The position numbers were made by a program, and so were the translations under genes. 64,000 bases of DNA from Spiroplasma phoeniceum P40 (GTDB lineage Bacteria > Bacillota_I > Bacilli_A > Mycoplasmatales > Mycoplasmataceae): contig NZ_CP031088.1 in assembly GCF_003339775.1 (NCBI RefSeq), forward strand, positions 1 through 64,000. The letters run 5' to 3'. Shown in pieces: positions 1 to 64,000 of this stretch. Each line of letters begins with the position of its first letter. Position 1 is the stretch's first letter. The notes beneath the pieces were generated by a model. That model worked only from the letters and a program-made list of their open reading frames with translations. It was not told the origin of the DNA and searched no databases.

Positions 1-57
1 TTTTCCACATCTTTTATTTATAATTAATAACGATGAAAACTATTGGAGATGAAATTA
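1..57. promoter_or_regulatory. Left edge of origin region, DnaA box upstream of dnaA
   Basis: TTTTCCACA at 1-9 is one mismatch from the TTATCCACA consensus and matches the boxes found after dnaA. GGAG at 45-48 is the ribosome binding site for dnaA. The rest of the upstream region lies outside the window. Confidence 0.55.
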
Positions 58-1410
58 ATGAACACAAAAGAATTATGGATTGAAGTTAAAGAAATATTAT
101 CTCGTGATGAATCAGTTTCCCCAGAAATTTACAACTACTATATTAGTGACGCAAACTTATATACTGTATCTGATAATAACTGCTTAATTACAACAAAATC
201 AGAAATTGCAATTGGTGTTTTTGAAGCAGGATTAAATGAAAAAATTAAAAATATCTTAAAAAAACTGACTGGAATCCAATATAATATTTCTTTTGAATTA
301 GAAAAAAATATTAATAAACAAGCATCTGTAATTAGTAAAATTGATACATTAACAGAAAACAATAACATTGCTTATTATGAAAATTATACTTTTGAAAATT
401 TTGTTCGTGGAGATTCTAATCATGAAGCAATGCAAGCAGCTTTAGCAGTTGCTCTAGATCTTGGAAAAAAATGAAATCCATTATTCATATATGGAGACTC
501 TGGACTAGGAAAAACACATTTATTACACGCAATTGAAAATAAGGTAAATGAAATTTATAAAACAAATAACCGAGTAAAATATTTAAAAGCTGATGAGTTT
601 GGAAAAATTGCTATGGATATTTTAAATCAAGGACATGAAATAATTGAAGCTTTTAAAACATCTTATGATATTTACGACTGTTTATTAATTGATGACATAC
701 AATTATTAGCAAAACGCAATAAAACAAATGAATTATTTTTTCATATTTTTAACTCATATATTGAAAAAAATAAACAAATTGTAATTACTTCTGATAAATA
801 TCCTGATGATCTAGGTGGTTTTGAATCTAGAATTATTTCTCGTTTTTCATATGGTTTAAGTATTGGTTTAGATTCACCAGATTTTGAAACAGCTCTTAAA
901 ATATTAGAACAAAAACTAAAACATCAAAATAACTTAGGATTATTTTCAGAAGAATCACTAGAATTTATTGCTTTAAATTTTAACAGTGATGTTAGAAAGT
1001 TAGAAGGAGCAATTAAGCGATTATTATTTTTAGCTGTTATGAACAAAAAACCAAATGAAATTATTACATTAGTTGATGTTGAAAAAGCATTTAAAAATGC
1101 TCCTCTGCAAAACAATGAAAAAATTACCCCTAAAAAAATTAAACAAATTGTTGCTGATAATTATAATATTACTATCAAAGCAATGATGAGTAAATCACGA
1201 GTTAGTAATGTAATGCAAGCACGACAATTAGCAATGTATTTTTGTCGAACATTATTAGATGAACCATTTACAAGAATTGGAACTGAGTTTGGTGGTAAAG
1301 ACCACACAACTGTTATGAATAGTGTTAAAAAAGTTGAAGCACATATTAGCACAAACAAAGAATTTAAACATTTAGTAAATGCAATTCGTAGAAAAATTGA
1401 AGGAAAATAG
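58..1410 (+). CDS. dnaA: Chromosomal replication initiator DnaA
   Basis: DnaA binds DnaA boxes at oriC, oligomerises with ATP and melts the origin. The 450-residue reading frame needs the TGA at 472-474 read as Trp. Directly after it comes the Walker A motif GDSGLGKTH; LLIDDIQLL is Walker B, and a C-terminal helix-turn-helix segment with the DnaA signature (GGKDHTTVM) recognises DNA. The ATG at 58 is preferred because GGAG lies 9 bases upstream; in-frame TTG (43) and ATG (49) would overlap that site. Length fits the family. It is the first gene of the origin cluster, followed by dnaN. Confidence 0.97.
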
Positions 1411-1578
1411 CACAATGTTTTCCACGCTTGTTTTTTAATAAAAAATAATATTATTTAAAACTTTATCAAGTTTTCCACATTTTCTACATTATAATAGTAA
1501 TAAATAAAAAACAATATTTTAACAATAGTATATAATTATTTATATATTACAGAATATACTAAAGTAAGGAGTAACAAA
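1411..1578. other. Probable oriC spacer between dnaA and dnaN
   Basis: This non-coding spacer has DnaA-box-like sites TTTTCCACG at 1418-1426, TTTTCCACA at 1471-1479 and the weaker TTTCTACAT at 1481-1489, followed by an almost pure A+T stretch (about 1490-1560) that could be the unwinding element. AAGGAG at 1566-1571 serves dnaN. Boxes plus AT-rich DNA beside dnaA is the usual mollicute origin arrangement. The assignment as oriC is an inference. Confidence 0.7.
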
Positions 1579-2697
1579 ATGATTGTAAACATTAAAAGAG
1601 ATAAAATATTAGATGAATTATTGAAAGTAAGTCGAATAATTTCTCAAAAGACTTTAATTCCTTCACTACTAGGAATTTTAATTGAAGTTAAAAAAGACAA
1701 AATTACTTTTACTACTTCTGATGGTGATACATCAATTAAATCAGAAATTATGGGCACTGATTTAAGTATTACTCGAATTGGAAGTGTCTTAATTAAAAAT
1801 AAATTTATTGTTGAAGTTATTCGTAAAATTGAAGATGAATTTATTACTTTGGAAGTAGTTGAGGGTAATTTAATTAAAATCAAAGCAAGTAATTTTGATT
1901 CAGTTTTAAATACATTAAACTCAGCAGATTATCCACATTTATCATTTGAAACAGAGGGTAAAGAAATAAAATTTACAAGTATAGTATTAAAAGAAATTAT
2001 TTCACAAACAAGTTTTGCAATTGGAGAAAAAGAAAAAAGAATAGTTTTTAATGGTTTAAATATTAAAACAGATCAAAATAATAAAGAATTAATAATTACT
2101 GCCACTGATTCATTTCGATTATCATGTAAAAAGATTGCTTATAGTAATAATTATAATTTTGATGTTATTATTCCTGGAAAATTTATTAATGAAATTGGTC
2201 GTTTAATTTCAGAAAATGACCAAGAAATTAAAATGAAAATTACTGATAAGTCAGTTAGTGTTATTATTAATAATACAATTGTTCAAACAAAAATTATTGA
2301 AGGAAAATATCCTGATACAAGTAAAGTTATTCCAACTTTCTTTAATACTTCATTAACAATCAATAATCGTGAACTAATTAAAATTATTGAGCGAGCTAGT
2401 GTTTTATCAAATGAGGCGATGACAACAATTGTTACATTAAAAATAAAAGAACAAAAAGTTTTAGTTACTTCATTTACTCAAGAAATTGGTAACACAGAAG
2501 AAGAAATTAAAGATTTTAAAGTTGAAGGAGCAGACCAAACAATTGCTTTTAATTCAAAGTATATTTTGGATGCTTTAAAAGCCTTTAAAACAAAAAAAAT
2601 TATAATTAAAATGATTGATGAAACAAAACCATTAATTATTACTGCTAATGATGATCCAACATTACAACAATTAGTTTTACCAATTCGATCATATTAA
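1579..2697 (+). CDS. dnaN: DNA polymerase III beta sliding clamp
   Basis: The clamp encircles DNA and tethers the replicative polymerase. The 372-residue length matches the three-domain beta clamp (about 370-380). It begins [14 protein letters not shown] and ends with a C-terminal segment ([14 protein letters not shown]) typical of clamps (compare LVMPMRL). AAGGAG sits 7 bases before the ATG. A terminator hairpin follows directly, so dnaN probably closes its own transcript. Confidence 0.96.
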
Positions 2698-2720
2698 AAA
2701 CTCATTATTGAGTTTTTTTA
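2696..2720 (+). terminator. Rho-independent terminator after dnaN
   Basis: Stem AAAAACTCA (2696-2704) pairs with TGAGTTTTT (2709-2717) around a TTAT loop and runs into a T tract. It starts in the dnaN stop codon. Confidence 0.8.
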
Positions 2721-2737
2721 TTTTATAACTTTTTTAT

Positions 2738-2811
2738 AGGGTTAAATTAGACACTAAAAATATAAAAATATTTTTTAGAATATTTAAAAATATATTTGAT
2801 AATTTAGCCCT
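2738..2811 (+). promoter_or_regulatory. Long inverted repeat in the gyrB upstream region
   Basis: AGGGTTAAATTA (2738-2749) can pair with TAATTTAGCCCT (2800-2811) with one G-T pair; the interval is AT-rich. It lies between the dnaN terminator and gyrB, so it may be part of the gyrBA promoter or leader. The role is unknown. Confidence 0.3.
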
Positions 2812-2832
2812 AAAATTAGGTAATAATGGTAA

Positions 2833-7263
<4,431 letters not shown>

Positions 7264-7265
7264 AA

Positions 7266-8563
<1,298 letters not shown>

Positions 8564-8584
8564 AGTCAAGGAAAAGAAAAACCA

Positions 8585-8622
8585 AAAAACTGCAATGTTT
8601 CACGTGAAACATTGCAGTTTTT
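8585..8622. promoter_or_regulatory. parS site 2 inside a terminator-like palindrome
   Basis: A second exact TGTTTCACGTGAAACA (8596-8611) forms the core of a perfect inverted repeat with 19-base arms (8585-8603 and 8604-8622). The arms end in A and T tracts, so the RNA would form an intrinsic terminator for serS as well as a ParB site in DNA. It is 56 bases from site 1. Confidence 0.88.
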
Positions 8623-8654
8623 AATAAATAAAAGATATGCAAAATAAAATTATA

Positions 8655-8663
8655 TGCTATAAT
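8655..8663 (+). promoter_or_regulatory. Extended -10 promoter for the SRP RNA
   Basis: TGCTATAAT is a perfect extended -10 element 7 bases before the start of the SRP RNA stem. No good -35 is seen. Confidence 0.6.
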
Positions 8664-8670
8664 TACTTAT

Positions 8671-8750
8671 GTCATTACAATAGTTACATTTGAAATTGGT
8701 CAGGACCGGAAGGTAGCAGCCATAAGACTAAGGGCTATGTGTAATGACAT
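8671..8750 (+). ncRNA. ffs: Signal recognition particle RNA (4.5S type)
   Basis: The highly conserved SRP domain IV core GGTCAGGACCGGAAGG, followed by AGCAGCC, lies at 8698-8720. Flanks GTCATTAC (8671-8678) and GTAATGAC (8741-8748) form the closing stem, and a T run follows, consistent with a compact hairpin RNA of about 80 nt. It binds Ffh to target membrane proteins. It lies between serS and tadA and reaches into the tadA leader. Confidence 0.93.
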
Positions 8751-8772
8751 TTTTTATGATAAGGGTGAATTT

Positions 8773-9216
8773 ATGACAGATACTACATTAATTTTCAATA
8801 AATTATATAAGTTATCACAACGAGCATATAAGAAAAAACATGTTCCAATTTCTGCATTAGTTGTTGACCAAAATGGTAAAATTATTGCCATTGGATATAA
8901 TAAAACAACAAAAAATTCAGTAACAACACACGCTGAGATTTATGCTTTAAATCAAGCATGTCGAAAAAAACGAACAAATAAAATTAGTGATTGTTCAATA
9001 TGAGTTACTGTTGAACCATGTATGATGTGCCTAGGAGCAATAATTAATTCAGGAATTAAAGTTATTAATTATTATTTATCAAATGAAAAATATGGTTTTT
9101 TAAAGTCTAATCATACTTTTGATGTTTCAAAATTAAAAGTTCAACATGTTAGAAAACATGAGGAAAATATGATTTTAAAAGATTTAATGAAGAAATTTTT
9201 TGAACAATTAAGATAG
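8773..9216 (+). CDS. tadA: tRNA(Arg) adenosine-34 deaminase TadA
   Basis: TadA converts the wobble adenosine of tRNA-Arg(ACG) to inosine. The 147-residue frame carries the deaminase motif HAEIYAL and the zinc motif EPCMMCLGA, with the TGA at 9001 read as Trp just before it. The ATG at 8773 with AAGGGTG upstream is preferred; an in-frame ATG at 8737 lies inside the SRP RNA and is unlikely. Size matches the family. Confidence 0.93.
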
Positions 9217-9281
9217 AATATTTTTAATTAAAGGAGTAAAATAAATTTGTTATAACATAATATTGGACGGGAGCATAAAAA

Positions 9282-11324
9282 ATGGATTATATTTCTTTAT
9301 ATCGTAAATATCGACCAAATAATTTTGATAAAATTTTTGGACAAATTGAAATTAGAAAAGCTTTAAAAAATGCAATTATAAATAATACATTTTCGCATGC
9401 ATATTTATTTTCAGGACCACGTGGGACAGGGAAAACTTCGATTGCAAAAATATTTGCAAAATCAATTAATTGTATTAATTTAGATAAAGGGAATCCGTGT
9501 AATGAATGTGCTAGTTGTCAGGAAATAAACCGCGCCGGAGCAGTTGATGTATTTGAAATTGATGCTGCTTCAAATAATGGTGTTGATGAAATTCGAGAAA
9601 TTAGAAATAACGTTCAGTTACTTCCTACGATGACAAAATATAAAGTTTATATTATTGATGAAATTCATATGTTAACTAATTCAGCTTTTAATGCATTATT
9701 AAAAACATTAGAAGAGCCACCAAAACATGTTGTTTTTATTTTAGCAACAACTGAAAGTCATAAGATTCCTGCAACAATTATTTCACGTTGTCAACAATAT
9801 AATTTTCGTAAGATCTCAAAAGTTGAATTAGAAAATAATATTATTAATATTTTACAAAAAGAGGAAATTAAATATGATTTGGCTGCGATTAAAGAAATTG
9901 CTCTTTTGGCTGATGGTAGTGCTCGCGATTCATTAAGTATTTTAGAACAAGTAATTATGTTTTCTGATCGAAATGTTACCTTAGAAAATGTAAATATTAT
10001 TTTTGCAACAGTTTCAAAAACCATTAAATTAAAATTATTAAAAGATATTTTAGAATATAAAACAACAGAAGTTTTAATGGCTAGTAAAAAAATTTATCAA
10101 TCAGGTTCTGATTTTGAAATTTTAACATTAAATTTATTAGATATTTTAAAAGAAATTTTTGAGTTTAAACAAACAAATAATTCAATTTTTTTAAATTTAT
10201 TATCAGAAGAACAAGCAAAACAATTTGCTGAACAATTAAGTTCAAAAGAATTAATTATGTTACTTGATTTGTTTACTGAAGCAGCAAGCAAAATGCGAAA
10301 TAGTAAAACACAAGAAATGTATTTTGAATTAATTTTATTAAAAGCTTTAGCAATTTTTGAAAATAATACTAAGAATTTACAGAATTTAAAATTAAGTGAT
10401 TTAGTGATTTTAGAGCATACAGAGGAAAGAGAAATTAATCATGATAAAATAGAACAAATTTCTAAAAATATAGAAATAATAGAAAATAATTATGAAAAAG
10501 ATCAAGTGATACCATTAAAAAACAATGATGAAATAATTCATTTAAAAGAACCGAAATTACCTAATAACCAACCATTATTTCATAATTTTTCATTATTTAA
10601 TGATAAAGAACCTAATGATAGTTCTTTTAGTAACATAGAACAACAACAAGATAAAATAATATTAGATAAAAATGATCTTCAAACTAATTTTGAACAAACA
10701 AAGGAAAAAGAAAGTTTTCAGTCAGTTGGATCAGAGCAAATTTCTTATGGAAAAGAATTAGAAGGAATAACTGACTTACAAAAATATCGTGACGATATGA
10801 AAAATAAAGTTAATATCTATGAATTTTCTAATATTAATTATTCTAATAATCAAATTTTTAATATTTTAATTAAAGCTAGTAAAGAAAAGCGAGAAAAATT
10901 TAAAAATAAATTTATGGAATTAATTAACGAAAAAGGTAAAGTAGTTCAATTAGATAAATTAATTAGTTTCTATGATGTTAAATATGCGGCTGCATCAGAA
11001 CAAGGACTGATTATTGTAACTAATACAAAACCAGAAGCAAATTGAATTAGTTTTGAAATGTGTAATTGAGAATTTCGCAATAAGATTTTCCAAGCATTTA
11101 ATTTTGATTTTATTATTATTGCCTTAAGTGAAACTGAGTGAACTAGTGTTCGCAATGATTATGTTAAAATTAGACAAGCAAATAAATTACCAAAGCCAAC
11201 ATTAATTGATGTTGAAGAGTTTTACCAAAATTTATTAGTTAAACAAATTGATAACTATGAAGAACATAAAGATGTTCTTGAAACTGGTAAACAGATTTTT
11301 GATAACATTAAGATAGTAGAATAA
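9282..11324 (+). CDS. dnaX: DNA polymerase III gamma/tau subunit
   Basis: DnaX is the ATPase core of the clamp loader. The 680-residue product has Walker A GPRGTGKT at residues 45-52, a four-Cys zinc motif just after it (C-x9-C-x2-C-x2-C), DEIH in Walker B, and the SRC motif (IISRCQQ). A low-complexity, charged tau-like region spans about residues 370-540, followed by a C-terminal domain that needs TGA as Trp at 11043 and after. recR, the usual neighbour, follows. Confidence 0.95.
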
Positions 11325-11341
11325 TTGATTGGAGATTTGAA

Positions 11342-11922
11342 ATGAACTATGAAGAATTAATTATGGAATTAAAAACTATTTTATGTGTTGGTAAAAAGAC
11401 TGCGGAAAGGATTTTTAATAAATTAATTATTAAACCATCATTATTGGAATCATTAGAGCATGTTTTTAATAAAATCAAAAATAATTATCATCAATGCTCA
11501 ATTTGTTCAACATTAATGCAAAATAATGTTTGTTTGTTTTGCCATAATAATTTACGTGAACAAACAAAGCTTTGTGTTGTTAGCATTTTTTTGATATTAT
11601 AAAAATTGAAGCAACAAAAGTTTTTAATGGAGTTTATAATGTTTTAAATGGTGAAATTAATGTAAAAAATGGCATTACACCAGATAAATTGAATTTTTCT
11701 GCGTTAGAATCCCGAATGAATGATAAAATTATAAAAGAAGTAATTATTGCTGTTGGTACTACTTTTGAAGGAGAAGTAAAAGCTCAATACTTAAAAACAT
11801 TTTTGCAACCTTTTAATATAAAAATATCACTTAATATAAAAATATCACGTTTAGCCCAAGGGATACCAATTGGTGCTTCCTTAGATTATATTGATGAGGT
11901 AACATTAAAACAATCTTTATAG
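11342..11922 (+). pseudogene. recR: Recombination mediator RecR, frameshifted
   Basis: RecR works with RecO and RecF to load RecA. The first part (to 11602) has the N-terminal helices and the zinc motif CSIC-x9-CLFC. The frame then breaks at a T7 run (11586-11592): one extra T would continue into the -1 frame, which carries the Toprim part (VGTTFEGE) and the ending RLAQGIPIGASLDYIDEVTL. A perfect 18-bp tandem duplication (TTAATATAAAAATATCAC at 11813-11830 and 11831-11848) adds six residues. Two separate lesions argue for a real pseudogene rather than one sequencing error. Confidence 0.8.
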
Positions 11923-11954
11923 GGACGTAAAGATGTTTAAGAACAGGGAGTGTA

Positions 11955-12602
11955 ATGATGCTATTTATAACATTAGAAGGAATTGATGGTTCTGGGAAAA
12001 CAACGATTTCAAAATTATTAAAAGAAAAATTACGGTCAGAAGGATATCAAGTTGTTTTAACACGAGAACCAGGGGGCAATGAAATTGCTGAGCAAATTAG
12101 AAATGTTATTTTAAGTAAACATAATTTAGGAATGGACCCATGAACAGAAGCTTTATTATATATTGCTGCTCGTAGGCAACATGTTGTTGAAGATATTTTT
12201 CCGGCGTTAAAACGAGGAGAAATTGTAATTTGTGATCGTTTTATGGATTCTACTTCAGCATATCAAGGATATGCTCGTGGATTAGGAATTCGAACATTAG
12301 ATGAAGTACAATCCATTGTTTTGGGCACAACAAAGCCAGATTTAACTCTTTTTTTTGATATTCAACCAACAATGGCAAGTGAAAGAATGAAAGTTCGAAA
12401 TGAGGTTGAAATGAACCGTCTTGATTTAGAAAAAAATTCGTTTCACAAGAAGGTATATGAAGGGTATCAAGTTTTAATTAGTGAAAATGCAGATCGCATT
12501 AAAGTTATTGATGCTAGTAAACCAGTGAATGAAGTATTAGAACAAGTATATTATTATGTTGATGAAATTATTCAAAAAATAAAGGACAAAGAAAATGGAT
12601 AA
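11955..12602 (+). CDS. tmk: Thymidylate kinase
   Basis: Phosphorylates dTMP to dTDP. The 215-residue frame has the P-loop [10 protein letters not shown] near the N-terminus, the TREPGG substrate motif, [12 protein letters not shown] and the LID region. TGA at 12141 is Trp. Adjacent ATGs at 11955 and 11958 share AGGGAG upstream. Its last 8 bases overlap holB, showing translational coupling in the dnaX-recR-tmk-holB group. Confidence 0.95.
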
Positions 12603-13431
12603 TTTATTTACAAAAAATGATGTTGAGAAAATGACACTATTTAAAAATTTAATTTTAAAAAATAATTTATCAAATCAACTTTTGATTTCTTGCAATAATA
12701 AAGTTAAATTAGAAAAATTTACAACAGAAGTTATTAAATTTTTATTGTGTTTAAAAAAACAAGGAGAAGATTGTGAATGTGATATTTGTCACCGCATTAA
12801 TAATAAAACTTATTATGATTTAAAAATTAAAGGTGATTTTGAAACAACAATCAAAAAAGAAGCAATTCAAGAAATTATTCAAACCTTTAATTATTCTGCG
12901 TTAGAACAAACAGGAATAAAAGTATATGTTATTAATGGTATTGATTTATTAACATTAGAAGCTGCTAATTCATTATTAAAATTTTTAGAAGAGCCTAGTA
13001 AAAATACATACGCTTTTTTGTTAACAACTAATAAAAAAAATGTTATTGATACTATTAAATCACGTTGTTTAAATATTATTTTAGAAAATACAACTGATTT
13101 ATTAGAAGTTGATGATTTTAAAAATGAATTTATTTCTACTTTTTTTAACAATTTTGCAAGTAACTCGACAAATAACTTTATTCATATGCGTCAGTTAAAT
13201 AATTATGATAGTGTTGAATGCCGCCAATTTTTTTTAGCAATTGCTAATGTTTTAAAAAAGAAAGAATGAGAAAAATATCAAATTACAAATCAAGATTTAA
13301 TTCAAAAACTAAATCATAAAAATAGCAAGTTAATTGAAATTTGTTATACTATTGCCAATTTATTATTGGAAAATTTAAATAAAGAATTAATTTTAGAAAA
13401 GGGATTGATTGATTGATATAACGAGGTGTAA
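12595..13431 (+). CDS. holB: DNA polymerase III delta-prime subunit
   Basis: Clamp-loader subunit related to DnaX. 278 residues with TGA Trp codons at 13267 and near the end. It has a cysteine cluster (C-E-C-D-I-C-H) equivalent to the zinc module, the helix VINGIDLLTLEAANSLLKFLEEP, and TIKSRC. There is no Walker A lysine motif, as expected for delta-prime. It overlaps tmk at the 5' end and stops one base before the next GTG start. Confidence 0.92.
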
Positions 13432-13432
13432 A

Positions 13433-14155
13433 GTGAAAGTTTTAAATGATTTATTAGATTATGAGGGAATTAAAATTAACCAACGAACTGATATGTTTAA
13501 TTTTTCATTGGATACAGTCCTACTGGCTCGTTTTGCAACATTAAATACAAAAATAAAAAATATTTTAGATATTGGTACTAATAATGCGGTAATTCCGTTA
13601 ATTTTATCAACTTTAACTTCAACACCAATTACTGGCATTGAATTGCAAAAAGAAGCTGTACAATTAGCAGAGGAAAATGTTGCATTAAATCATAAAATTA
13701 AACAGATTAAAATTATTCATAATGATATTAATGAATATGTTAAAACTAATGCTAATGTTAAATATGATTTAATTGTCTGCAATCCGCCGTTTTTTAAAGT
13801 TGATGGAGCAAAATTAAATGAAAAAAATAAATTATTAATTCCAGCACGCCATGAAACAGATGTCACATTAGAAGAGATTATTTTTGCTGCTAAGAAATTA
13901 GTTGCAAATCGAGGGTATTTTGCGATTATTCATCGTACAACAAGATTATTAGAAATTACTGCATTATTAATTAAGTATGGTTTTAATATTAAGCGACTAC
14001 AATTTATTCATCCTTTTGTAGAAAGTGAAGCAAATAATGTTTTAATTGAAGCTCGTTTTCAAAGTGGGGCAGGCCTTATTGTTGAAAAACCAATCATTGT
14101 TCATAATAAGAATTATCATTATACAGAACAAGTTTTAAAATTATTTCGAAAATAG
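13433..14155 (+). CDS. tRNA1(Val) (adenine-37-N6)-methyltransferase-like protein
   Basis: A Rossmann-fold SAM methyltransferase of the YfiC/TrmN6 (YabB) type. The SAM loop DIGTNNAVIPLIL lies near residue 47 and the catalytic NPPFF motif, typical of N6-adenine methyltransferases, near residue 120. I choose GTG at 13433 because GAGGTG lies just upstream and it follows holB by one base; an in-frame TTG at 13409 lies inside holB. This gene is a regular neighbour of holB in Firmicutes and mollicutes. Confidence 0.82.
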   Translation: MKVLNDLLDYEGIKINQRTDMFNFSLDTVLLARFATLNTKIKNILDIGTNNAVIPLILSTLTSTPITGIELQKEAVQLAEENVALNHKIKQIKIIHNDINEYVKTNANVKYDLIVCNPPFFKVDGAKLNEKNKLLIPARHETDVTLEEIIFAAKKLVANRGYFAIIHRTTRLLEITALLIKYGFNIKRLQFIHPFVESEANNVLIEARFQSGAGLIVEKPIIVHNKNYHYTEQVLKLFRK

Positions 14156-14164
14156 GTGATAGAA

Positions 14165-15472
14165 ATGGAAACTAAACTTTTAAAACAGAATGAAAAATAT
14201 GTTATCGGGGTGTCTGGTGGTCCGGATAGTATGTTTTTACTTGACAATATTTATAATAATTCAGAGTTAGATATTAATAATTTCATTGTATGTTTGGTAA
14301 ATTACCAGAAGCGAAAAGATAGTGACTATGATGAACAAATTGTTGTTGAATATTGCCAAAAACGAAATATTAAGTTCTATGTAAAAAAAGTGACAGCGAA
14401 AGACTATGAACAGTATCAGACTAATTCTCATAATTTTCAAGCAGTTGCTCGTAGCATACGATATGATTTTTTTTTACAAATTAGTGAAAAATATTGTTGC
14501 CAGGGTGTTTTAATTGCCCATAATTTGACTGATCATATTGAAACATATATTTTGCAAAAACAACGAAATGCGATTTTTGAATATTATGGTCTAAATAAAA
14601 CTAGTTATTATTATTCTCAATTATTTAACAAAAAACTAAAAATATTGAGGATTATGTTAGAAATATCAAGAGAAGAAATTATTGAATATTTATTTCATCA
14701 GCAAATTAATTATGCAATTGATTCAACTAATATCTTAGCGATTTATAATCGAAATATTATTCGTAATGAAATTCAGGATATTAATTTACAAGATATGTTA
14801 TTAGAAATTGAGGAAAAAAATAAGGAAAATGAACAATTAAAGTTAGTTGCAAAAAATTATTTGATTGAAAATTTTGGGCAAATTAATGTTACTAGTTTTA
14901 ATGCTCTTAATAATATTCAGTTGCAAAAAATTATTATTTTTAATTATTTTAAAATTAATAAGGTTGTTTATTTAATTAGGAATAAAAAAAGAAAGTTTTT
15001 AGATGAAATAATTAAGGAATTAAAAAGTTTAAAACCAAATATTATTCTTAAAATTAATTCAAGATATTCTTTAATTAAATCATATGATAATTTTGAAATT
15101 GTTAATACTGAACTTTTAGAATTAACAACAATTCAAATAACACCAACAACTGTATTACCAATAAAATGAAAAGAAAATATTATTAATTGGGGAACTAAAA
15201 ATAAGTATGATTTTATGATAGCAGCAGCACAATGACCAATCACAATTACCAACGATTTATTTTTGCTAAGAAATGCAATGATTAATAAGATGCGTTTAAA
15301 TCGTTGATTTATCAAAAATAAAGTACCGCTTTTAGCACGAAAAAGTTATTTTGTATTAGATAAGGATAATAACCTTATTTATGCGAATAATTTAGTTGAT
15401 TTAAAAATTAATAAATTTATTAATAATACTTTAGCGGAAAAATACAATTTATTTTTTTTTATGATAAAATAG
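14165..15472 (+). CDS. tilS: tRNA(Ile)-lysidine synthase
   Basis: TilS adds lysine to C34 of tRNA-Ile(CAU) so that it reads AUA. The N-terminal PP-loop VSGGPDSMF binds ATP; LIAHNLTDHIET is the conserved HN..DH..E region. The frame continues through TGA Trp codons from 15167 to a TAG at 15470, giving 435 residues, the normal size. AGGTGA overlapping the upstream stop serves the ATG at 14165. ftsH follows, as in Bacillus. Confidence 0.93.
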
Positions 15473-15480
15473 TCTAGAAT

Positions 15481-15500
15481 TGGGTCATTGTTTCAAATGA
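15481..15500 (+). terminator. Possible hairpin between tilS and ftsH
   Basis: GGTCATT and AATGACC form a 7-bp stem. There is no strong T run, so it may be a processing or leader element rather than a terminator. Confidence 0.3.
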
Positions 15501-15545
15501 CCGAAAAAGATTAATTTTAAAAGTCTTAATAGAGAGGAAACAGTT

Positions 15546-17564
15546 ATGAATAAAAAAAGAATGTGATTTGCAATTATAAGTTCATTAATTTTTATTGGTT
15601 TGATTATTTTAACAATTGTATTATGAACAAAATCAGATATTACAAAAATTAGCGAAGGAGATATGCAAAAAATTGGTAATACTCAAAAGTATAACAATCA
15701 AAATATTGATGAAATTACTATTAAGGCTAATGTTGGTAAAAATACTGTAGTTATGGAAGGAGTAATTCGATATTCTGAGGGTGGTGTTATCAAAACTGTT
15801 CGCTATAGTTCGGAATGAAACCGTGAAGGTTTTAGAACTTATACTTACAAGGGCGAAATACCAACAAATACATGAGATGAAAATTTTAAAAATAAATTAA
15901 AAGGTGGTTTTGTTTCAGTTGACCGTGAGTTTGTTCCAATGTGACAAGCGATGTTAATACAATTAGTACCATGATTATTAATAATGGGAATCGCCGTCTT
16001 TATGATTGCTCGTTTATCAAAAATGTCTGGTGGGATGTCAGGTGCTAATCCCTTTTCAATGGGGAAAAATAAAGCACGTCAAATTCAATCGACTGTTAAA
16101 TTTTCTGATGTTGCAGGAATTAATGAAGAAAAAACAGAGTTAGTTGAGTTAGTTGATTATTTAAAGAATCCACAGAAATATTCAAGTATGGGTGCTCGTG
16201 CTCCAAAAGGAGTTCTAATGGAAGGACCACCAGGTACAGGAAAAACTTTATTAGCAAAAGCTGTTGCTGGAGAAGCTAGTGTTCCATTCTTTTCAATTTC
16301 AGGTTCTGAATTTGAAGAAATGTTTGTTGGAGTTGGTGCTTCAAGAATTCGTGAAATGTTTATTGCAGCTAAAAAAGCTGCACCATGTATCATTTTTATT
16401 GATGAAATTGATGCTGTTGGTCGAAAAAGAACTGTTTCAATTGGGAGTGGTGCTAATGAACAAACATTGAACCAATTATTAGTTGAAATGGATGGTTTTG
16501 GAACTAATACGGGAGTTATTGTTATGGCAGCAACAAACCGAGTTGATGTATTAGACTATGCCTTATTAAGACCGGGGCGTTTTGACCGCCAGATTCAAAT
16601 TTCATTACCAGATATTAATGAACGAGAAGCAATTTTAAAATTACATGCTCGAAATAAAGCAGTTTCAACAGAGGTTGATTTTAGACGAATCGCGGAAAGA
16701 ACGCCAGGATTTTCTGGAGCTCAATTAGAGAATGTTTTAAATGAAGCAGCAATTTTATGTGTTCGTAAGAATTTAAAAATTATTACTGTTAATATTATTG
16801 ATGAAGCGATTGATCGTGTTGTTGGGGGACCAGCAAAAGAATCACGTAAATATTCAGTAATGGATAAAGATATTGTTTCTTATCATGAAGCTGGTCATGC
16901 TCTAATTGGTTTACGTTTAGAAGCAGCTAGCAAAGTTCAAAAAGTTACTATTATTCCACGTGGACAAGCAGGTGGTTATACAATTATGACACCAAAAGAA
17001 GAAACAATGTTTCATAGTAAAGAGAACTTATATGCGACAATTACTGGTTATTTAGGTGGGCGTGCATCAGAAGAGATTATTTTTGGAAAAACAAAAATAA
17101 CAACAGGAGCACATGATGATTTAGAAAAAGCAACTAATATTGCACGTCATATGGTTACTGAATATGGAATGAGTTCTTTAGGATTAGTTCAATTTGAATC
17201 ACCAAAAGATGAATATACTGGAACAAGAAAACGTTATTCAGAAGATATTGCGGCTAAAATTGATACTGAAGTTCGTAAAATTTTAGATGATTGTTATGTA
17301 ACAGCAAAAGCATTAATTTCTGAAAATCGTAGTTTATTAAATTTAATTGCTGAAAGTTTAAAAATATTAGAAACAATTACGGCAGAACAAATTGAATATA
17401 TTGATAAATATCATAAATTACCTGATGAAGTAATTCATGAAAAAGAACGTGCAGCAAAGCATAAAGAAAAAGAAGCAAAAGGTGAAATTTTAGAAGTTAA
17501 ACCAAAAGAACGAAAAAAAGATCACCCAAAAGATGATAAAAATAATGATCCAAATAAGAAGTAG
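15546..17564 (+). CDS. ftsH: ATP-dependent zinc metalloprotease FtsH
   Basis: Membrane-anchored AAA+ protease. 672 residues: an N-terminal membrane helix (residues about 8-28), an extracytoplasmic domain, a second helix (about 135-155), then the AAA domain with [22 protein letters not shown] and the SRH region, and the protease domain with HEAGH (zinc site). The lysine-rich tail is low complexity. TGA Trp codons occur throughout the first 150 residues. AGAGGA precedes the ATG. Confidence 0.96.
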
Positions 17565-17586
17565 GCTAATTAAGTCTACTTTTTGT
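17560..17586 (+). terminator. Terminator after ftsH
   Basis: AGTAGGCT and AGTCTACT form an imperfect stem overlapping the ftsH stop and running into TTTTTG. Confidence 0.55.
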
Positions 17587-17651
17587 TTTACTTTTAACGA
17601 TGATTATACTATAATTGCAAAGTAAAGAAATTTATAAAGGAGTTTAAAGGA

Positions 17652-18515
17652 ATGGACAAAGCAACGAAAGCAATTAGTAATGTTCATAATGTTAAAATGA
17701 CAGTTGTTGATGCAACTAAATCATTAAACGATATTATTAAATTACATGCAACTAATCCGCTTGCAACAATTGTGTTGTCAAGAGTTGTTCTAGCCACTAT
17801 TTTAATTGGTAGTGATATGAAAAATGCAACTGATAAAATGACAAGTATTATTAATGGAAATGGTCCAATTGGAACGATTATGGCAGAATATACTGGTCAT
17901 AAAGTACGAGGATTTTGTGCTAATCCACAATTTGATGTTGATGAAATTGATCGTGAACATAATGTTATTTCCCAAGTAGTTGGTACAAATGGTTATTTAC
18001 GCGTAATGAAATATTTAGGAATGAAAGAAAGTTTCTCAGGTCAAATTCAATTAATTTCTGGTGAAATTAATTTAGATTTTACTTATTATTTAGCACAAAG
18101 TGAACAAATTAAATCAGTTATTGCATGTTCAATTAAAATGAATGAAGATAATACAATTGCAAAAGCAGTTGGTTTTTTCGCACAGTTGTTACCAGAACAT
18201 AAAGAAGAAGATATTGACTATTTAGAAGAAAAAATTGAAAATTTAGAAAACATTAGTCATAAATTAATTGCTGAAGATAATTTAATTAATATTTTTAAAC
18301 TAATTGATCAAAATGCCAAAGTGTTAGAAGTTGATGAAGTTAAATTTGAATGTAGTTGCTCATACGAAAAAGTTTTAGAATCAGCAAAATTATTAGGTAA
18401 TGAGCAACTTAATGAAATTTTAATAAATAATGGTGAAATTGAAATTGCATGTGATTTTTGCCGCAAAAAATATCATATTAGAGCAAGTGATTTAAAAAGT
18501 TTACTTAAAGAATAA
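17652..18515 (+). CDS. hslO: Redox-regulated chaperone Hsp33
   Basis: Hsp33 is a holdase activated when its zinc cysteines are oxidised. The 287-residue protein has the C-terminal zinc module C-S-C followed about 35 residues later by C-D-F-C (FECSCSYEKV and IACDFCRKKYH), the four redox cysteines. The N-terminal sequence (RVVLATILIG, GNGPIGTIMAEY) is typical. AAAGGAG lies about 10 bases before the ATG. It follows ftsH as in many Firmicutes. A hairpin without T run (GATATC repeats, about 18523-18545) follows. Confidence 0.95.
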   Translation: MDKATKAISNVHNVKMTVVDATKSLNDIIKLHATNPLATIVLSRVVLATILIGSDMKNATDKMTSIINGNGPIGTIMAEYTGHKVRGFCANPQFDVDEIDREHNVISQVVGTNGYLRVMKYLGMKESFSGQIQLISGEINLDFTYYLAQSEQIKSVIACSIKMNEDNTIAKAVGFFAQLLPEHKEEDIDYLEEKIENLENISHKLIAEDNLINIFKLIDQNAKVLEVDEVKFECSCSYEKVLESAKLLGNEQLNEILINNGEIEIACDFCRKKYHIRASDLKSLLKE

Positions 18516-18643
18516 CGGCAAGATATCAGGGCAAGATATCTTAAATAAGTTTATAAAATTATAATAATTTTGTTATGATATTATTATGATAAAAAATAAT
18601 TGTAAAATGTATTTTAGTATTTAAAGGGGAGGCACAACACAAG

Positions 18644-19585
18644 ATGGCTGAAATTAAAGATGTACCTAGTACAGACCAAACAAAACCACATGGAAAAGAA
18701 GCTAAAGCAAAAAAACCAAATGACAAAAAACCAAAAGAAAAAATTGATTATACTTCCGTTAAAAAATTTAAACAAAAGTTAAAAGAGCAAAAGAAACAAA
18801 CAAAGTTATATTCAAAACGAATTATAAAAGGGGAAATTATTTCAACAACAAATAGTAAACCAGATACAAGTAAATATGTAATTGAACTAGTTGATGTGAA
18901 AAAATCATATATTACTGGGGAAGTTGAAACACCAGTTTTAAAAGGAATTAATTTAAAATTAGAAAAAGGAGACTTTATTGTTATTCTAGGTCCTTCTGGA
19001 TCAGGAAAAACTACATTACTAAACATTATTTCAGGTTTAGATAAAGTTTCAAGTGGTGATGTTTTTGTTATTGGCTATAACTTATCGTTATTAAAAGATG
19101 TTGATTTAACAAAATTTAGACGAGATAATGTTGGTTTTATTTTCCAACAATATAATTTATTAACTAATTTAACTGCCAAAGAAAATGCTGAAGTTGGGGA
19201 AAATTTAAGTAAAAACAAAAATAAGGATATGACAATTAAAGATATTTTTGAGACAATTGGAATGGAAGAACAAATGAACAAATATCCTCACCAAATGTCA
19301 GGGGGACAACAACAACGGGTTTCAATTGCTAGAGCATTAGCAAAAAATCCAGATATCTTATTTGGTGATGAACCAACAGGAGCTTTAGATGAAGAAATGG
19401 GTCGAAAAGTACTTGAAATTTTAGTTGATGTTAATAAAAAATATAAAACAATGGTTATTATTGTTACGCATAACCCAAATATTGCTGATATTGCTAATAC
19501 AGTTATTCATGTTCGTAATGGATTAATTGACCAAATTAAGAAAAATACACATCCAAAGAAACCAAGTGAAATTGATTGATCTTAA
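18644..19585 (+). CDS. ABC transporter ATP-binding protein (MacB/LolD type)
   Basis: 313 residues. A charged lysine-rich N-terminal extension of about 80 residues precedes a complete nucleotide-binding domain: Walker A GPSGSGKTT, Q-loop FIFQQYNLL, signature MSGGQQQR, Walker B DILFGDEPTGALD and H-loop VTHN. This fits the FtsE/LolD/MacB-like subgroup. The final TGA is Trp, then Ser and a TAA at 19583. No permease is adjacent; the gene is followed by a terminator, so the partner must be elsewhere. Confidence 0.9.
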
Positions 19586-19587
19586 TT

Positions 19588-19620
19588 TGTAAAACGCTAT
19601 TATGTGTTTTACATTTTTTT
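19588..19620 (+). terminator. Terminator after the ABC ATPase
   Basis: TGTAAAAC and GTTTTACA form an 8-bp stem followed by a T7 run. Confidence 0.75.
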
Positions 19621-19778
19621 ATTAAAATTATTAGAAATATTTTTTAAAATAATAAAATAATTTTACAATATCTTTAATGAATTATTGAAATTTGTTACAA
19701 TTAAAAAGAAGTTATCGTTTAACTATTTACTTACAAGTAATATTTATTAAGCAATATTTTTGTAAGGAGGAAATTCAG

Positions 19779-19889
19779 ATGACAGATTGTAGGTTATCTT
19801 GCCATGCTTGTAAATGTTCATGTTCAGGTACAAACAGTGATCATAAATGTTTTGAATGTGATTGCAACAAACCACATGGACGAAAATAA
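19779..19889 (+). CDS. 36-residue cysteine-rich peptide, metallothionein-like
   Basis: A strong AAGGAGG (19764-19770) lies 8 bases before the ATG and a terminator follows, so this is a convincing small gene. Eight of 36 residues are cysteines (positions 4, 8, 11, 13, 15, 24, 27, 29), arranged as two clusters (C-x3-C-x2-C-x-C-x-C and C-x2-C-x-C) joined by a short polar linker, with two histidines nearby. Such CxC/CxxC clustering is typical of metal-binding peptides such as metallothioneins; no family is recognised and metal binding is inferred. Confidence 0.75.
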   Translation: MTDCRLSCHACKCSCSGTNSDHKCFECDCNKPHGRK

Positions 19890-19895
19890 TATTTT

Positions 19896-19922
19896 GTTTC
19901 TCATTTTTGAGAAACTTTTTTT
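19896..19922 (+). terminator. Terminator of the cysteine-rich peptide gene
   Basis: GTTTCTC (19896-19902) pairs with GAGAAAC (19909-19915), followed by a T run. Confidence 0.8.
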
Positions 19923-20046
19923 GTAATATCATATATGAACTATAATAAGGAATAACTAGTCTTAAAAATAGTTTTTTTATTGAATTTATTGTTATTTTTG
20001 ATTAAGATTTATCTAATGACTGTTAATTAAAGAAGGAATTAGAAAA

Positions 20047-20370
20047 ATGAGAATTGGAAATATTGAAATCAAAGGGCAAGTTTTTTTAGCACCAATGGCC
20101 GGAATTACGAATGAAGCATTCCGAATTATTTGTCATGAATTAGGAGCAGGATTGGTTTATGCTGAAATGGTTAGTGATAAAGCAATTTTACAAAAAAATG
20201 AACGAACTTTACAAATGATTAAGGTAAATAAATTAGAACATCCAATTTCAATGCAAATTTTTGGAACATATATGGAAACTTTTGTTGCAGCAGCAAAATA
20301 TGTTGATCAACATAGTGATTGTGATATTATTGATATTAATATGGGTTGTCCTGCATCAAAAATTGGGTAG
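20047..20370 (+). pseudogene. dusB: tRNA-dihydrouridine synthase, 3'-truncated
   Basis: The first 107 residues match the FMN-binding TIM barrel of DusB: FLAPMAGITNEAFR at the start and the family signature INMGCPASK just before the break. Full-length enzymes have about 320 residues, so two thirds, including the catalytic Cys loop and tRNA-binding domain, are missing. A stop appears immediately after the conserved motif, where sequence character changes to phage DNA. The remainder may lie at the far end of the inserted element, outside this window. Confidence 0.85.
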
Positions 20371-21101
20371 TAAGAAAAAAGCTTAGGTTTTATAAAAAAT
20401 ATAAATAAAGTAATTAAATACAAATTAAAGTAATCGCTTATTAAAGCGTTTTTTTATTTGCATTATTCATTAGATAGTATCTTTAAAATTAAAAATTAAC
20501 CCATTTTTCCCTACAAATTAGTTAATTTTTATAATTTCCTTTCTGTGATTTATTATATTTTTTTTCGGTTTAACAACTAATAATATCATTTTTAATAAAG
20601 GTACTATCTGATGAATAATGCAATCTAAAACTTAATATTTTGATGCTTAAAGATGGATAACTCATCTATGGCACGAAACCTTAAAAAAGTGTGAAAGCGA
20701 TTGGATTTACTACTCCTATTTATTTCTTTAATTCTCGGCGGGGTTAGTCGCCCGCGAAATGTCAGAGCGTGTGTTTTTGCTTGTTTCATAAAAAGAGTGC
20801 TGTTAAACCGAAAAAAACAATATCGGACACTAAAAAACAAGAGGGAGGAGCTCCAAAAGGTTATTTTCTTTATATAAAGTTGTGTAGGGATGGATGAAGC
20901 GTAATTAATAACTGGGTAAACTGTTTTTTTGTTTATTTCCGTGGGGGGTAAACTCTATCAAAATATCCTATCCGCCCCCGCTCACCCCCGAAGTGAAGCG
21001 GGCGGAGAAGTAATTAAATACTAAAATAAATTATCTACTAAATATCAAAATATTAACCAATAAAGGAATATTATGTTTTTTTACAAAAAGAAAATTATAA
21101 A
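20371..21101. other. Non-coding left end of prophage A with inverted repeat and GC-rich hairpins
   Basis: No convincing gene. A hairpin CGCTTATTAAAGCG with a T run lies near 20432. An imperfect inverted repeat of about 25 bases (near 20459-20484 and 20598-20623, containing GCATTATTCAT and ATGAATAATGC) encloses about 110 bases. Two islands, about 20735-20775 and 20940-21010, are far richer in G+C than anything nearby; the second forms a stem from CCGCCCCCGCT and AGCGGGCGG. This may be an end, origin or packaging region of a mobile element. Confidence 0.5.
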
Positions 21102-21365
21102 ATGAAAATATTACAAGATATGATTAAAGATTTAACAGATATTACTGTTGAAGAACAAAAAATAAATGAATATTTAAGCAGAGAATTTTTAGATTTACAA
21201 TGTTCTAAATTAAACGGTGCTGTTTTACGATGTGCTAAATTACAAGATGCTGATTTAAGAGGTGTTAATTTATCTTTTGCTGATTTACGAGATGCTGATT
21301 TAAAAAATATTGAAATCACTAAAAAACAATTAGACCAATTAATTGTTATTGAGGATGATGAATAA
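21102..21365 (+). CDS. Pentapeptide-repeat protein
   Basis: 87 residues. After an alpha-helical N-terminus (MKILQDMIKDLTDI) there are about eight A(D/N)LxX-type pentapeptides, for example LQDADLRGVNLSFADLRDADL, which form a right-handed quadrilateral beta-helix. The tail ITKKQLDQLIVIEDDE is shared with two related genes in this window (29035-29298 and 62360-62668). Some pentapeptide proteins mimic DNA and bind gyrase; that role is not shown here. Its stop overlaps the next start (TAATG). Confidence 0.75.
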   Translation: MKILQDMIKDLTDITVEEQKINEYLSREFLDLQCSKLNGAVLRCAKLQDADLRGVNLSFADLRDADLKNIEITKKQLDQLIVIEDDE

Positions 21366-21664
21366 TGAATATAACAGAATGAATTAAATATGAAAAGTTA
21401 GAAAAAGAAAATGAAGCACTTAATAGTAAAATACGAACACTTAAAGAAGAAAATGAAGCACTTAAAAAAGAACTTGCTGAGTTAAAACAACAACAATTAT
21501 ATAAAGAAGATTTTAAAGAATTTTATTATTGTATTAATTGTGTAGATAAATTATCTTTTGATCGGTGCAGAAATTGTGATTGAAAAAGAATAATTGATTT
21601 AAAAGATAATTCAAAATATAACAAATTACTTAGTAAGGATGTGAAATATGAAAAAGTTAAATAA
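21365..21664 (+). CDS. Small coiled-coil protein with zinc-knuckle-like cysteines
   Basis: 99 residues with two internal TGA Trp codons. It has a heptad-rich coiled coil (residues about 8-50, EALNSKIRTLKEENEALKKE), the shared module LKQQQLYKEDFKEF, then C-x2-C-x8-C-x2-C resembling a zinc ribbon, and the shared tail LKDNSKYNKLLSK. At least three related genes with different middles occur on the minus strand (28859, 61546, 61890). Function unknown. Confidence 0.65.
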
Positions 21665-21770
21665 AAAAACTATTAACAAAATAAATGAATTAATGCTTAG
21701 AAGTTATCCAGTTTCAAAAGACAAAATTACTGATGAACACTGAACATTAGGTTTACGCAAAAAGAATTAA
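21648..21770 (+). CDS. Small conserved phage protein (40 residues)
   Basis: Begins MKKLNKKTINKINELMLRSY and ends ITDEHWTLGLRKKN. It overlaps the preceding gene by 17 bases. A near copy lies at 63531-63650 on the minus strand, and 29477-29605 shares the ITDEHWALN ending. Conservation in two prophages supports translation. Function unknown. Confidence 0.6.
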
Positions 21771-21784
21771 GGAGTATAGATAAA

Positions 21785-22069
21785 ATGACAGAATATAAAA
21801 GTTTGTATATTAATAAAACTTGAGATGAAATAACAACATCATTTGATTGAGTTAATTGTCAACCTATTAATTGCCGTATTTAACATCATAAAAAACATTA
21901 TGATTTGCAATGTTTAGAATGAGCCAAAATGTATTTAAATTTATTTAAAAATAAATGAGATGTTATTGTTTCATATATGAAACATTATAAAATTAACGAT
22001 ATTTTAGATTTAGCATCAGATGAATGAAAAATATTACAAATTGACCAAAAAATCAAAGGAATAAATTAA
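21785..22069 (+). pseudogene. Phage protein with internal stop
   Basis: The frame starts MTEYKSLYINKTWDEI after a GGAG site, reaches a TAA at 21881 and stays open afterwards (EWAKMYLNLFKNKWDV) to 22067. TGA Trp codons on both sides show that both halves were once coding. No family recognised. Confidence 0.45.
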
Positions 22070-22357
22070 AATATATTATTTCAATTGACCCTGCTGGAAT
22101 TGGACAAACTGGTATTATTATTTATAATGTTTTGCAAAAGAAAATAATTAATAATATTACTTTTAGTTCTAATTCTGAAGAAGAAGCAATAAATAATATG
22201 TATTTAATATTAAATGAGTTCAAAAATAAAATTTGTTAAGAAAAATTATATTTATACTGGAAATATTAAAATGACAGAGCATGAATTAGATGCTTGGAAA
22301 CATTTACAATATTTTTTATTAAAAGGAGTTGATAAAAATGGCACAAACAAAAAGTAA
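22069..22357 (+). pseudogene. RuvC-like resolvase fragment, frameshifted
   Basis: The frame reads KYIISIDPAGIGQTGIIIYN, resembling the first catalytic strand of RuvC-like Holliday junction resolvases (IDPG..TG). It stops at 22237, but another frame continues with a RuvC-like ending (HELDAWKHLQYFLLKG). I infer a broken RNase H-fold resolvase. It has no clear start. Confidence 0.4.
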
Positions 22358-22583
22358 TTTATCTAAAAAATCAATAACTAATAAACCTAAAATAAAAAAT
22401 AAAAAAGTTAATAAGTTAGAATTAACTGTTAAATTATATGAAAATCCTATTAAAACTAAAATTAAAGCACTTGTTGCTGCTGGTATTGAAGTTGATGCTT
22501 GTTTTTTATCTTTTCGAGTAGATAGTTTTGAAATTATACAAAAAGCGATTAGAAAAAGAACAAATACAAATATTAAAAAATAG
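22338..22583 (+). CDS. Hypothetical basic protein of prophage A
   Basis: 81 residues, lysine-rich, starting MAQTKSNLSKKS after AAAAGGAG. The second half (IKALVAAGIEVDACFLSFRVDSF) looks folded. It lies directly before the scaffold-like gene, so it is probably virion-related. Unknown function. Confidence 0.5.
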   Translation: MAQTKSNLSKKSITNKPKIKNKKVNKLELTVKLYENPIKTKIKALVAAGIEVDACFLSFRVDSFEIIQKAIRKRTNTNIKK

Positions 22584-22594
22584 GAGGAAAAGCA

Positions 22595-23029
22595 ATGGCA
22601 TTAAAAAATGTAAAATATGTTCTTATCAATGAAGATAATGAACCAATTAAAAATGAAGATGGTAGTTTAGATATTAAAACTGCTGAAGTTGAAGAATTTA
22701 ATGCAAGTAATTTAGAAAATAGTAATCAACAAATCAACGAATTACAAACAAAAAATACTGAATTAACTTCTCAAATTGAACAACAAACTATTCAATTAAA
22801 ACAAATTGAAGTAATTGACTTTATTAATTCTTTAACTGATAATGAAGAATTTAAAAATGTTTTATTAAAGTCTTATGATATTAACGATGATATTGAAGTT
22901 ATCAAAACACAATTACAAAGTGTTTATGATGAATTAATTAAGGTACAAACAGTTAATACTGGTGGAGTACCAAAAACAGAAGAACAAAAAAACAATATTT
23001 TAGATATTGACAATGTATTTAATAAATAG
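22595..23029 (+). CDS. Probable capsid scaffold protein
   Basis: 144 residues, acidic and Gln/Glu/Asn-rich. It has an N-terminal beta segment and a long coiled coil (residues about 45-75), and ends with a short ordered helix. A good RBS (AGGAGG) precedes it. Acidic coiled-coil proteins directly upstream of a major capsid gene are usually scaffolds; the assignment rests on composition and position. Confidence 0.55.
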   Translation: MALKNVKYVLINEDNEPIKNEDGSLDIKTAEVEEFNASNLENSNQQINELQTKNTELTSQIEQQTIQLKQIEVIDFINSLTDNEEFKNVLLKSYDINDDIEVIKTQLQSVYDELIKVQTVNTGGVPKTEEQKNNILDIDNVFNK

Positions 23030-23046
23030 AAAGAAGGTATAAAATT

Positions 23047-24201
23047 ATGGCACAAAATCCACAAAGAATTTTCGGTGATATTGCTAATCAAGCAACAAAA
23101 CGAGAACGAGAAGCATTTGAAGAATGATATTTACAAACATATCAACAAAAATTTAGTTGAGAAGATTTATTTGCGTGAAAATAAGCAAATAAATTTGGTT
23201 TAACATATAAAAGAAAGAAAAATATTAAATATAAACAAGGCCTAGGAAAAGGTGGTCAAGTATTTAATACCGATGATAACTTATTAAAATACTCAACTGT
23301 TGAGTTTGAAGATGGAATTGTTGAATTAGATACAATTTTAACTTTTGCTCGTAAATTAGACCCAGTAGAAAGTGATTTTAATCCTAATCTTTGATCCGCT
23401 GATATTGAACAAGCAATGGATACTGAAATTGCTTATAAACGAAATAAAATTTTAGAAATTATTAATAATGGAGAAGTTACAACTATTCAAGGAAATAAAG
23501 CTGATGATACAAATGCTTTACAAATCCACGATGAAATTATGGACAAAATATATGAAAATGGTTTTACTCCATCAGAAACAGTTGTACTAGGTTCAGCAGA
23601 TTTTATCCGTGGAATTCGTAATAAATTACAATTACAACTTGGATCAAATGACCAAATTAATAGTGTAATTGAAACAAGTGGAGCAATGAAAACTGTTGAA
23701 GGAACAACATACTATATGGTTCCTAAAAAATTACCCATTATTAATGAAGATGGTTCAGAAGGAACAATTAATCTATTACCAAATGGTGTTAATGCAATAG
23801 CTTTTAAATTTAGCAAAAAATATGACCCACTTATTTTACGTAAAAAAGACCATACCCCATTAAGAGTTGGTGCGGCAGATTTAGGTACTGGAATGGGTAA
23901 TACTTTAATTATGGAAAGAGTTTTATATTTGGGTGGAGCAGTAGTTGAAACAAAAGGAATTATTAAACACATTTATTCAAAGCCTGCTTTATCAAAAGTT
24001 ATTACAGTACCTAATTTAGGTCAAATTACAATGGCTGGTGATATCCCAAAAACAGCAGAATTAGAAACTGCTATTAAAGTAAAAATTCCTAATTATCAAA
24101 CTGGAGATGCAACATTCTCTAATATTACATCTACTGGCGCATTAGCAACTGGAAATCCAAATAAATATAGTGGAACAGTTTCTCTAATTTATTCAAAGTA
24201 A
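23047..24201 (+). pseudogene. Major capsid protein of prophage A, nonsense mutation
   Basis: The frame begins MAQNPQRIFGDIANQATKRE, stops at a TAA at 23182-23184, and then stays open in the same frame to 24201 without an early ATG. The downstream part has the make-up of HK97-fold capsid proteins (ERVLYLGGAVVE, SKKYDPLILRKKDHTPLRVG). One base change (for example GAA to TAA) would explain the break. Position after the scaffold supports the role. Confidence 0.6.
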
Positions 24202-24203
24202 GT

Positions 24204-24907
24204 AGCGCCATAGATATCCACGATAAAATTAAAAATGTTGATAGTTTAACAAACGATGAAATAATTAAAGGAATTATTGTACCGCAAAAAGTAGTTAATG
24301 AAGATTTAAGACAACTTTTAAATGATAAAGTTTTAAAAGCAGTTAAAACAGTTGATGCAAGTTTAACAGTTGATGATTATGATTGATGACCTTTATTTTA
24401 TCAAGGTTCGCCTTCAACTTACGATATAACTACAACATATATTTATATTGATATTTATATTGAAGGTAAAAATAATGCCACTGGTTTATCACAAATTCAA
24501 TATTATAAAGTTCAAAAAGTAAATCAAATGAGTATTAAATCTTTTAATAAAGATAATATTGGGTCTTTAAAAAACCTTGATATAGTGATGTACCTGATTT
24601 AATTAAAAAAGCAGATGTAATTGCTGAAATGAATACTGGTATTATTAAAGCAATTCAAAAACTTAATGCTGGTTTAAGAACATCAGATTATACTGTTAAT
24701 ATTTTAGATTATGAACATAAAATCTTTAATGATCGCGATGAAGGTAATGTTACATCGGATGTAACATTACCATATAGTTTAAATGGTAAAAATTGATTAA
24801 ATGAAGAAACTGTGGGAATGGAAATTATTGTTCCTGACGCTACTAAAAAAACCAAAATAAAAAATAAAAATGCCAATTGGAACAACAAAAACTTCTCTTA
24901 TTTATAG
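24204..24907 (+). pseudogene. Fragmented protein with spiralin-like repeats
   Basis: Two open stretches in different frames join near 24575 through a one-base shift. Each contains a similar unit: NDKVLKAVKTVDASLTVDDYDW and NTGIIKAIQKLNAGLRTSDYTV. This pattern (helix ending in Asp-Tyr, then strands) resembles the repeat in the Spiroplasma surface protein spiralin. It could be a capsid or virion decoration gene. No start codon seen. Confidence 0.35.
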
Positions 24908-26347
24908 TATTAAAACTCCATCCAGATTATCAATTCAGCAACAACAAAAAAGTTTTGCTTTACAATTATTAGAATTTTTAGGAATACAAGTTTTAGCACT
25001 TGGTTTATCAGTTTTAACTGGTGGGATTGCTTCTGCTTTTGGATTAGGTGCGGGATTATCTAATTTTGCTGCTGCTCTTATATAGTTTGGAGTAGAAACA
25101 GCAACTGATTTTACAGTTAATCAAATATATGATAAATTAACCGCAGAAGTTACGGCAAAAAGTACCGCTTTAAATTTATTGCCAGCAATTGGGGGTATTG
25201 GTAAATTAAATAGTGCTGCTAGAATAACAAAAGTTTTAAAATTAGCAAAAGAAACTAAACTACTTGAAAAATTAGGAATAGTAACTGCTAAAAACTTAGA
25301 AGATGTTGTAAGACAAGTTGCGGGCAAAAAAATTTTATTTAACAAATTAATATTTGATTTTACTAAACAAGCAAATAATGATATTTTATCATATACAATT
25401 GGGAAGTTAGCACGTAATGATTTTGCTAAAGGTTTTAAAATTTCTAATTTAGGAAAAATTAACAATCTATTAAAAATTGAAAAAAACTTACAAAAAATAA
25501 GTCCAAAGTTGGTACAAAAAGCACCTAGATTAACAAAAAAATATCAAGGATATGTTAATAATTGATTATCTGAGTATGGTTTAAGTTTTGAAAAAATAAC
25601 AAAAATAAGTACTGATGAATGATATAAAATTATGACTGATTTGCATAAAAAAGGTATTGGTAAAAAATTACTATTAAATTTTAATTTAATGCGGGCAAAT
25701 AAAATATATAAAAATAAATTAGTTAATTTTATTCATAAAACACCAATTAAATTAAATAAAATTTTAGACAAATTAGATAAAATAAACCCAAATTTTTATA
25801 TTCAAAAAGTAACTAAAAAATTATTAGCACCAATTGAAAAAAGAATAATTAATATTAAACAAAAAGCAATTAATAAAATTAATGAACAAACTAGAAAAGT
25901 ATTATCTAAATTTGAAACCAAGGCTATTCAAAAAGGACAATTAAAGATTTTTTTGATAATATTACAAATGAAATTGCTTTTAAATTATTAGGTGAAATTG
26001 TTAAAAAAATTAAATGAGAAAAAGTAAAGATATCATATAAGCCTGATAGTGCTAAGTATATTGATATTCCTGAATTTTCAGAAGAATATCGTTATCAAGT
26101 TTGATTATCACCAACTAATCGTAAAGGTGCTGAAGGTATGTTATGACTTGAACCACCTTATTTTACAGAAACAAAAGAAAATAAAACTTTATCTAAACAT
26201 CAAGCAACTTGTTTTATTGATGATATCGATAAAACCCCTTATAGTATTGCTTTATATAATGCTACTGGTCGGGTTTATTTAACTAATGGTTCAGAGGGTT
26301 CTAATATACCAATTAATAGTGTTCGGGTTTTACGACAAGAAGTATAG
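24870..26347 (+). pseudogene. Large prophage A structural protein, broken
   Basis: Starts MPIGTTKTSLIYSIKTP. A Gly/Ala-rich hydrophobic segment (LEFLGIQVLALGLSVLTGG) lies near residue 35, then a TAG at 25083 interrupts; the frame continues, lysine-rich, to about 25950. There a T-run frameshift leads into the frame ending SNIPINSVRVLRQEV. In total about 490 residues. It might be an internal virion or injection protein, but I do not recognise a family. Confidence 0.5.
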
Positions 26348-26368
26348 AAAGAAAGTGAGGTGTTATAA

Positions 26369-26647
26369 ATGGATTTAAAAGAATATAAATCAGAAATTTT
26401 GTTATTAATTCTCAAAGTATTTATTTGAGGATTGGGTGCTATTTTAATAATAAGTGCAGTTGTATTATTTTTTTGTAAGGTATTTAAAGTAATTGATATT
26501 GAATGACCAGAATATTTTTATATTGGATTATCGTTGCTTATTACTGGGTCTTTTATTTATTTAATTGATAAAGTTTTTGATTTTTTTAAAAAAGACAAAA
26601 AACAAGATAGTATTGAAGATGTTATTAAAAAAGAAGATACAAAATAA
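26369..26647 (+). CDS. Two-helix membrane protein, holin-like
   Basis: 92 residues with two hydrophobic segments (residues about 11-33 and 45-63) and a charged C-terminal tail (KKDKKQDSIEDVIKKED). Two helices with a charged tail within a phage late region resemble class II holins, though no endolysin is visible and the host has no wall. RBS GTGAGGTG upstream. Appears intact. Confidence 0.5.
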
Positions 26648-26659
26648 GAGGTGCTATAA

Positions 26660-27463
26660 ATGGGATTATTACCAGCAAAGAAAAAAATAAAAAAAGAATA
26701 TGATATTGATAGTTATTATCTTAATTTAGCATCAACAATTACTAATCGTAAAAATGTTAATGTTCAAAAACATAATGAGATTTTAGAAAAAAGAATATGT
26801 GAGGATAATGCTAATTTTTTAAATCTGCGTGAATTAGAAATTAGCATTATTAATCCAGTTACTAATCAGCAATTAGATACTAAATTAATTAATAACTTTT
26901 TAAAAATGCAAGATTTTACTAATAAAAATTGATATAACGAATATAAAATTAATAAATATGGTAAGGGTGCATATTTTATTTTTGTTAATAATTCAAAACT
27001 TAATTTTATTACGATTGTTTTTTACAATGACAAGTATGACGAATTGGGCAATTTAGTTTCTTGTACTTTTTATTATGACCCATATATTAAAAATAATCAA
27101 AGTATTTTTATTACTGAAAAATTAGAAATTGATGCTATAACTAAACAAGTAAAAGTTATTAGAACATTAAAAACACGATTATATAGTACTATTACCGATT
27201 TATATATTGATGATACTAAATGGAATAACTATACTTCTTTACAACGCGAGGAAATATTACCACTTAATTTTATTCCGATTGAAATTATCCCTAATAATCC
27301 TAATTTTGAACCTTCTGCTCGTTATGGCAAACAATTTGCTAGTATTTTAGATATAACCATTTCTTTTGGTCATTTATTTCAAGGTAAATATTCACTATTA
27401 CCACTAGGACTACTATTTTTTAAACGATCAATATCTGCTTTTCTTAATAAAATACCTTGATAA
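26660..27463 (+). pseudogene. Portal/connector-like protein, 3' end lost at a rearrangement
   Basis: Begins MGLLPAKKKIKKEYDIDSYY. About 225 residues look like a folded protein with alternating strands (TFYYDPYIKNNQSIF). From about 27340 the sequence becomes the complement of a minus-strand RecT-like gene, so the last residues before the TAA are antisense noise. A portal or connector role is inferred from size and place after the capsid genes. Confidence 0.45.
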
Positions 27464-27921
27464 TTTCCATTTTTATCTTTTGCAAAAGCATAAGCACCAA
27501 TAATTTCATTATAATCACTAGTATTTGCATTAAAATTAATTTCATGTATTTTAGGGCATGAATTTAAACTATCTCATTCAAATTTTTCACCTTTAAATAT
27601 AATTTCTTTTCTTGGACTATACCCTGCTTCTTCCATTCTTTTACAATAAACTTTACTATCAATAACAGTAGTTAATTTATTTTTAAATGGAATAATATTA
27701 AAATCTTTACCAAAAATTAATCCTTTATTACTTAATTTAATAATTCCTAATGCTGTTATTTTTGCATTATCAGCAGTATTAACTAATTGCATATAACTTT
27801 GTCCATTTTTCATTTTTAATTCTTCAAGTGCTAAAATATTTTCTTTTAAATATTTATCATTAACTTTTAATTCATATTTAATAATTGAACTTTTAATATA
27901 TTGTTGTAATTCATTTACCAT
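27322..27921 (-). pseudogene. RecT-family annealing protein, 3'-truncated
   Basis: 199 readable residues: MVNELQQYIKSSIIKYELKV at the start, GKDFNIIPFKNKLTTVID (RecT-like Pro-Phe loop), and SSPSGNSEY..PWNKWPKEMV, matching the late RecT region SP..SPW....MA. The normal end is missing; the frame stops right after the junction with the + strand portal-like gene. It would anneal single strands in phage recombination. A distinct, complete RecT is at 58412-59266. Confidence 0.65.
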
Positions 27922-27922
27922 T

Positions 27923-28794
27923 TTATTTCACTCCTTTAATTTGAATATTTATTCCTTTAATACCAACTACTTTATTATCAGTATTTGTATATCATTGTGC
28001 TTTAATTGTGTTTTTAACTAACTTTTCATCAACAATTAAATATTTAATTAATTGTTTTAATTCATATTGATTATCATTTTCTAAAAAATCATCATCAATC
28101 CCTAATACTTCAATATCTTTTATTAATAATTTTTCTTTAATTAAATTAATACCAACTTTTTTAATTCTTTTGGTTCTAATGATTTATCAATTTGCTCAAT
28201 TTGTTCCATTACACGAACTTGTTCATCTTGAATTTGGTCTATATCAAGACCCATATCTGGTGTTAAACTATTTGCTTTTTCAAGTAATTCTTGTTTTTTT
28301 AATTCTTGTTCTTTTAAAAACTTTTGTTGTTTTTGTTTACAAGCTTGTGTTAAACTATTTGCTTTTTCAAGTAATTCTTGTTTTTTTAATTCTTGTTCTT
28401 TTAAAAACTTTTGTTGTTTTTGTTTACGAGCTTGTGTTAAATTATTATTAATTTCAACTCTGTATCTTTCAATATAATTTCTATAATTAGTAATTATTTT
28501 ACCGATTCTATTATGTTCATCTAATAATTTTTGAACAGGTTCTAATCATTCTTTAAAAACAAAATTATTTTTAGTAATAGCACTTGGAATATCTTTTAAA
28601 TGCACACCTTGATAACCATTTAATGCATAATAATGATTAATATGTCTAAAAATATACTCAGTTAATTCTTGTTTATTTTCTTCTTTAAATTTTTGAACAT
28701 TATATGCTAAAATACTTTCATTTTTAAAATCATCTCCTTTTAAAGGAAATTGAAATGTAATACTATTTACTCTATTTTTTACAATATCATTCAT
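27923..28794 (-). pseudogene. DUF1351-like phage early protein, frameshifted
   Basis: Reads MNDIVKNRVNSITFQF through a long coiled coil with an 87-bp tandem duplication, then meets a one-base shift in an A run near 28160. The other frame continues to 27923 (ending NIQIKGVK). Position directly upstream of a RecT-like gene and the coiled-coil build fit DUF1351 proteins of phage recombination modules. The assignment is tentative. Confidence 0.45.
28261..28434. repeat. Two perfect-length 87-bp tandem repeats
   Basis: Units at 28261-28347 and 28348-28434 are almost identical and are followed by the start of a third. They encode 29-residue, Gln/Lys-rich coiled-coil units (QKQQKFLKEQELKKQELLEK). 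The unit length is a multiple of three, so copy number can vary without loss of frame. Confidence 0.85.
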
Positions 28795-28858
28795 TATTCA
28801 CCCTCCTTACTAGGTAATTTGTCATATTTAGAATTATCTTTTAAATCAATTATTTTTT

Positions 28859-29035
28859 TTAACCACAAGTTAAGCACCGATTAAAAAAATAATCATCTCC
28901 ACAATTCATACAATGAGCAAATTCTTTAAAATCTTCTTTATATAATATTTGTTGTTTTAATTCATCAAGTTCTTTTTTAAGTGCTTCATTTTCTACTTTA
29001 AGTTTGTCAAATTTAATTGATTCTGTTATATTCAT
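28859..29035 (-). pseudogene. Truncated paralogue of the coiled-coil/zinc-knuckle protein
   Basis: 58 residues beginning MNITESIKFDKLKVENEA. It matches the gene at 21365-21664, with LKQQILYKEDFKEF and C-x2-C-x8-C-x2-C, but a TAA replaces the TGA Trp codon right after the last Cys. The shared tail sequence (DLKDNSKYDKLPSK) remains downstream out of reach. Start overlaps the previous stop (TAATG). Confidence 0.55.
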
Positions 29036-29298
29036 TATTCATCCTCCTCAATAACAATTAATTGGTCTAATTGTTTTTTTGTAATTCTAGCACCTACTAA
29101 ACAAGCATTTTCTAAATTAGCACTTCGTAAATTAGCATATTCTAAATTAACACATCATAAATCAGCACCTCTTAAATTAGCACTTTTTAAATCAGCATCT
29201 TTTAAATTAGCACCTTGTAAATTAGCACCAGCTAAAACAGTACGATTTAAATTAGGGCAATTTAAAAAAGCATCTTGTAAATCTAATACTTCACATAA
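29035..29298 (-). pseudogene. Pentapeptide-repeat protein without its N-terminus
   Basis: About 85 residues of A(N/D)L repeats (LAGANLQGANLKDADLKSANLRGADL) and the family tail ITKKQLDQLIVIEEDE. The N-terminal helix found in its relatives is missing: the frame continues straight up from the stop of the gene at 29299-29463, as if a deletion fused two genes. Confidence 0.6.
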
Positions 29299-29463
29299 TT
29301 ATTTATTTCTTTTTCATTCAATATCTTTTAAATCAATAATTACCGTTGATAAGCCATAATTATTATTTTCAATTTTTTCTCGTACTTTTGCTTCTTCTAG
29401 TGTGTAATAAGAATAAGTAGTTAAATATTCATTTTTAATAATTAATAAGTATTTTTTATTCAT
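29299..29463 (-). CDS. Small phage protein (54 residues)
   Basis: Begins MNKKYLLIIKNEYLTTYSYYTLEEAK and contains IIDLKDIEW. A paralogue with the same layout (MEKRYLLVMKFENEVLT) is at 63146-63316. The 3' end may be altered by the deletion noted for the next gene. Function unknown. Confidence 0.5.
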
Positions 29464-29476
29464 AATTTAATTCCTC

Positions 29477-29605
29477 CTAATTCTTTTTATTTAATGCTCA
29501 ATGTTCATCAGTAATTTCATTGTGGGTAAGGATATATTTATTTTGTTTATCACATTTAAAGCAATAACCTCAATATCTTTTTTTAAGACAATATTTCTTT
29601 TTCAT
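29477..29605 (-). CDS. Small zinc-ribbon-like phage protein (42 residues)
   Basis: MKKKYCLKKRYWGYCFKCDKQNKY then ITDEHWALNKKN. The first half matches the 28-residue gene at 60068-60154 (KYWGYCFKCNKENK), the second half matches 21648 and 63531. It therefore looks like a chimera of two small genes. Unknown function. Confidence 0.5.
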
Positions 29606-30002
29606 ATTTACCTCCTGATTATTAATTTTGGTAATTGTTGGTATATTAACTACAATGTTCTACAATTTGTAGTTTTTTGTATAGTTAAGACGCCATATAA
29701 TTACATTTCTTTATCCGCACCATTTCAGGTCAAAGCGTTCAGTTTTTAAAATAAATTCACTCGCACCTTGAAGAACCTAATGCTAATCGCAAATTTATTT
29801 ATAAAGCGACCATCTCTATTTTTATTTTGGTTTGATGTTGACCTCGCACTTATTACCACTATCGCTTATTAAAGCGTCTATTATTTCCAGACTGATTACT
29901 GTTGGGTTAGACCACCAAAATATCTATTAAATTGTTAGATTGTTTTTCAAATAAAAAAACAACCCTTTAACAAGAGTTGTTTTGTCCTATTTCATCCTTT
30001 AT
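29606..30002. other. Non-coding remnant
   Basis: No supported gene. Contains a CGCTTATTAAAGCG palindrome near 29862, identical to the one near 20432 at the left end of prophage A. AAAACAACCCTTTAACAAGAGTTGTTTT near 29950-29980 is a terminator-like hairpin. Confidence 0.4.
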
Positions 30003-30982
30003 TCTACATAAATAAAAATGGTTTAGATAAAGTTTTATTAAATTATTTAACATATCGCTACAATTATGATAGAAAATTTCAAGGTGCAAAATACGATGAA
30101 AAAGGTAATCCCACAAATAAAGCGGCTGAATTACGCCAACAATTTGAAGGACAAAAGCAGATGATAATTATTATTTTGTTGTGTGGCGTGGTGATGAAAA
30201 TGGTAATTGAAGAATTATTAAATTTCAAAATATTAATTTTTCAGAAAAAAGAAAAAGTTTTAGATACACAACAACCTTATGTATTAGCATTAACAAGAGT
30301 GGGCGATAACTTATTTCGTGTTAAAATAGGAGCTGTAAGACCTATAACATCTTGGTCACAAGATGATGGAAGTTATTTTAAATTTGTTTATCATTGAGAA
30401 ATAAAAGGTCAACCAAATACCATAATCATTGACCCCAAAACAGGGCAAATTATAGATTGAAATTTAAAACAACAAACAAATGTTAATAACAACAAAGACA
30501 ATGAAATTAAAGTAACTGTTAAAAACAAAGATATTTCAGAAAATCCTATTTATCAATTAGAAGCAAATTTTTTTAATTGATTATCAATAACAAGCGAATT
30601 AGAAACAAATAACATTCCTTCTCTAATTCCTGCTGAAATTAAATTATCAGATGGTGAATATGGTAAATATTTAACTAGTTTGATTGTTTCTAATGACAAA
30701 ATAGAAGATTATTTAAACTATTTTTCGCAATGATATATATTACTTTATTCAAAAGCAAATTGAATAAGTATAATTAAAAATTTAGTTGAAGATAGTATTA
30801 AAATAACTTTTTTTAAACACAAAAAACTATTTATTTTAAATAAAGTTGAAATATCAGGGATATGGGGTTATGGTAACTATGATATTATAATTTTTACAGA
30901 AAAAGAACAAATTAATATTAATAATTTAGAATTATTTCATAGAAACAATGAAAAAATATCATTAATTACATTAGAAATATAA
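30003..30982 (+). pseudogene. Prophage A tail protein with shared variable domain, frameshifted
   Basis: Coding on the + strand but broken near 30155 and again by an extra A near 30250. The reconstructed protein has NYYFVVWRGDENGNW.. and ends SWSQDDGSYFKF for the shared domain, followed by about 190 residues (DPKTGQIIDWN through LFHRNNEKISLITLEI). The domain is repeated in inverted orientation in the lipoprotein remnant at 31007-31415. The layout parallels the intact pair in prophage B. Confidence 0.6.
30169..30393 (+). repeat. Inverted repeat A, left copy (shared domain)
   Basis: Matches the reverse complement of 31080-31306. By eye I count about five substitutions and one 1-base indel over roughly 225 bases. 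The indel (A5 here, A4 in the other) breaks this copy's frame. Confidence 0.85.
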
Positions 30983-31008
30983 AAAGTCACTTATTAAACT
31001 GACTTTTT
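30983..31008. terminator. Bidirectional terminator between convergent genes
   Basis: AAAAAGTCA and TGACTTTTT form a 9-bp stem with A and T tracts on either side; it separates the + strand tail gene from the minus-strand lipoprotein remnant. Confidence 0.75.
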
Positions 31009-31415
31009 ATATTTCTTCATTAACTTTTATATTACCATTATAATCAATAATTAAATAAGGTTGTTGTGTATCTAAATTTCAACGATAAACAAATTTAAAA
31101 TAAGTTCCATCATCTTGTGACCAAGATGTTACAGGTCTTACAGCTCCTATTTTAACACGAAAAAAGTTATCGCCCACTCTTGTTAATGCTAATTCATAAG
31201 GTTGTTGTGTATCTAAAACTTTTCTTTTTTCTGAAAAATTAATATTTTGAAATTTAATAATTCTTCAATTACCATTTTCATCACCACGCCACACAACAAA
31301 ATAATACTTATTATCAACTTCATTAAATGGTTTTTCTTGTGGTGCTATTCATACTAAATTGTCTTTAATTTCTTGGTTATCAGTATTTATTTTGTTTTCT
31401 GCTTTTAGTTTTGCT
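31007..31415 (-). pseudogene. Lipoprotein remnant with shared domain (prophage A)
   Basis: The readable part (ELAKLKAENKINTDNQEIKDN onward) aligns with the mature part of the intact lipoprotein at 36524: both have QEKPFN.VDNKYYFVVWRG, a variable segment, and an ending L/I-I-V/I-D-x-N-G-N-x-K-V-N. The signal peptide and lipobox are gone; upstream is the terminase frame, so a deletion probably joined the two. The variable segment differs from that in prophage B. Confidence 0.6.
31080..31306 (-). repeat. Inverted repeat A, right copy (shared domain)
   Basis: Partner of 30169-30393. Within it and just after it, a 20-bp direct repeat (TTAGATACACAACAACCTTA on the coding strand) occurs near 31060-31080 and 31197-31217, encoding LDTQQPY twice. 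Confidence 0.85.
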
Positions 31416-33148
31416 AATTCTTCGAAAGCGATATGGATAATAACCATAAAACAAAGCATCGTATGGATCGTGGTACATTTTACTATCGGGTATATTTGTT
31501 TTTGTATCGCTAAATCTTAATTCACTAATACATTTATCTAAAAATGGTAAATTATCTAATATGCCATATATCTTGTCTTGAACAAACATTTTTCGTATTC
31601 ATGTTACACGATTAATTATTCCCGCTTCTTTATTAAGTGATGTTTGATGTTTTTTAGCTTTAAACATTTTAATCTTATAACCTAAATACGGGTAAATATC
31701 TTCTTGTAATTTTTGCATAAAGTCGTGGGCATTAATGTCATAATGAAATGTGGCATATTCAAAACCATCAAATTTATCAAATTTATTAATTATTCATTGT
31801 CCGTAATGCTCTACTAACTCATTTAAATTCATTGCATTTTTTGGTGTAATAACATTTTCTTCAATTAAATATTTATCATACTCGTTATTTTCATTAATTT
31901 TATATCCACTAAATAAAAATACGGTATGGTCTTCAGTTCCATTAGCATAATCAACACCAATTGAATAACTATCAAATTGATACTGTTTTGTATTTGCATT
32001 ATAAAAATCCTTTTAAATTATATTCTTTAATATATTTACGATAATTTCGTAAAACATAAATACTATGGTCATTGTCGTTATATTCAAATCCGTAATATTC
32101 AAGTTCAAATAAGTCTGGTCTTTCTTCTTTGTTGGTTAAAACAAGTTTTTTAGTGATATTAGGTATTTTACTTCAAACAGCACCCATTGTTAATCGTATA
32201 TTAAAAACACCTAAACCATTAAATGCTTGTTTATTTTCTGATTATATTTGGTTATGTTTCTTTAAAATATTTTTAATTCTTTCATTTAAAGGTAAATACG
32301 GTGTTATAAATTTTTCATAAAATACATGGTATTTATCAAAAGGATTAAAAGTAAATTGATTAGAATATGTTTTATGAAAATATGTTGTTATTGTTGTGTA
32401 TTGTTTTGTTATATTATCTCATTCTTTAAATGTCCAGGATAATTCTTTTATAGGAATAGGATTGTCTAAATTATATTGTTCATTTTTATTTTCATCGGTG
32501 TATTTCTCGTAAGACACTTTTAAACTTTTAGAACGAAACATTGAAACTCTTAAATTATTATATCTTTTATCTAATTCTTTATCAGTTAAGATTTCTTTTT
32601 CTTCGGCATGTATAATTTCATCAGTTCACGCTGTTATAATCCCGCTACCTTTACCAACTTTACCCATAATTTTATTACCATTAGCATAACCAGCAAAAGC
32701 AATACGAACACCACTAGGAAAAACAATTTCTCCACCTTCTTTAACATTTTTGGGTCAAATAATACCATTTTCATTGTCTGGTCCTAAATCAATACCATAT
32801 TTATCATATAAGTAATTACATACATTAATTGTATCTCCAAAAGTAGTGTCCTCATGTGTATTAGTATATCTTCGTAAAATATTAGATGAAGCATCAGTAA
32901 AATTACAAGCATAAAATAATTTTTCTGCTATATGATTTCATGTTTTATTAGTACCACGACCAGCAGAAACAAACTTAAAAAAACTTGGTGAAGTAAAATA
33001 ACGGGCATAACTATCGCCAACAAAGTCTTTAAATACTTCTCAGTCAAAACCAAAATTATAGTCACTAAAATTTAAATCATATTTTTTTATTTAAATGTTC
33101 ATAACTAGTAATTCGTTTTTTATTATTAATTTTAGTAAAGTCTTGCAT
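31380..33148 (-). pseudogene. Terminase large subunit of prophage A, broken
   Basis: ATPase part: FVSAGRGTNKTWNHIAEK (Walker A-like) and ITAWTDEIIHAEE (Walker B with Glu). Nuclease part: SIGVDYANGTEDHTVFLF, then DPYDALFYG near the end. A TAA lies after KKHNQI (near 32250), another TAA near 32010, and a frameshift follows at 31990-32030; a further shift occurs close to the start. It packages DNA and cuts concatemers when intact. It is unlike the TerL of prophage B, so A and B are different phages. Confidence 0.75.
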
Positions 33149-33263
33149 TTTTTAGATATCCTCGCTTTCAAATTATGATACAATAATAAACATTATCAAA
33201 TATCAAATTAAGTATTATTAATATCATATTAAAAATATTTTTTAAAGATAGGGAAATAATAAG

Positions 33264-34198
33264 ATGGGGTTAAAACAAAATTTGTTAGGAAATTATAAAG
33301 AAAATAAAACAATCGAGACACAAAATGAAGTTAAAAATTTATTAATTAATAGAGATAATGAGATATTTAAATTATATCAACAAGGACAAATATTACAAGG
33401 ATATAAGGTTGTATCAAAATTACCAAAAACAATTAAAACAGAATATGGAAATATTCCTATAAAAAGACGAAGATATGTTAAATATGATGAAAATAAAAAA
33501 GAAAATATTAATCGTTACCCATTAGATGAAGAATTATGTTTAAAAAAATATGAAAGAATTGAAAAAAATTAAAAGATAAATATATTTCTTTTATAGGCGA
33601 TGGAAAAAGATATAAAGATGTTTTGCATACAACAGAAAATGCTAACATTAATGAAAGAACAATATCTAATATTTTTAAAAAAGCTGATTTAGAAAAAGTT
33701 GACTATATTAGCAACAAAAATAACAATAAAATTAAAATTACAAATAATGTTTTATATATTCAAATTGACGGTGCTTTTGTTCCTATGTGAGAAAATAAAA
33801 AAAGAGTTGAAAAGAAAATATTTTTTTCAACTATGCATATTGGTATTGATGAAGAAAAATCAACTAAAACAAGAAAAGTAATTAAAAAGAAAAAAGGTGT
33901 TTTTCAAATAATGGATAAAAATACTAATAAAAATGAAAAATATAGTTTTAATAATTTTATTGATAAAATTTTTAAACTAATGGATACTTATGATATTAAT
34001 GAAAATACTATAATATTAGTATTAAGTGATGGTTAAAAACAAATTAAAAAAATTTACAAAGCCATAAAAACAAAATATAAAAATAACAATGTATTATATA
34101 GTTTCGATAAATTTCATTTAGTAAAAAGATTTAAAGACTTATTCCCATATAGAAATAGAAACAAAATTCGACTGTATAAATTATTTAAGGGTATTTAG
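33264..34198 (+). pseudogene. ISLre2-family (UPF0236) transposase, decayed
   Basis: Starts MGLKQNLLGNYKENKTIE, with KTEYGNIPIKRRRYVKYD typical of the family. After 33572 the frame is lost and regained (LYIQIDGAFVPMW, FDKFHLVKRFKDLFP), and a TAA replaces a codon at 34034. The end is truncated. It is only distantly related in sequence to the intact copy beside it. Confidence 0.75.
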
Positions 34199-34348
34199 TA
34201 TATTTAAGAAATTATGGAATAAATAATCCATCTACTTAACTTAAAGATACCATGTTTAATTTTATTGTCAACAAATTTTTATATTTTTTTAAATTTAATC
34301 ACAGCAAAAAATGCATTTTTATTAAAATTATTTAATTTAAAAATAAAA
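34199..34348. other. Spacer between the two transposase genes
   Basis: AT-rich, no gene or clear terminator seen. Confidence 0.4.
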
Positions 34349-35677
34349 TTAATAAAGATGTAAGTTTTGTTGTTCAGTTTTATTAAAATTATTATATAAA
34401 ATACTATTATTTTCTGGTGGTTTTTCTGGTTGTTTAAAATCCTTAATATTATTTCTTAATTTTAGCATACTAGTATTCAATTTATTTTTAACAGTTTTTT
34501 CGCTATAAATTCCTTTTTTAGAAAATATGCCCTTACCATAATGGGAAACATCACCCTCCATATGACAACCAATATTATTTCATAATGTTTGATTTTTAAT
34601 ACCCTCTTCGTTATTTTTAATTAAGTTAATTGTTTCTCTTAAAAACTTTTTAGAACTAGGAATAAATGACTCACTTTCTTTTAAACATTGTAATAATTCA
34701 TAATATTTTCCATTATAAAAATAATCAACAACTTGTTTAAAAGTTTCTTTATTTTCTTTAATTTTTCTTCGGTGGGGTAATAAATCCTTAAATCTTTTTA
34801 CTAAATGAAATTTGTCTATTGTATAATGAACTTTGTTATTAGGAAAACGATTTGCAATAACTTTTTTAACCCCTTTAATTCAATCTGCTCCATCACCTAA
34901 AATCATAATTTCGGTATCATCTTGAATATTATAATTACTTATTATCAAAAGTATTAATTTAACAACAAAACGGGTTAATTTTGTTTTTTTAGAAATATAA
35001 ATTGGAATATTATCTATTTCGTAAACACCTAACTTATTTGCAATTACATGTCTTTTTTCGGTTGATTTTTCTTGATCATATCCAGTGTGAACGGTAGAAA
35101 TTAAGGTGTGTTTTTTAATCTTTTTTCCTTCATATCACACTTTCATTTTTAAGTATGTTCCATCCACTTGAATATATAAAGTATGCGGAACATTTATTTT
35201 GATATTGGTATCATTAATATAATATTTGTCGTTTGTTGTTGCGTTTTTTATTGTATTTGAAATTGTCATTAAACTAATTTTTGCTTGTTCTAATGCATCT
35301 GAAATATCGCGGTATTTTTTATCATCACTTAAAAACAATAAAATTCTTTCTTTGACGTCATTCCCCAGTCTTTGTCATTTTTTAATTCCTAAAAATTTAT
35401 CTAAAATAAAAATATATTCTTCTTTCCCTGTTATTGGATTAATTTTATAATATCGTCGTCTGCGAAATGTTATTTTACCTTTTAAAGTAATTAATGTTTT
35501 TGTTCTTATTTCTTTTACTCGATAATGTTTAAATTTATCATATTTTTGATAATTTTGAAAAATAAGATCATCGTACTTTTCTAACCTATATGCAATTTCT
35601 CCAACAGCATATCTATTCAAATCTTCATATGTTTTATTAAAAAAGTTTTCACCATTAATAATATTATTAATATCCAT
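34349..35677 (-). mobile_element. ISLre2-family (UPF0236) transposase, intact
   Basis: A single 442-residue frame using TGA as Trp (at 35375, 35135 and elsewhere). It shows the family layout: KGKITFRRRRYYK near residue 80, LYIQVDGTYLKMKV (first catalytic Asp), MILGDGADWIK (second Asp) and IDKFHLVKRFKDLLP. ISLre2 elements move by a DDE-type reaction. No terminal inverted repeats or target duplications could be defined with confidence. It faces the decayed copy, tail to tail. Confidence 0.85.
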
Positions 35678-35860
35678 TTTAAAGTTGTTTCCTTTCCTGA
35701 TTTAAAAATAAATCATCACACACATTAAAATAAACACCTAAAAAAAGCAAGTTATTTTTAACTTGTTTTTCCAATATTTAATTTTTTTAATATTATTTAA
35801 TACAATTTTGATAATTTTTTGATAACAAATATATTATATCTTAATTTAAAATAAAAAAAC

Positions 35861-35877
35861 AAGATTTTTAATCTTGC
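35861..35877. terminator. Terminator hairpin beyond the 151-residue gene
   Basis: CAAGATT and AATCTTG form a stem with A and T tracts; it follows the minus-strand gene at 35878-36333. The 35690-35860 stretch holds no gene. Confidence 0.65.
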
Positions 35878-36333
35878 TTAATTATTATTTTTTTGTTTAT
35901 TTTGTAAATTCATTAATGTTTGATAAAATTTTTTAACGACTTTAAAATCTAAATAAAAATCATCATCTTTGTCTTGTTCCTTATATGTTTCTATATTTTC
36001 TTTTAAATCATTAGTTATTTTTCCTTTTTCATCAAAATTAACAAATATATAGTCATGATAAAAACTTCCCTCAGGAGTTATTTTAAATTCAATACCTGAA
36101 ACATTATCATTTTTATCAAGATAAACAGTAAGAATTTGTATTCAAATATCTTGCTTAATTTTTTTGATTTCTTCAAAAAGTTCTAATATGTTGTGGTTTC
36201 AATTAATATCTTTAAAAAAACCACTTTTTTCGTCTTCTTCGTTATCATTTTCTTCATTATCATCATCTTTGTATATATTAAATTTATCCATAAAATGTTC
36301 TGATTCGGGTTCAAAAATTGCTTGTGGTGCCAT
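35878..36333 (-). CDS. Acidic hypothetical phage protein
   Basis: 151 residues, beginning MAPQAIFEPESEHFMDKF. Residues 15-45 are very acidic (DDDNEENDNEEDEK), then a folded part with WNHNILELFEEIKKIKQDI and beta strands (LTVYLDKNDNVSGIEFKITPEG). It is the last minus-strand gene of prophage B and lies back to back with the lipoprotein gene. Function unknown. Confidence 0.6.
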
Positions 36334-36523
36334 ATATATAATTAACTTCCTTTCTTAAAATTAAAATTGTTTTATAATACTAATATATTATCAAAATAAA
36401 TATTATTTTTGAATATTTATATTTTAATATTTTAATTATATTTTCGATAAATAATCATTAAATTTGCATAATTCATTATATAATTTTTATATAAATAAAA
36501 TATCAAGAAAGGACTGGGTTATT
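36334..36523. promoter_or_regulatory. Divergent spacer upstream of the lipoprotein gene
   Basis: Very AT-rich; holds the RBS AAAGGA (about 36507) for the lipoprotein. Several TATAAT-like stretches are possible, none clearly positioned. Confidence 0.4.
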
Positions 36524-37036
36524 ATGAAAAAATGATTAAGTTTTTTAGGAGCAATTACATTACTAGGAACAAGCACAACAAGTCTAGTTGCTTGTAATAA
36601 TATACCACAATATAACGAAGATGAATTACAACAACTAAAAAAAGAAAACCAAATATACACAAATTGCAAAGAAATAAAAGAAAACTTAGAATGAATTTGC
36701 TCACAAGAAAAACCATTTAATACAGTGGATAATAAATATTATTTTGTAGTGTGGCGTGGTGAAAAAAATGAAGAATGAAAAATTGTTAAATTTTTAAATA
36801 ATAGTAATTTATTAAAAATTGATAATTTTAATAATCGCCAGTTAGAAAAAACGGATTTAGCATATGGAAAGGATTTATATATTAGTAATAATTCTGGTTT
36901 TATTAAATATGTATCAAATTGACAAAGAGATGATGGAGCTTATTTTAAAGCAGTTTATCGTTGAAATGGTGATGAGCAAAAATTACCTGATTTAATTGTT
37001 GATAATAATGGCAATGTAAAAGTTAATAGTGAATAA
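36524..37036 (+). CDS. Prophage-encoded lipoprotein sharing a domain with the phage tail protein
   Basis: 170 residues. A signal peptide with lipobox (MKKWLSFLGAITLLGTSTTS-LVAC) predicts a lipid-anchored surface protein. Residues 74-149 (from VVWRGEKNEEWKIV to RRDDGAYFKAVYRWNG region) are identical, base for base over 227 bp, to residues about 413-487 of the tail protein encoded on the other strand (37566-39185). It is the only + strand gene of prophage B with its own RBS and terminator, as for lysogenic-conversion genes. A self-exclusion or receptor-masking role is inferred. Confidence 0.75.
36745..36971 (+). repeat. Inverted repeat B, left copy (in lipoprotein gene)
   Basis: 227 bp identical by direct comparison to the reverse complement of 37724-37950. 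Identity stops sharply at both ends, although the encoded flanks stay similar on the N-terminal side. Confidence 0.93.
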
Positions 37037-37067
37037 AAAAAGCAATTTTTACTAAATTGCTTTTTTT
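37037..37067. terminator. Terminator between lipoprotein and minus-strand genes
   Basis: AGCAATTT and AAATTGCT pair around TTACT, flanked by A and T runs; can act in both directions. Confidence 0.8.
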
Positions 37068-37074
37068 AATTTAT

Positions 37075-37287
37075 TTAATTTTCTTTTTCATCATCTTTTT
37101 TAATTATTTTGTTGATATTATTTTCTTTATTTTCATCTAACAAAATACATTCATTATTAATTTTTTCTTTTAATTTTAGCATTAGTTTATTAATTTCAGT
37201 GAATAAAATTGGCAATCCCAATGTTAAACCGTGAACTATTCAATATGCTAATCGTAGAAAAAATAACTTAGTCTTTTTCTTTTTCAT
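37075..37287 (-). CDS. Small membrane-associated phage protein
   Basis: 70 residues: a basic start (MKKKKTKLFFLRLAYWIVHG), a hydrophobic segment (about residues 8-32) and a charged tail (ENNINKIIKKDDEKEN). It overlaps the preceding gene by 20 bases. One predicted membrane segment with a charged tail suggests a holin-like or accessory role. Unknown. Confidence 0.5.
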
Positions 37288-37549
37288 TTTTATTACCATC
37301 CTTATTTTTTTGTCTGATATTTATTTTATTGTTATTAGCAAGTTTGTTATTTATGATTGTAATAACATCTAATTTTGTATTAATATTATTAATTTCAATT
37401 TTAATATCATTTATTTTTTCTTTTAATTCTTTGTTTTCATCTCTGATTTTTTGCTGTTTTTTACTCAAAATAGTTGCCGTTATGCCGGTTGTTCCACCAG
37501 TAAAAAGTGATATAACCAAAACAATAATTTCTAAAATAGTTTCACTCAT
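37268..37549 (-). CDS. Holin-like membrane protein
   Basis: 93 residues. N-terminal membrane segment (ILEIIVLVISLFTGGTTGITATIL), then a coiled coil (residues about 30-70) and a highly charged end (KNKDGNKNEKEKD). This resembles small phage holins, although the host has no peptidoglycan. It starts about 17 bases after the tail protein's stop, so it is probably in the late operon. Confidence 0.5.
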   Translation of the reverse strand: MSETILEIIVLVISLFTGGTTGITATILSKKQQKIRDENKELKEKINDIKIEINNINTKLDVITIINNKLANNNKINIRQKNKDGNKNEKEKD

Positions 37550-37565
37550 TTTTTAATTCTCCTTA

Positions 37566-39185
37566 TTATCAAATTAATGGTTCTCAACTTCCAAACGATA
37601 GCAAACCAATAGCGGCTGTTGTCACAATACCACGCTGTGCTTTATCTCATGTTTTAAAATCTTTTCATACTCAAAATTTAATCATCCCACCATCATATTT
37701 TAATATCGGTGATCATTCTTCTCCACCATTTCAACGATAAACTGCTTTAAAATAAGCTCCATCATCTCTTTGTCAATTTGATACATATTTAATAAAACCA
37801 GAATTATTACTAATATATAAATCCTTTCCATATGCTAAATCCGTTTTTTCTAACTGGCGATTATTAAAATTATCAATTTTTAATAAATTACTATTATTTA
37901 AAAATTTAACAATTTTTCATTCTTCATTTTTTTCACCACGCCACACTACATAATATCATTTATTATCAGTTGTTTTAAATGGTTGTTCGTCTGGTGTCAT
38001 TTCTTTTAATCTGCTTTTGACATATTTGACGCTGCTTTCTATTTTGTAGGGCATTTCTCTAATTCTTTTGTCTAGTTGTGCTGTTTTTTGATCCATTTTT
38101 TCCATTTCTTTGGTTCATTTTTTATTGAATTCTTCTTTTTTTTCTTGGGCATATTCACAAAAATTAATAAAATTGCTAGGGTCTTTGATTGATTGATAAC
38201 GAATGGGAACTCGTGCGGTATATTCTCAATTAAAGGATTTTATTTTTTCGCCTTTTAGGGGTAAATTAAAACTAAGGATAGGGAATTCATAAATTCCGTC
38301 TTTATGTCTTGTGTTTAAGTTATCTTGGGTTAATCTTCCTTTGTCTGTTCATACAAAATATTCGCTAGCACATTTATTTTGATAAATTGCTTGGTATTTA
38401 AAATCATTTACTTGATTAATGTTATCGATTATGGCTGTTGCTATTGTTTTTGAATTATCGTTTCAAGTCATGGCACTTTTAATATTTTTTCATGGTTTGT
38501 TTTCTTCTTCGTTGGTTTTTTCAAAATAGAATTTATTGTCAATTTCGCTTGGTTCAACTTCGTCAATTTTAGTGTTAATGGGACATTGTTCTAATAATTC
38601 TGTTAATTTTTCAATTTGTTCGCTTTTGTTTTCTCCTAAACTTTCAATAAATTTTTTATTAATATATTGGTAGTTTTCATCTGGGTTGTCTATATCGGGG
38701 ATTGGATATACTAATGGTGCTTTTGACATATCTATTTTAATTGTTAAAAATATTGTTGTTGTTGTTTCTGCTTGGTTTTTTGCATACGGTATTAAGTCGT
38801 TGATATCGTTTGTGGTGTTGTTTTCTACTTTAATCATTCTTCCGCAAATGCTTAAATAAAAAAATGGTATTTCTTTGTTTCCTTTTTTTGTTTTTATTTT
38901 TGCTTGAATTCCGTTGTCTTCATATTTGAATTCTGCTTCTAAGTTTTCTTGTTCGCCAAATCCGTAAAATAAAAAACCAGTTGAATTGTTATCACATAGT
39001 TTTAACATTTCTTCGTTATAATTATCGCTATTACCCAATAAGTTTATAGCGTTTTTATTGCTTAATTCTTTATTAGCATAGTAGGGGATTGTTTGGTTTC
39101 TTAATAAAAAATCGTAATATATTGCTTGGTCGCGGTCTGTTAAATAATCTTCTGTATTGTCAAATGTTATAAATCTAAATGCCAT
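37566..39185 (-). CDS. Tail-tip/baseplate protein carrying the shared variable domain
   Basis: 539 residues with many TGA Trp codons. The N-terminal part (to about residue 110) has GRMIKVENNT, related to GRIIEIEEDT in the upstream gene, suggesting a common virion-attachment fold. A coiled coil (about 370-400) precedes the shared domain (residues about 413-487), and a hydrophobic stretch (GIVTTAAIGLLSFG) lies near the end. This build fits a tail fibre or receptor-binding protein. It faces the lipoprotein gene that carries an identical domain. Confidence 0.65.
37724..37950 (-). repeat. Inverted repeat B, right copy (in tail protein gene)
   Basis: Identical partner of 36745-36971, in the same reading frame relative to its gene. 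The two copies enclose about 750 bases holding both gene ends and two small genes. Confidence 0.93.
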
Positions 39186-39200
39186 TTTTTTGCCTCTCTT

Positions 39201-39803
39201 TTATAAATATTTTTTTTCTAATTTATTAGATGTTTTATCTCATTCACTATGTAATGCGTTATTAGCAATCATTTTTTTATTTATTGTTTCTTTAATGTTG
39301 TTAAAATTATTGTTTAGATTGTTGTTTAGTTTTGTGTGTGGTTTTAAGTCTTCTCAATATTTTTGATTTTCTTTTATATTGTAAATTGTGTTATTTTGTA
39401 ATTGATAGGTAAATAATTCAATATCATAGCTTCATTCTTCGTTTTTAATATCTTCTCATGATAAATTACTTTCATTTAATAATTCGTTTGTTAGTGTTTT
39501 AATTTCATTCTTTTTTGTTCTTAAATTAATATTAAAAATAATTTTTTTAATTGAATTTCCACTGGTTGCTTGTAATTCATATTCTGTGTCTTCTTCAATT
39601 TCAATAATTCGCCCATAAATTAATATATATGTTTGATTAAAAACAACTTTATTTCCAAGGTGTCTTTTTATTAACTTTTTTTCTTCGTTTAAAAAAATAA
39701 TATTTTTATCTTTAACAAAAAAACTAGCAAAAAAATCTTGAATAATTCCATCATCACACGCTTCTACATTACAATTAGGAAATGTTTTTAAAACTATTGC
39801 CAT
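39201..39803 (-). CDS. Baseplate/tail-associated protein
   Basis: 200 residues. MAIVLKTFPNCNVEACDDGII, followed by YILIYGRIIEIEEDTEYELQ, matches the N-terminal fold of the next gene (37566-39185), so both probably attach to the tail tip in the same way. The rest is helical and Asn/Lys-rich. It starts about 90 bases below promoter copy 1. Confidence 0.6.
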
Positions 39804-39893
39804 AATTTAACCACCTTATTATTTTCATTATTATCTAACATAAAAAATCACCAGCCTTAACAATAATAATTAACCCCATCATTTATTGTCGTC

Positions 39894-39928
39894 GTGATGA
39901 TACCGTCATTAAAAATATTTGTCAAATA
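39894..39928 (-). promoter_or_regulatory. Phage promoter, copy 1
   Basis: Minus strand TTGACA (39920-39925), 17-bp spacer, TATCAT (39897-39902). Drives the tail-tip genes to its left. Confidence 0.8.
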
Positions 39929-39932
39929 AAAA

Positions 39933-39954
39933 AAGACAATTTATATTGTCTTTA
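39933..39954 (-). terminator. Terminator just upstream of promoter copy 1
   Basis: AAAGACAAT and ATTGTCTTT on the minus strand, followed by a T run; isolates copy 1 from upstream transcription. Confidence 0.75.
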
Positions 39955-39974
39955 AAATAATTTATGTTATAATA

Positions 39975-40150
39975 TATACAAATTTGTACTTATTCAGTCG
40001 TAACAAATTCCTTAAATATTATGTGAATAATCTTCTTGTCTGCCTGTTTGTGGTTGTCTAGGGGAACTCGGTTATGAGTTAAATTCATTCAAGTAGTTCA
40101 ACATTATTTATTTACTATAATACGACTGAATAAATACAAATTTTTTTAAT
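39975..40150. ncRNA. Candidate structured RNA closed by a long stem
   Basis: About 20 bases at 39982-40002 (with TTATTCAGTCGTA) pair with 40120-40141 (TACGACTGAATAA) with about one mismatch, enclosing about 115 nt that include the only G+C-rich stretch here. On the + strand a TATAAT (near 39969) precedes and a T7 run follows; on the minus strand it lies below promoter copy 2. Either strand could be transcribed. No known family recognised. Confidence 0.5.
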
Positions 40151-40210
40151 TTTAATAATTATAATTAGTATTGTTTAATTTTCAATAAGTAATAATTATT
40201 ACTTATTATC

Positions 40211-40245
40211 GTGATGATACCGTCATTAAAATTATTTGTCAAATA
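40211..40245 (-). promoter_or_regulatory. Phage promoter, copy 2
   Basis: Minus strand TTGACA (40237-40242), 17-bp spacer, TATCAT (40214-40219). Points into the structured RNA and its terminator. Confidence 0.75.
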
Positions 40246-40282
40246 AACAAATAAAAAAATAGATATTAAATCTCTTTTTTAT

Positions 40283-40687
40283 TTAAAAATTTATTTTTTT
40301 TATTTTTATTTTATTTTTTTGTTTTAATTCTTTAATTTTATTTATTAAATTAATTTCAAAGAACTCACTATCCATTTTAAATTTAAATTCAACTTCTTCA
40401 AATTCATTAAAATCTTCTATTGATAATAAGTATATCTGATCACACTTAATATATCCATCTTTAACATTTCCATGTTTTAATGAATAATCTAAATTTTCTA
40501 TTTTATTTTTTTTTTCTATTTTATGTTTTTCATCTTTATATGTAGACATTGGTAAAATTGCTATTTCAGATTCATAATAACCTAAAATACACATATATCT
40601 GTTTTCTAAAATAAAATTATCTATTGAACGAAATTTTTTTCCAATATGAATAATTCCACCTATGATGATATTTTTAATACTAATCAT
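40283..40687 (-). CDS. Probable PanT-type toxin, MazF/PemK-like
   Basis: 134 residues. The start (IIIGGIIHIG, then NRYMCILGYYESEIAILPMST) resembles the first strands and Arg-containing loop of MazF/PemK toxins, and VKDGYIKCDQIYLLSIEDF resembles their late strand (the usual SYV-R-D-K-I). It overlaps the Panacea-domain gene by 8 bases (ATGATTAG), a typical toxin-antitoxin junction. MazF relatives cut mRNA; activity here is inferred. The hairpin at 40257-40283 can end the transcript. Confidence 0.55.
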   Translation of the reverse strand: MISIKNIIIGGIIHIGKKFRSIDNFILENRYMCILGYYESEIAILPMSTYKDEKHKIEKKNKIENLDYSLKHGNVKDGYIKCDQIYLLSIEDFNEFEEVEFKFKMDSEFFEINLINKIKELKQKNKIKIKKINF

Positions 40688-41186
40688 ACCGTATTGTACT
40701 TAAATCTAATAATGTATAATTTTTTATTCCTAATAATTTAAATAAATCATTTTTAGAGTAATAATTTATAATTTTTTCATCACTAATATTTTTATTTTTT
40801 GGGGTTTCTTTTCATGGATCACATTCATGTGAAAAATCAATTAGTTTAGTTGTTGAAAATTTATTTAATTCAAATAATAATGAATCTAATTCTATTTTTT
40901 CTAAATTAGTTATTTTATTCAATTTTACTTTGTTTTTTGGAACTTCAATAGGTTTGTCTCTATATTTTTTATATTTACTATAAATGTTTTTAATTACTGG
41001 TCCTAGATCTCATCTTTCAAATTTATCATTAAAAAGTTTTTGTTGTTTGTTAACTAAAAAATATACATATATAAAATAAAGACTTTTTTGCAATTTTAAT
41101 TGTGTAATTTCACATTTATGTTCAACACCGTTATTAATTTCATAAATACGCTGTATTATGTATTCGCTTAATTTATATGCTTTCAT
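40680..41186 (-). CDS. Panacea-domain (DUF4065) antitoxin
   Basis: 168 residues. The domain is clear: ITQLKLQKSLYFIYVYFLV at the start, FERWDLGPVIKNIYSKYKKY in the middle, and TKLIDFSHECDPWKE later, matching the DUF4065/SocA-like pattern LQKLLYF..W..GPV..YS.H....W. Panacea proteins neutralise many unrelated toxins and are often prophage-borne. The downstream overlapping gene is the likely partner. AAAGGAA precedes the ATG. Confidence 0.8.
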
Positions 41187-41269
41187 TTTTTTATTTCCTT
41201 TCTGATAAATATAATTAATTATATAATAAAAATAAAATATTGTTGCATATATTTTAATTTAATTAAATA

Positions 41270-41296
41270 AAAAAAGAGATATTAAATCTCTTTTTT
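41270..41296. terminator. Terminator between promoter copy 3 and the TA pair
   Basis: AGAGATATTAAATCTCT with flanking A and T runs, active in both directions. The same stem type recurs at 40257, 41655 and 52557. Confidence 0.7.
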
Positions 41297-41299
41297 GTA

Positions 41300-41436
41300 T
41301 TGCTTAATAACTATTATATCTAGTTTTCATTCAATAGTTAATTTAAGGGTTAAAAAATAAGTAAAATCCCTTTTGGTTTACGAGTAAAAGCAATAGAACA
41401 CCATAGATATTCTTACAACTAGAAACATAACTTATT
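41300..41436 (-). ncRNA. Candidate small RNA below promoter copy 3
   Basis: Between the promoter and the terminator at 41270-41296 there is no gene, but CTAGTT and AACTAG can close a loop and there are smaller inner hairpins. It may be a small RNA or the leader of the toxin-antitoxin operon. Confidence 0.4.
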
Positions 41437-41440
41437 TGTG

Positions 41441-41475
41441 GTGATGATACCGTCATTAAAAATATTTGTCAAATA
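41441..41475 (-). promoter_or_regulatory. Phage promoter, copy 3
   Basis: Minus strand TTGACA (41467-41472), 17-bp spacer, TATCAT (41444-41449). Upstream of the candidate small RNA and the TA pair. Confidence 0.75.
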
Positions 41476-41559
41476 TATAATAAATGAAAATTTGTATATA
41501 TAATACCATATTTTTTTATTTTTCCTTTAATTTTATAAAAACATGCTATAATTAAATAG

Positions 41560-41690
41560 CAAGTGATGTTGCGAGTTATTCTAGGTTCTACTTGCAAGTT
41601 TAAATAAAGAAAAGAAACCTTGCCAGTCAATAGTCTGTGCAATACTATAAATAAAAAAAAGAGATTTAATATCTCTTTTTTTATATTTAC
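41560..41690 (+). ncRNA. Candidate small RNA on the + strand
   Basis: TGCTATAAT, an extended -10, lies just upstream (about 41543-41553). The RNA would start with a hairpin (GCAAGTG...TACTTGC) and end at a strong terminator (AGAGATTTAATATCTCT, then T7, about 41655-41685). No ORF with an RBS is present. Confidence 0.45.
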
Positions 41691-41701
41691 TTTTTATTAA
41701 A

Positions 41702-41792
41702 TGGCGGAACAGGAGAGACTCGAACTCTCACATCGGTTACCCGACCTAACATCTTAGCAGGATGTCCTCTTGTCCAATTTGAGTACTGTTCC
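41702..41792 (-). tRNA. tRNA-Ser (anticodon GCU)
   Basis: Acceptor GGAACAG pairs with CTGTTCC, followed by G and an encoded CCA. D-stem CTC/GAG, anticodon stem ACATC/GATGT with loop CTGCTAA (anticodon GCT), a long variable arm typical of serine tRNAs, and T-arm GAGAGTTCGAGTCTCTC. It reads AGC and AGU. It lies within the late region of prophage B, so it is probably phage-carried. Residues 41793-41939 hold no gene. Confidence 0.93.
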
Positions 41793-41939
41793 ATATAGAA
41801 ATACTAAAAATGTCATTTATAGTAAATCATTTTAATATTTACCTATATTCTTTCTATTTTTTCTCATTAATTATATAAAATATAATTGCTTGTAAATACC
41901 TTTATTACTTGTTTTAAGGGGCATATTAGTTAATAAATG

Positions 41940-42677
41940 TTAAAACTTACTTCATAATCTTACTTGGCCGAATATTAGAGTAATTGTGTTTTTATTGCTT
42001 TCTAAAATTATCCCAGATAAAATGCTGTTATATTCTTTATTGTTAAATAATAGGGTAAATTTATCTCTTAATTGTAAATTGTTTAAATTTAAAATATTGT
42101 TATCTTTTGTGATATCAAATTTTATGAGGTGTGAGTATTCACTTAACTTAAATTCTTGATTGCTAATAGTTATAATATTTTCTAAGGTAAAGTCTTTTTC
42201 TTCTAATTCATAAATTTTATTTTTTATTAAATTATTTTGTAAATTATTATTATTATTATTTTCATCATAAGAGATTGTATTATTTTTTAATAAGTTTGCT
42301 CTTGTGTAACTGCTTGAGTTGTTTTTTTGGTAAAAATCAATTCTGTTGATACTTTTTTGGTTTAATTCTTCAATTTCTATATTTGTAATACATTTAATAT
42401 TATCTTTTACTTTATAATTATTTAATTTGATATCTTCTTGTCCATCTTTGCAAATGTCACAATTTAAAAAAAAATTTTTTAAATCAATATTAAATTTTAA
42501 AAATATATTTGTTATTTTAAATATTTTGTTAATAAATTGATAACAATTAAATTCTTTTTCTTCATTTTCTTCAAAAAATTTAGGATTATTATTATTTTCA
42601 TCATTAATTTTTTTATTAAGTTTAATAAAGGGAAGATTTTTATAAATAATTTTTATTAAAGTAAAAAAATATATCAA
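41940..42677 (-). CDS. Tail protein, hypothetical
   Basis: 245 residues, Asn-rich, last gene of the late tail block before the tRNA. A run of Asn (about residue 150) is followed by a beta-rich end (LNNLQLRDKFTLLFNNKEYN, then IILESNKNTITLIFG). Its ATG overlaps the upstream stop (ATGA). Its position after Dit and the next gene suggests the tail-tip (Tal) area. Confidence 0.5.
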
Positions 42678-43396
42678 CTTTTATTTTTATATATGTTGTA
42701 AATTTTAAAATCAAAAATAGATTCAATATTTTTAGTAGTAAAGGTATATAAATTTTCATCTTTGTTTTTTTCAATATGAGTAATAATTCCAATATATAAT
42801 TGATTTTCGTTATTCAAAATACAAACAATGTCTTCAATTTCAACATTAAGATTATAATAATTATAAGCATTAAAAGTTGATAGTTGCGGGGTATAAATAT
42901 CTAAAAATATCTTATAATTTTCAACAATACAATTATCTTTATAAAATAAAGATCCTTTTTCAAAATCAACTCCAAATATAATTAATTTAGTTCTATTATC
43001 TTGATAAATATTTTTATCTTTTTTAATTTCTAATTTTAATAATTCATCTCTTGCTTTTTGTCTTGCTTTTTCTTCTGCTTCTTGTTGTGCTTTATTAATT
43101 TCAAGCACAATATTAGATAATTCATCAAGATAATCAATCATTAATTTATAATCAGGAATTTGTAATAATCATTCGGCATGTTGAGGATTTAATTTTACAA
43201 CTTCATCAAAATTAATTTTTTCGTCATTAATTTCTTTTGTTAATTCTGATATTTCTTCTTTTAATTCTTGGATTTGTTTTACAATTTCTGCATTTAAAGT
43301 ATTGTTTTTTAATTTATTAATAATTTCTTTTTTATCTTCTCTAATTGCAATTATTTCGTCACTTCAGTGTCTTTTTGTTGAACTTCCTACACCCAT
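42674..43396 (-). CDS. Tail protein downstream of Dit
   Basis: 240 residues in one frame with TGA Trp codons. A coiled coil (residues about 20-75, KEEISELTKEINDEK; and again 95-125, QQEAEEKARQKARDE) leads to a beta-rich C-terminal part (VEIEDIVCILNNENQLYIGIITHIEK). Its position after Dit matches tail-associated (Tal-like) proteins. Confidence 0.5.
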
Positions 43397-43412
43397 TTAA
43401 TTTCTCCTTTTT

Positions 43413-44339
43413 CTAAATTAAAATATATTCTTCAAATTTTTTAATATTAATATTTCCAACTTGTTTGTCTTTTGAAAGGTTAGAAGAATATAAAATATGA
43501 TAGTTTCCTGGTGGAATTTGAATAAAATTAGTGTATTTAAAATCTTGATATTGATATATGTTGTATGATTTTTCGTTTTTTAAATCAACTTTTATAATGC
43601 TTTGAGTTTTTATTCTACTATCTATTATTATTTTTTCATTTTCATTTATTTCAGCATTAATTTTAAGCTCACTTATTAATTTACCATTAATATTTTCTAA
43701 TTTTAAATATGGGTCTTTTGTGGGACCATTGATTGTTATTAGAGTATCTGATGCTAAATAACTATTATTACTAATTTTAATTTTTTCATTATATTGATTG
43801 GTATATTTAATGCGATTTAACTTAAAATAATATTTGTTATTATGTTCATTGTATCTTTTTCCGCTTGTTTTATTTGGTTTAATTTCAAATAATTTATCTT
43901 CTTCTTTTTTTCAGTTAGTTAATTGTTCTAAAATAAAATCAACCTCTAAATCATTATTATTATTCAATTCTGTTTTAATAATACTTTTAATAATTACCTC
44001 ACAATAATATTCCAATTTTGTTTTTTCATTTATTCAAAAACTATAAAATAATAAAAAGGGGGAAGATTTATTATCTAAATTAATATTTAATTTATTAATA
44101 AAATCATTAAATTTACCATAGGGATTTGGGCCTATAAATAATAATTTAAAATTTATTTGATTTAAAGAATGCTTACTATTATTTAAAATAAAATTATTAT
44201 CGATGTTTAAATAATTATTATCAAAATTAATATTTAATCCATTAAATGATAAAATAATGATATTATCTAAATCACATAAATTAATTAAATTATCTTTACT
44301 ATTACTAATTTTAAAAGTTCTAAATGGTAAATTATACAT
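43413..44339 (-). CDS. Distal tail protein (Dit-like)
   Basis: 308 residues. It follows the tape measure gene, the invariable place of Dit in siphoviruses. N-terminal segment MYNLPFRTFKISNSKDNL and ISFNG-like strands, and a C-terminal galectin-like beta region (TLITINGPTKDPYLKLENINGKL; IPPGNYHILYSS) fit the family, where PPG.H.I is common. It forms the hub linking tail tube and baseplate. Confidence 0.7.
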
Positions 44340-44348
44340 ATTTTCTCC

Positions 44349-45896
44349 CTATACTCTATTATTTCATTGCCCTATATATTCGAGTATTTTTTCAGCTCGT
44401 TCTTTATCATTTTCTCCTTCAATAATAATTGTTGGTTTAAATTCATTTTTATTTTCAATTTTATTATAGTTATTAGTTTGGCTTTCTTGGTTAATGTTTT
44501 GTGGTGGTTTATTAAATTTATTATATAATCATACCCCACCAGCAGCTAAGGCAGACAAACTAACTAAAACACCATAAAGAATTGGGTGCTTTGCCATTCC
44601 TAATAAAAGTGTTTTTAATGAACTAATAACATTTATTATTTTTCCAATTGTGTAAACAACAGCCCCCAAACTTGCTGATATTCCCAAAATAATAAAAATA
44701 GTTTTTTTGGTTGTATCATTAAACATATTAAAAAAATTTGTTATTCCTTTAATAATTGGTATTAAACTGACTTCTAAAAAAGAAACCAAAGACTCAAACA
44801 CGGGTAATAGGGCGGATGCTAAATTCATTTTTGTAATATTAATAACATGTTTAAATTCATTTCATTTTTTATTTAATATTGTTGTTTTGTCAACATTTTC
44901 ATTTGAAACAATACCTAAATCTTTAATGTTGTTTGTCATTTTTTTAATTTCTTGATCTGATAAGGCAAGCATTGGAATAAGGTTTTTTCCTAACTTAGAA
45001 CCAAAAATATCCATTATTAAATTATTTTTTTCAGTTTCATCACTTATTTGTTCTAATGATTTTTTTAATTCTAAAAAAATAGTTCCTGTATCTTTTAAAG
45101 ATCCCTCATTATTTTTAATGTTAATTCCTAATTTATTAAAAGCTTCTGTTGTTTCATTTGATATTCCATAAGAAATAGCACTAATACCTTGTCGTAATTT
45201 TTTAAAACTCTTTTCTAATTCTTCGCTAGTAATTCCAGTTCTTTTTGCAATATAACGAAATATTTGTAAGTTTTCTGCTGTTATACCAATTTCTTTTGAT
45301 GTTTTTTTAAGCTCACCAGCATATTTGGCGGTATCAACAGTTATTTTTGTTAAAATTCCTTTGATTGCTAAAATGGGTATTGTAATATGTGTGCTTAATT
45401 TTTTTCCGATTTCTTGACACTTTGTTCCAAATTCTTCAAATTTTTTAAAGGGAATATTTTTTATTTCTTGGGCAGTATTTTTTAATTTCTCATTAAAGTT
45501 GTTTAGACTGCGATTAGATGCATCAATATTTATTTTTGTATATTCATATTCTTTATTTAATTTATTTTGTTTTTGTATTAATTTTTCTTTTTCGGCAGTA
45601 TCGTTTGTTTTTGATAATGCTTCTTGTGTTTCTAAAATGGCTTTATTTAATTGATTATATTTTTCAATTAAAAGTTCTTTTTTTTCTGAAATATTATCAA
45701 TGATATTTTTATATTCATTAAATTTTTCATTTAAAATATCAATTTCATCACCGTTTTTAAATTTTAAATTATTATCAAAATTTTTTAATTTAGATCCTGA
45801 TAGTTTTATGTTATCGGCTATTTTTTTAAAATTGTTATTTAATTCTAAAACATTACTATCAAGAGTTATGCTCATTCCTTTAATTTCTTTTGCCAT
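44349..45896 (-). CDS. Tail tape measure protein
   Basis: 515 residues with TGA Trp codons. A long coiled coil fills residues about 15-160. The middle (AGELKKTSKEIGITAENLQIF and FNKLGINIKNNEGSLKDTGTIF) is the classic TP901-type tape measure domain. Hydrophobic helices lie near residues 375-400 and 410-450. Short for a tape measure, so the tail is probably short (on the order of 75 nm at 0.15 nm per residue; inference). Confidence 0.85.
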
Positions 45897-45910
45897 AATT
45901 AACTATTCCT

Positions 45911-46416
45911 TTAAAAAAATTTATTAATATCTTGTTGTGTTGCTAATCTTTTATTTTGATTGTTATAAATTTCTATAATTTCTATTAATGTTTTTAATTT
46001 AATATATTTGCTGTCTATAATTGAAAACCCTAAATGACTAAGTCATAGTAATAAGTTAGGAGTAAATTTATTAAATTTATAATCTACTTTTTTGTTAATT
46101 CGCCGTATTCCTGTAAATTTTTGTCATTAACACTAGCACCTACAAATTCCATTATTAAGTTATTAATTTCATTAACATTTTCGGTAATTTCTTTAAATGT
46201 AATTTTTTGACAAAATTCCTTAAAATCTTTAAATTGATTTTCATCAGCTGCTTTCGCAAAAGAAAATAATAATTTTAAAATAAATGAAAATTCATATTTG
46301 TCTTTTTCTAATTTATTTAACAATTCTCCGTATGAACCAAATAAATCCTCATAAATAATTAATGCATAAGTGCTTATATTAACTTTTAATTTTAAACTTT
46401 CTAAATATCTATTCAT
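45911..46416 (-). CDS. Tail assembly chaperone gpG/gpGT with -1 frameshift site
   Basis: The zero frame gives gpG: 110 residues from 46416 (MNRYLESLKLKVNIS) to TAG at 46084-46086. Just before the stop is the canonical slippery heptamer A AAA AAG (46093-46087). A -1 shift there leads into an open frame of 58 codons (VDYKFNKFTPNLLLW through TQQDINKFF) ending at 45911. The same layout of G and GT between tail tube and tape measure genes is conserved in long-tailed phages. The shift itself is inferred. Confidence 0.8.
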
Positions 46417-46996
46417 TTTCGTTTTTTTCTTCTTTTTCTAATTTTGGAACTTGGGAAAAGTAGTTATTATAATTATTTTCATTAGCTTTTTTTGTTGTTT
46501 TAATTTTAATAACATTATCTTCAATTCGTGGTAAGGCGTTTAATTCAAAAGTATAAGTATCTGGGTTTACATTTTCGGTTTGAGTGTTATGAGTTTGGTT
46601 GGGGCGTTTTAAATTAACTCTTAAAAGTCAAATTCTTTTTTCTTCTAAATCACCTTTGATTTCAAACCCCAAAGCAATCTCACTCTTTAAACTAGTTGAT
46701 TTTTCAATATAATTTCCATTTTTATCTTTTTCAATTCCTAAAATTTCTTGTTCAAAATCATCAGATGGTTTTGCTATTGTTAAACTACCACTATAACCTT
46801 GAAAAGAATGTGAAATATAGTATGGTTTATTATCAGCATAAAAGGTATTAGTGTTTTCGCTAACATTTAAACTTAAATTTACTGCTCCTAATATTTTTTG
46901 TGGGATTGCATATTCTGTTTTGTTTGTTGTTTGATTGTATTTTAATTTTGCATAATGAACATTTTCTAGTCCAAATTCAATAATGTTGTTATTCAT
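46409..46996 (-). CDS. Major tail tube protein (phi13 type)
   Basis: 195 residues. FGLENVHYAKL at the start and GFEIKGDLEEKR-W-LLRVNLKRP..THNTQTENVNPDTYTFEL match the phi13-type major tail protein family. The ATGA overlap with gpG shows coupling. These subunits stack as hexamer rings around the tape measure. Confidence 0.8.
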
Positions 46997-47011
46997 TTGT
47001 ATTTTCTCCTT

Positions 47012-47389
47012 TTATCTTTTTAGCAACAAAAATATTTCATAAATTACGATATATAAATTTTGTTCGTATAAATAAAACTCTTGTGCTAATTGATAATTTA
47101 TTTTTTTATTTATTAATTCATTTTCTAGTTTTTCAATTTCATTAAAATTAATTTCATTTTTAAAATTAAAGCAAATTTGGAATGTTTGTCTTATAAAATT
47201 ATTAATATTATCTGATGAAAAAAAGGTATTATCATTAATTCTATAAAAAGTTATATTATTTTCAATGTTATTGAAATTATCTTCATTAAAATTAAAAAAT
47301 GTATATTTAATCTTTTTAGTTGGATAAAGTTTTTTTAATAATTCAATAATTAAATTAATATTTTGCTCTCTTTTATTATTAATAATCAT
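47012..47389 (-). CDS. Probable tail completion protein
   Basis: 125 residues, helical at both ends with a central strand region. Located between an HK97 gp10-like gene and the tail tube gene, the usual place for a tail completion or terminator protein. No motif is clear. Confidence 0.5.
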   Translation of the reverse strand: MIINNKREQNINLIIELLKKLYPTKKIKYTFFNFNEDNFNNIENNITFYRINDNTFFSSDNINNFIRQTFQICFNFKNEINFNEIEKLENELINKKINYQLAQEFYLYEQNLYIVIYEIFLLLKR

Positions 47390-47394
47390 CTTAA

Positions 47395-47793
47395 CTAATA
47401 TTTTAAAATAGTTTCTATTTTTTTAATATATTCATCAATATACTTATTATAAGCATTTCGTAAAAATGGGCGAGGATTAATTTTTTCATTATTTCAATGA
47501 TTAATATATCCATATTCTAATAAGTGGATTATTTGATATTGTTTAGTGGCATAAATTACACCAATTATTTTATCTTTGGTTAATTTTATTTTAAAAACAA
47601 AATAATCTTTTAAATGTCTTCTTTTTGTTAAATGTTTATTGCTAATAGGGCAAGTAATTTTAATTTCTGCCAATATTTTTTCACCTACATTTTTAATTTC
47701 TGCTTTTATTTGTTCTTGGATATCATAAGTATATTGTTGGATTGAGTCTGCAACAAAATCAAATATATCAACTACTGAATTACTTTTTTTCAT
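47395..47793 (-). CDS. HK97 gp10-like head-tail protein
   Basis: 132 residues. The sequence CPISNKHLTKRRHLKDYFVFK, then LLEYGYINHW and PRPFLRNAYNKYID, matches the gp10 pattern (APV.TG.L..S; E.G...PA.PFLRPA). I take ATG at 47793 with AAGGTG upstream over the in-frame TTG at 47802. Confidence 0.75.
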
Positions 47794-47803
47794 TTTTAAC
47801 ACC

Positions 47804-48130
47804 TTATCTTAAACTTAAAAATAGTTCTAAAAATCCATCTTGTCTGTCATAAGTTCTAATAATTTCATATTCTTGTCAATTATTTTGATATTTATAATCA
47901 ATTAAAATAAATTTTTCATTATCATACATATATTTATCTATAAGTAATTTTATTTCTAATTTTATGCCCGCCATTCTAGCGGTGTAAAAATCATTAGCAT
48001 AAATTGATTTAATATCACAAAATACTTGTTTTTTATTTTTAGTTATTTTTTTATGACTTAATGGATTTTCGTCATCTTCTTTATCAATTAGAAAAGCATA
48101 ATCATTTAATAAAATTAAATTATCTTTCAA
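47804..48130 (-). CDS. Head-tail joining (head closure) protein
   Basis: 108 residues with a TGA Trp codon. QVFCDIKSIYANDFYTARMAGIKLE and EYEIIRTYDRQDGFLEL resemble phage head-tail adaptors (compare EFY.A...G.K and Y.I.....D). It overlaps the connector gene before it by 11 bases. Confidence 0.65.
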
Positions 48131-48488
48131 TTTTATTTTTTTCTAGTTTTTTAATATCTTTTAATTTCTTTTTTAATTCTGTGAGTTCTTTTTCTAATTG
48201 ATATATCGTTGTTTGTGGATAATTAGCATATTTATACATTAATTGTTGAATATTATAGTTAAGAATAGTATAAAATTTTTCTCCAATTAATTCACGCCCT
48301 AAATTTTCCTTAACATAAATAGAAATAATATTTTTTAATTGTTCATCATTTGCTTCTTCAATAATTTGAAAAGGAAGACCTGAATTTATTAAAATATTTT
48401 TAGCTGATTGAATTAAAGTTTTTATTTCTTCATCAAATAAATTATGCTGAATTCGTAAACTTAATTTAACAAAATTTAATAAGTCCAT
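48120..48488 (-). CDS. Head-tail connector (gp6-like)
   Basis: 122 residues, mostly helical. MDLLNFVKLSLRIQHNLFDEEIKTLIQSAKNIL has the typical gp6-type start (L..VK..LRI....D.EI..LI..A). Located directly after the capsid gene. The C-terminus is a lysine-rich coiled coil. Confidence 0.75.
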   Translation of the reverse strand: MDLLNFVKLSLRIQHNLFDEEIKTLIQSAKNILINSGLPFQIIEEANDEQLKNIISIYVKENLGRELIGEKFYTILNYNIQQLMYKYANYPQTTIYQLEKELTELKKKLKDIKKLEKNKIER

Positions 48489-48511
48489 ATTGATCCTCCT
48501 TTATTTTTAAA

Positions 48512-50287
48512 TTACTCAGGTTGGAAATTTACAAAAGCATTTTTTTCAACAACTTTCCCGTCTAAAATGGCTGCTCCCACATAAGTATGTAAAAGTTTTT
48601 TAATTCCGATATGTTCAGAATATCTTAGAGTTAAAGGTTCTTGGAAATTTACATAATAAGTATTTAATTTTCCAAAAGAAATACAATTATTTTTATTTGT
48701 TTTAGAAAATGTAGGATATGTGTCTGTTAAAACAACTTCATAACCTAAGATTTTATTAGTGACTCCATCTGAACTTATATTGTGGTTTCAAATAGGGCGA
48801 TCATTTTTATCTTTAATATTTTGAATAGTTCAGAATGTTTCGTTATTCATTACAAATTTAGCACCATTTGAATATCCTAATTTTAATGATTTAATCATTT
48901 CAATAATAGCATCGTAATTTAATTCTTTAATTTTTACACTTTTAATGCTTGTATCTGATAATATTCCAGTTGGTTGACCTTTTCCAGTTCCAGTGGCGAT
49001 TGATTGTTCAATACCCTCTTTAATTCTGTTTGTAATTACTCTAATTACAAAAGCTTCAAAATCTTCAATCGTCATAAATCTTGTAGTTTCTGAAAATTCA
49101 AGCGAAGTGGCAATAATGTGACCATCAAATTTAATACTATCTAAGTTTGATTCTCCTTTTACTTCTTGCCCCTCTGTGACAAATTTAGCTGCTGTTGAAT
49201 CTTTTTCATACGCAATATCTAATTTTCCTCGGTGCTCTAAAATAGTTATTTCATTAATTAAATTAGAAGTTAATTTAATTTCATTTAAGATGTTTTTTCA
49301 TATTGTAGTAGGTACAAGCGGACTCGCATCTTCATTTCCAGTTGGATTTGTTCCAACTTGTAAGAATTTTGTTTCTTGTGGCGTTAATTGTTGTCTTTGC
49401 ATTTTTTTTAATCATGCATTTTTATATTCTCTTGTATCTAAAATATCTTTTTGATTATAGATAGTTTTAATTTCCATTTGTTCTGTTCCCCTTAATGTTT
49501 GTAAAATTGTGCTATTTCCGTTTTCAATATTTTTAATATTTTTTTCTAAATATTCATTTCTTATTTTTTGAGTTTCTGTAATTTCTTCATTTAATTTTTT
49601 AATTGCAGTTAATAACTCTTTTTGTTCTTGTAATTCTTTATTAGATAAATTATTTTTCTTTAATTCCATATTTTCTAATTGTTCTTTTTTTTCTTCTAAT
49701 TCATTGTTGGAATCAATAATTTTGTCATTTAATTCTTTTAAATTCACTTTTTCCATGTTTTTTTCTCCTTTGATATTTTTAATTTCTTGTATTTTACTCT
49801 GTGGATTTGCTCCTAATGGAACCAAAGAAATTTCGTCAACTTCAATTTGTTTTAAATAACGAACAACTTGGCCGTTTATTTCTGTTGGTTCTGATTTTAA
49901 AATACGATATCCTATACTTAACTGCATTGGTCTATTATCTTTTTGCATTTGTTTAGCAATTTCGTAAGTTTCTTTTCCATAATTAGTATTAGTATATATT
50001 TTAATTTTTGCCCATAATCCGTCTTTTCGGTTTTCTAAATCTGCAACACCCAAAATTTTTTCGTGATTATGAGATAAAAACACTGGCACAGTTTTACCAT
50101 TTTTTAAATCATTTTCAAAACTTTTGTAGTCAGTAATGTCATTGTGATAATCAACTACATCATATTTATTTGCTATTCCGATAATTTCGTTTGTACTAAA
50201 TTTATCTTCTTTTATTTCTTTTATTTTTTTTATATTAAAATCAATTTTTTTAGTAATTTCATTATTAATAATTTTATTGTTGTCCAT
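48512..50287 (-). CDS. Prohead protease fused in frame to HK97-type major capsid protein
   Basis: One frame of 591 residues with no sense-stop other than TGA. Residues 1 to about 170 are a prohead protease: VPVFLSHNHE with the catalytic His, MQLSIGYRI with the nucleophile Ser, and EVDEISLVPLGANP. Then a coiled-coil delta domain (about 178-265) leads into the capsid (NPTGNEDASPLVP, ITILEHRG, GTGKGQPTGIL). A strong internal RBS (AAGGAGA, 49764-49770) precedes an in-frame ATG at 49756, which would give the capsid alone. Confidence 0.85.
49754..49770 (-). promoter_or_regulatory. Internal RBS and start for capsid protein
   Basis: AAAGGAGA ends 7 bases before ATG 49756, in frame with the protease. 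A weaker second candidate (AAGGGGA before an ATG encoding MEIKTIYNQ) lies near 49478. Confidence 0.6.
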
Positions 50288-51479
50288 TGTTTTCTCCATT
50301 TTTTTCATCATCTACTTTTCCATAATTTCAATTTAAAAAGGTATCTCCTCCCTCATAAGGATCTAAACCAAATAATAATTTTCTTATTTCATTTGGGTTT
50401 ATTGCACCAAGTTCAACACCTTTTAAACTATTTGATAAGTTTAATATTATTAATCTACTATCTAATACAAACTCAAAATATTGCCCTAATTCTAATTCTT
50501 TTTTAGTAAAAATTTTAAAGGTAAATTCTTTTTCTAATTGTCTTAAAACTGGATGAATTACAGTAGATAAATAACTTAAAAATTGTTCTGAATTATAAGT
50601 CCCTTTAACAATCTCGGGTGCTATATTAAAAAATTTATAAATTAAATTTTCAGAATATTCATTTTGTTCTTTACTAAACTTTGATATATTACTATCAATT
50701 TTTTTAAAATCTTGTCCATAAGATAAATACGCAACTCTTTTATTACTAAAATTGGTATTTTTAAAATTAATATCTTCAACTGGTAAAACTGGCAACATTT
50801 GGGATCTCTCTTGGTTAAACTGCGTAGGAGCACCAGTTGGCCCCAGTGGCATATTTGTGGTAATTATCCCCATTAAAGAATTTGTTTCTTTAAAATTGTT
50901 AATAATAGAGTTTGTCATTTCTTCTAATATTCTTTTACTTGGTTCAAGCGAATTATTAGGATTATCCCCTAAGAAATTTTTATTATAAAATTTCCGTAGA
51001 TGAATTATTTGAGAATACGGTAATATCTCAAATGCATTATTATTTTGATAAAATCTTATAAATAATTCATTATCCTTAGACAATAATTCAATAGTGCTGT
51101 ATTCGATTGGAATTAAAGAAATGATTTTATCATTAATATCTTTTTCTATTTTAATAAAAACATTCCCTTGCAAAAATAAATTAGTAATTATCTTATAATA
51201 AAAATCATAACTACTCATTAAATTGTTTGGTCTCAAATTTAATAAATAATCAAAATTAGATTTTTTTATTTTTTCATTTTGGCGATATGTATTAACTGAT
51301 ACTTGTGCTATATCAGTAGCAATCCGATTAATTGTGCTTTTAATTACATCAATTTGATAATTATTCTGAAAATTAGTAAAAAAGTCTTTTCATTCAAACT
51401 TAACAATATCAACTTGAGAATTTTTAGGCGTTTTATTTACATCATTATTATTTTCTTTATTTTTTTTATATCAAAACAT
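50274..51479 (-). CDS. Portal protein (HK97 type)
   Basis: 401 residues. IDVIKSTINRIATDIAQVSVNTY at the start, LFLQGNVFIKIEKD, then PYSQIIHLRKFYN and the segment IAPEIVKGTYNSEQFLSYLSTVIHPVL are typical of HK97-type portals. It forms the dodecameric DNA gate. RBS-like AAGGCTGGTG lies in the leader 3-12 bases upstream, and it overlaps the protease by 14 bases. Confidence 0.9.
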
Positions 51480-51482
51480 AAT

Positions 51483-51596
51483 CACCAGCCTTAACAATAA
51501 TAATTAACCCCATCATTTATTGTCGTCGTGATGATACCGTCATTAAAATTATTTGTCAAATAAAAAAAGACAATTTATATTGTCTTTAAAATATAA
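51483..51596. repeat. 115-bp intergenic repeat, copy 2 (promoter and leader)
   Basis: Nearly identical to 39846-39962; the one clear difference is in the promoter spacer (AAAATTATTTG versus AAAAATATTTG). Confidence 0.85.
51528..51562 (-). promoter_or_regulatory. Phage promoter, copy 4
   Basis: Minus strand TTGACA (51554-51559), 17-bp spacer, TATCAT (51531-51536). Drives portal, capsid and tail genes. A terminator hairpin (AAAGACAAT) lies upstream at about 51567-51589. Confidence 0.8.
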
Positions 51597-51734
51597 CAAT
51601 GATAAAATCAACTAGTGTAAAATTAAATAATTTTAACAAAAAAATATTTTTTAATTAAATTTATAATATATAGGGATAATAATAAATTAAAAAAGAAAAT
51701 ACATTAATAAAAATTTTTAAAAAAATTTAAATAT

Positions 51735-52478
51735 ATGAATAATTATTATATTTTTATAGATGATAGTGGCAATATTAATTTAACTAGTAAGGAAAGTTAT
51801 TTTGTATATGGTGCATTAATTTTTAATGATTTTAATAAAGTTGTTGAATTTGAAACAAAATGAAAAAATAATTTACAAAGTAAATTTGGTAAAATAACCG
51901 AAAAAAAAGCTAGTGAAAAAATAAATCGAGGAGCTAGAAATTCATTTTATGATATAATAATTAATTTTTCTTACTCAAAAGCATATATAGTTGCCAATAA
52001 AAAAAATTATTATAAATTAAAAGAAATTGAATATAATTATAATTATATGCTAGAAAATATTCAAGATTCAAATAAGGATAAAATTAAAAGACTAATAAAA
52101 AAAGAAAGAAAAAAAATGTATGAAATATAAAAAACTTATTTAATATCAAGTTTAGTTTCTGAAATAATTAAAAAACTAAAAATAAAAAATAAATCAAATG
52201 TAAAAATTATTATAGATATTGATAATTTTAATTTTACTTTTAATGAATGAAATAATTATTTTAACAATATGCATCCTTATTTAAAATTTAAAAAAATTAA
52301 TTATGAATTACAAATAGTTGATTCTAAAAAAAATTTCATTTTACAAGGATCGGATTTTTGAGCAAATGCTGTTTGAAGAAATTTTGAAAGAAATAATAAT
52401 GATTTTTTTTCTTATTTTTTAATTGAAAATGATGATGAAAATATTTTTGAAGTTAAACACCCTTGAAATGAATGATAA
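51735..52478 (+). pseudogene. DUF3800-like protein with an internal stop
   Basis: Begins MNNYYIFIDDSGNINLTSKE, matching the DUF3800 start (..I..DESG). A TAA at 52128-52130 splits the frame, which stays open to 52478 (KIIIDIDNFNF; LQGSDFWANAVWRNFE, typical of DUF3800's C-terminal D..A). DUF3800 proteins are RNase H-like and often occur in prophages and defence islands. It could still be two polypeptides, but the second half has no RBS. Confidence 0.6.
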
Positions 52479-52494
52479 ATAGTATATAATATAA

Positions 52495-52556
52495 TTATAG
52501 GTGGGTCGTATGGACTTGTCCGCTATCGGTAAGAGCATTGTTTGTTTCCCCACCTA
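52495..52556 (+). ncRNA. Candidate small RNA closed by GGTGGG/CCCACC
   Basis: TATAAT (about 52485-52495) precedes an about 57-nt element that begins GGTGGG and ends CCCACC, with an inner hairpin, and is followed directly by a terminator. It is G+C-rich for this genome. No family recognised. Confidence 0.45.
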
Positions 52557-52582
52557 AAAAAGAGATTTAATAATCTCTTTTT
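52556..52582. terminator. Bidirectional terminator for TerL and the small RNA
   Basis: AGAGATT and AATCTCT with flanking A and T runs. Confidence 0.75.
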
Positions 52583-54285
52583 TATTTTTGAGAATATATT
52601 TTATATAATTCAATATAAATTCGGTCTTTATTATCGCGAAAGATTTTATAAGCAAATAGAAGGGCAATAAAACCGTCAATTCGTTTGTTTTTTGATCTTT
52701 TAATTGGCATCATATTTTCTTTTTCTTCATCAATAAGAACATCAACATTATTAAAGTGTAATTTTAATAAAGGGTTTTGATTAAAAACAAATTTATTGTC
52801 ATCAAATTCTAATTTAAGGGCTTTTATAATTGGGCTAATTGTTCTTACTCCAAATCTAATTAAATTATTTATAAGATAAAATCCTGCATTATCTAAATGT
52901 TGTTTTAAAAGATATGAGTTAAAAGTATCATATCCTATACCATAACAAATTAAATTATATTTTTTCATTATATTTATAATATAATTAACAATTTCACTAA
53001 TATTGATTTCTTCTCCTTTGCATAATGTTAATATTCCTTGTTCTTGGTAAAGTTTATATGGAATTTTATCTTCTGTTGTTTTTTCAATTATTCTTGCTTC
53101 TGGCATAAAAAATTGTGATAATAATATAAATTCATTTGTGTCTAAATTTGGGATTAAAAATACGACTGCACTTAGATCGTTTGTTTTTGATAAATCAATT
53201 CCAATAGTACAAATTCTATTTTTTATTAAGTATTCATCGGTATTAATAATTTTATTATTTTTAGTTTCTAAATCTAATCGACTAAAAAGGGCACTATCTA
53301 AATTGCTCTTTAAATTACAATGTTTAATTAAAAAATTTGGTTGTTGAGTTGGTGTAATTAATGCTTCTTGTCATTCGGCTTTAAAATTATCAATATATTT
53401 AGAAATACCCAAATTTGGATTAGCTTTATAAAGATTGTTAAAATTTTTTCATTCATTTCTTTCATCAAGTTCATAAATTCAAGGTAAAAATTTATTATCT
53501 TTTATTGTGTTTTCTAAAACTTTCTCAGCATAAGAATATCTTTCATCGAAAATATTTTCTCTAATAGATCCATTGGTTGTTATTAATAACATTAAATAAT
53601 CTTTTCTTTTTGCGGTTGCTGTTCGCATAACATCATAAATGTCACGCTTTTCCATCATTGCTACTTCATCTAAAACAACAAAATAGGGGTTTAAACCATC
53701 TAATGTTTTTGTTTCTGATGATAGTGGTTGAAAAAAAGAATTATTATGTATAAACTCTATTTTATCTCGCTTAACTTTTAAAATTTTATTTAAGTTAGGA
53801 TTAATAAAAATCATTCGCCGCATTTCTTCATAAACTCTTTTTGCTTGATCTCGTTTGGTTGCAATAGAATAAAGTTCGGCATTTGCTTCATTATCTAAAA
53901 TTAAACTTTTTAAAGCGATTGCAGAAGCAAGGGCGGTTTTTCCATTTCCTCTTCCGACAATTAAGAGTGCTTCTTTAAATCTTCTTAAATTTGTTTTTTT
54001 ATCATAAAAACCATATAATGCTTCTAAAAATGCTTTTTGCCATAATTCTAATTTAAAATTTTGTTTATTATATTCTCCAGTTGTATGAAAACAAGATTTT
54101 TCAATAAAGCTAATTGTTTTATTTGCTTCTTTGTGATTAAAATAATAATCTTTATTTGATTTTAATTCTTTTACTAATGTGGAAACAATTTTTTTAATTT
54201 TTATTCCAACTTTATTTTTATTGGAGTTTTTATTTATTCATTCATAATATATTTCTAAATTTGTTTTTTCATTATTTGCTTGCAT
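52582..54285 (-). CDS. Terminase large subunit
   Basis: 567 residues with many TGA Trp codons. Walker A is LIVGRGNGKTALAS near residue 105, Walker B is FVVLDEVAMME, and TTNGS is the coupling motif. The nuclease domain has TIGIDLSKTNDLSAVVFL (first Asp) and KNKRIDGFIALLFAY near the end (D.. with A). It packages phage DNA with TerS. AGAGGA precedes ATG 54285, two bases after the TerS stop. Confidence 0.93.
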
Positions 54286-54287
54286 TC

Positions 54288-54791
54288 TTATTTTTCCTCT
54301 GAATTATCATATAAATTATTAAAATTAAAAGTATCGGAATTATCTTTTTGATTAGCTATTTTTATTCATTGTTCTATTATTTCATATCCAGCTTTATAAT
54401 CTTTATATGCTTGTCCATAAGAAATTAAAGCGGGGTGTCTTACTTCTTTTGGTTTTCCACGATTATTATCGGTTTCAGAAAATAATTTACCGTCATTAAT
54501 TAAGGTTTGTATTTCATTATTAATGTTATTTAAAGTTAATTTAAGGGTACAAAATTCTTCTAAAAAATCAAGTTTAATAATATCTAAAATAACATTTTTT
54601 TCTTTTAAAAATCGTTTATATTTATTTATTAATTTTTCTTTATCTTTTTCTCAATTTAAAAGGTTTTCGTGTTGGTTTAAGTTATTGTTTTCTTTTGTTA
54701 AAATGCTTTCATTTTTTGTCAAAAAAGGGGAATTTTTTGTTAAATTTTGGCTATTTTTTGCTTGTTTTTTGCTATTTTTTAACTCATTCAT
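54288..54791 (-). CDS. Terminase small subunit (P27-like)
   Basis: 167 residues. An N-terminal Asn/Lys-rich part is followed by a helical core (LEEFCTLKLTLNNINNEIQTLI) and HPALISYGQAYKDYKAGYEIIEQWIKIA, which matches the P27-type family (NP.......A......LG). It lies directly before TerL. It recognises the packaging site. Confidence 0.75.
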
Positions 54792-55152
54792 TTATAAAAA
54801 CTCCTTTATTTACGGGTTTTTTTATTATTTTTAGTATAAAAGTGCGGTTTTTTTCAAAATTAAAAAAAGTGTACACGGAACCCCACCACATCGGAACCCA
54901 AAAAGTCCTTATTTTAAAGGACTTATAGGGGGGTATATAAGTAAAATAAAATTAATATTTATATAACTAATTACACCGTGATGATACCGTCATTAAAATT
55001 ATTTGTCAAATAAAAAACAACAAAATTAAATGTTGTTTTAAATAAGTAAAAAAATAAAAGAAATACCAAACATATATTAGATGTCTATATTTATTATAAA
55101 AATTTATAATATAAGTATAATACTAAAAAATTTTAAAATTTATATTTATTAA
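54792..55152. other. terS leader with hairpin and G-rich tract
   Basis: Holds promoter copy 5, a stem AAGTCCTT/AAGGACTT (about 54903-54926) with a T run in the minus direction, and a GGGGGG tract near 54929. The terminator lies between promoter and terS, so either it is an attenuator or the region is a packaging site. No gene. Confidence 0.5.
54978..55012 (-). promoter_or_regulatory. Phage promoter, copy 5
   Basis: Minus strand TTGACA (55004-55009), 17-bp spacer, TATCAT (54981-54986). Directs terS-terL. Confidence 0.8.
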
Positions 55153-55830
55153 TTATTTTTTATTTAGTTGTTTAATAATTTCAGTTTTTACAATATCAAT
55201 TTTTAAAAGTTCTTGAATAAAATATTGTAAATTTTTATTTGCATGATTTCTACGTTCCAAATCTATTGAATAATAATCTAGACCTAGTAATTTACAAAAT
55301 TCTTGTCCTATCATAATATCCTCTAAAGGTATCTTTTTCTTAAATCCTTTAAATATCTCATTTTTATCATTATTATTAAAACTACACATATAAATTTTAG
55401 TCTTAAAACTAACAATTTTAGAAATATCATTTTGAAATTCTAAAAGTTGTTCATATTCTCCAATTGCTTTTTTTGTATCAAAAACTCAACCATCTTTTAA
55501 TTCAATAATATTTAATGTTTCGTTTGTTTTTTGAATAACTATAAAATCAGGTTCTTTTGAATTACTAACAGATGATTTTTTTACAATTTTTTTGGGAATT
55601 ATTACAATATTTCAATTTATTTCTTCTCTTCTTAAAATTCTTTCAAATTCATTTACATTACTAATTACATATTCAGATTTTTCCAAAATAATTCTTTCTA
55701 GTTCATTACCGTTTGAAATAGAAGTTGAATGAATTTTTGTAATAAGTTCACCTAAATCTATATTATTAAAAACTCTTGCATATGAACCACTTGAATTAAT
55801 TTTTTTCTTTCTTTCACTAATTAGTGCCAT
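55153..55830 (-). CDS. Restriction-type PD-(D/E)XK endonuclease
   Basis: 225 residues. The motif KEPDFIVIQK...LNIIELKDG fits a PD-x(n)-E-x-K nuclease centre. It overlaps the adenine methyltransferase gene by 14 bases, as in many type II restriction-modification operons, so it is probably the cognate restriction enzyme. The specificity is unknown. Its C-terminus (DYYSIDLERRNHANKNLQYFIQ) is not recognised. Confidence 0.65.
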
Positions 55831-56551
55831 TTTCAGTAAAATCCTTTAAATCTGAACCTAAAAAAAGTCTATTTTTAACTATTGCAGAATCCATTACAGA
55901 AAAACTCCCAGCTGCTGGATCTAAAATAACATCTCCCTCATTAGAAACCGCTTCTATTAAAATTTCTTGCAAACCACGTGGTTTTTGGTGTGGGTGAATT
56001 TTAACATCAATTTTTTCTGATCAAACATCTCTAATATTACGTGTTTTTCAAATATTTTTAGCCCTAATTGGCGGTTTTTGTAAAATAAGAAGATATTCGC
56101 TTTGTTTCCGCGTCCTATAGCCCATTCCCATTCTTTCTTTATCTCATACAATCATATCAACTATTGTTAAATTTGTATTTCTAATTCAAGGTGCAATTCC
56201 TTGACATAAATGAAATTTATCTACCCATAAAAAGAGATGTCCTGTTTCCATCAAAACTCTATTTATTTCTTCCATAAATTTCTTAATAGTTATTTCATCC
56301 ATTTGTTCTAATTCTGAACGTTTTATTTGCCGTTTTCCTTCATTGCCATATGACATTTTATCTAAAATACCTCTATATTGTGGATCAAAAAAAACTACAG
56401 GAATTGAGTCATCCTTTAAATTACTAAGTAATTCAAAACCATTTATAAAATATTTAAAATTAAATTTCATAATTTTATTTTTAAATATATCTATACCAAA
56501 TGGCATTTTTTTTGTTCTAATTTTTGTAAAAACAGATTTATTATTTTCCAT
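55817..56551 (-). CDS. DNA adenine/cytosine-N4 methyltransferase (type II, beta-class order)
   Basis: 244 residues. The catalytic motif PVVFFDPQYRG (DPPY variant with Gln) comes first, and the SAM motif VILDPAAGSFSV lies near the C-terminus; this order is that of the beta class. The tail-like HPHQKPRGLQEILI is typical. Together with the next gene it forms a restriction-modification pair. ATG 56551; a TGA Trp lies at 56186. Confidence 0.85.
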
Positions 56552-56629
56552 ATATATTTACCTCATTTCATATTTAATATTATCATCTTTAATTTTAATA
56601 TATTTAAAATTAAATTATTTTATTATTTT

Positions 56630-56911
56630 TTATTTAAAAACGATATTTATTATTTTCTTTTTCTTTTTCGGAGATACTGAAAAAATACTATTTTCATCAG
56701 TGATTTTTTTTACAGGTATTACAATTCGTTTATTTTCTTTAATAGTTGTTTTATCAAATTTATTAATTATATCGAATAACATTTCCTTAGTTTCGTTAGA
56801 AAAATTACCTTTTATATATAATTCATTAGTTATATTTCTTAAATTATCAAAATCAGAATTAATTACATATTTCATTATTTCATCTGATATTTCTTTATTT
56901 ACTTTTTTCAT
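56630..56911 (-). CDS. Hypothetical protein between the methyltransferases
   Basis: 93 residues, helical with a basic tail (VSPKKKKKIINIVFK). Good RBS (AAGGAG) 7 bases upstream. It may be a controller of the restriction system, but no helix-turn-helix is evident. Function unknown. Confidence 0.45.
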   Translation of the reverse strand: MKKVNKEISDEIMKYVINSDFDNLRNITNELYIKGNFSNETKEMLFDIINKFDKTTIKENKRIVIPVKKITDENSIFSVSPKKKKKIINIVFK

Positions 56912-56928
56912 TTGTATTTTCTCCTTTG

Positions 56929-58041
56929 TTAATTTTTCTTTTCTGTTTTAAACATTTTTATAAAAATATTTTCTAATACATCAATCACAATGCTATTACC
57001 AGCTTGTTTATAAAGTTGTGTTTCTGAAACAACTTTGCTTGCTTTATCAAAGTCTTTATTACTAAACCCCATTAATAATCAACATTCTCTTGGAGTTAAT
57101 ACTCGTAAAAAGTATTCTTTTTCATCAATTAAAAAAGATAATATTTTATTAGTATATTGATTTTGTATTTTATTATCAATCATAATTTTATTGACATTAC
57201 TTGCTGCGATTGTTCCTATATAATTATTTTCTGTTTTTCAAAACCGATTATATGATCCATTAATTAGCAAACCATCTTTTGCTCGTGGTAAAACAATAAA
57301 ATTACCATAATCCTTAATTGATGGAATTGCAATAATTCCTGCGTTTCCTCATCGCATTTGTTTTGTTGTAATTGTATAAGCACATTGTTCAATAATTTTA
57401 ATTTTATTGTTCTCAACTGCTTTTTTCATTGATTCTTGTCTAATAAAATATTTTTCATTTACATTGTTTTCTAAAATATCTTTTACTAAAAATTTTAAAT
57501 TACAAGGTTGGGAATATTGAAATTTAAAATCTTGCTTTAATGTTGAAATCATAAACAATCTTTTTCTATTTTGGGGAATTCCATAATCCTTGGCATTCAT
57601 TGTAAAATATTGGTTATGATATCCTAATTTATTAAGTTGATTTTGTAGATTTTGAAATCCAACAAAAAACTTTTTACTTAATAAATTTGGCACATTTTCC
57701 ATTAAAAGATATTGAGGTTTTATTGGCATTGTTTTTATTAAATCAACAACTTTGTAAGCTAAACCACTTCGATTACCATTTAATCCTTGTCCATTATTAT
57801 TGGCGTTTGATATGTCTTGACATGGAAATGATCAAGTTATTAAATCGGCATACGGTAAAGTTTCTAATTTGGTAATATCACCTAAATTTGGTGTGTCATA
57901 ATCATTAAAAATTGCTCGATATGATTTTTCAGCATATTTATCATTATCACAAATAGCAACTATCTTATGTTTAATTTCAATATTTTCTAATGCTTTTCTT
58001 TGACTTCCAATTCCAGCAAATAATTCTATTACTTTAATCAT
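56929..58041 (-). CDS. dcm: C5-cytosine DNA methyltransferase
   Basis: 370 residues with TGA Trp codons. Motif I is VIELFAGIGSQRKAL, the catalytic motif IV is SFPCQDIS, motif VI is LMENVPNLL, motif VIII is PQNRKRLFMIS, and motifs IX-X lie in LRVLTPRECWLLMGF and QAGNSIVIDV. All catalytic residues are present. Phage-carried cytosine methylation commonly protects against host restriction. Confidence 0.93.
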
Positions 58042-58053
58042 AATAACCTCTTT

Positions 58054-58407
58054 TTATTCTTCTTTATCGATTATTTTTACTTTGCCAGTTTTTTCGTCAA
58101 TTATGACATTATCGCGATATCCTTTTTCGGTTTTGTGTTCTTTATTGTGGCATTTCATACATAATAGTTCTAAATTTTTTCAAGCAAAAAGTTTATCAAT
58201 GTTTCAATTAATAAAATCTTGATCGGTAATATATTCTTTGTGATGAACAATAACGCCATTAACTATATATCTTTTTTGATAACATCGTTCACATATTCCC
58301 ATTTTGCTATTAAAATAATCGTTTCTTATTTTTACTCATTTTTTATTGCGATAAAATTTATGTCTAATTGGACGATTTTTATCATAATCTTTTCAATTAT
58401 TTTTCAT
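58054..58407 (-). CDS. HNH endonuclease
   Basis: 117 residues with TGA Trp codons. A zinc finger pair (C-x2-C in MGICERCY, C-x2-C-H in LLCMKCHNKEH) surrounds VHHKEYI and NLELL, the HNH pattern. Phage HNH enzymes often support packaging; this one lies in the early region beside Dcm. Confidence 0.85.
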
Positions 58408-58411
58408 TTTA

Positions 58412-59266
58412 TTAATCAGAAAACATTTCATTAACAGCTTTAGCAATTTCTTCATCATCATTTATTTCATTACTGCTAAATTCTTGTTCTAAATTTAGAT
58501 TTAATTCATCTTTTTTGTTATTTATTTCAATAACATTGTTATCTTCTTTATTTTTTATGTTAGGATTATCACTAAACTCTTTGCTGTTATTAATAATTAT
58601 TGCTTGATCATGTTGATAGGCTTCTTGCATTTCAACTGACATAATACCTCATTTTCTTAAAAGTTGGGTTAATACTGTTTTAAGTGCCATTCCCTCATAA
58701 CTTCCAGCCGTAAATTTTCCGTAAGTTTGATAATTCTTAGAATATGTTTTAAAATGATTTTCGCATTTTTCTTTACTTCAATATAAAGTTTTTTTATAAC
58801 CATTTAGTAGTTTAAAAAACGCAACATATCCGATTGTTTCTTTTTTTGTTCGCTCATTTTCGTTGGTTATTCATTTAAAATTGTATTCTTGTTCTAATTC
58901 ATCAAAATTTAATAATTCACCTTGTTTTACTTCTATTGCGTTTATTGTTAAATATTTTCCTGTTCGGATTGCTAACTGAATATAACCCTTATAACCAATT
59001 TGCAACTGTCCTTTTCCATTATATGGAACAATATAGGCATATCCTAAGTTAGGATCTAACGGTAAATCTAATAACATTGCTTTTACACAAGCAGATAAAA
59101 CACTCATTAAATTTATTTTTTCTTTATCAAATAAATTGGGATTATTATTATAAATTGTTAAGATATTTTTACGAAATAAATTAATTTCTTTCTGATTTGT
59201 TAATTTTTCATTAATTCAATTATTAACTTTTGAATTATTTAATATTAATTCAATTTTATTATTCAT
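58412..59266 (-). CDS. recT: RecT recombinase (single-strand annealing protein)
   Basis: 284 residues. SVLSACVKAMLLDLPLDPNLGYAYIVPYNGKGQLQIGYKG is the RecT core. AGSYEGMALKTVLTQLLRKW matches M..K..L..L...WG. The last 80 residues are acidic and low in complexity. It works with the exonuclease two genes upstream for phage recombination. TGA Trp codons are present. Confidence 0.93.
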
Positions 59267-59267
59267 T

Positions 59268-59399
59268 TTATTTTTTCTCCTTTTTTATTTTTCACAAATA
59301 ACACAAATAGCAATTATATTTATGTAATTTTGTAAAAAAGCATAATTTTATATTTTTACATTTTAAAAAATGATTACGATATTTATTACATTTTTTCAT
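59268..59399 (-). CDS. Small cysteine-containing peptide
   Basis: 43 residues: MKKCNKYRNHFLKCKNIKLC, then CYLCYLW. Five Cys and two His could bind zinc. It lies tight between neighbours, ending two bases before RecT; the RBS is weak. Unknown. Confidence 0.45.
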
Positions 59400-59616
59400 T
59401 ATATTTTTTTCTTTCTAAAATTAGATCTAACTTATCATCTTTACAAATAACTAAATTATTTTCACCATAATTTTTTTTAAAATATTCTCATTCCCAAGTT
59501 GAATTAATATTGACATCTTCAACATCAATACCAGTTATATATTCACCAAAATAAGTTTTACATGGTTGTTTACCTTTTTCAGAACGATAACATAAAATAT
59601 ATTTATTAGTTTCCAT
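59386..59616 (-). CDS. Hypothetical early phage protein
   Basis: 76 residues, METNKYILCYRSEKGKQPCK, then GEYITGIDVEDVNINSTWEWEYFKK. Packed between SSB and a small Cys peptide with overlaps at both ends. Looks folded; not recognised. Confidence 0.5.
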
Positions 59617-59618
59617 AT

Positions 59619-60053
59619 TTAATCTCATAAAATCGCATCATCATTATTTTCAAATGATTTATTTGCTTCTATTTCTTCTAAACGAATATTTCTTGTTGCT
59701 GATTGGGTCTGATTTATTTTTGTGGGTGTTATGGGCGGTGTGCTATTTTTTAAATTATTATTAGTTTGTAAAAATTGACAACTATAAACTCTTACCGTTC
59801 ACTGTGTTTTATTTTCTTTGTCTTTAAAAGATTGTAAAATACCTGTAATTGCAATTTGACTACCTTTTTGACAATATTGCTGTAATACACTTGCTTGTTT
59901 ATTTCAAACTTGACAAGGAATAAAATCAGTTTCTTTTTGGGTTGAATGTGGTCTTGTTACTGCTAATTGAAACATGGCATATTCTTTACCATTTTGTGTT
60001 CTTTTAATTTCAATATCTTTTGTTGTTCTACCAATGGCAATAAATTGATTCAT
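59619..60053 (-). CDS. ssb: Single-stranded DNA-binding protein
   Basis: 144 residues. The OB-fold start MNQFIAIGRTTKDIEIKRTQNG and FQLAVTRPH are classic, as is FIPCQVWNKQASVLQQYCQKGSQIAITG. A disordered Pro/Thr/Asn linker follows, and the end (ENNDDAILWD) resembles the acidic SSB tail but with Trp-Asp instead of Pro-Phe. Phage copy, near RecT. Confidence 0.92.
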
Positions 60054-60067
60054 ACTAATATTCCTTT

Positions 60068-60154
60068 CTAGTGTTTTGGTTTTTTATTTTCTTTGTTGCA
60101 TTTAAAACAATAACCTCAATATTTTAATTTGGGACAATAGTTTTTAATTTTCAT
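60068..60154 (-). CDS. Tiny zinc-ribbon-like peptide (28 residues)
   Basis: MKIKNYCPKLKYWGYCFKCN with C-x8-C-x2-C. Matches the first half of the gene at 29477-29605. It overlaps the nuclease gene by 11 bases and has an AAGGAGAAAAG site upstream. Confidence 0.5.
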
Positions 60155-60863
60155 AGTTTCTTTTCTCCTTATTAGAATTATTTTTTAAAAATGTATGCAT
60201 TATTTCTTGTCATTCTAACTTTAATTGATTGGTAATATTGAAACGATTTATATTAACACCATTTTCGTTAATTATTCAAATTTCACCAATATTACTAGTA
60301 AAAATATTATTTTTTTCAAGTAAATAATTATATGCTGTAATTTGTATTTTTGCTTTGTTAATTTTTTCAGCATTAAAGTATTTTCAAGTTTTAAAATCAA
60401 CAACAATAGCTTTGTTATTTTCATAATAAATTAAATCGGGAGTGCCACACACTTTTCCGTCGGATAAGGGTGTTTCAAACATAATAATTGATTTAATAAA
60501 ATCGTTTTTTATTCTATTAAAAAAATTATAGAATAACTCAATTATTTTTAAACTTTCTTTTATTGTTGATATTTTTTTACTATTTTTAATAATTGTTTTA
60601 TAATTTTTTCTATTTTCTGTTTGGAAAATTGCATCATATAAAATCCGTGAAATAAACTCATGAATAATTTTTCCTCTTTCGGTTGCTTTTTTAAAAAGTT
60701 CATTATTTTTCATTAATTTATCGTATTGAATTTCAGTATTATTAAAATAACTAATAATAGCGGTAATGCTGGGGAAAACAATATTATCTATAAAATAAGA
60801 ATGGTTATCTTTTTCAAAATTTACATTATATTTTAATTTAATATTATTACTAATAAATTGCAT
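60144..60863 (-). CDS. PD-(D/E)XK exonuclease (RecB-like)
   Basis: 239 residues. RGKIIHEFISR is the RecB-type His motif, GTPDLIYYENNKAIVVDFKT-W is the catalytic D..D-x-K, and a C-terminal QITAYNYLLEKN (Q..Y..L) completes it. This is the pattern of the RecB/Cas4-like nucleases. It probably resects ends for RecT. Confidence 0.85.
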
Positions 60864-60868
60864 TATCT

Positions 60869-61546
60869 TTAAAAATGATGTTTCTTTTCATATAATATTT
60901 CTAAACCATTAATATTTGGAATTTCATTATTATTTTCTTTAATTGCTTTTTTAATCGCTTCTTCATCAATAGTTTTAATAATAAATTTTTCTGGCACTTT
61001 TTCAATATCAATAATATTTATTTTTAAATCTAATTTTGTTTTTAAACCTTTAACTTTTATGTCTTCTTTATTCAAAATTTCAGAAATTAAATTATTTTCT
61101 TTATTATTATTTAATTCTTTTAATTGATTTTCAGCCGCATTCATTCAATTAATTTGTTTAGTCAATATTTCAATTTGAATAACATCTGTTTCTAATTTTT
61201 CAAAAGATTTAGTAATGTATCTATACAAACTATCAATTATTTTAAGTTCTGATCGATTATTAACAATTGGAGTTATTATTTTTTTAATTGTAGATTTTAA
61301 TAATATTTTTAATTCAGTACCATAATCTGCATCACTTTTGTTATTAACTTGAAAATTGTTAATATTTTTAATTAAATTATTCAAATTTTTTAAATCATTA
61401 TCAATATTTTTTAAAAATAATAAATTATTTGCCACACATTTTTTTAATGTTGAGATAATAAATTCATCTTTATTTTTAAAATCATCTAAATCTTTATTTG
61501 TTTTAATAATTTGATTTATTTGATTTTCGCTTTTTATTACATCCAT
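60869..61546 (-). CDS. Gp157-family phage protein
   Basis: 225 residues; two apparent ORFs are joined because 61145-61147 is TGA Trp. It is coiled coil over much of its length, and the end (VPEKFIIKTIDEEAIKKAIKENNNEIPNINGLEI) matches the Gp157 ending (IPE.Y.....D..AIK..LK.G..I.G..L). Gp157 proteins sit in phage recombination modules and may modulate resistance. It is coupled to neighbours on both sides. Confidence 0.7.
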
Positions 61547-61890
61547 TATTTTTCCTCCTTATTAGGTAATTTGTCATATTTAGGATTATGTTTTAAAACA
61601 TAATTTTCTTTTAAAACATAGTTGTTTCTTCAAGTATTTTCTGAACAACTTGATAATATACATCTGTCAACTTTTTCACAATTTATACAATATGATTGAG
61701 GTCAAAAATCTTCTTTATATAATATTTGTTGTTTTAATTCATCAAGCTCTTTTTTATATGTTTCTAAAATATTTTCAAATATTTCTTTATATGATTCAAG
61801 AATAACAGGAAAAGTCAAATCCCCATATTTCCCCGAATCATCTGCTCAATCTAATTGGTCTTTTATTAATTCTTTAACTGTTATATTCAT
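61546..61890 (-). CDS. Modular small cysteine protein, variant
   Basis: 114 residues. The N-terminal part (MNITVKELIKDQLDWADDS) is unique; then come LKQQILYKEDF, a cysteine-containing middle (YCINCEKVDRCILSSCSENTW) and the family tail NPKYDKLPNKEEK. Shares ends with 21365, 28859 and 61890 genes. Overlaps both neighbours by one base (TAATG). Confidence 0.6.
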
Positions 61891-62138
61891 TATTCATCGT
61901 CCTTACTAGGTAATTTGTCATATTTAGAATTATCTTTAAGATAAAATGTTATTCCATTATCGCAGCAAATTGAACTATGTTCTCATAAACAAGTTACTTT
62001 TTGAAAATCTTCTTTATATAATATTTGTTGTTTTAATTCTGTAAGTTCTTCTTTAAGTACATCATTATCACAAAATAAACAATAATCAGAGTTAATTTGA
62101 TTAACAGGGCATTGACATTTTTTACAATATTTTGCCAT
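61890..62138 (-). CDS. Modular small cysteine protein, variant
   Basis: 82 residues. N-terminus MAKYCKKCQCPVNQINSDYC with C-x2-C-x-C and C-x2-C; then LTELKQQILYKEDF, a short middle with CLWEHSSICCDNG, and the tail LKDNSKYDKLPSKDDE. A third pattern of the same family. Confidence 0.6.
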
Positions 62139-62153
62139 TATTTATCCTCCTCA

Positions 62154-62360
62154 CTAGCAATATGAAATAAGGCAATTAGCACATACATAATGCAATTTAG
62201 CTTTAAAATTTTGTCTTAATTCTCTAGCAGAACATTCGCTAACAATAAAATCAATTTCTTTTTGTGTATATCTTTCATCTGAAAAAGACCAATAATAACC
62301 ATCATAAGGAATATTAAATCCGTCTTCTTGACAATCTTCACAATATTTTCTTTTTCCCAT
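62154..62360 (-). CDS. Small cysteine protein
   Basis: 68 residues: MGKRKYCEDCQEDGFNIPYDGYYWSFSDERYTQKEID, then YVCANCLISYC. Two CxxC pairs suggest a zinc site. Shares the 'YC..C' start of its neighbours but not their tail. Overlaps the pentapeptide stop by one base. Confidence 0.55.
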   Translation of the reverse strand: MGKRKYCEDCQEDGFNIPYDGYYWSFSDERYTQKEIDFIVSECSARELRQNFKAKLHYVCANCLISYC

Positions 62361-62668
62361 TATTCATCCTCCTTAATAACAGTTAATTGGTCTAATTGTT
62401 TTTTTGTAATTCTAGCACCTAATAAACAAGCATTTTCTAAATTAGCACCTACTAAACAAGCATTTTCTAAATTAGCACTTCGTAAATTAGCATATTCTAA
62501 ATTAGCACATCATAAATCAGCACATCATAAATCAGTACCTTGTAAATTAGCACTTCGTAAATAAGCACCTCGTAAATCTAATGTTTTAATTGCTAAATAT
62601 TTACTGATTTGATTTTGTTCAACATCAATTCCTGTTAAATCTTTAATTAAATCTTGTAATGTTTTCAT
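62360..62668 (-). CDS. Pentapeptide-repeat protein
   Basis: 102 residues. MKTLQDLIKDLTGIDVEQNQ, then about 11 pentapeptides (GAYLRSANLQGTDLWCADLW onward), and the tail ITKKQLDQLIVIKEDE. Intact relative of 21102 and 29035. The repeats contain duplicated units (NLENACLVGANLENACLLGA), so copy number evolves quickly. Possible DNA mimic. Confidence 0.75.
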
Positions 62669-62669
62669 T

Positions 62670-62807
62670 TTATAATTCCTCCAAATTCTTTTCTGCAATT
62701 AAAGTATCAATATAGTCATAAGCACTTTCTTCTGAATGACATTCTTCTAATGCTTCATTAAATAAATCTTCTTTTGTGTAAACTTTGCCATCTTCATCTT
62801 TTCACAT
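62670..62807 (-). CDS. Small acidic phage protein (45 residues)
   Basis: MWKDEDGKVYTKEDLFNEALEECHSEE, with TGA as the second codon (Trp). The RBS (AGGAG) is upstream. Unknown. Confidence 0.5.
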
Positions 62808-62808
62808 A

Positions 62809-63144
62809 TTATTTATTCTCCTTTAATATAAGTTCTAATAATTTAATAGTTTTTTTATGATTTTCAATGCTTTCAGTATATGGTTTACACATATTTAAAC
62901 TTTTTTTAAGATATCCATTAAGATTTTCAATGCTTTTTTCCCTATTTTTTATTAATTCATTTATTGATACATAGTCGTCGCTACTTGATATTTCTAACAA
63001 GAAATTACCATCATTATCAATAATATTAATAGCGGTATCTTTATTTTGTTCTTGTGATGAAATTTTATAGCAGTACTCATCATCTAATTTATTAATAATT
63101 TCTTTTTGAAATTCTGATAATTGTAAATTTCTAATTTCTTTCAT
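62809..63144 (-). CDS. Hypothetical helical phage protein
   Basis: 111 residues: LSEFQKEIINKLDDEYCYKISS, a short strand region (INIIDNDGNFLLEISSSDDY) and a helical end. AAGGAGAT upstream. Unknown. Confidence 0.55.
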   Translation of the reverse strand: MKEIRNLQLSEFQKEIINKLDDEYCYKISSQEQNKDTAINIIDNDGNFLLEISSSDDYVSINELIKNREKSIENLNGYLKKSLNMCKPYTESIENHKKTIKLLELILKENK

Positions 63145-63145
63145 A

Positions 63146-63316
63146 TTATTTATCTCCTTGTCATTTAATATTTTCGTTTTCTAAATCAATAATGGTTGTT
63201 AATCATTCATTTTCATTTTCAACACTAGCAGTAATTTTTGCTTCTTTTAATGTATAAAACGATTTAGTTAGAACTTCATTTTCAAATTTCATTACTAATA
63301 AGTATCTTTTTTCCAT
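63146..63316 (-). CDS. Small phage protein (56 residues)
   Basis: MEKRYLLVMKFENEVLTKSFYTLKEAK with IIDLENENIKWQ. Paralogue of 29299-29463. GGAGGAAAT upstream. Unknown. Confidence 0.55.
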
Positions 63317-63521
63317 AATTTATTTCCTCCGAATATTCTTTTATAGTTATGCCACTATGTCTATGTTCCGTAATGCCACAATAACTATTAAATTTAAATG
63401 TCATTTCAAAATGACCATGTATTTTAATTTTTTTTAAAGTTTCTAAGGGTTTATTTTTAATTTCATAATCACTAGGAAGGTATATTCTTCTACATTGATT
63501 ACAATGTTTATAACTTGCCAT
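63282..63521 (-). CDS. Small phage protein with CxxC
   Basis: 79 residues. MASYKHCNQCRRIYLPSDYEIK, then HGHFEMTFKFNSYCGITEHRHSG. It has one CxxC, one more Cys and several His (possible zinc site). The last 35 bases overlap the next gene. Unknown. Confidence 0.5.
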   Translation of the reverse strand: MASYKHCNQCRRIYLPSDYEIKNKPLETLKKIKIHGHFEMTFKFNSYCGITEHRHSGITIKEYSEEINYGKKILISNEI

Positions 63522-63530
63522 TTTTTTCTC

Positions 63531-63650
63531 CTAATTCTTTCTAGTATTTAATGCTCAATGTTCATCAGTAATTTCATCTTTTGAAACTAGATAACTTCTA
63601 AGCATTAATTCATTTATTTTTTTGATGGTTTTTTTATTTAACTTTTTCAT
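63531..63650 (-). CDS. Small conserved phage protein (39 residues)
   Basis: MKKLNKKTIKKINELMLRSY with ITDEHWALNTRKN. Near-identical to 21648-21770 in prophage A. AGGAGGTAAAG upstream, overlapping the preceding gene's stop. Confidence 0.6.
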
Positions 63651-63652
63651 CT

Positions 63653-64000
63653 TTACCTCCTTAAATTTCCTTGGTTAATTTTTTTTATTATTTTGATACT
63701 TAATAAATAAAAAGTTGGTAAGCATATTGTGTTTACAATTAAAACTCCGATTATTATTTGTTCTATATTTAAAATTCCAAGATTTAATCAAAAAAGTATA
63801 AAATCAATTGGAAAATAAATTATTAAATTTATTAATAATAGTAGGATAATTTTTCAGAAATTATGACATTTTATTAAATAAATAATCCTTAATAAAATTG
63901 CTAATAAACCAGTTCCTAAATTTCAACATAATGATCCTAGCGTAAAACCTCATAATGATAAATCAACTAATAAATGACCAACAAAACCAATAAATAAACA
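63653..64000 (-). CDS. Multi-pass membrane protein, partial (ECF S-component-like)
   Basis: The readable C-terminal 115 residues are strongly hydrophobic, with about four membrane segments. GFVGHLLVDLSLWGFTLGSLCWNLGTGLLA resembles the G-x-GH-x-L-x-D and following helix of ECF transporter substrate-binding (S) subunits. The start is beyond the window. It could be a host gene at the prophage border or a phage passenger. Confidence 0.4.

Follow-up and report, generated by a model that had tools for sequence, protein, structure and literature searches.

Decay of recR along with other genes of the RecA pathway in Spiroplasma phoeniceum P40

Spiroplasma phoeniceum is an insect-borne plant bacterium, and in strain P40 recR, the gene for the protein that loads RecA, has very probably become a pseudogene, and recently so. 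Selection on it presumably ended with the loss of recA, after which it was broken three times. We observed three lesions within the gene and broken copies of other recombination genes in the same genome; sister genomes carry lesions of their own, and protein change is faster on the P40 branch. An order of events with recA first fits these observations, short of proof. Under such an order, the loss of recA would have left RecR, as a loader of RecA, without a job and released recR from selection, and slippage together with AT-biased point mutation would then have removed one base, duplicated 18 bp in tandem and created a nonsense codon, so that functional RecR would presumably no longer be made. 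The lesions were read from one P40 assembly of one isolate (genome G000 in our set of 14 genomes of the genus; 1,908,276 bases in 4 contigs), and all coordinates refer to the window, that is, the whole 64-kb stretch of DNA that was analysed. The published S. phoeniceum P40 genome comprises one chromosome and three plasmids (PMC11320922).

Reading frames and lesions at the recR locus

The recR locus lies between dnaX and tmk, the same position that it occupies in relatives, and is composed of the following elements.

9282–11324, + strand: dnaX, intact upstream neighbour
11342–11940, + strand: recR pseudogene, between dnaX and tmk
11342–11602, + strand: 5′ open frame of recR, 86 aa, matching TIGR00615
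11585–11592, + strand: site of the one-base loss, an A followed by T7, with the frame lost at codon 82 (from comparison with relatives)
11593–11919, + strand: 3′ part of recR, out of frame with the 5′ part and covering Toprim and the C-terminus (Pfam Toprim_4 E 4.5e-13, RecR_C E 1e-8)
11813–11848, + strand: two exact 18-bp tandem copies (11813–11830 and 11831–11848), a single copy in relatives
11920–11922, + strand: TAG that ends the frame early, at codon 188 of 193; this codon is open in intact relatives
11923–11940, + strand: rest of the conserved C-terminal codons, ending where relatives have their stop codon
11955–12602, + strand: tmk, intact downstream neighbour

The first recR frame starts at 11342 and runs for 86 codons to a stop codon at 11600–11602, while the remaining RecR is open in another frame until 11922. 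Both pieces match TIGR00615, over positions 6–86 and 86–196 of its 196 (E 4.4e-13 and 5.7e-31), and each misses the cut-off of 162.55 (49 and 107.3 bits), which is accordingly not reached as one protein. The 5′ frame, which by itself has no Pfam match, holds the N-terminal helix-hairpin-helix region and the C4 zinc-finger cysteines, and Toprim_4 and RecR_C fall into the other frame, the latter with 20 of the 24 model positions matched; the cysteines, the Toprim domain and the RecR C-terminus are thus not encoded in one frame. With both halves matching TIGR00615 and the neighbouring dnaX, tmk and holB all open (code 4), the split is not a chance pattern.

Codon mapping against G012, the nearest intact relative, placed the loss of one base at codon 82 and the insertion of 18 bases at codon 158, and showed codon 188 of 193 to be a TAG. 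A first-pass annotation of the window had described recR as hit by two changes, and both the one-base loss and the in-frame 18-bp tandem duplication hold up, whereas the premature TAG had been overlooked. Its placing of the lost base in a T run is borne out only in so far as the loss adjoins a T7 run: the intact G012 also has seven T at this site (the run is longer in G007), so that the missing base cannot be assigned to the run from the alignment and may have been either part of it or located just 5′ of it. The 17-base core of the duplication occurs at only two places in the window, both of them here, against 0.04 expected; the duplication preserves the frame and is the least severe of the three changes. 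Position 11922 had been read as the end of recR, but intact relatives read through this TAG and stop six codons further on, at the equivalent of 11938–11940. By this comparison, the TAG at 11920–11922 is a separate nonsense change and not the natural end of recR. The gene therefore carries more than one disabling change that close relatives whose recR is open do not share.

As the one-base loss adjoins a homopolymer, the classic place for sequencing or assembly errors, and only a single P40 assembly was read, one could argue that the loss is an artefact and that recR is really intact. We consider this extremely improbable, given the in-frame nonsense codon and the clean 18-bp tandem duplication elsewhere in recR, and given that P40 also has lesions in recA, recU, ruvB and recO, with open frames for dnaX, tmk and holB; an error at the one-base site would touch neither the nonsense codon nor the damaged genes elsewhere. 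For the same reason, recR would not be rescued if new reads lengthened the T run, an outcome that had been named as refuting the inactivation, because the nonsense codon would remain. Hardly more credence is due to programmed or incidental −1 frameshifting that yields some full RecR at the run. Although the run lies in a phase at which a ribosome could move back one base (T TTT TTG), the slippery-site arrangement is not conserved, recR being uninterrupted in 8 of the 14 genomes and broken by other lesions in the other damaged copies, and the 125 nt downstream of the run, folded without pseudoknots, show nothing unusual (z −0.82). Moreover, even a shifted RecR would end without the final five residues of its relatives and without the one replaced by the stop, and would include the duplication. 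Recoding at the T run, which we rejected after this downstream folding and comparison with relatives, is unlikely.

Recombination genes in P40 and across the genus

Decay of the route that involves recR and recA had been suggested in the first-pass annotation, and the damage in P40 extends beyond that guess. The recA gene is a nearly full-length copy with a one-base loss and three TAA codons, and not a 130-residue stub like the one described for S. citri. In addition, codon 174 of ruvB is a TAA, recU carries two deletions and a one-base insertion, 10 bases are inserted close to the end of recO, and ruvA is matched only over positions 70–201 of 202, so that recA, recU, ruvB, ruvA and recO, the partner genes of recR, are all damaged in the genome that carries the broken recR. 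Of the genes that the first-pass annotation advised checking in the same genome, recA and recO are damaged, and no RecF is above the cut-off. RecF matches up to the cut-off were found in none of the 14 genomes; matches exist in 14 of 14, all far below it, and most of the best of these lie in frames of ~990 residues resembling another ATPase, which we take to be perhaps UvrA-like or SMC-like.

A recR match is present in 14 of 14 genomes and above the cut-off in eight, and the gene is broken or reduced in six (G000, G002, G004, G006, G007 and G011), mostly by different lesions. Five of these six copies could be mapped codon by codon, every one with frame-breaking changes or stops, and the G011 match is confined to the last 31 positions and lies away from dnaX. 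Paired small indels between distant relatives (e.g., G001 versus G003) were treated as alignment noise and excluded from the lesion counts. A single frame-breaking change is common to G004 and G007, and none of the changes in these two genomes is found in G000. Simple parsimony counts 4 changes of state for recR; the lesions themselves suggest that it was broken at least five times, unless there was an earlier change that is no longer seen.

On a tree built from dnaX, tmk and holB, P40 is sister to G004, followed by G007 and then G012 (support 95/94, 100/100 and 100/99). P40 therefore groups with S. kunkelii (G004) and not with S. phoeniceum PmM2021_Spiro (G007), which makes the S. phoeniceum label of the latter doubtful. 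The grouping of G000 with G004 conflicts with a one-base loss in a T run at recR codon 41, which is common to the G004 and G007 loci (L013 and L014) and absent from G000; either slippage hit this run on two occasions, or the tree is in error at the short branch. Codon 4 of recR, in turn, has become TAA in both L012 (G002) and L014 (G007), which belong to non-sister lineages, probably through a repeated AT-directed change.

Eight of the 14 genomes have a broken recA or none at all: G000, G002, G005, G006 and G008 carry a lesion or truncation, and no recA match was found in G004, G007 and G011. In G006 the recA frame is open, but the C-terminus is gone, as is the Walker A motif. The match in G002 ends near residue 130, and from this length, which corresponds to that given for S. 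citri in the part of the report available to us (PMC3563533), G002 is probably S. citri. All six genomes with a broken recR have a broken or absent recA, versus two of the eight with an open recR (Fisher p 0.0097, not corrected for descent). When corrected for descent, the association comes down to 4 independent pairs, of which on average 2.8 point the same way and 0 the opposite way (p 0.25), and with so few pairs this test cannot reach significance.

Selection on recR and the proposed role of phage RecT

Private codon changes on the P40 branch number 6 in 188 codons of recR, all of them non-synonymous, versus 6 in the 894 codons that dnaX, tmk and holB have together (p 0.009), and the branch of the intact G012 has no comparable recR excess (p 1.0). 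The dN/dS ratio of recR ranges from 0.04 to 0.13 in five intact pairs versus 0.54 in the G000–G012 pair, and non-synonymous to synonymous changes stand at 13:6 in this pair versus about 57:138 pooled over the five intact pairs (p 0.0013). Set against the control genes of the same G000–G012 pair, the ratio shows no clear difference (13:6 versus 47:33, p 0.60). Relaxed selection on recR is thus apparent from the private codon changes, while the comparison with same-pair control genes shows none.

A different account would have recR dropped after phage RecT annealing had taken over, in line with the link to a neighbouring phage drawn in the first-pass annotation. The gene in question is the following.

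58412–59266, − strand: prophage RecT, outside the recR feature and 46 kb from it (Pfam RecT E 1.8e-46)

The P40 genome has 18 RecT matches, and the prophage combines RecT with an SSB and a protein that weakly matches PD-(D/E)XK nucleases. Across the genus, where 8 of the 14 genomes have RecT matches, the association does not follow: RecT occurs in five of the six genomes with a broken recR versus three of the eight with an open one (Fisher p 0.14), and independent pairs mostly do not differ in RecT (3.2 of 4). Moreover, G006 has lost both recA and recR and has no RecT match, and G012 has 8 RecT matches, yet its recA and recR are open. Replacement by RecT is unsupported by the 14-genome counts, the Fisher test and the independent pairs alike, and we regard it as very improbable. 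The loss of recR belongs to decay of the whole pathway and not to a phage take-over.

Several other features of the window and of the RecT survey deserve mention. RecT at 58412–59266 lies within a tailed-phage-like block (41940–61546, − strand) with a large terminase, a C5 DNA methylase, RecT, SSB and a PD-(D/E)XK-like protein. A second, shorter and different RecT (27322–27921, − strand; Pfam E 3.5e-11) overlaps a frame at 26660–27463 (+ strand) and is perhaps part of a broken second prophage. In G008 (S. poulsonii MSRO_BK), 14 of the 16 RecT matches have an identical score, which points to many near-identical prophage copies. Four further regions (30161–30982, +; 31007–31459, −; 36464–37036, +; 37566–39185, −) share stretches of the form YFVVWRGE or DDG.YFK.VYRW, and one of them starts in a lipoprotein-like manner; these frames perhaps represent a repeated family of surface proteins.

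Known cases and a possible order of gene loss

The loss of recR in P40 is a fresh case of a decay of the RecA pathway that is already in print for Spiroplasma; judged on titles and abstract openings, we found no paper on recR in S. phoeniceum in the literature. The closest case in the passages available is S. atrichopogonis, in which recO, recR, recU and ruvB are pseudogenised or absent (PMC4607517). It belongs to the same genus and resembles P40 in recR and in the set of lost recombination genes, but is another species with its own lesions, and in P40 recA is broken as well. Excerpts on the Citri clade describe its genomes as RecA-deficient (PMC12453411), with a 130-residue recA stub in S. 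citri and a recA truncation also in S. melliferum (PMC3563533). One pathway is lost in one clade here, yet these passages concern recA and not recR, and recA of P40 is disrupted by a frameshift and three stops instead of the 130-residue cut. For S. mirum, the text at hand names recA and recD as the only complete recombination genes (PMC9666726), so that recR is not complete there, as in P40, and neither are recO, ruvA/B and recU, whereas recA, unlike that of P40, is counted as complete. Outside the genus, the neutralised ruvA of Wolbachia (PMC4224334), as far as the portion consulted describes it, resembles recR of P40 in the stepwise decay of recombination genes in an endosymbiont under relaxed selection, although it concerns one redundant gene and not a whole pathway. 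In cultured S. poulsonii, according to the part of the study available, recR transcripts are enriched and recA is pseudogenised (PMC5874924), suggesting that some use for recR may persist once recA has been lost.

Taken together, these results amend the earlier picture: recR is dead by more than a one-base change, its loss is part of whole-pathway decay, and the genome is that of S. phoeniceum P40 and not of S. citri, the species named in the first-pass annotation. In the comparison of 14 genomes, recR loss is nested inside recA loss, a pattern that can be tested on many more public Spiroplasma genomes. It is a tentative idea, and on our assessment a rather doubtful one, that the RecA pathway collapses repeatedly in a set order, with recA going first and recR and the Holliday-junction genes following, through fresh lesions each time. 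The one aspect that merits following is the sequence in which the recombination genes are lost, and if the idea is true, Spiroplasma would offer a natural series showing how a pathway falls apart after its central enzyme has been lost.
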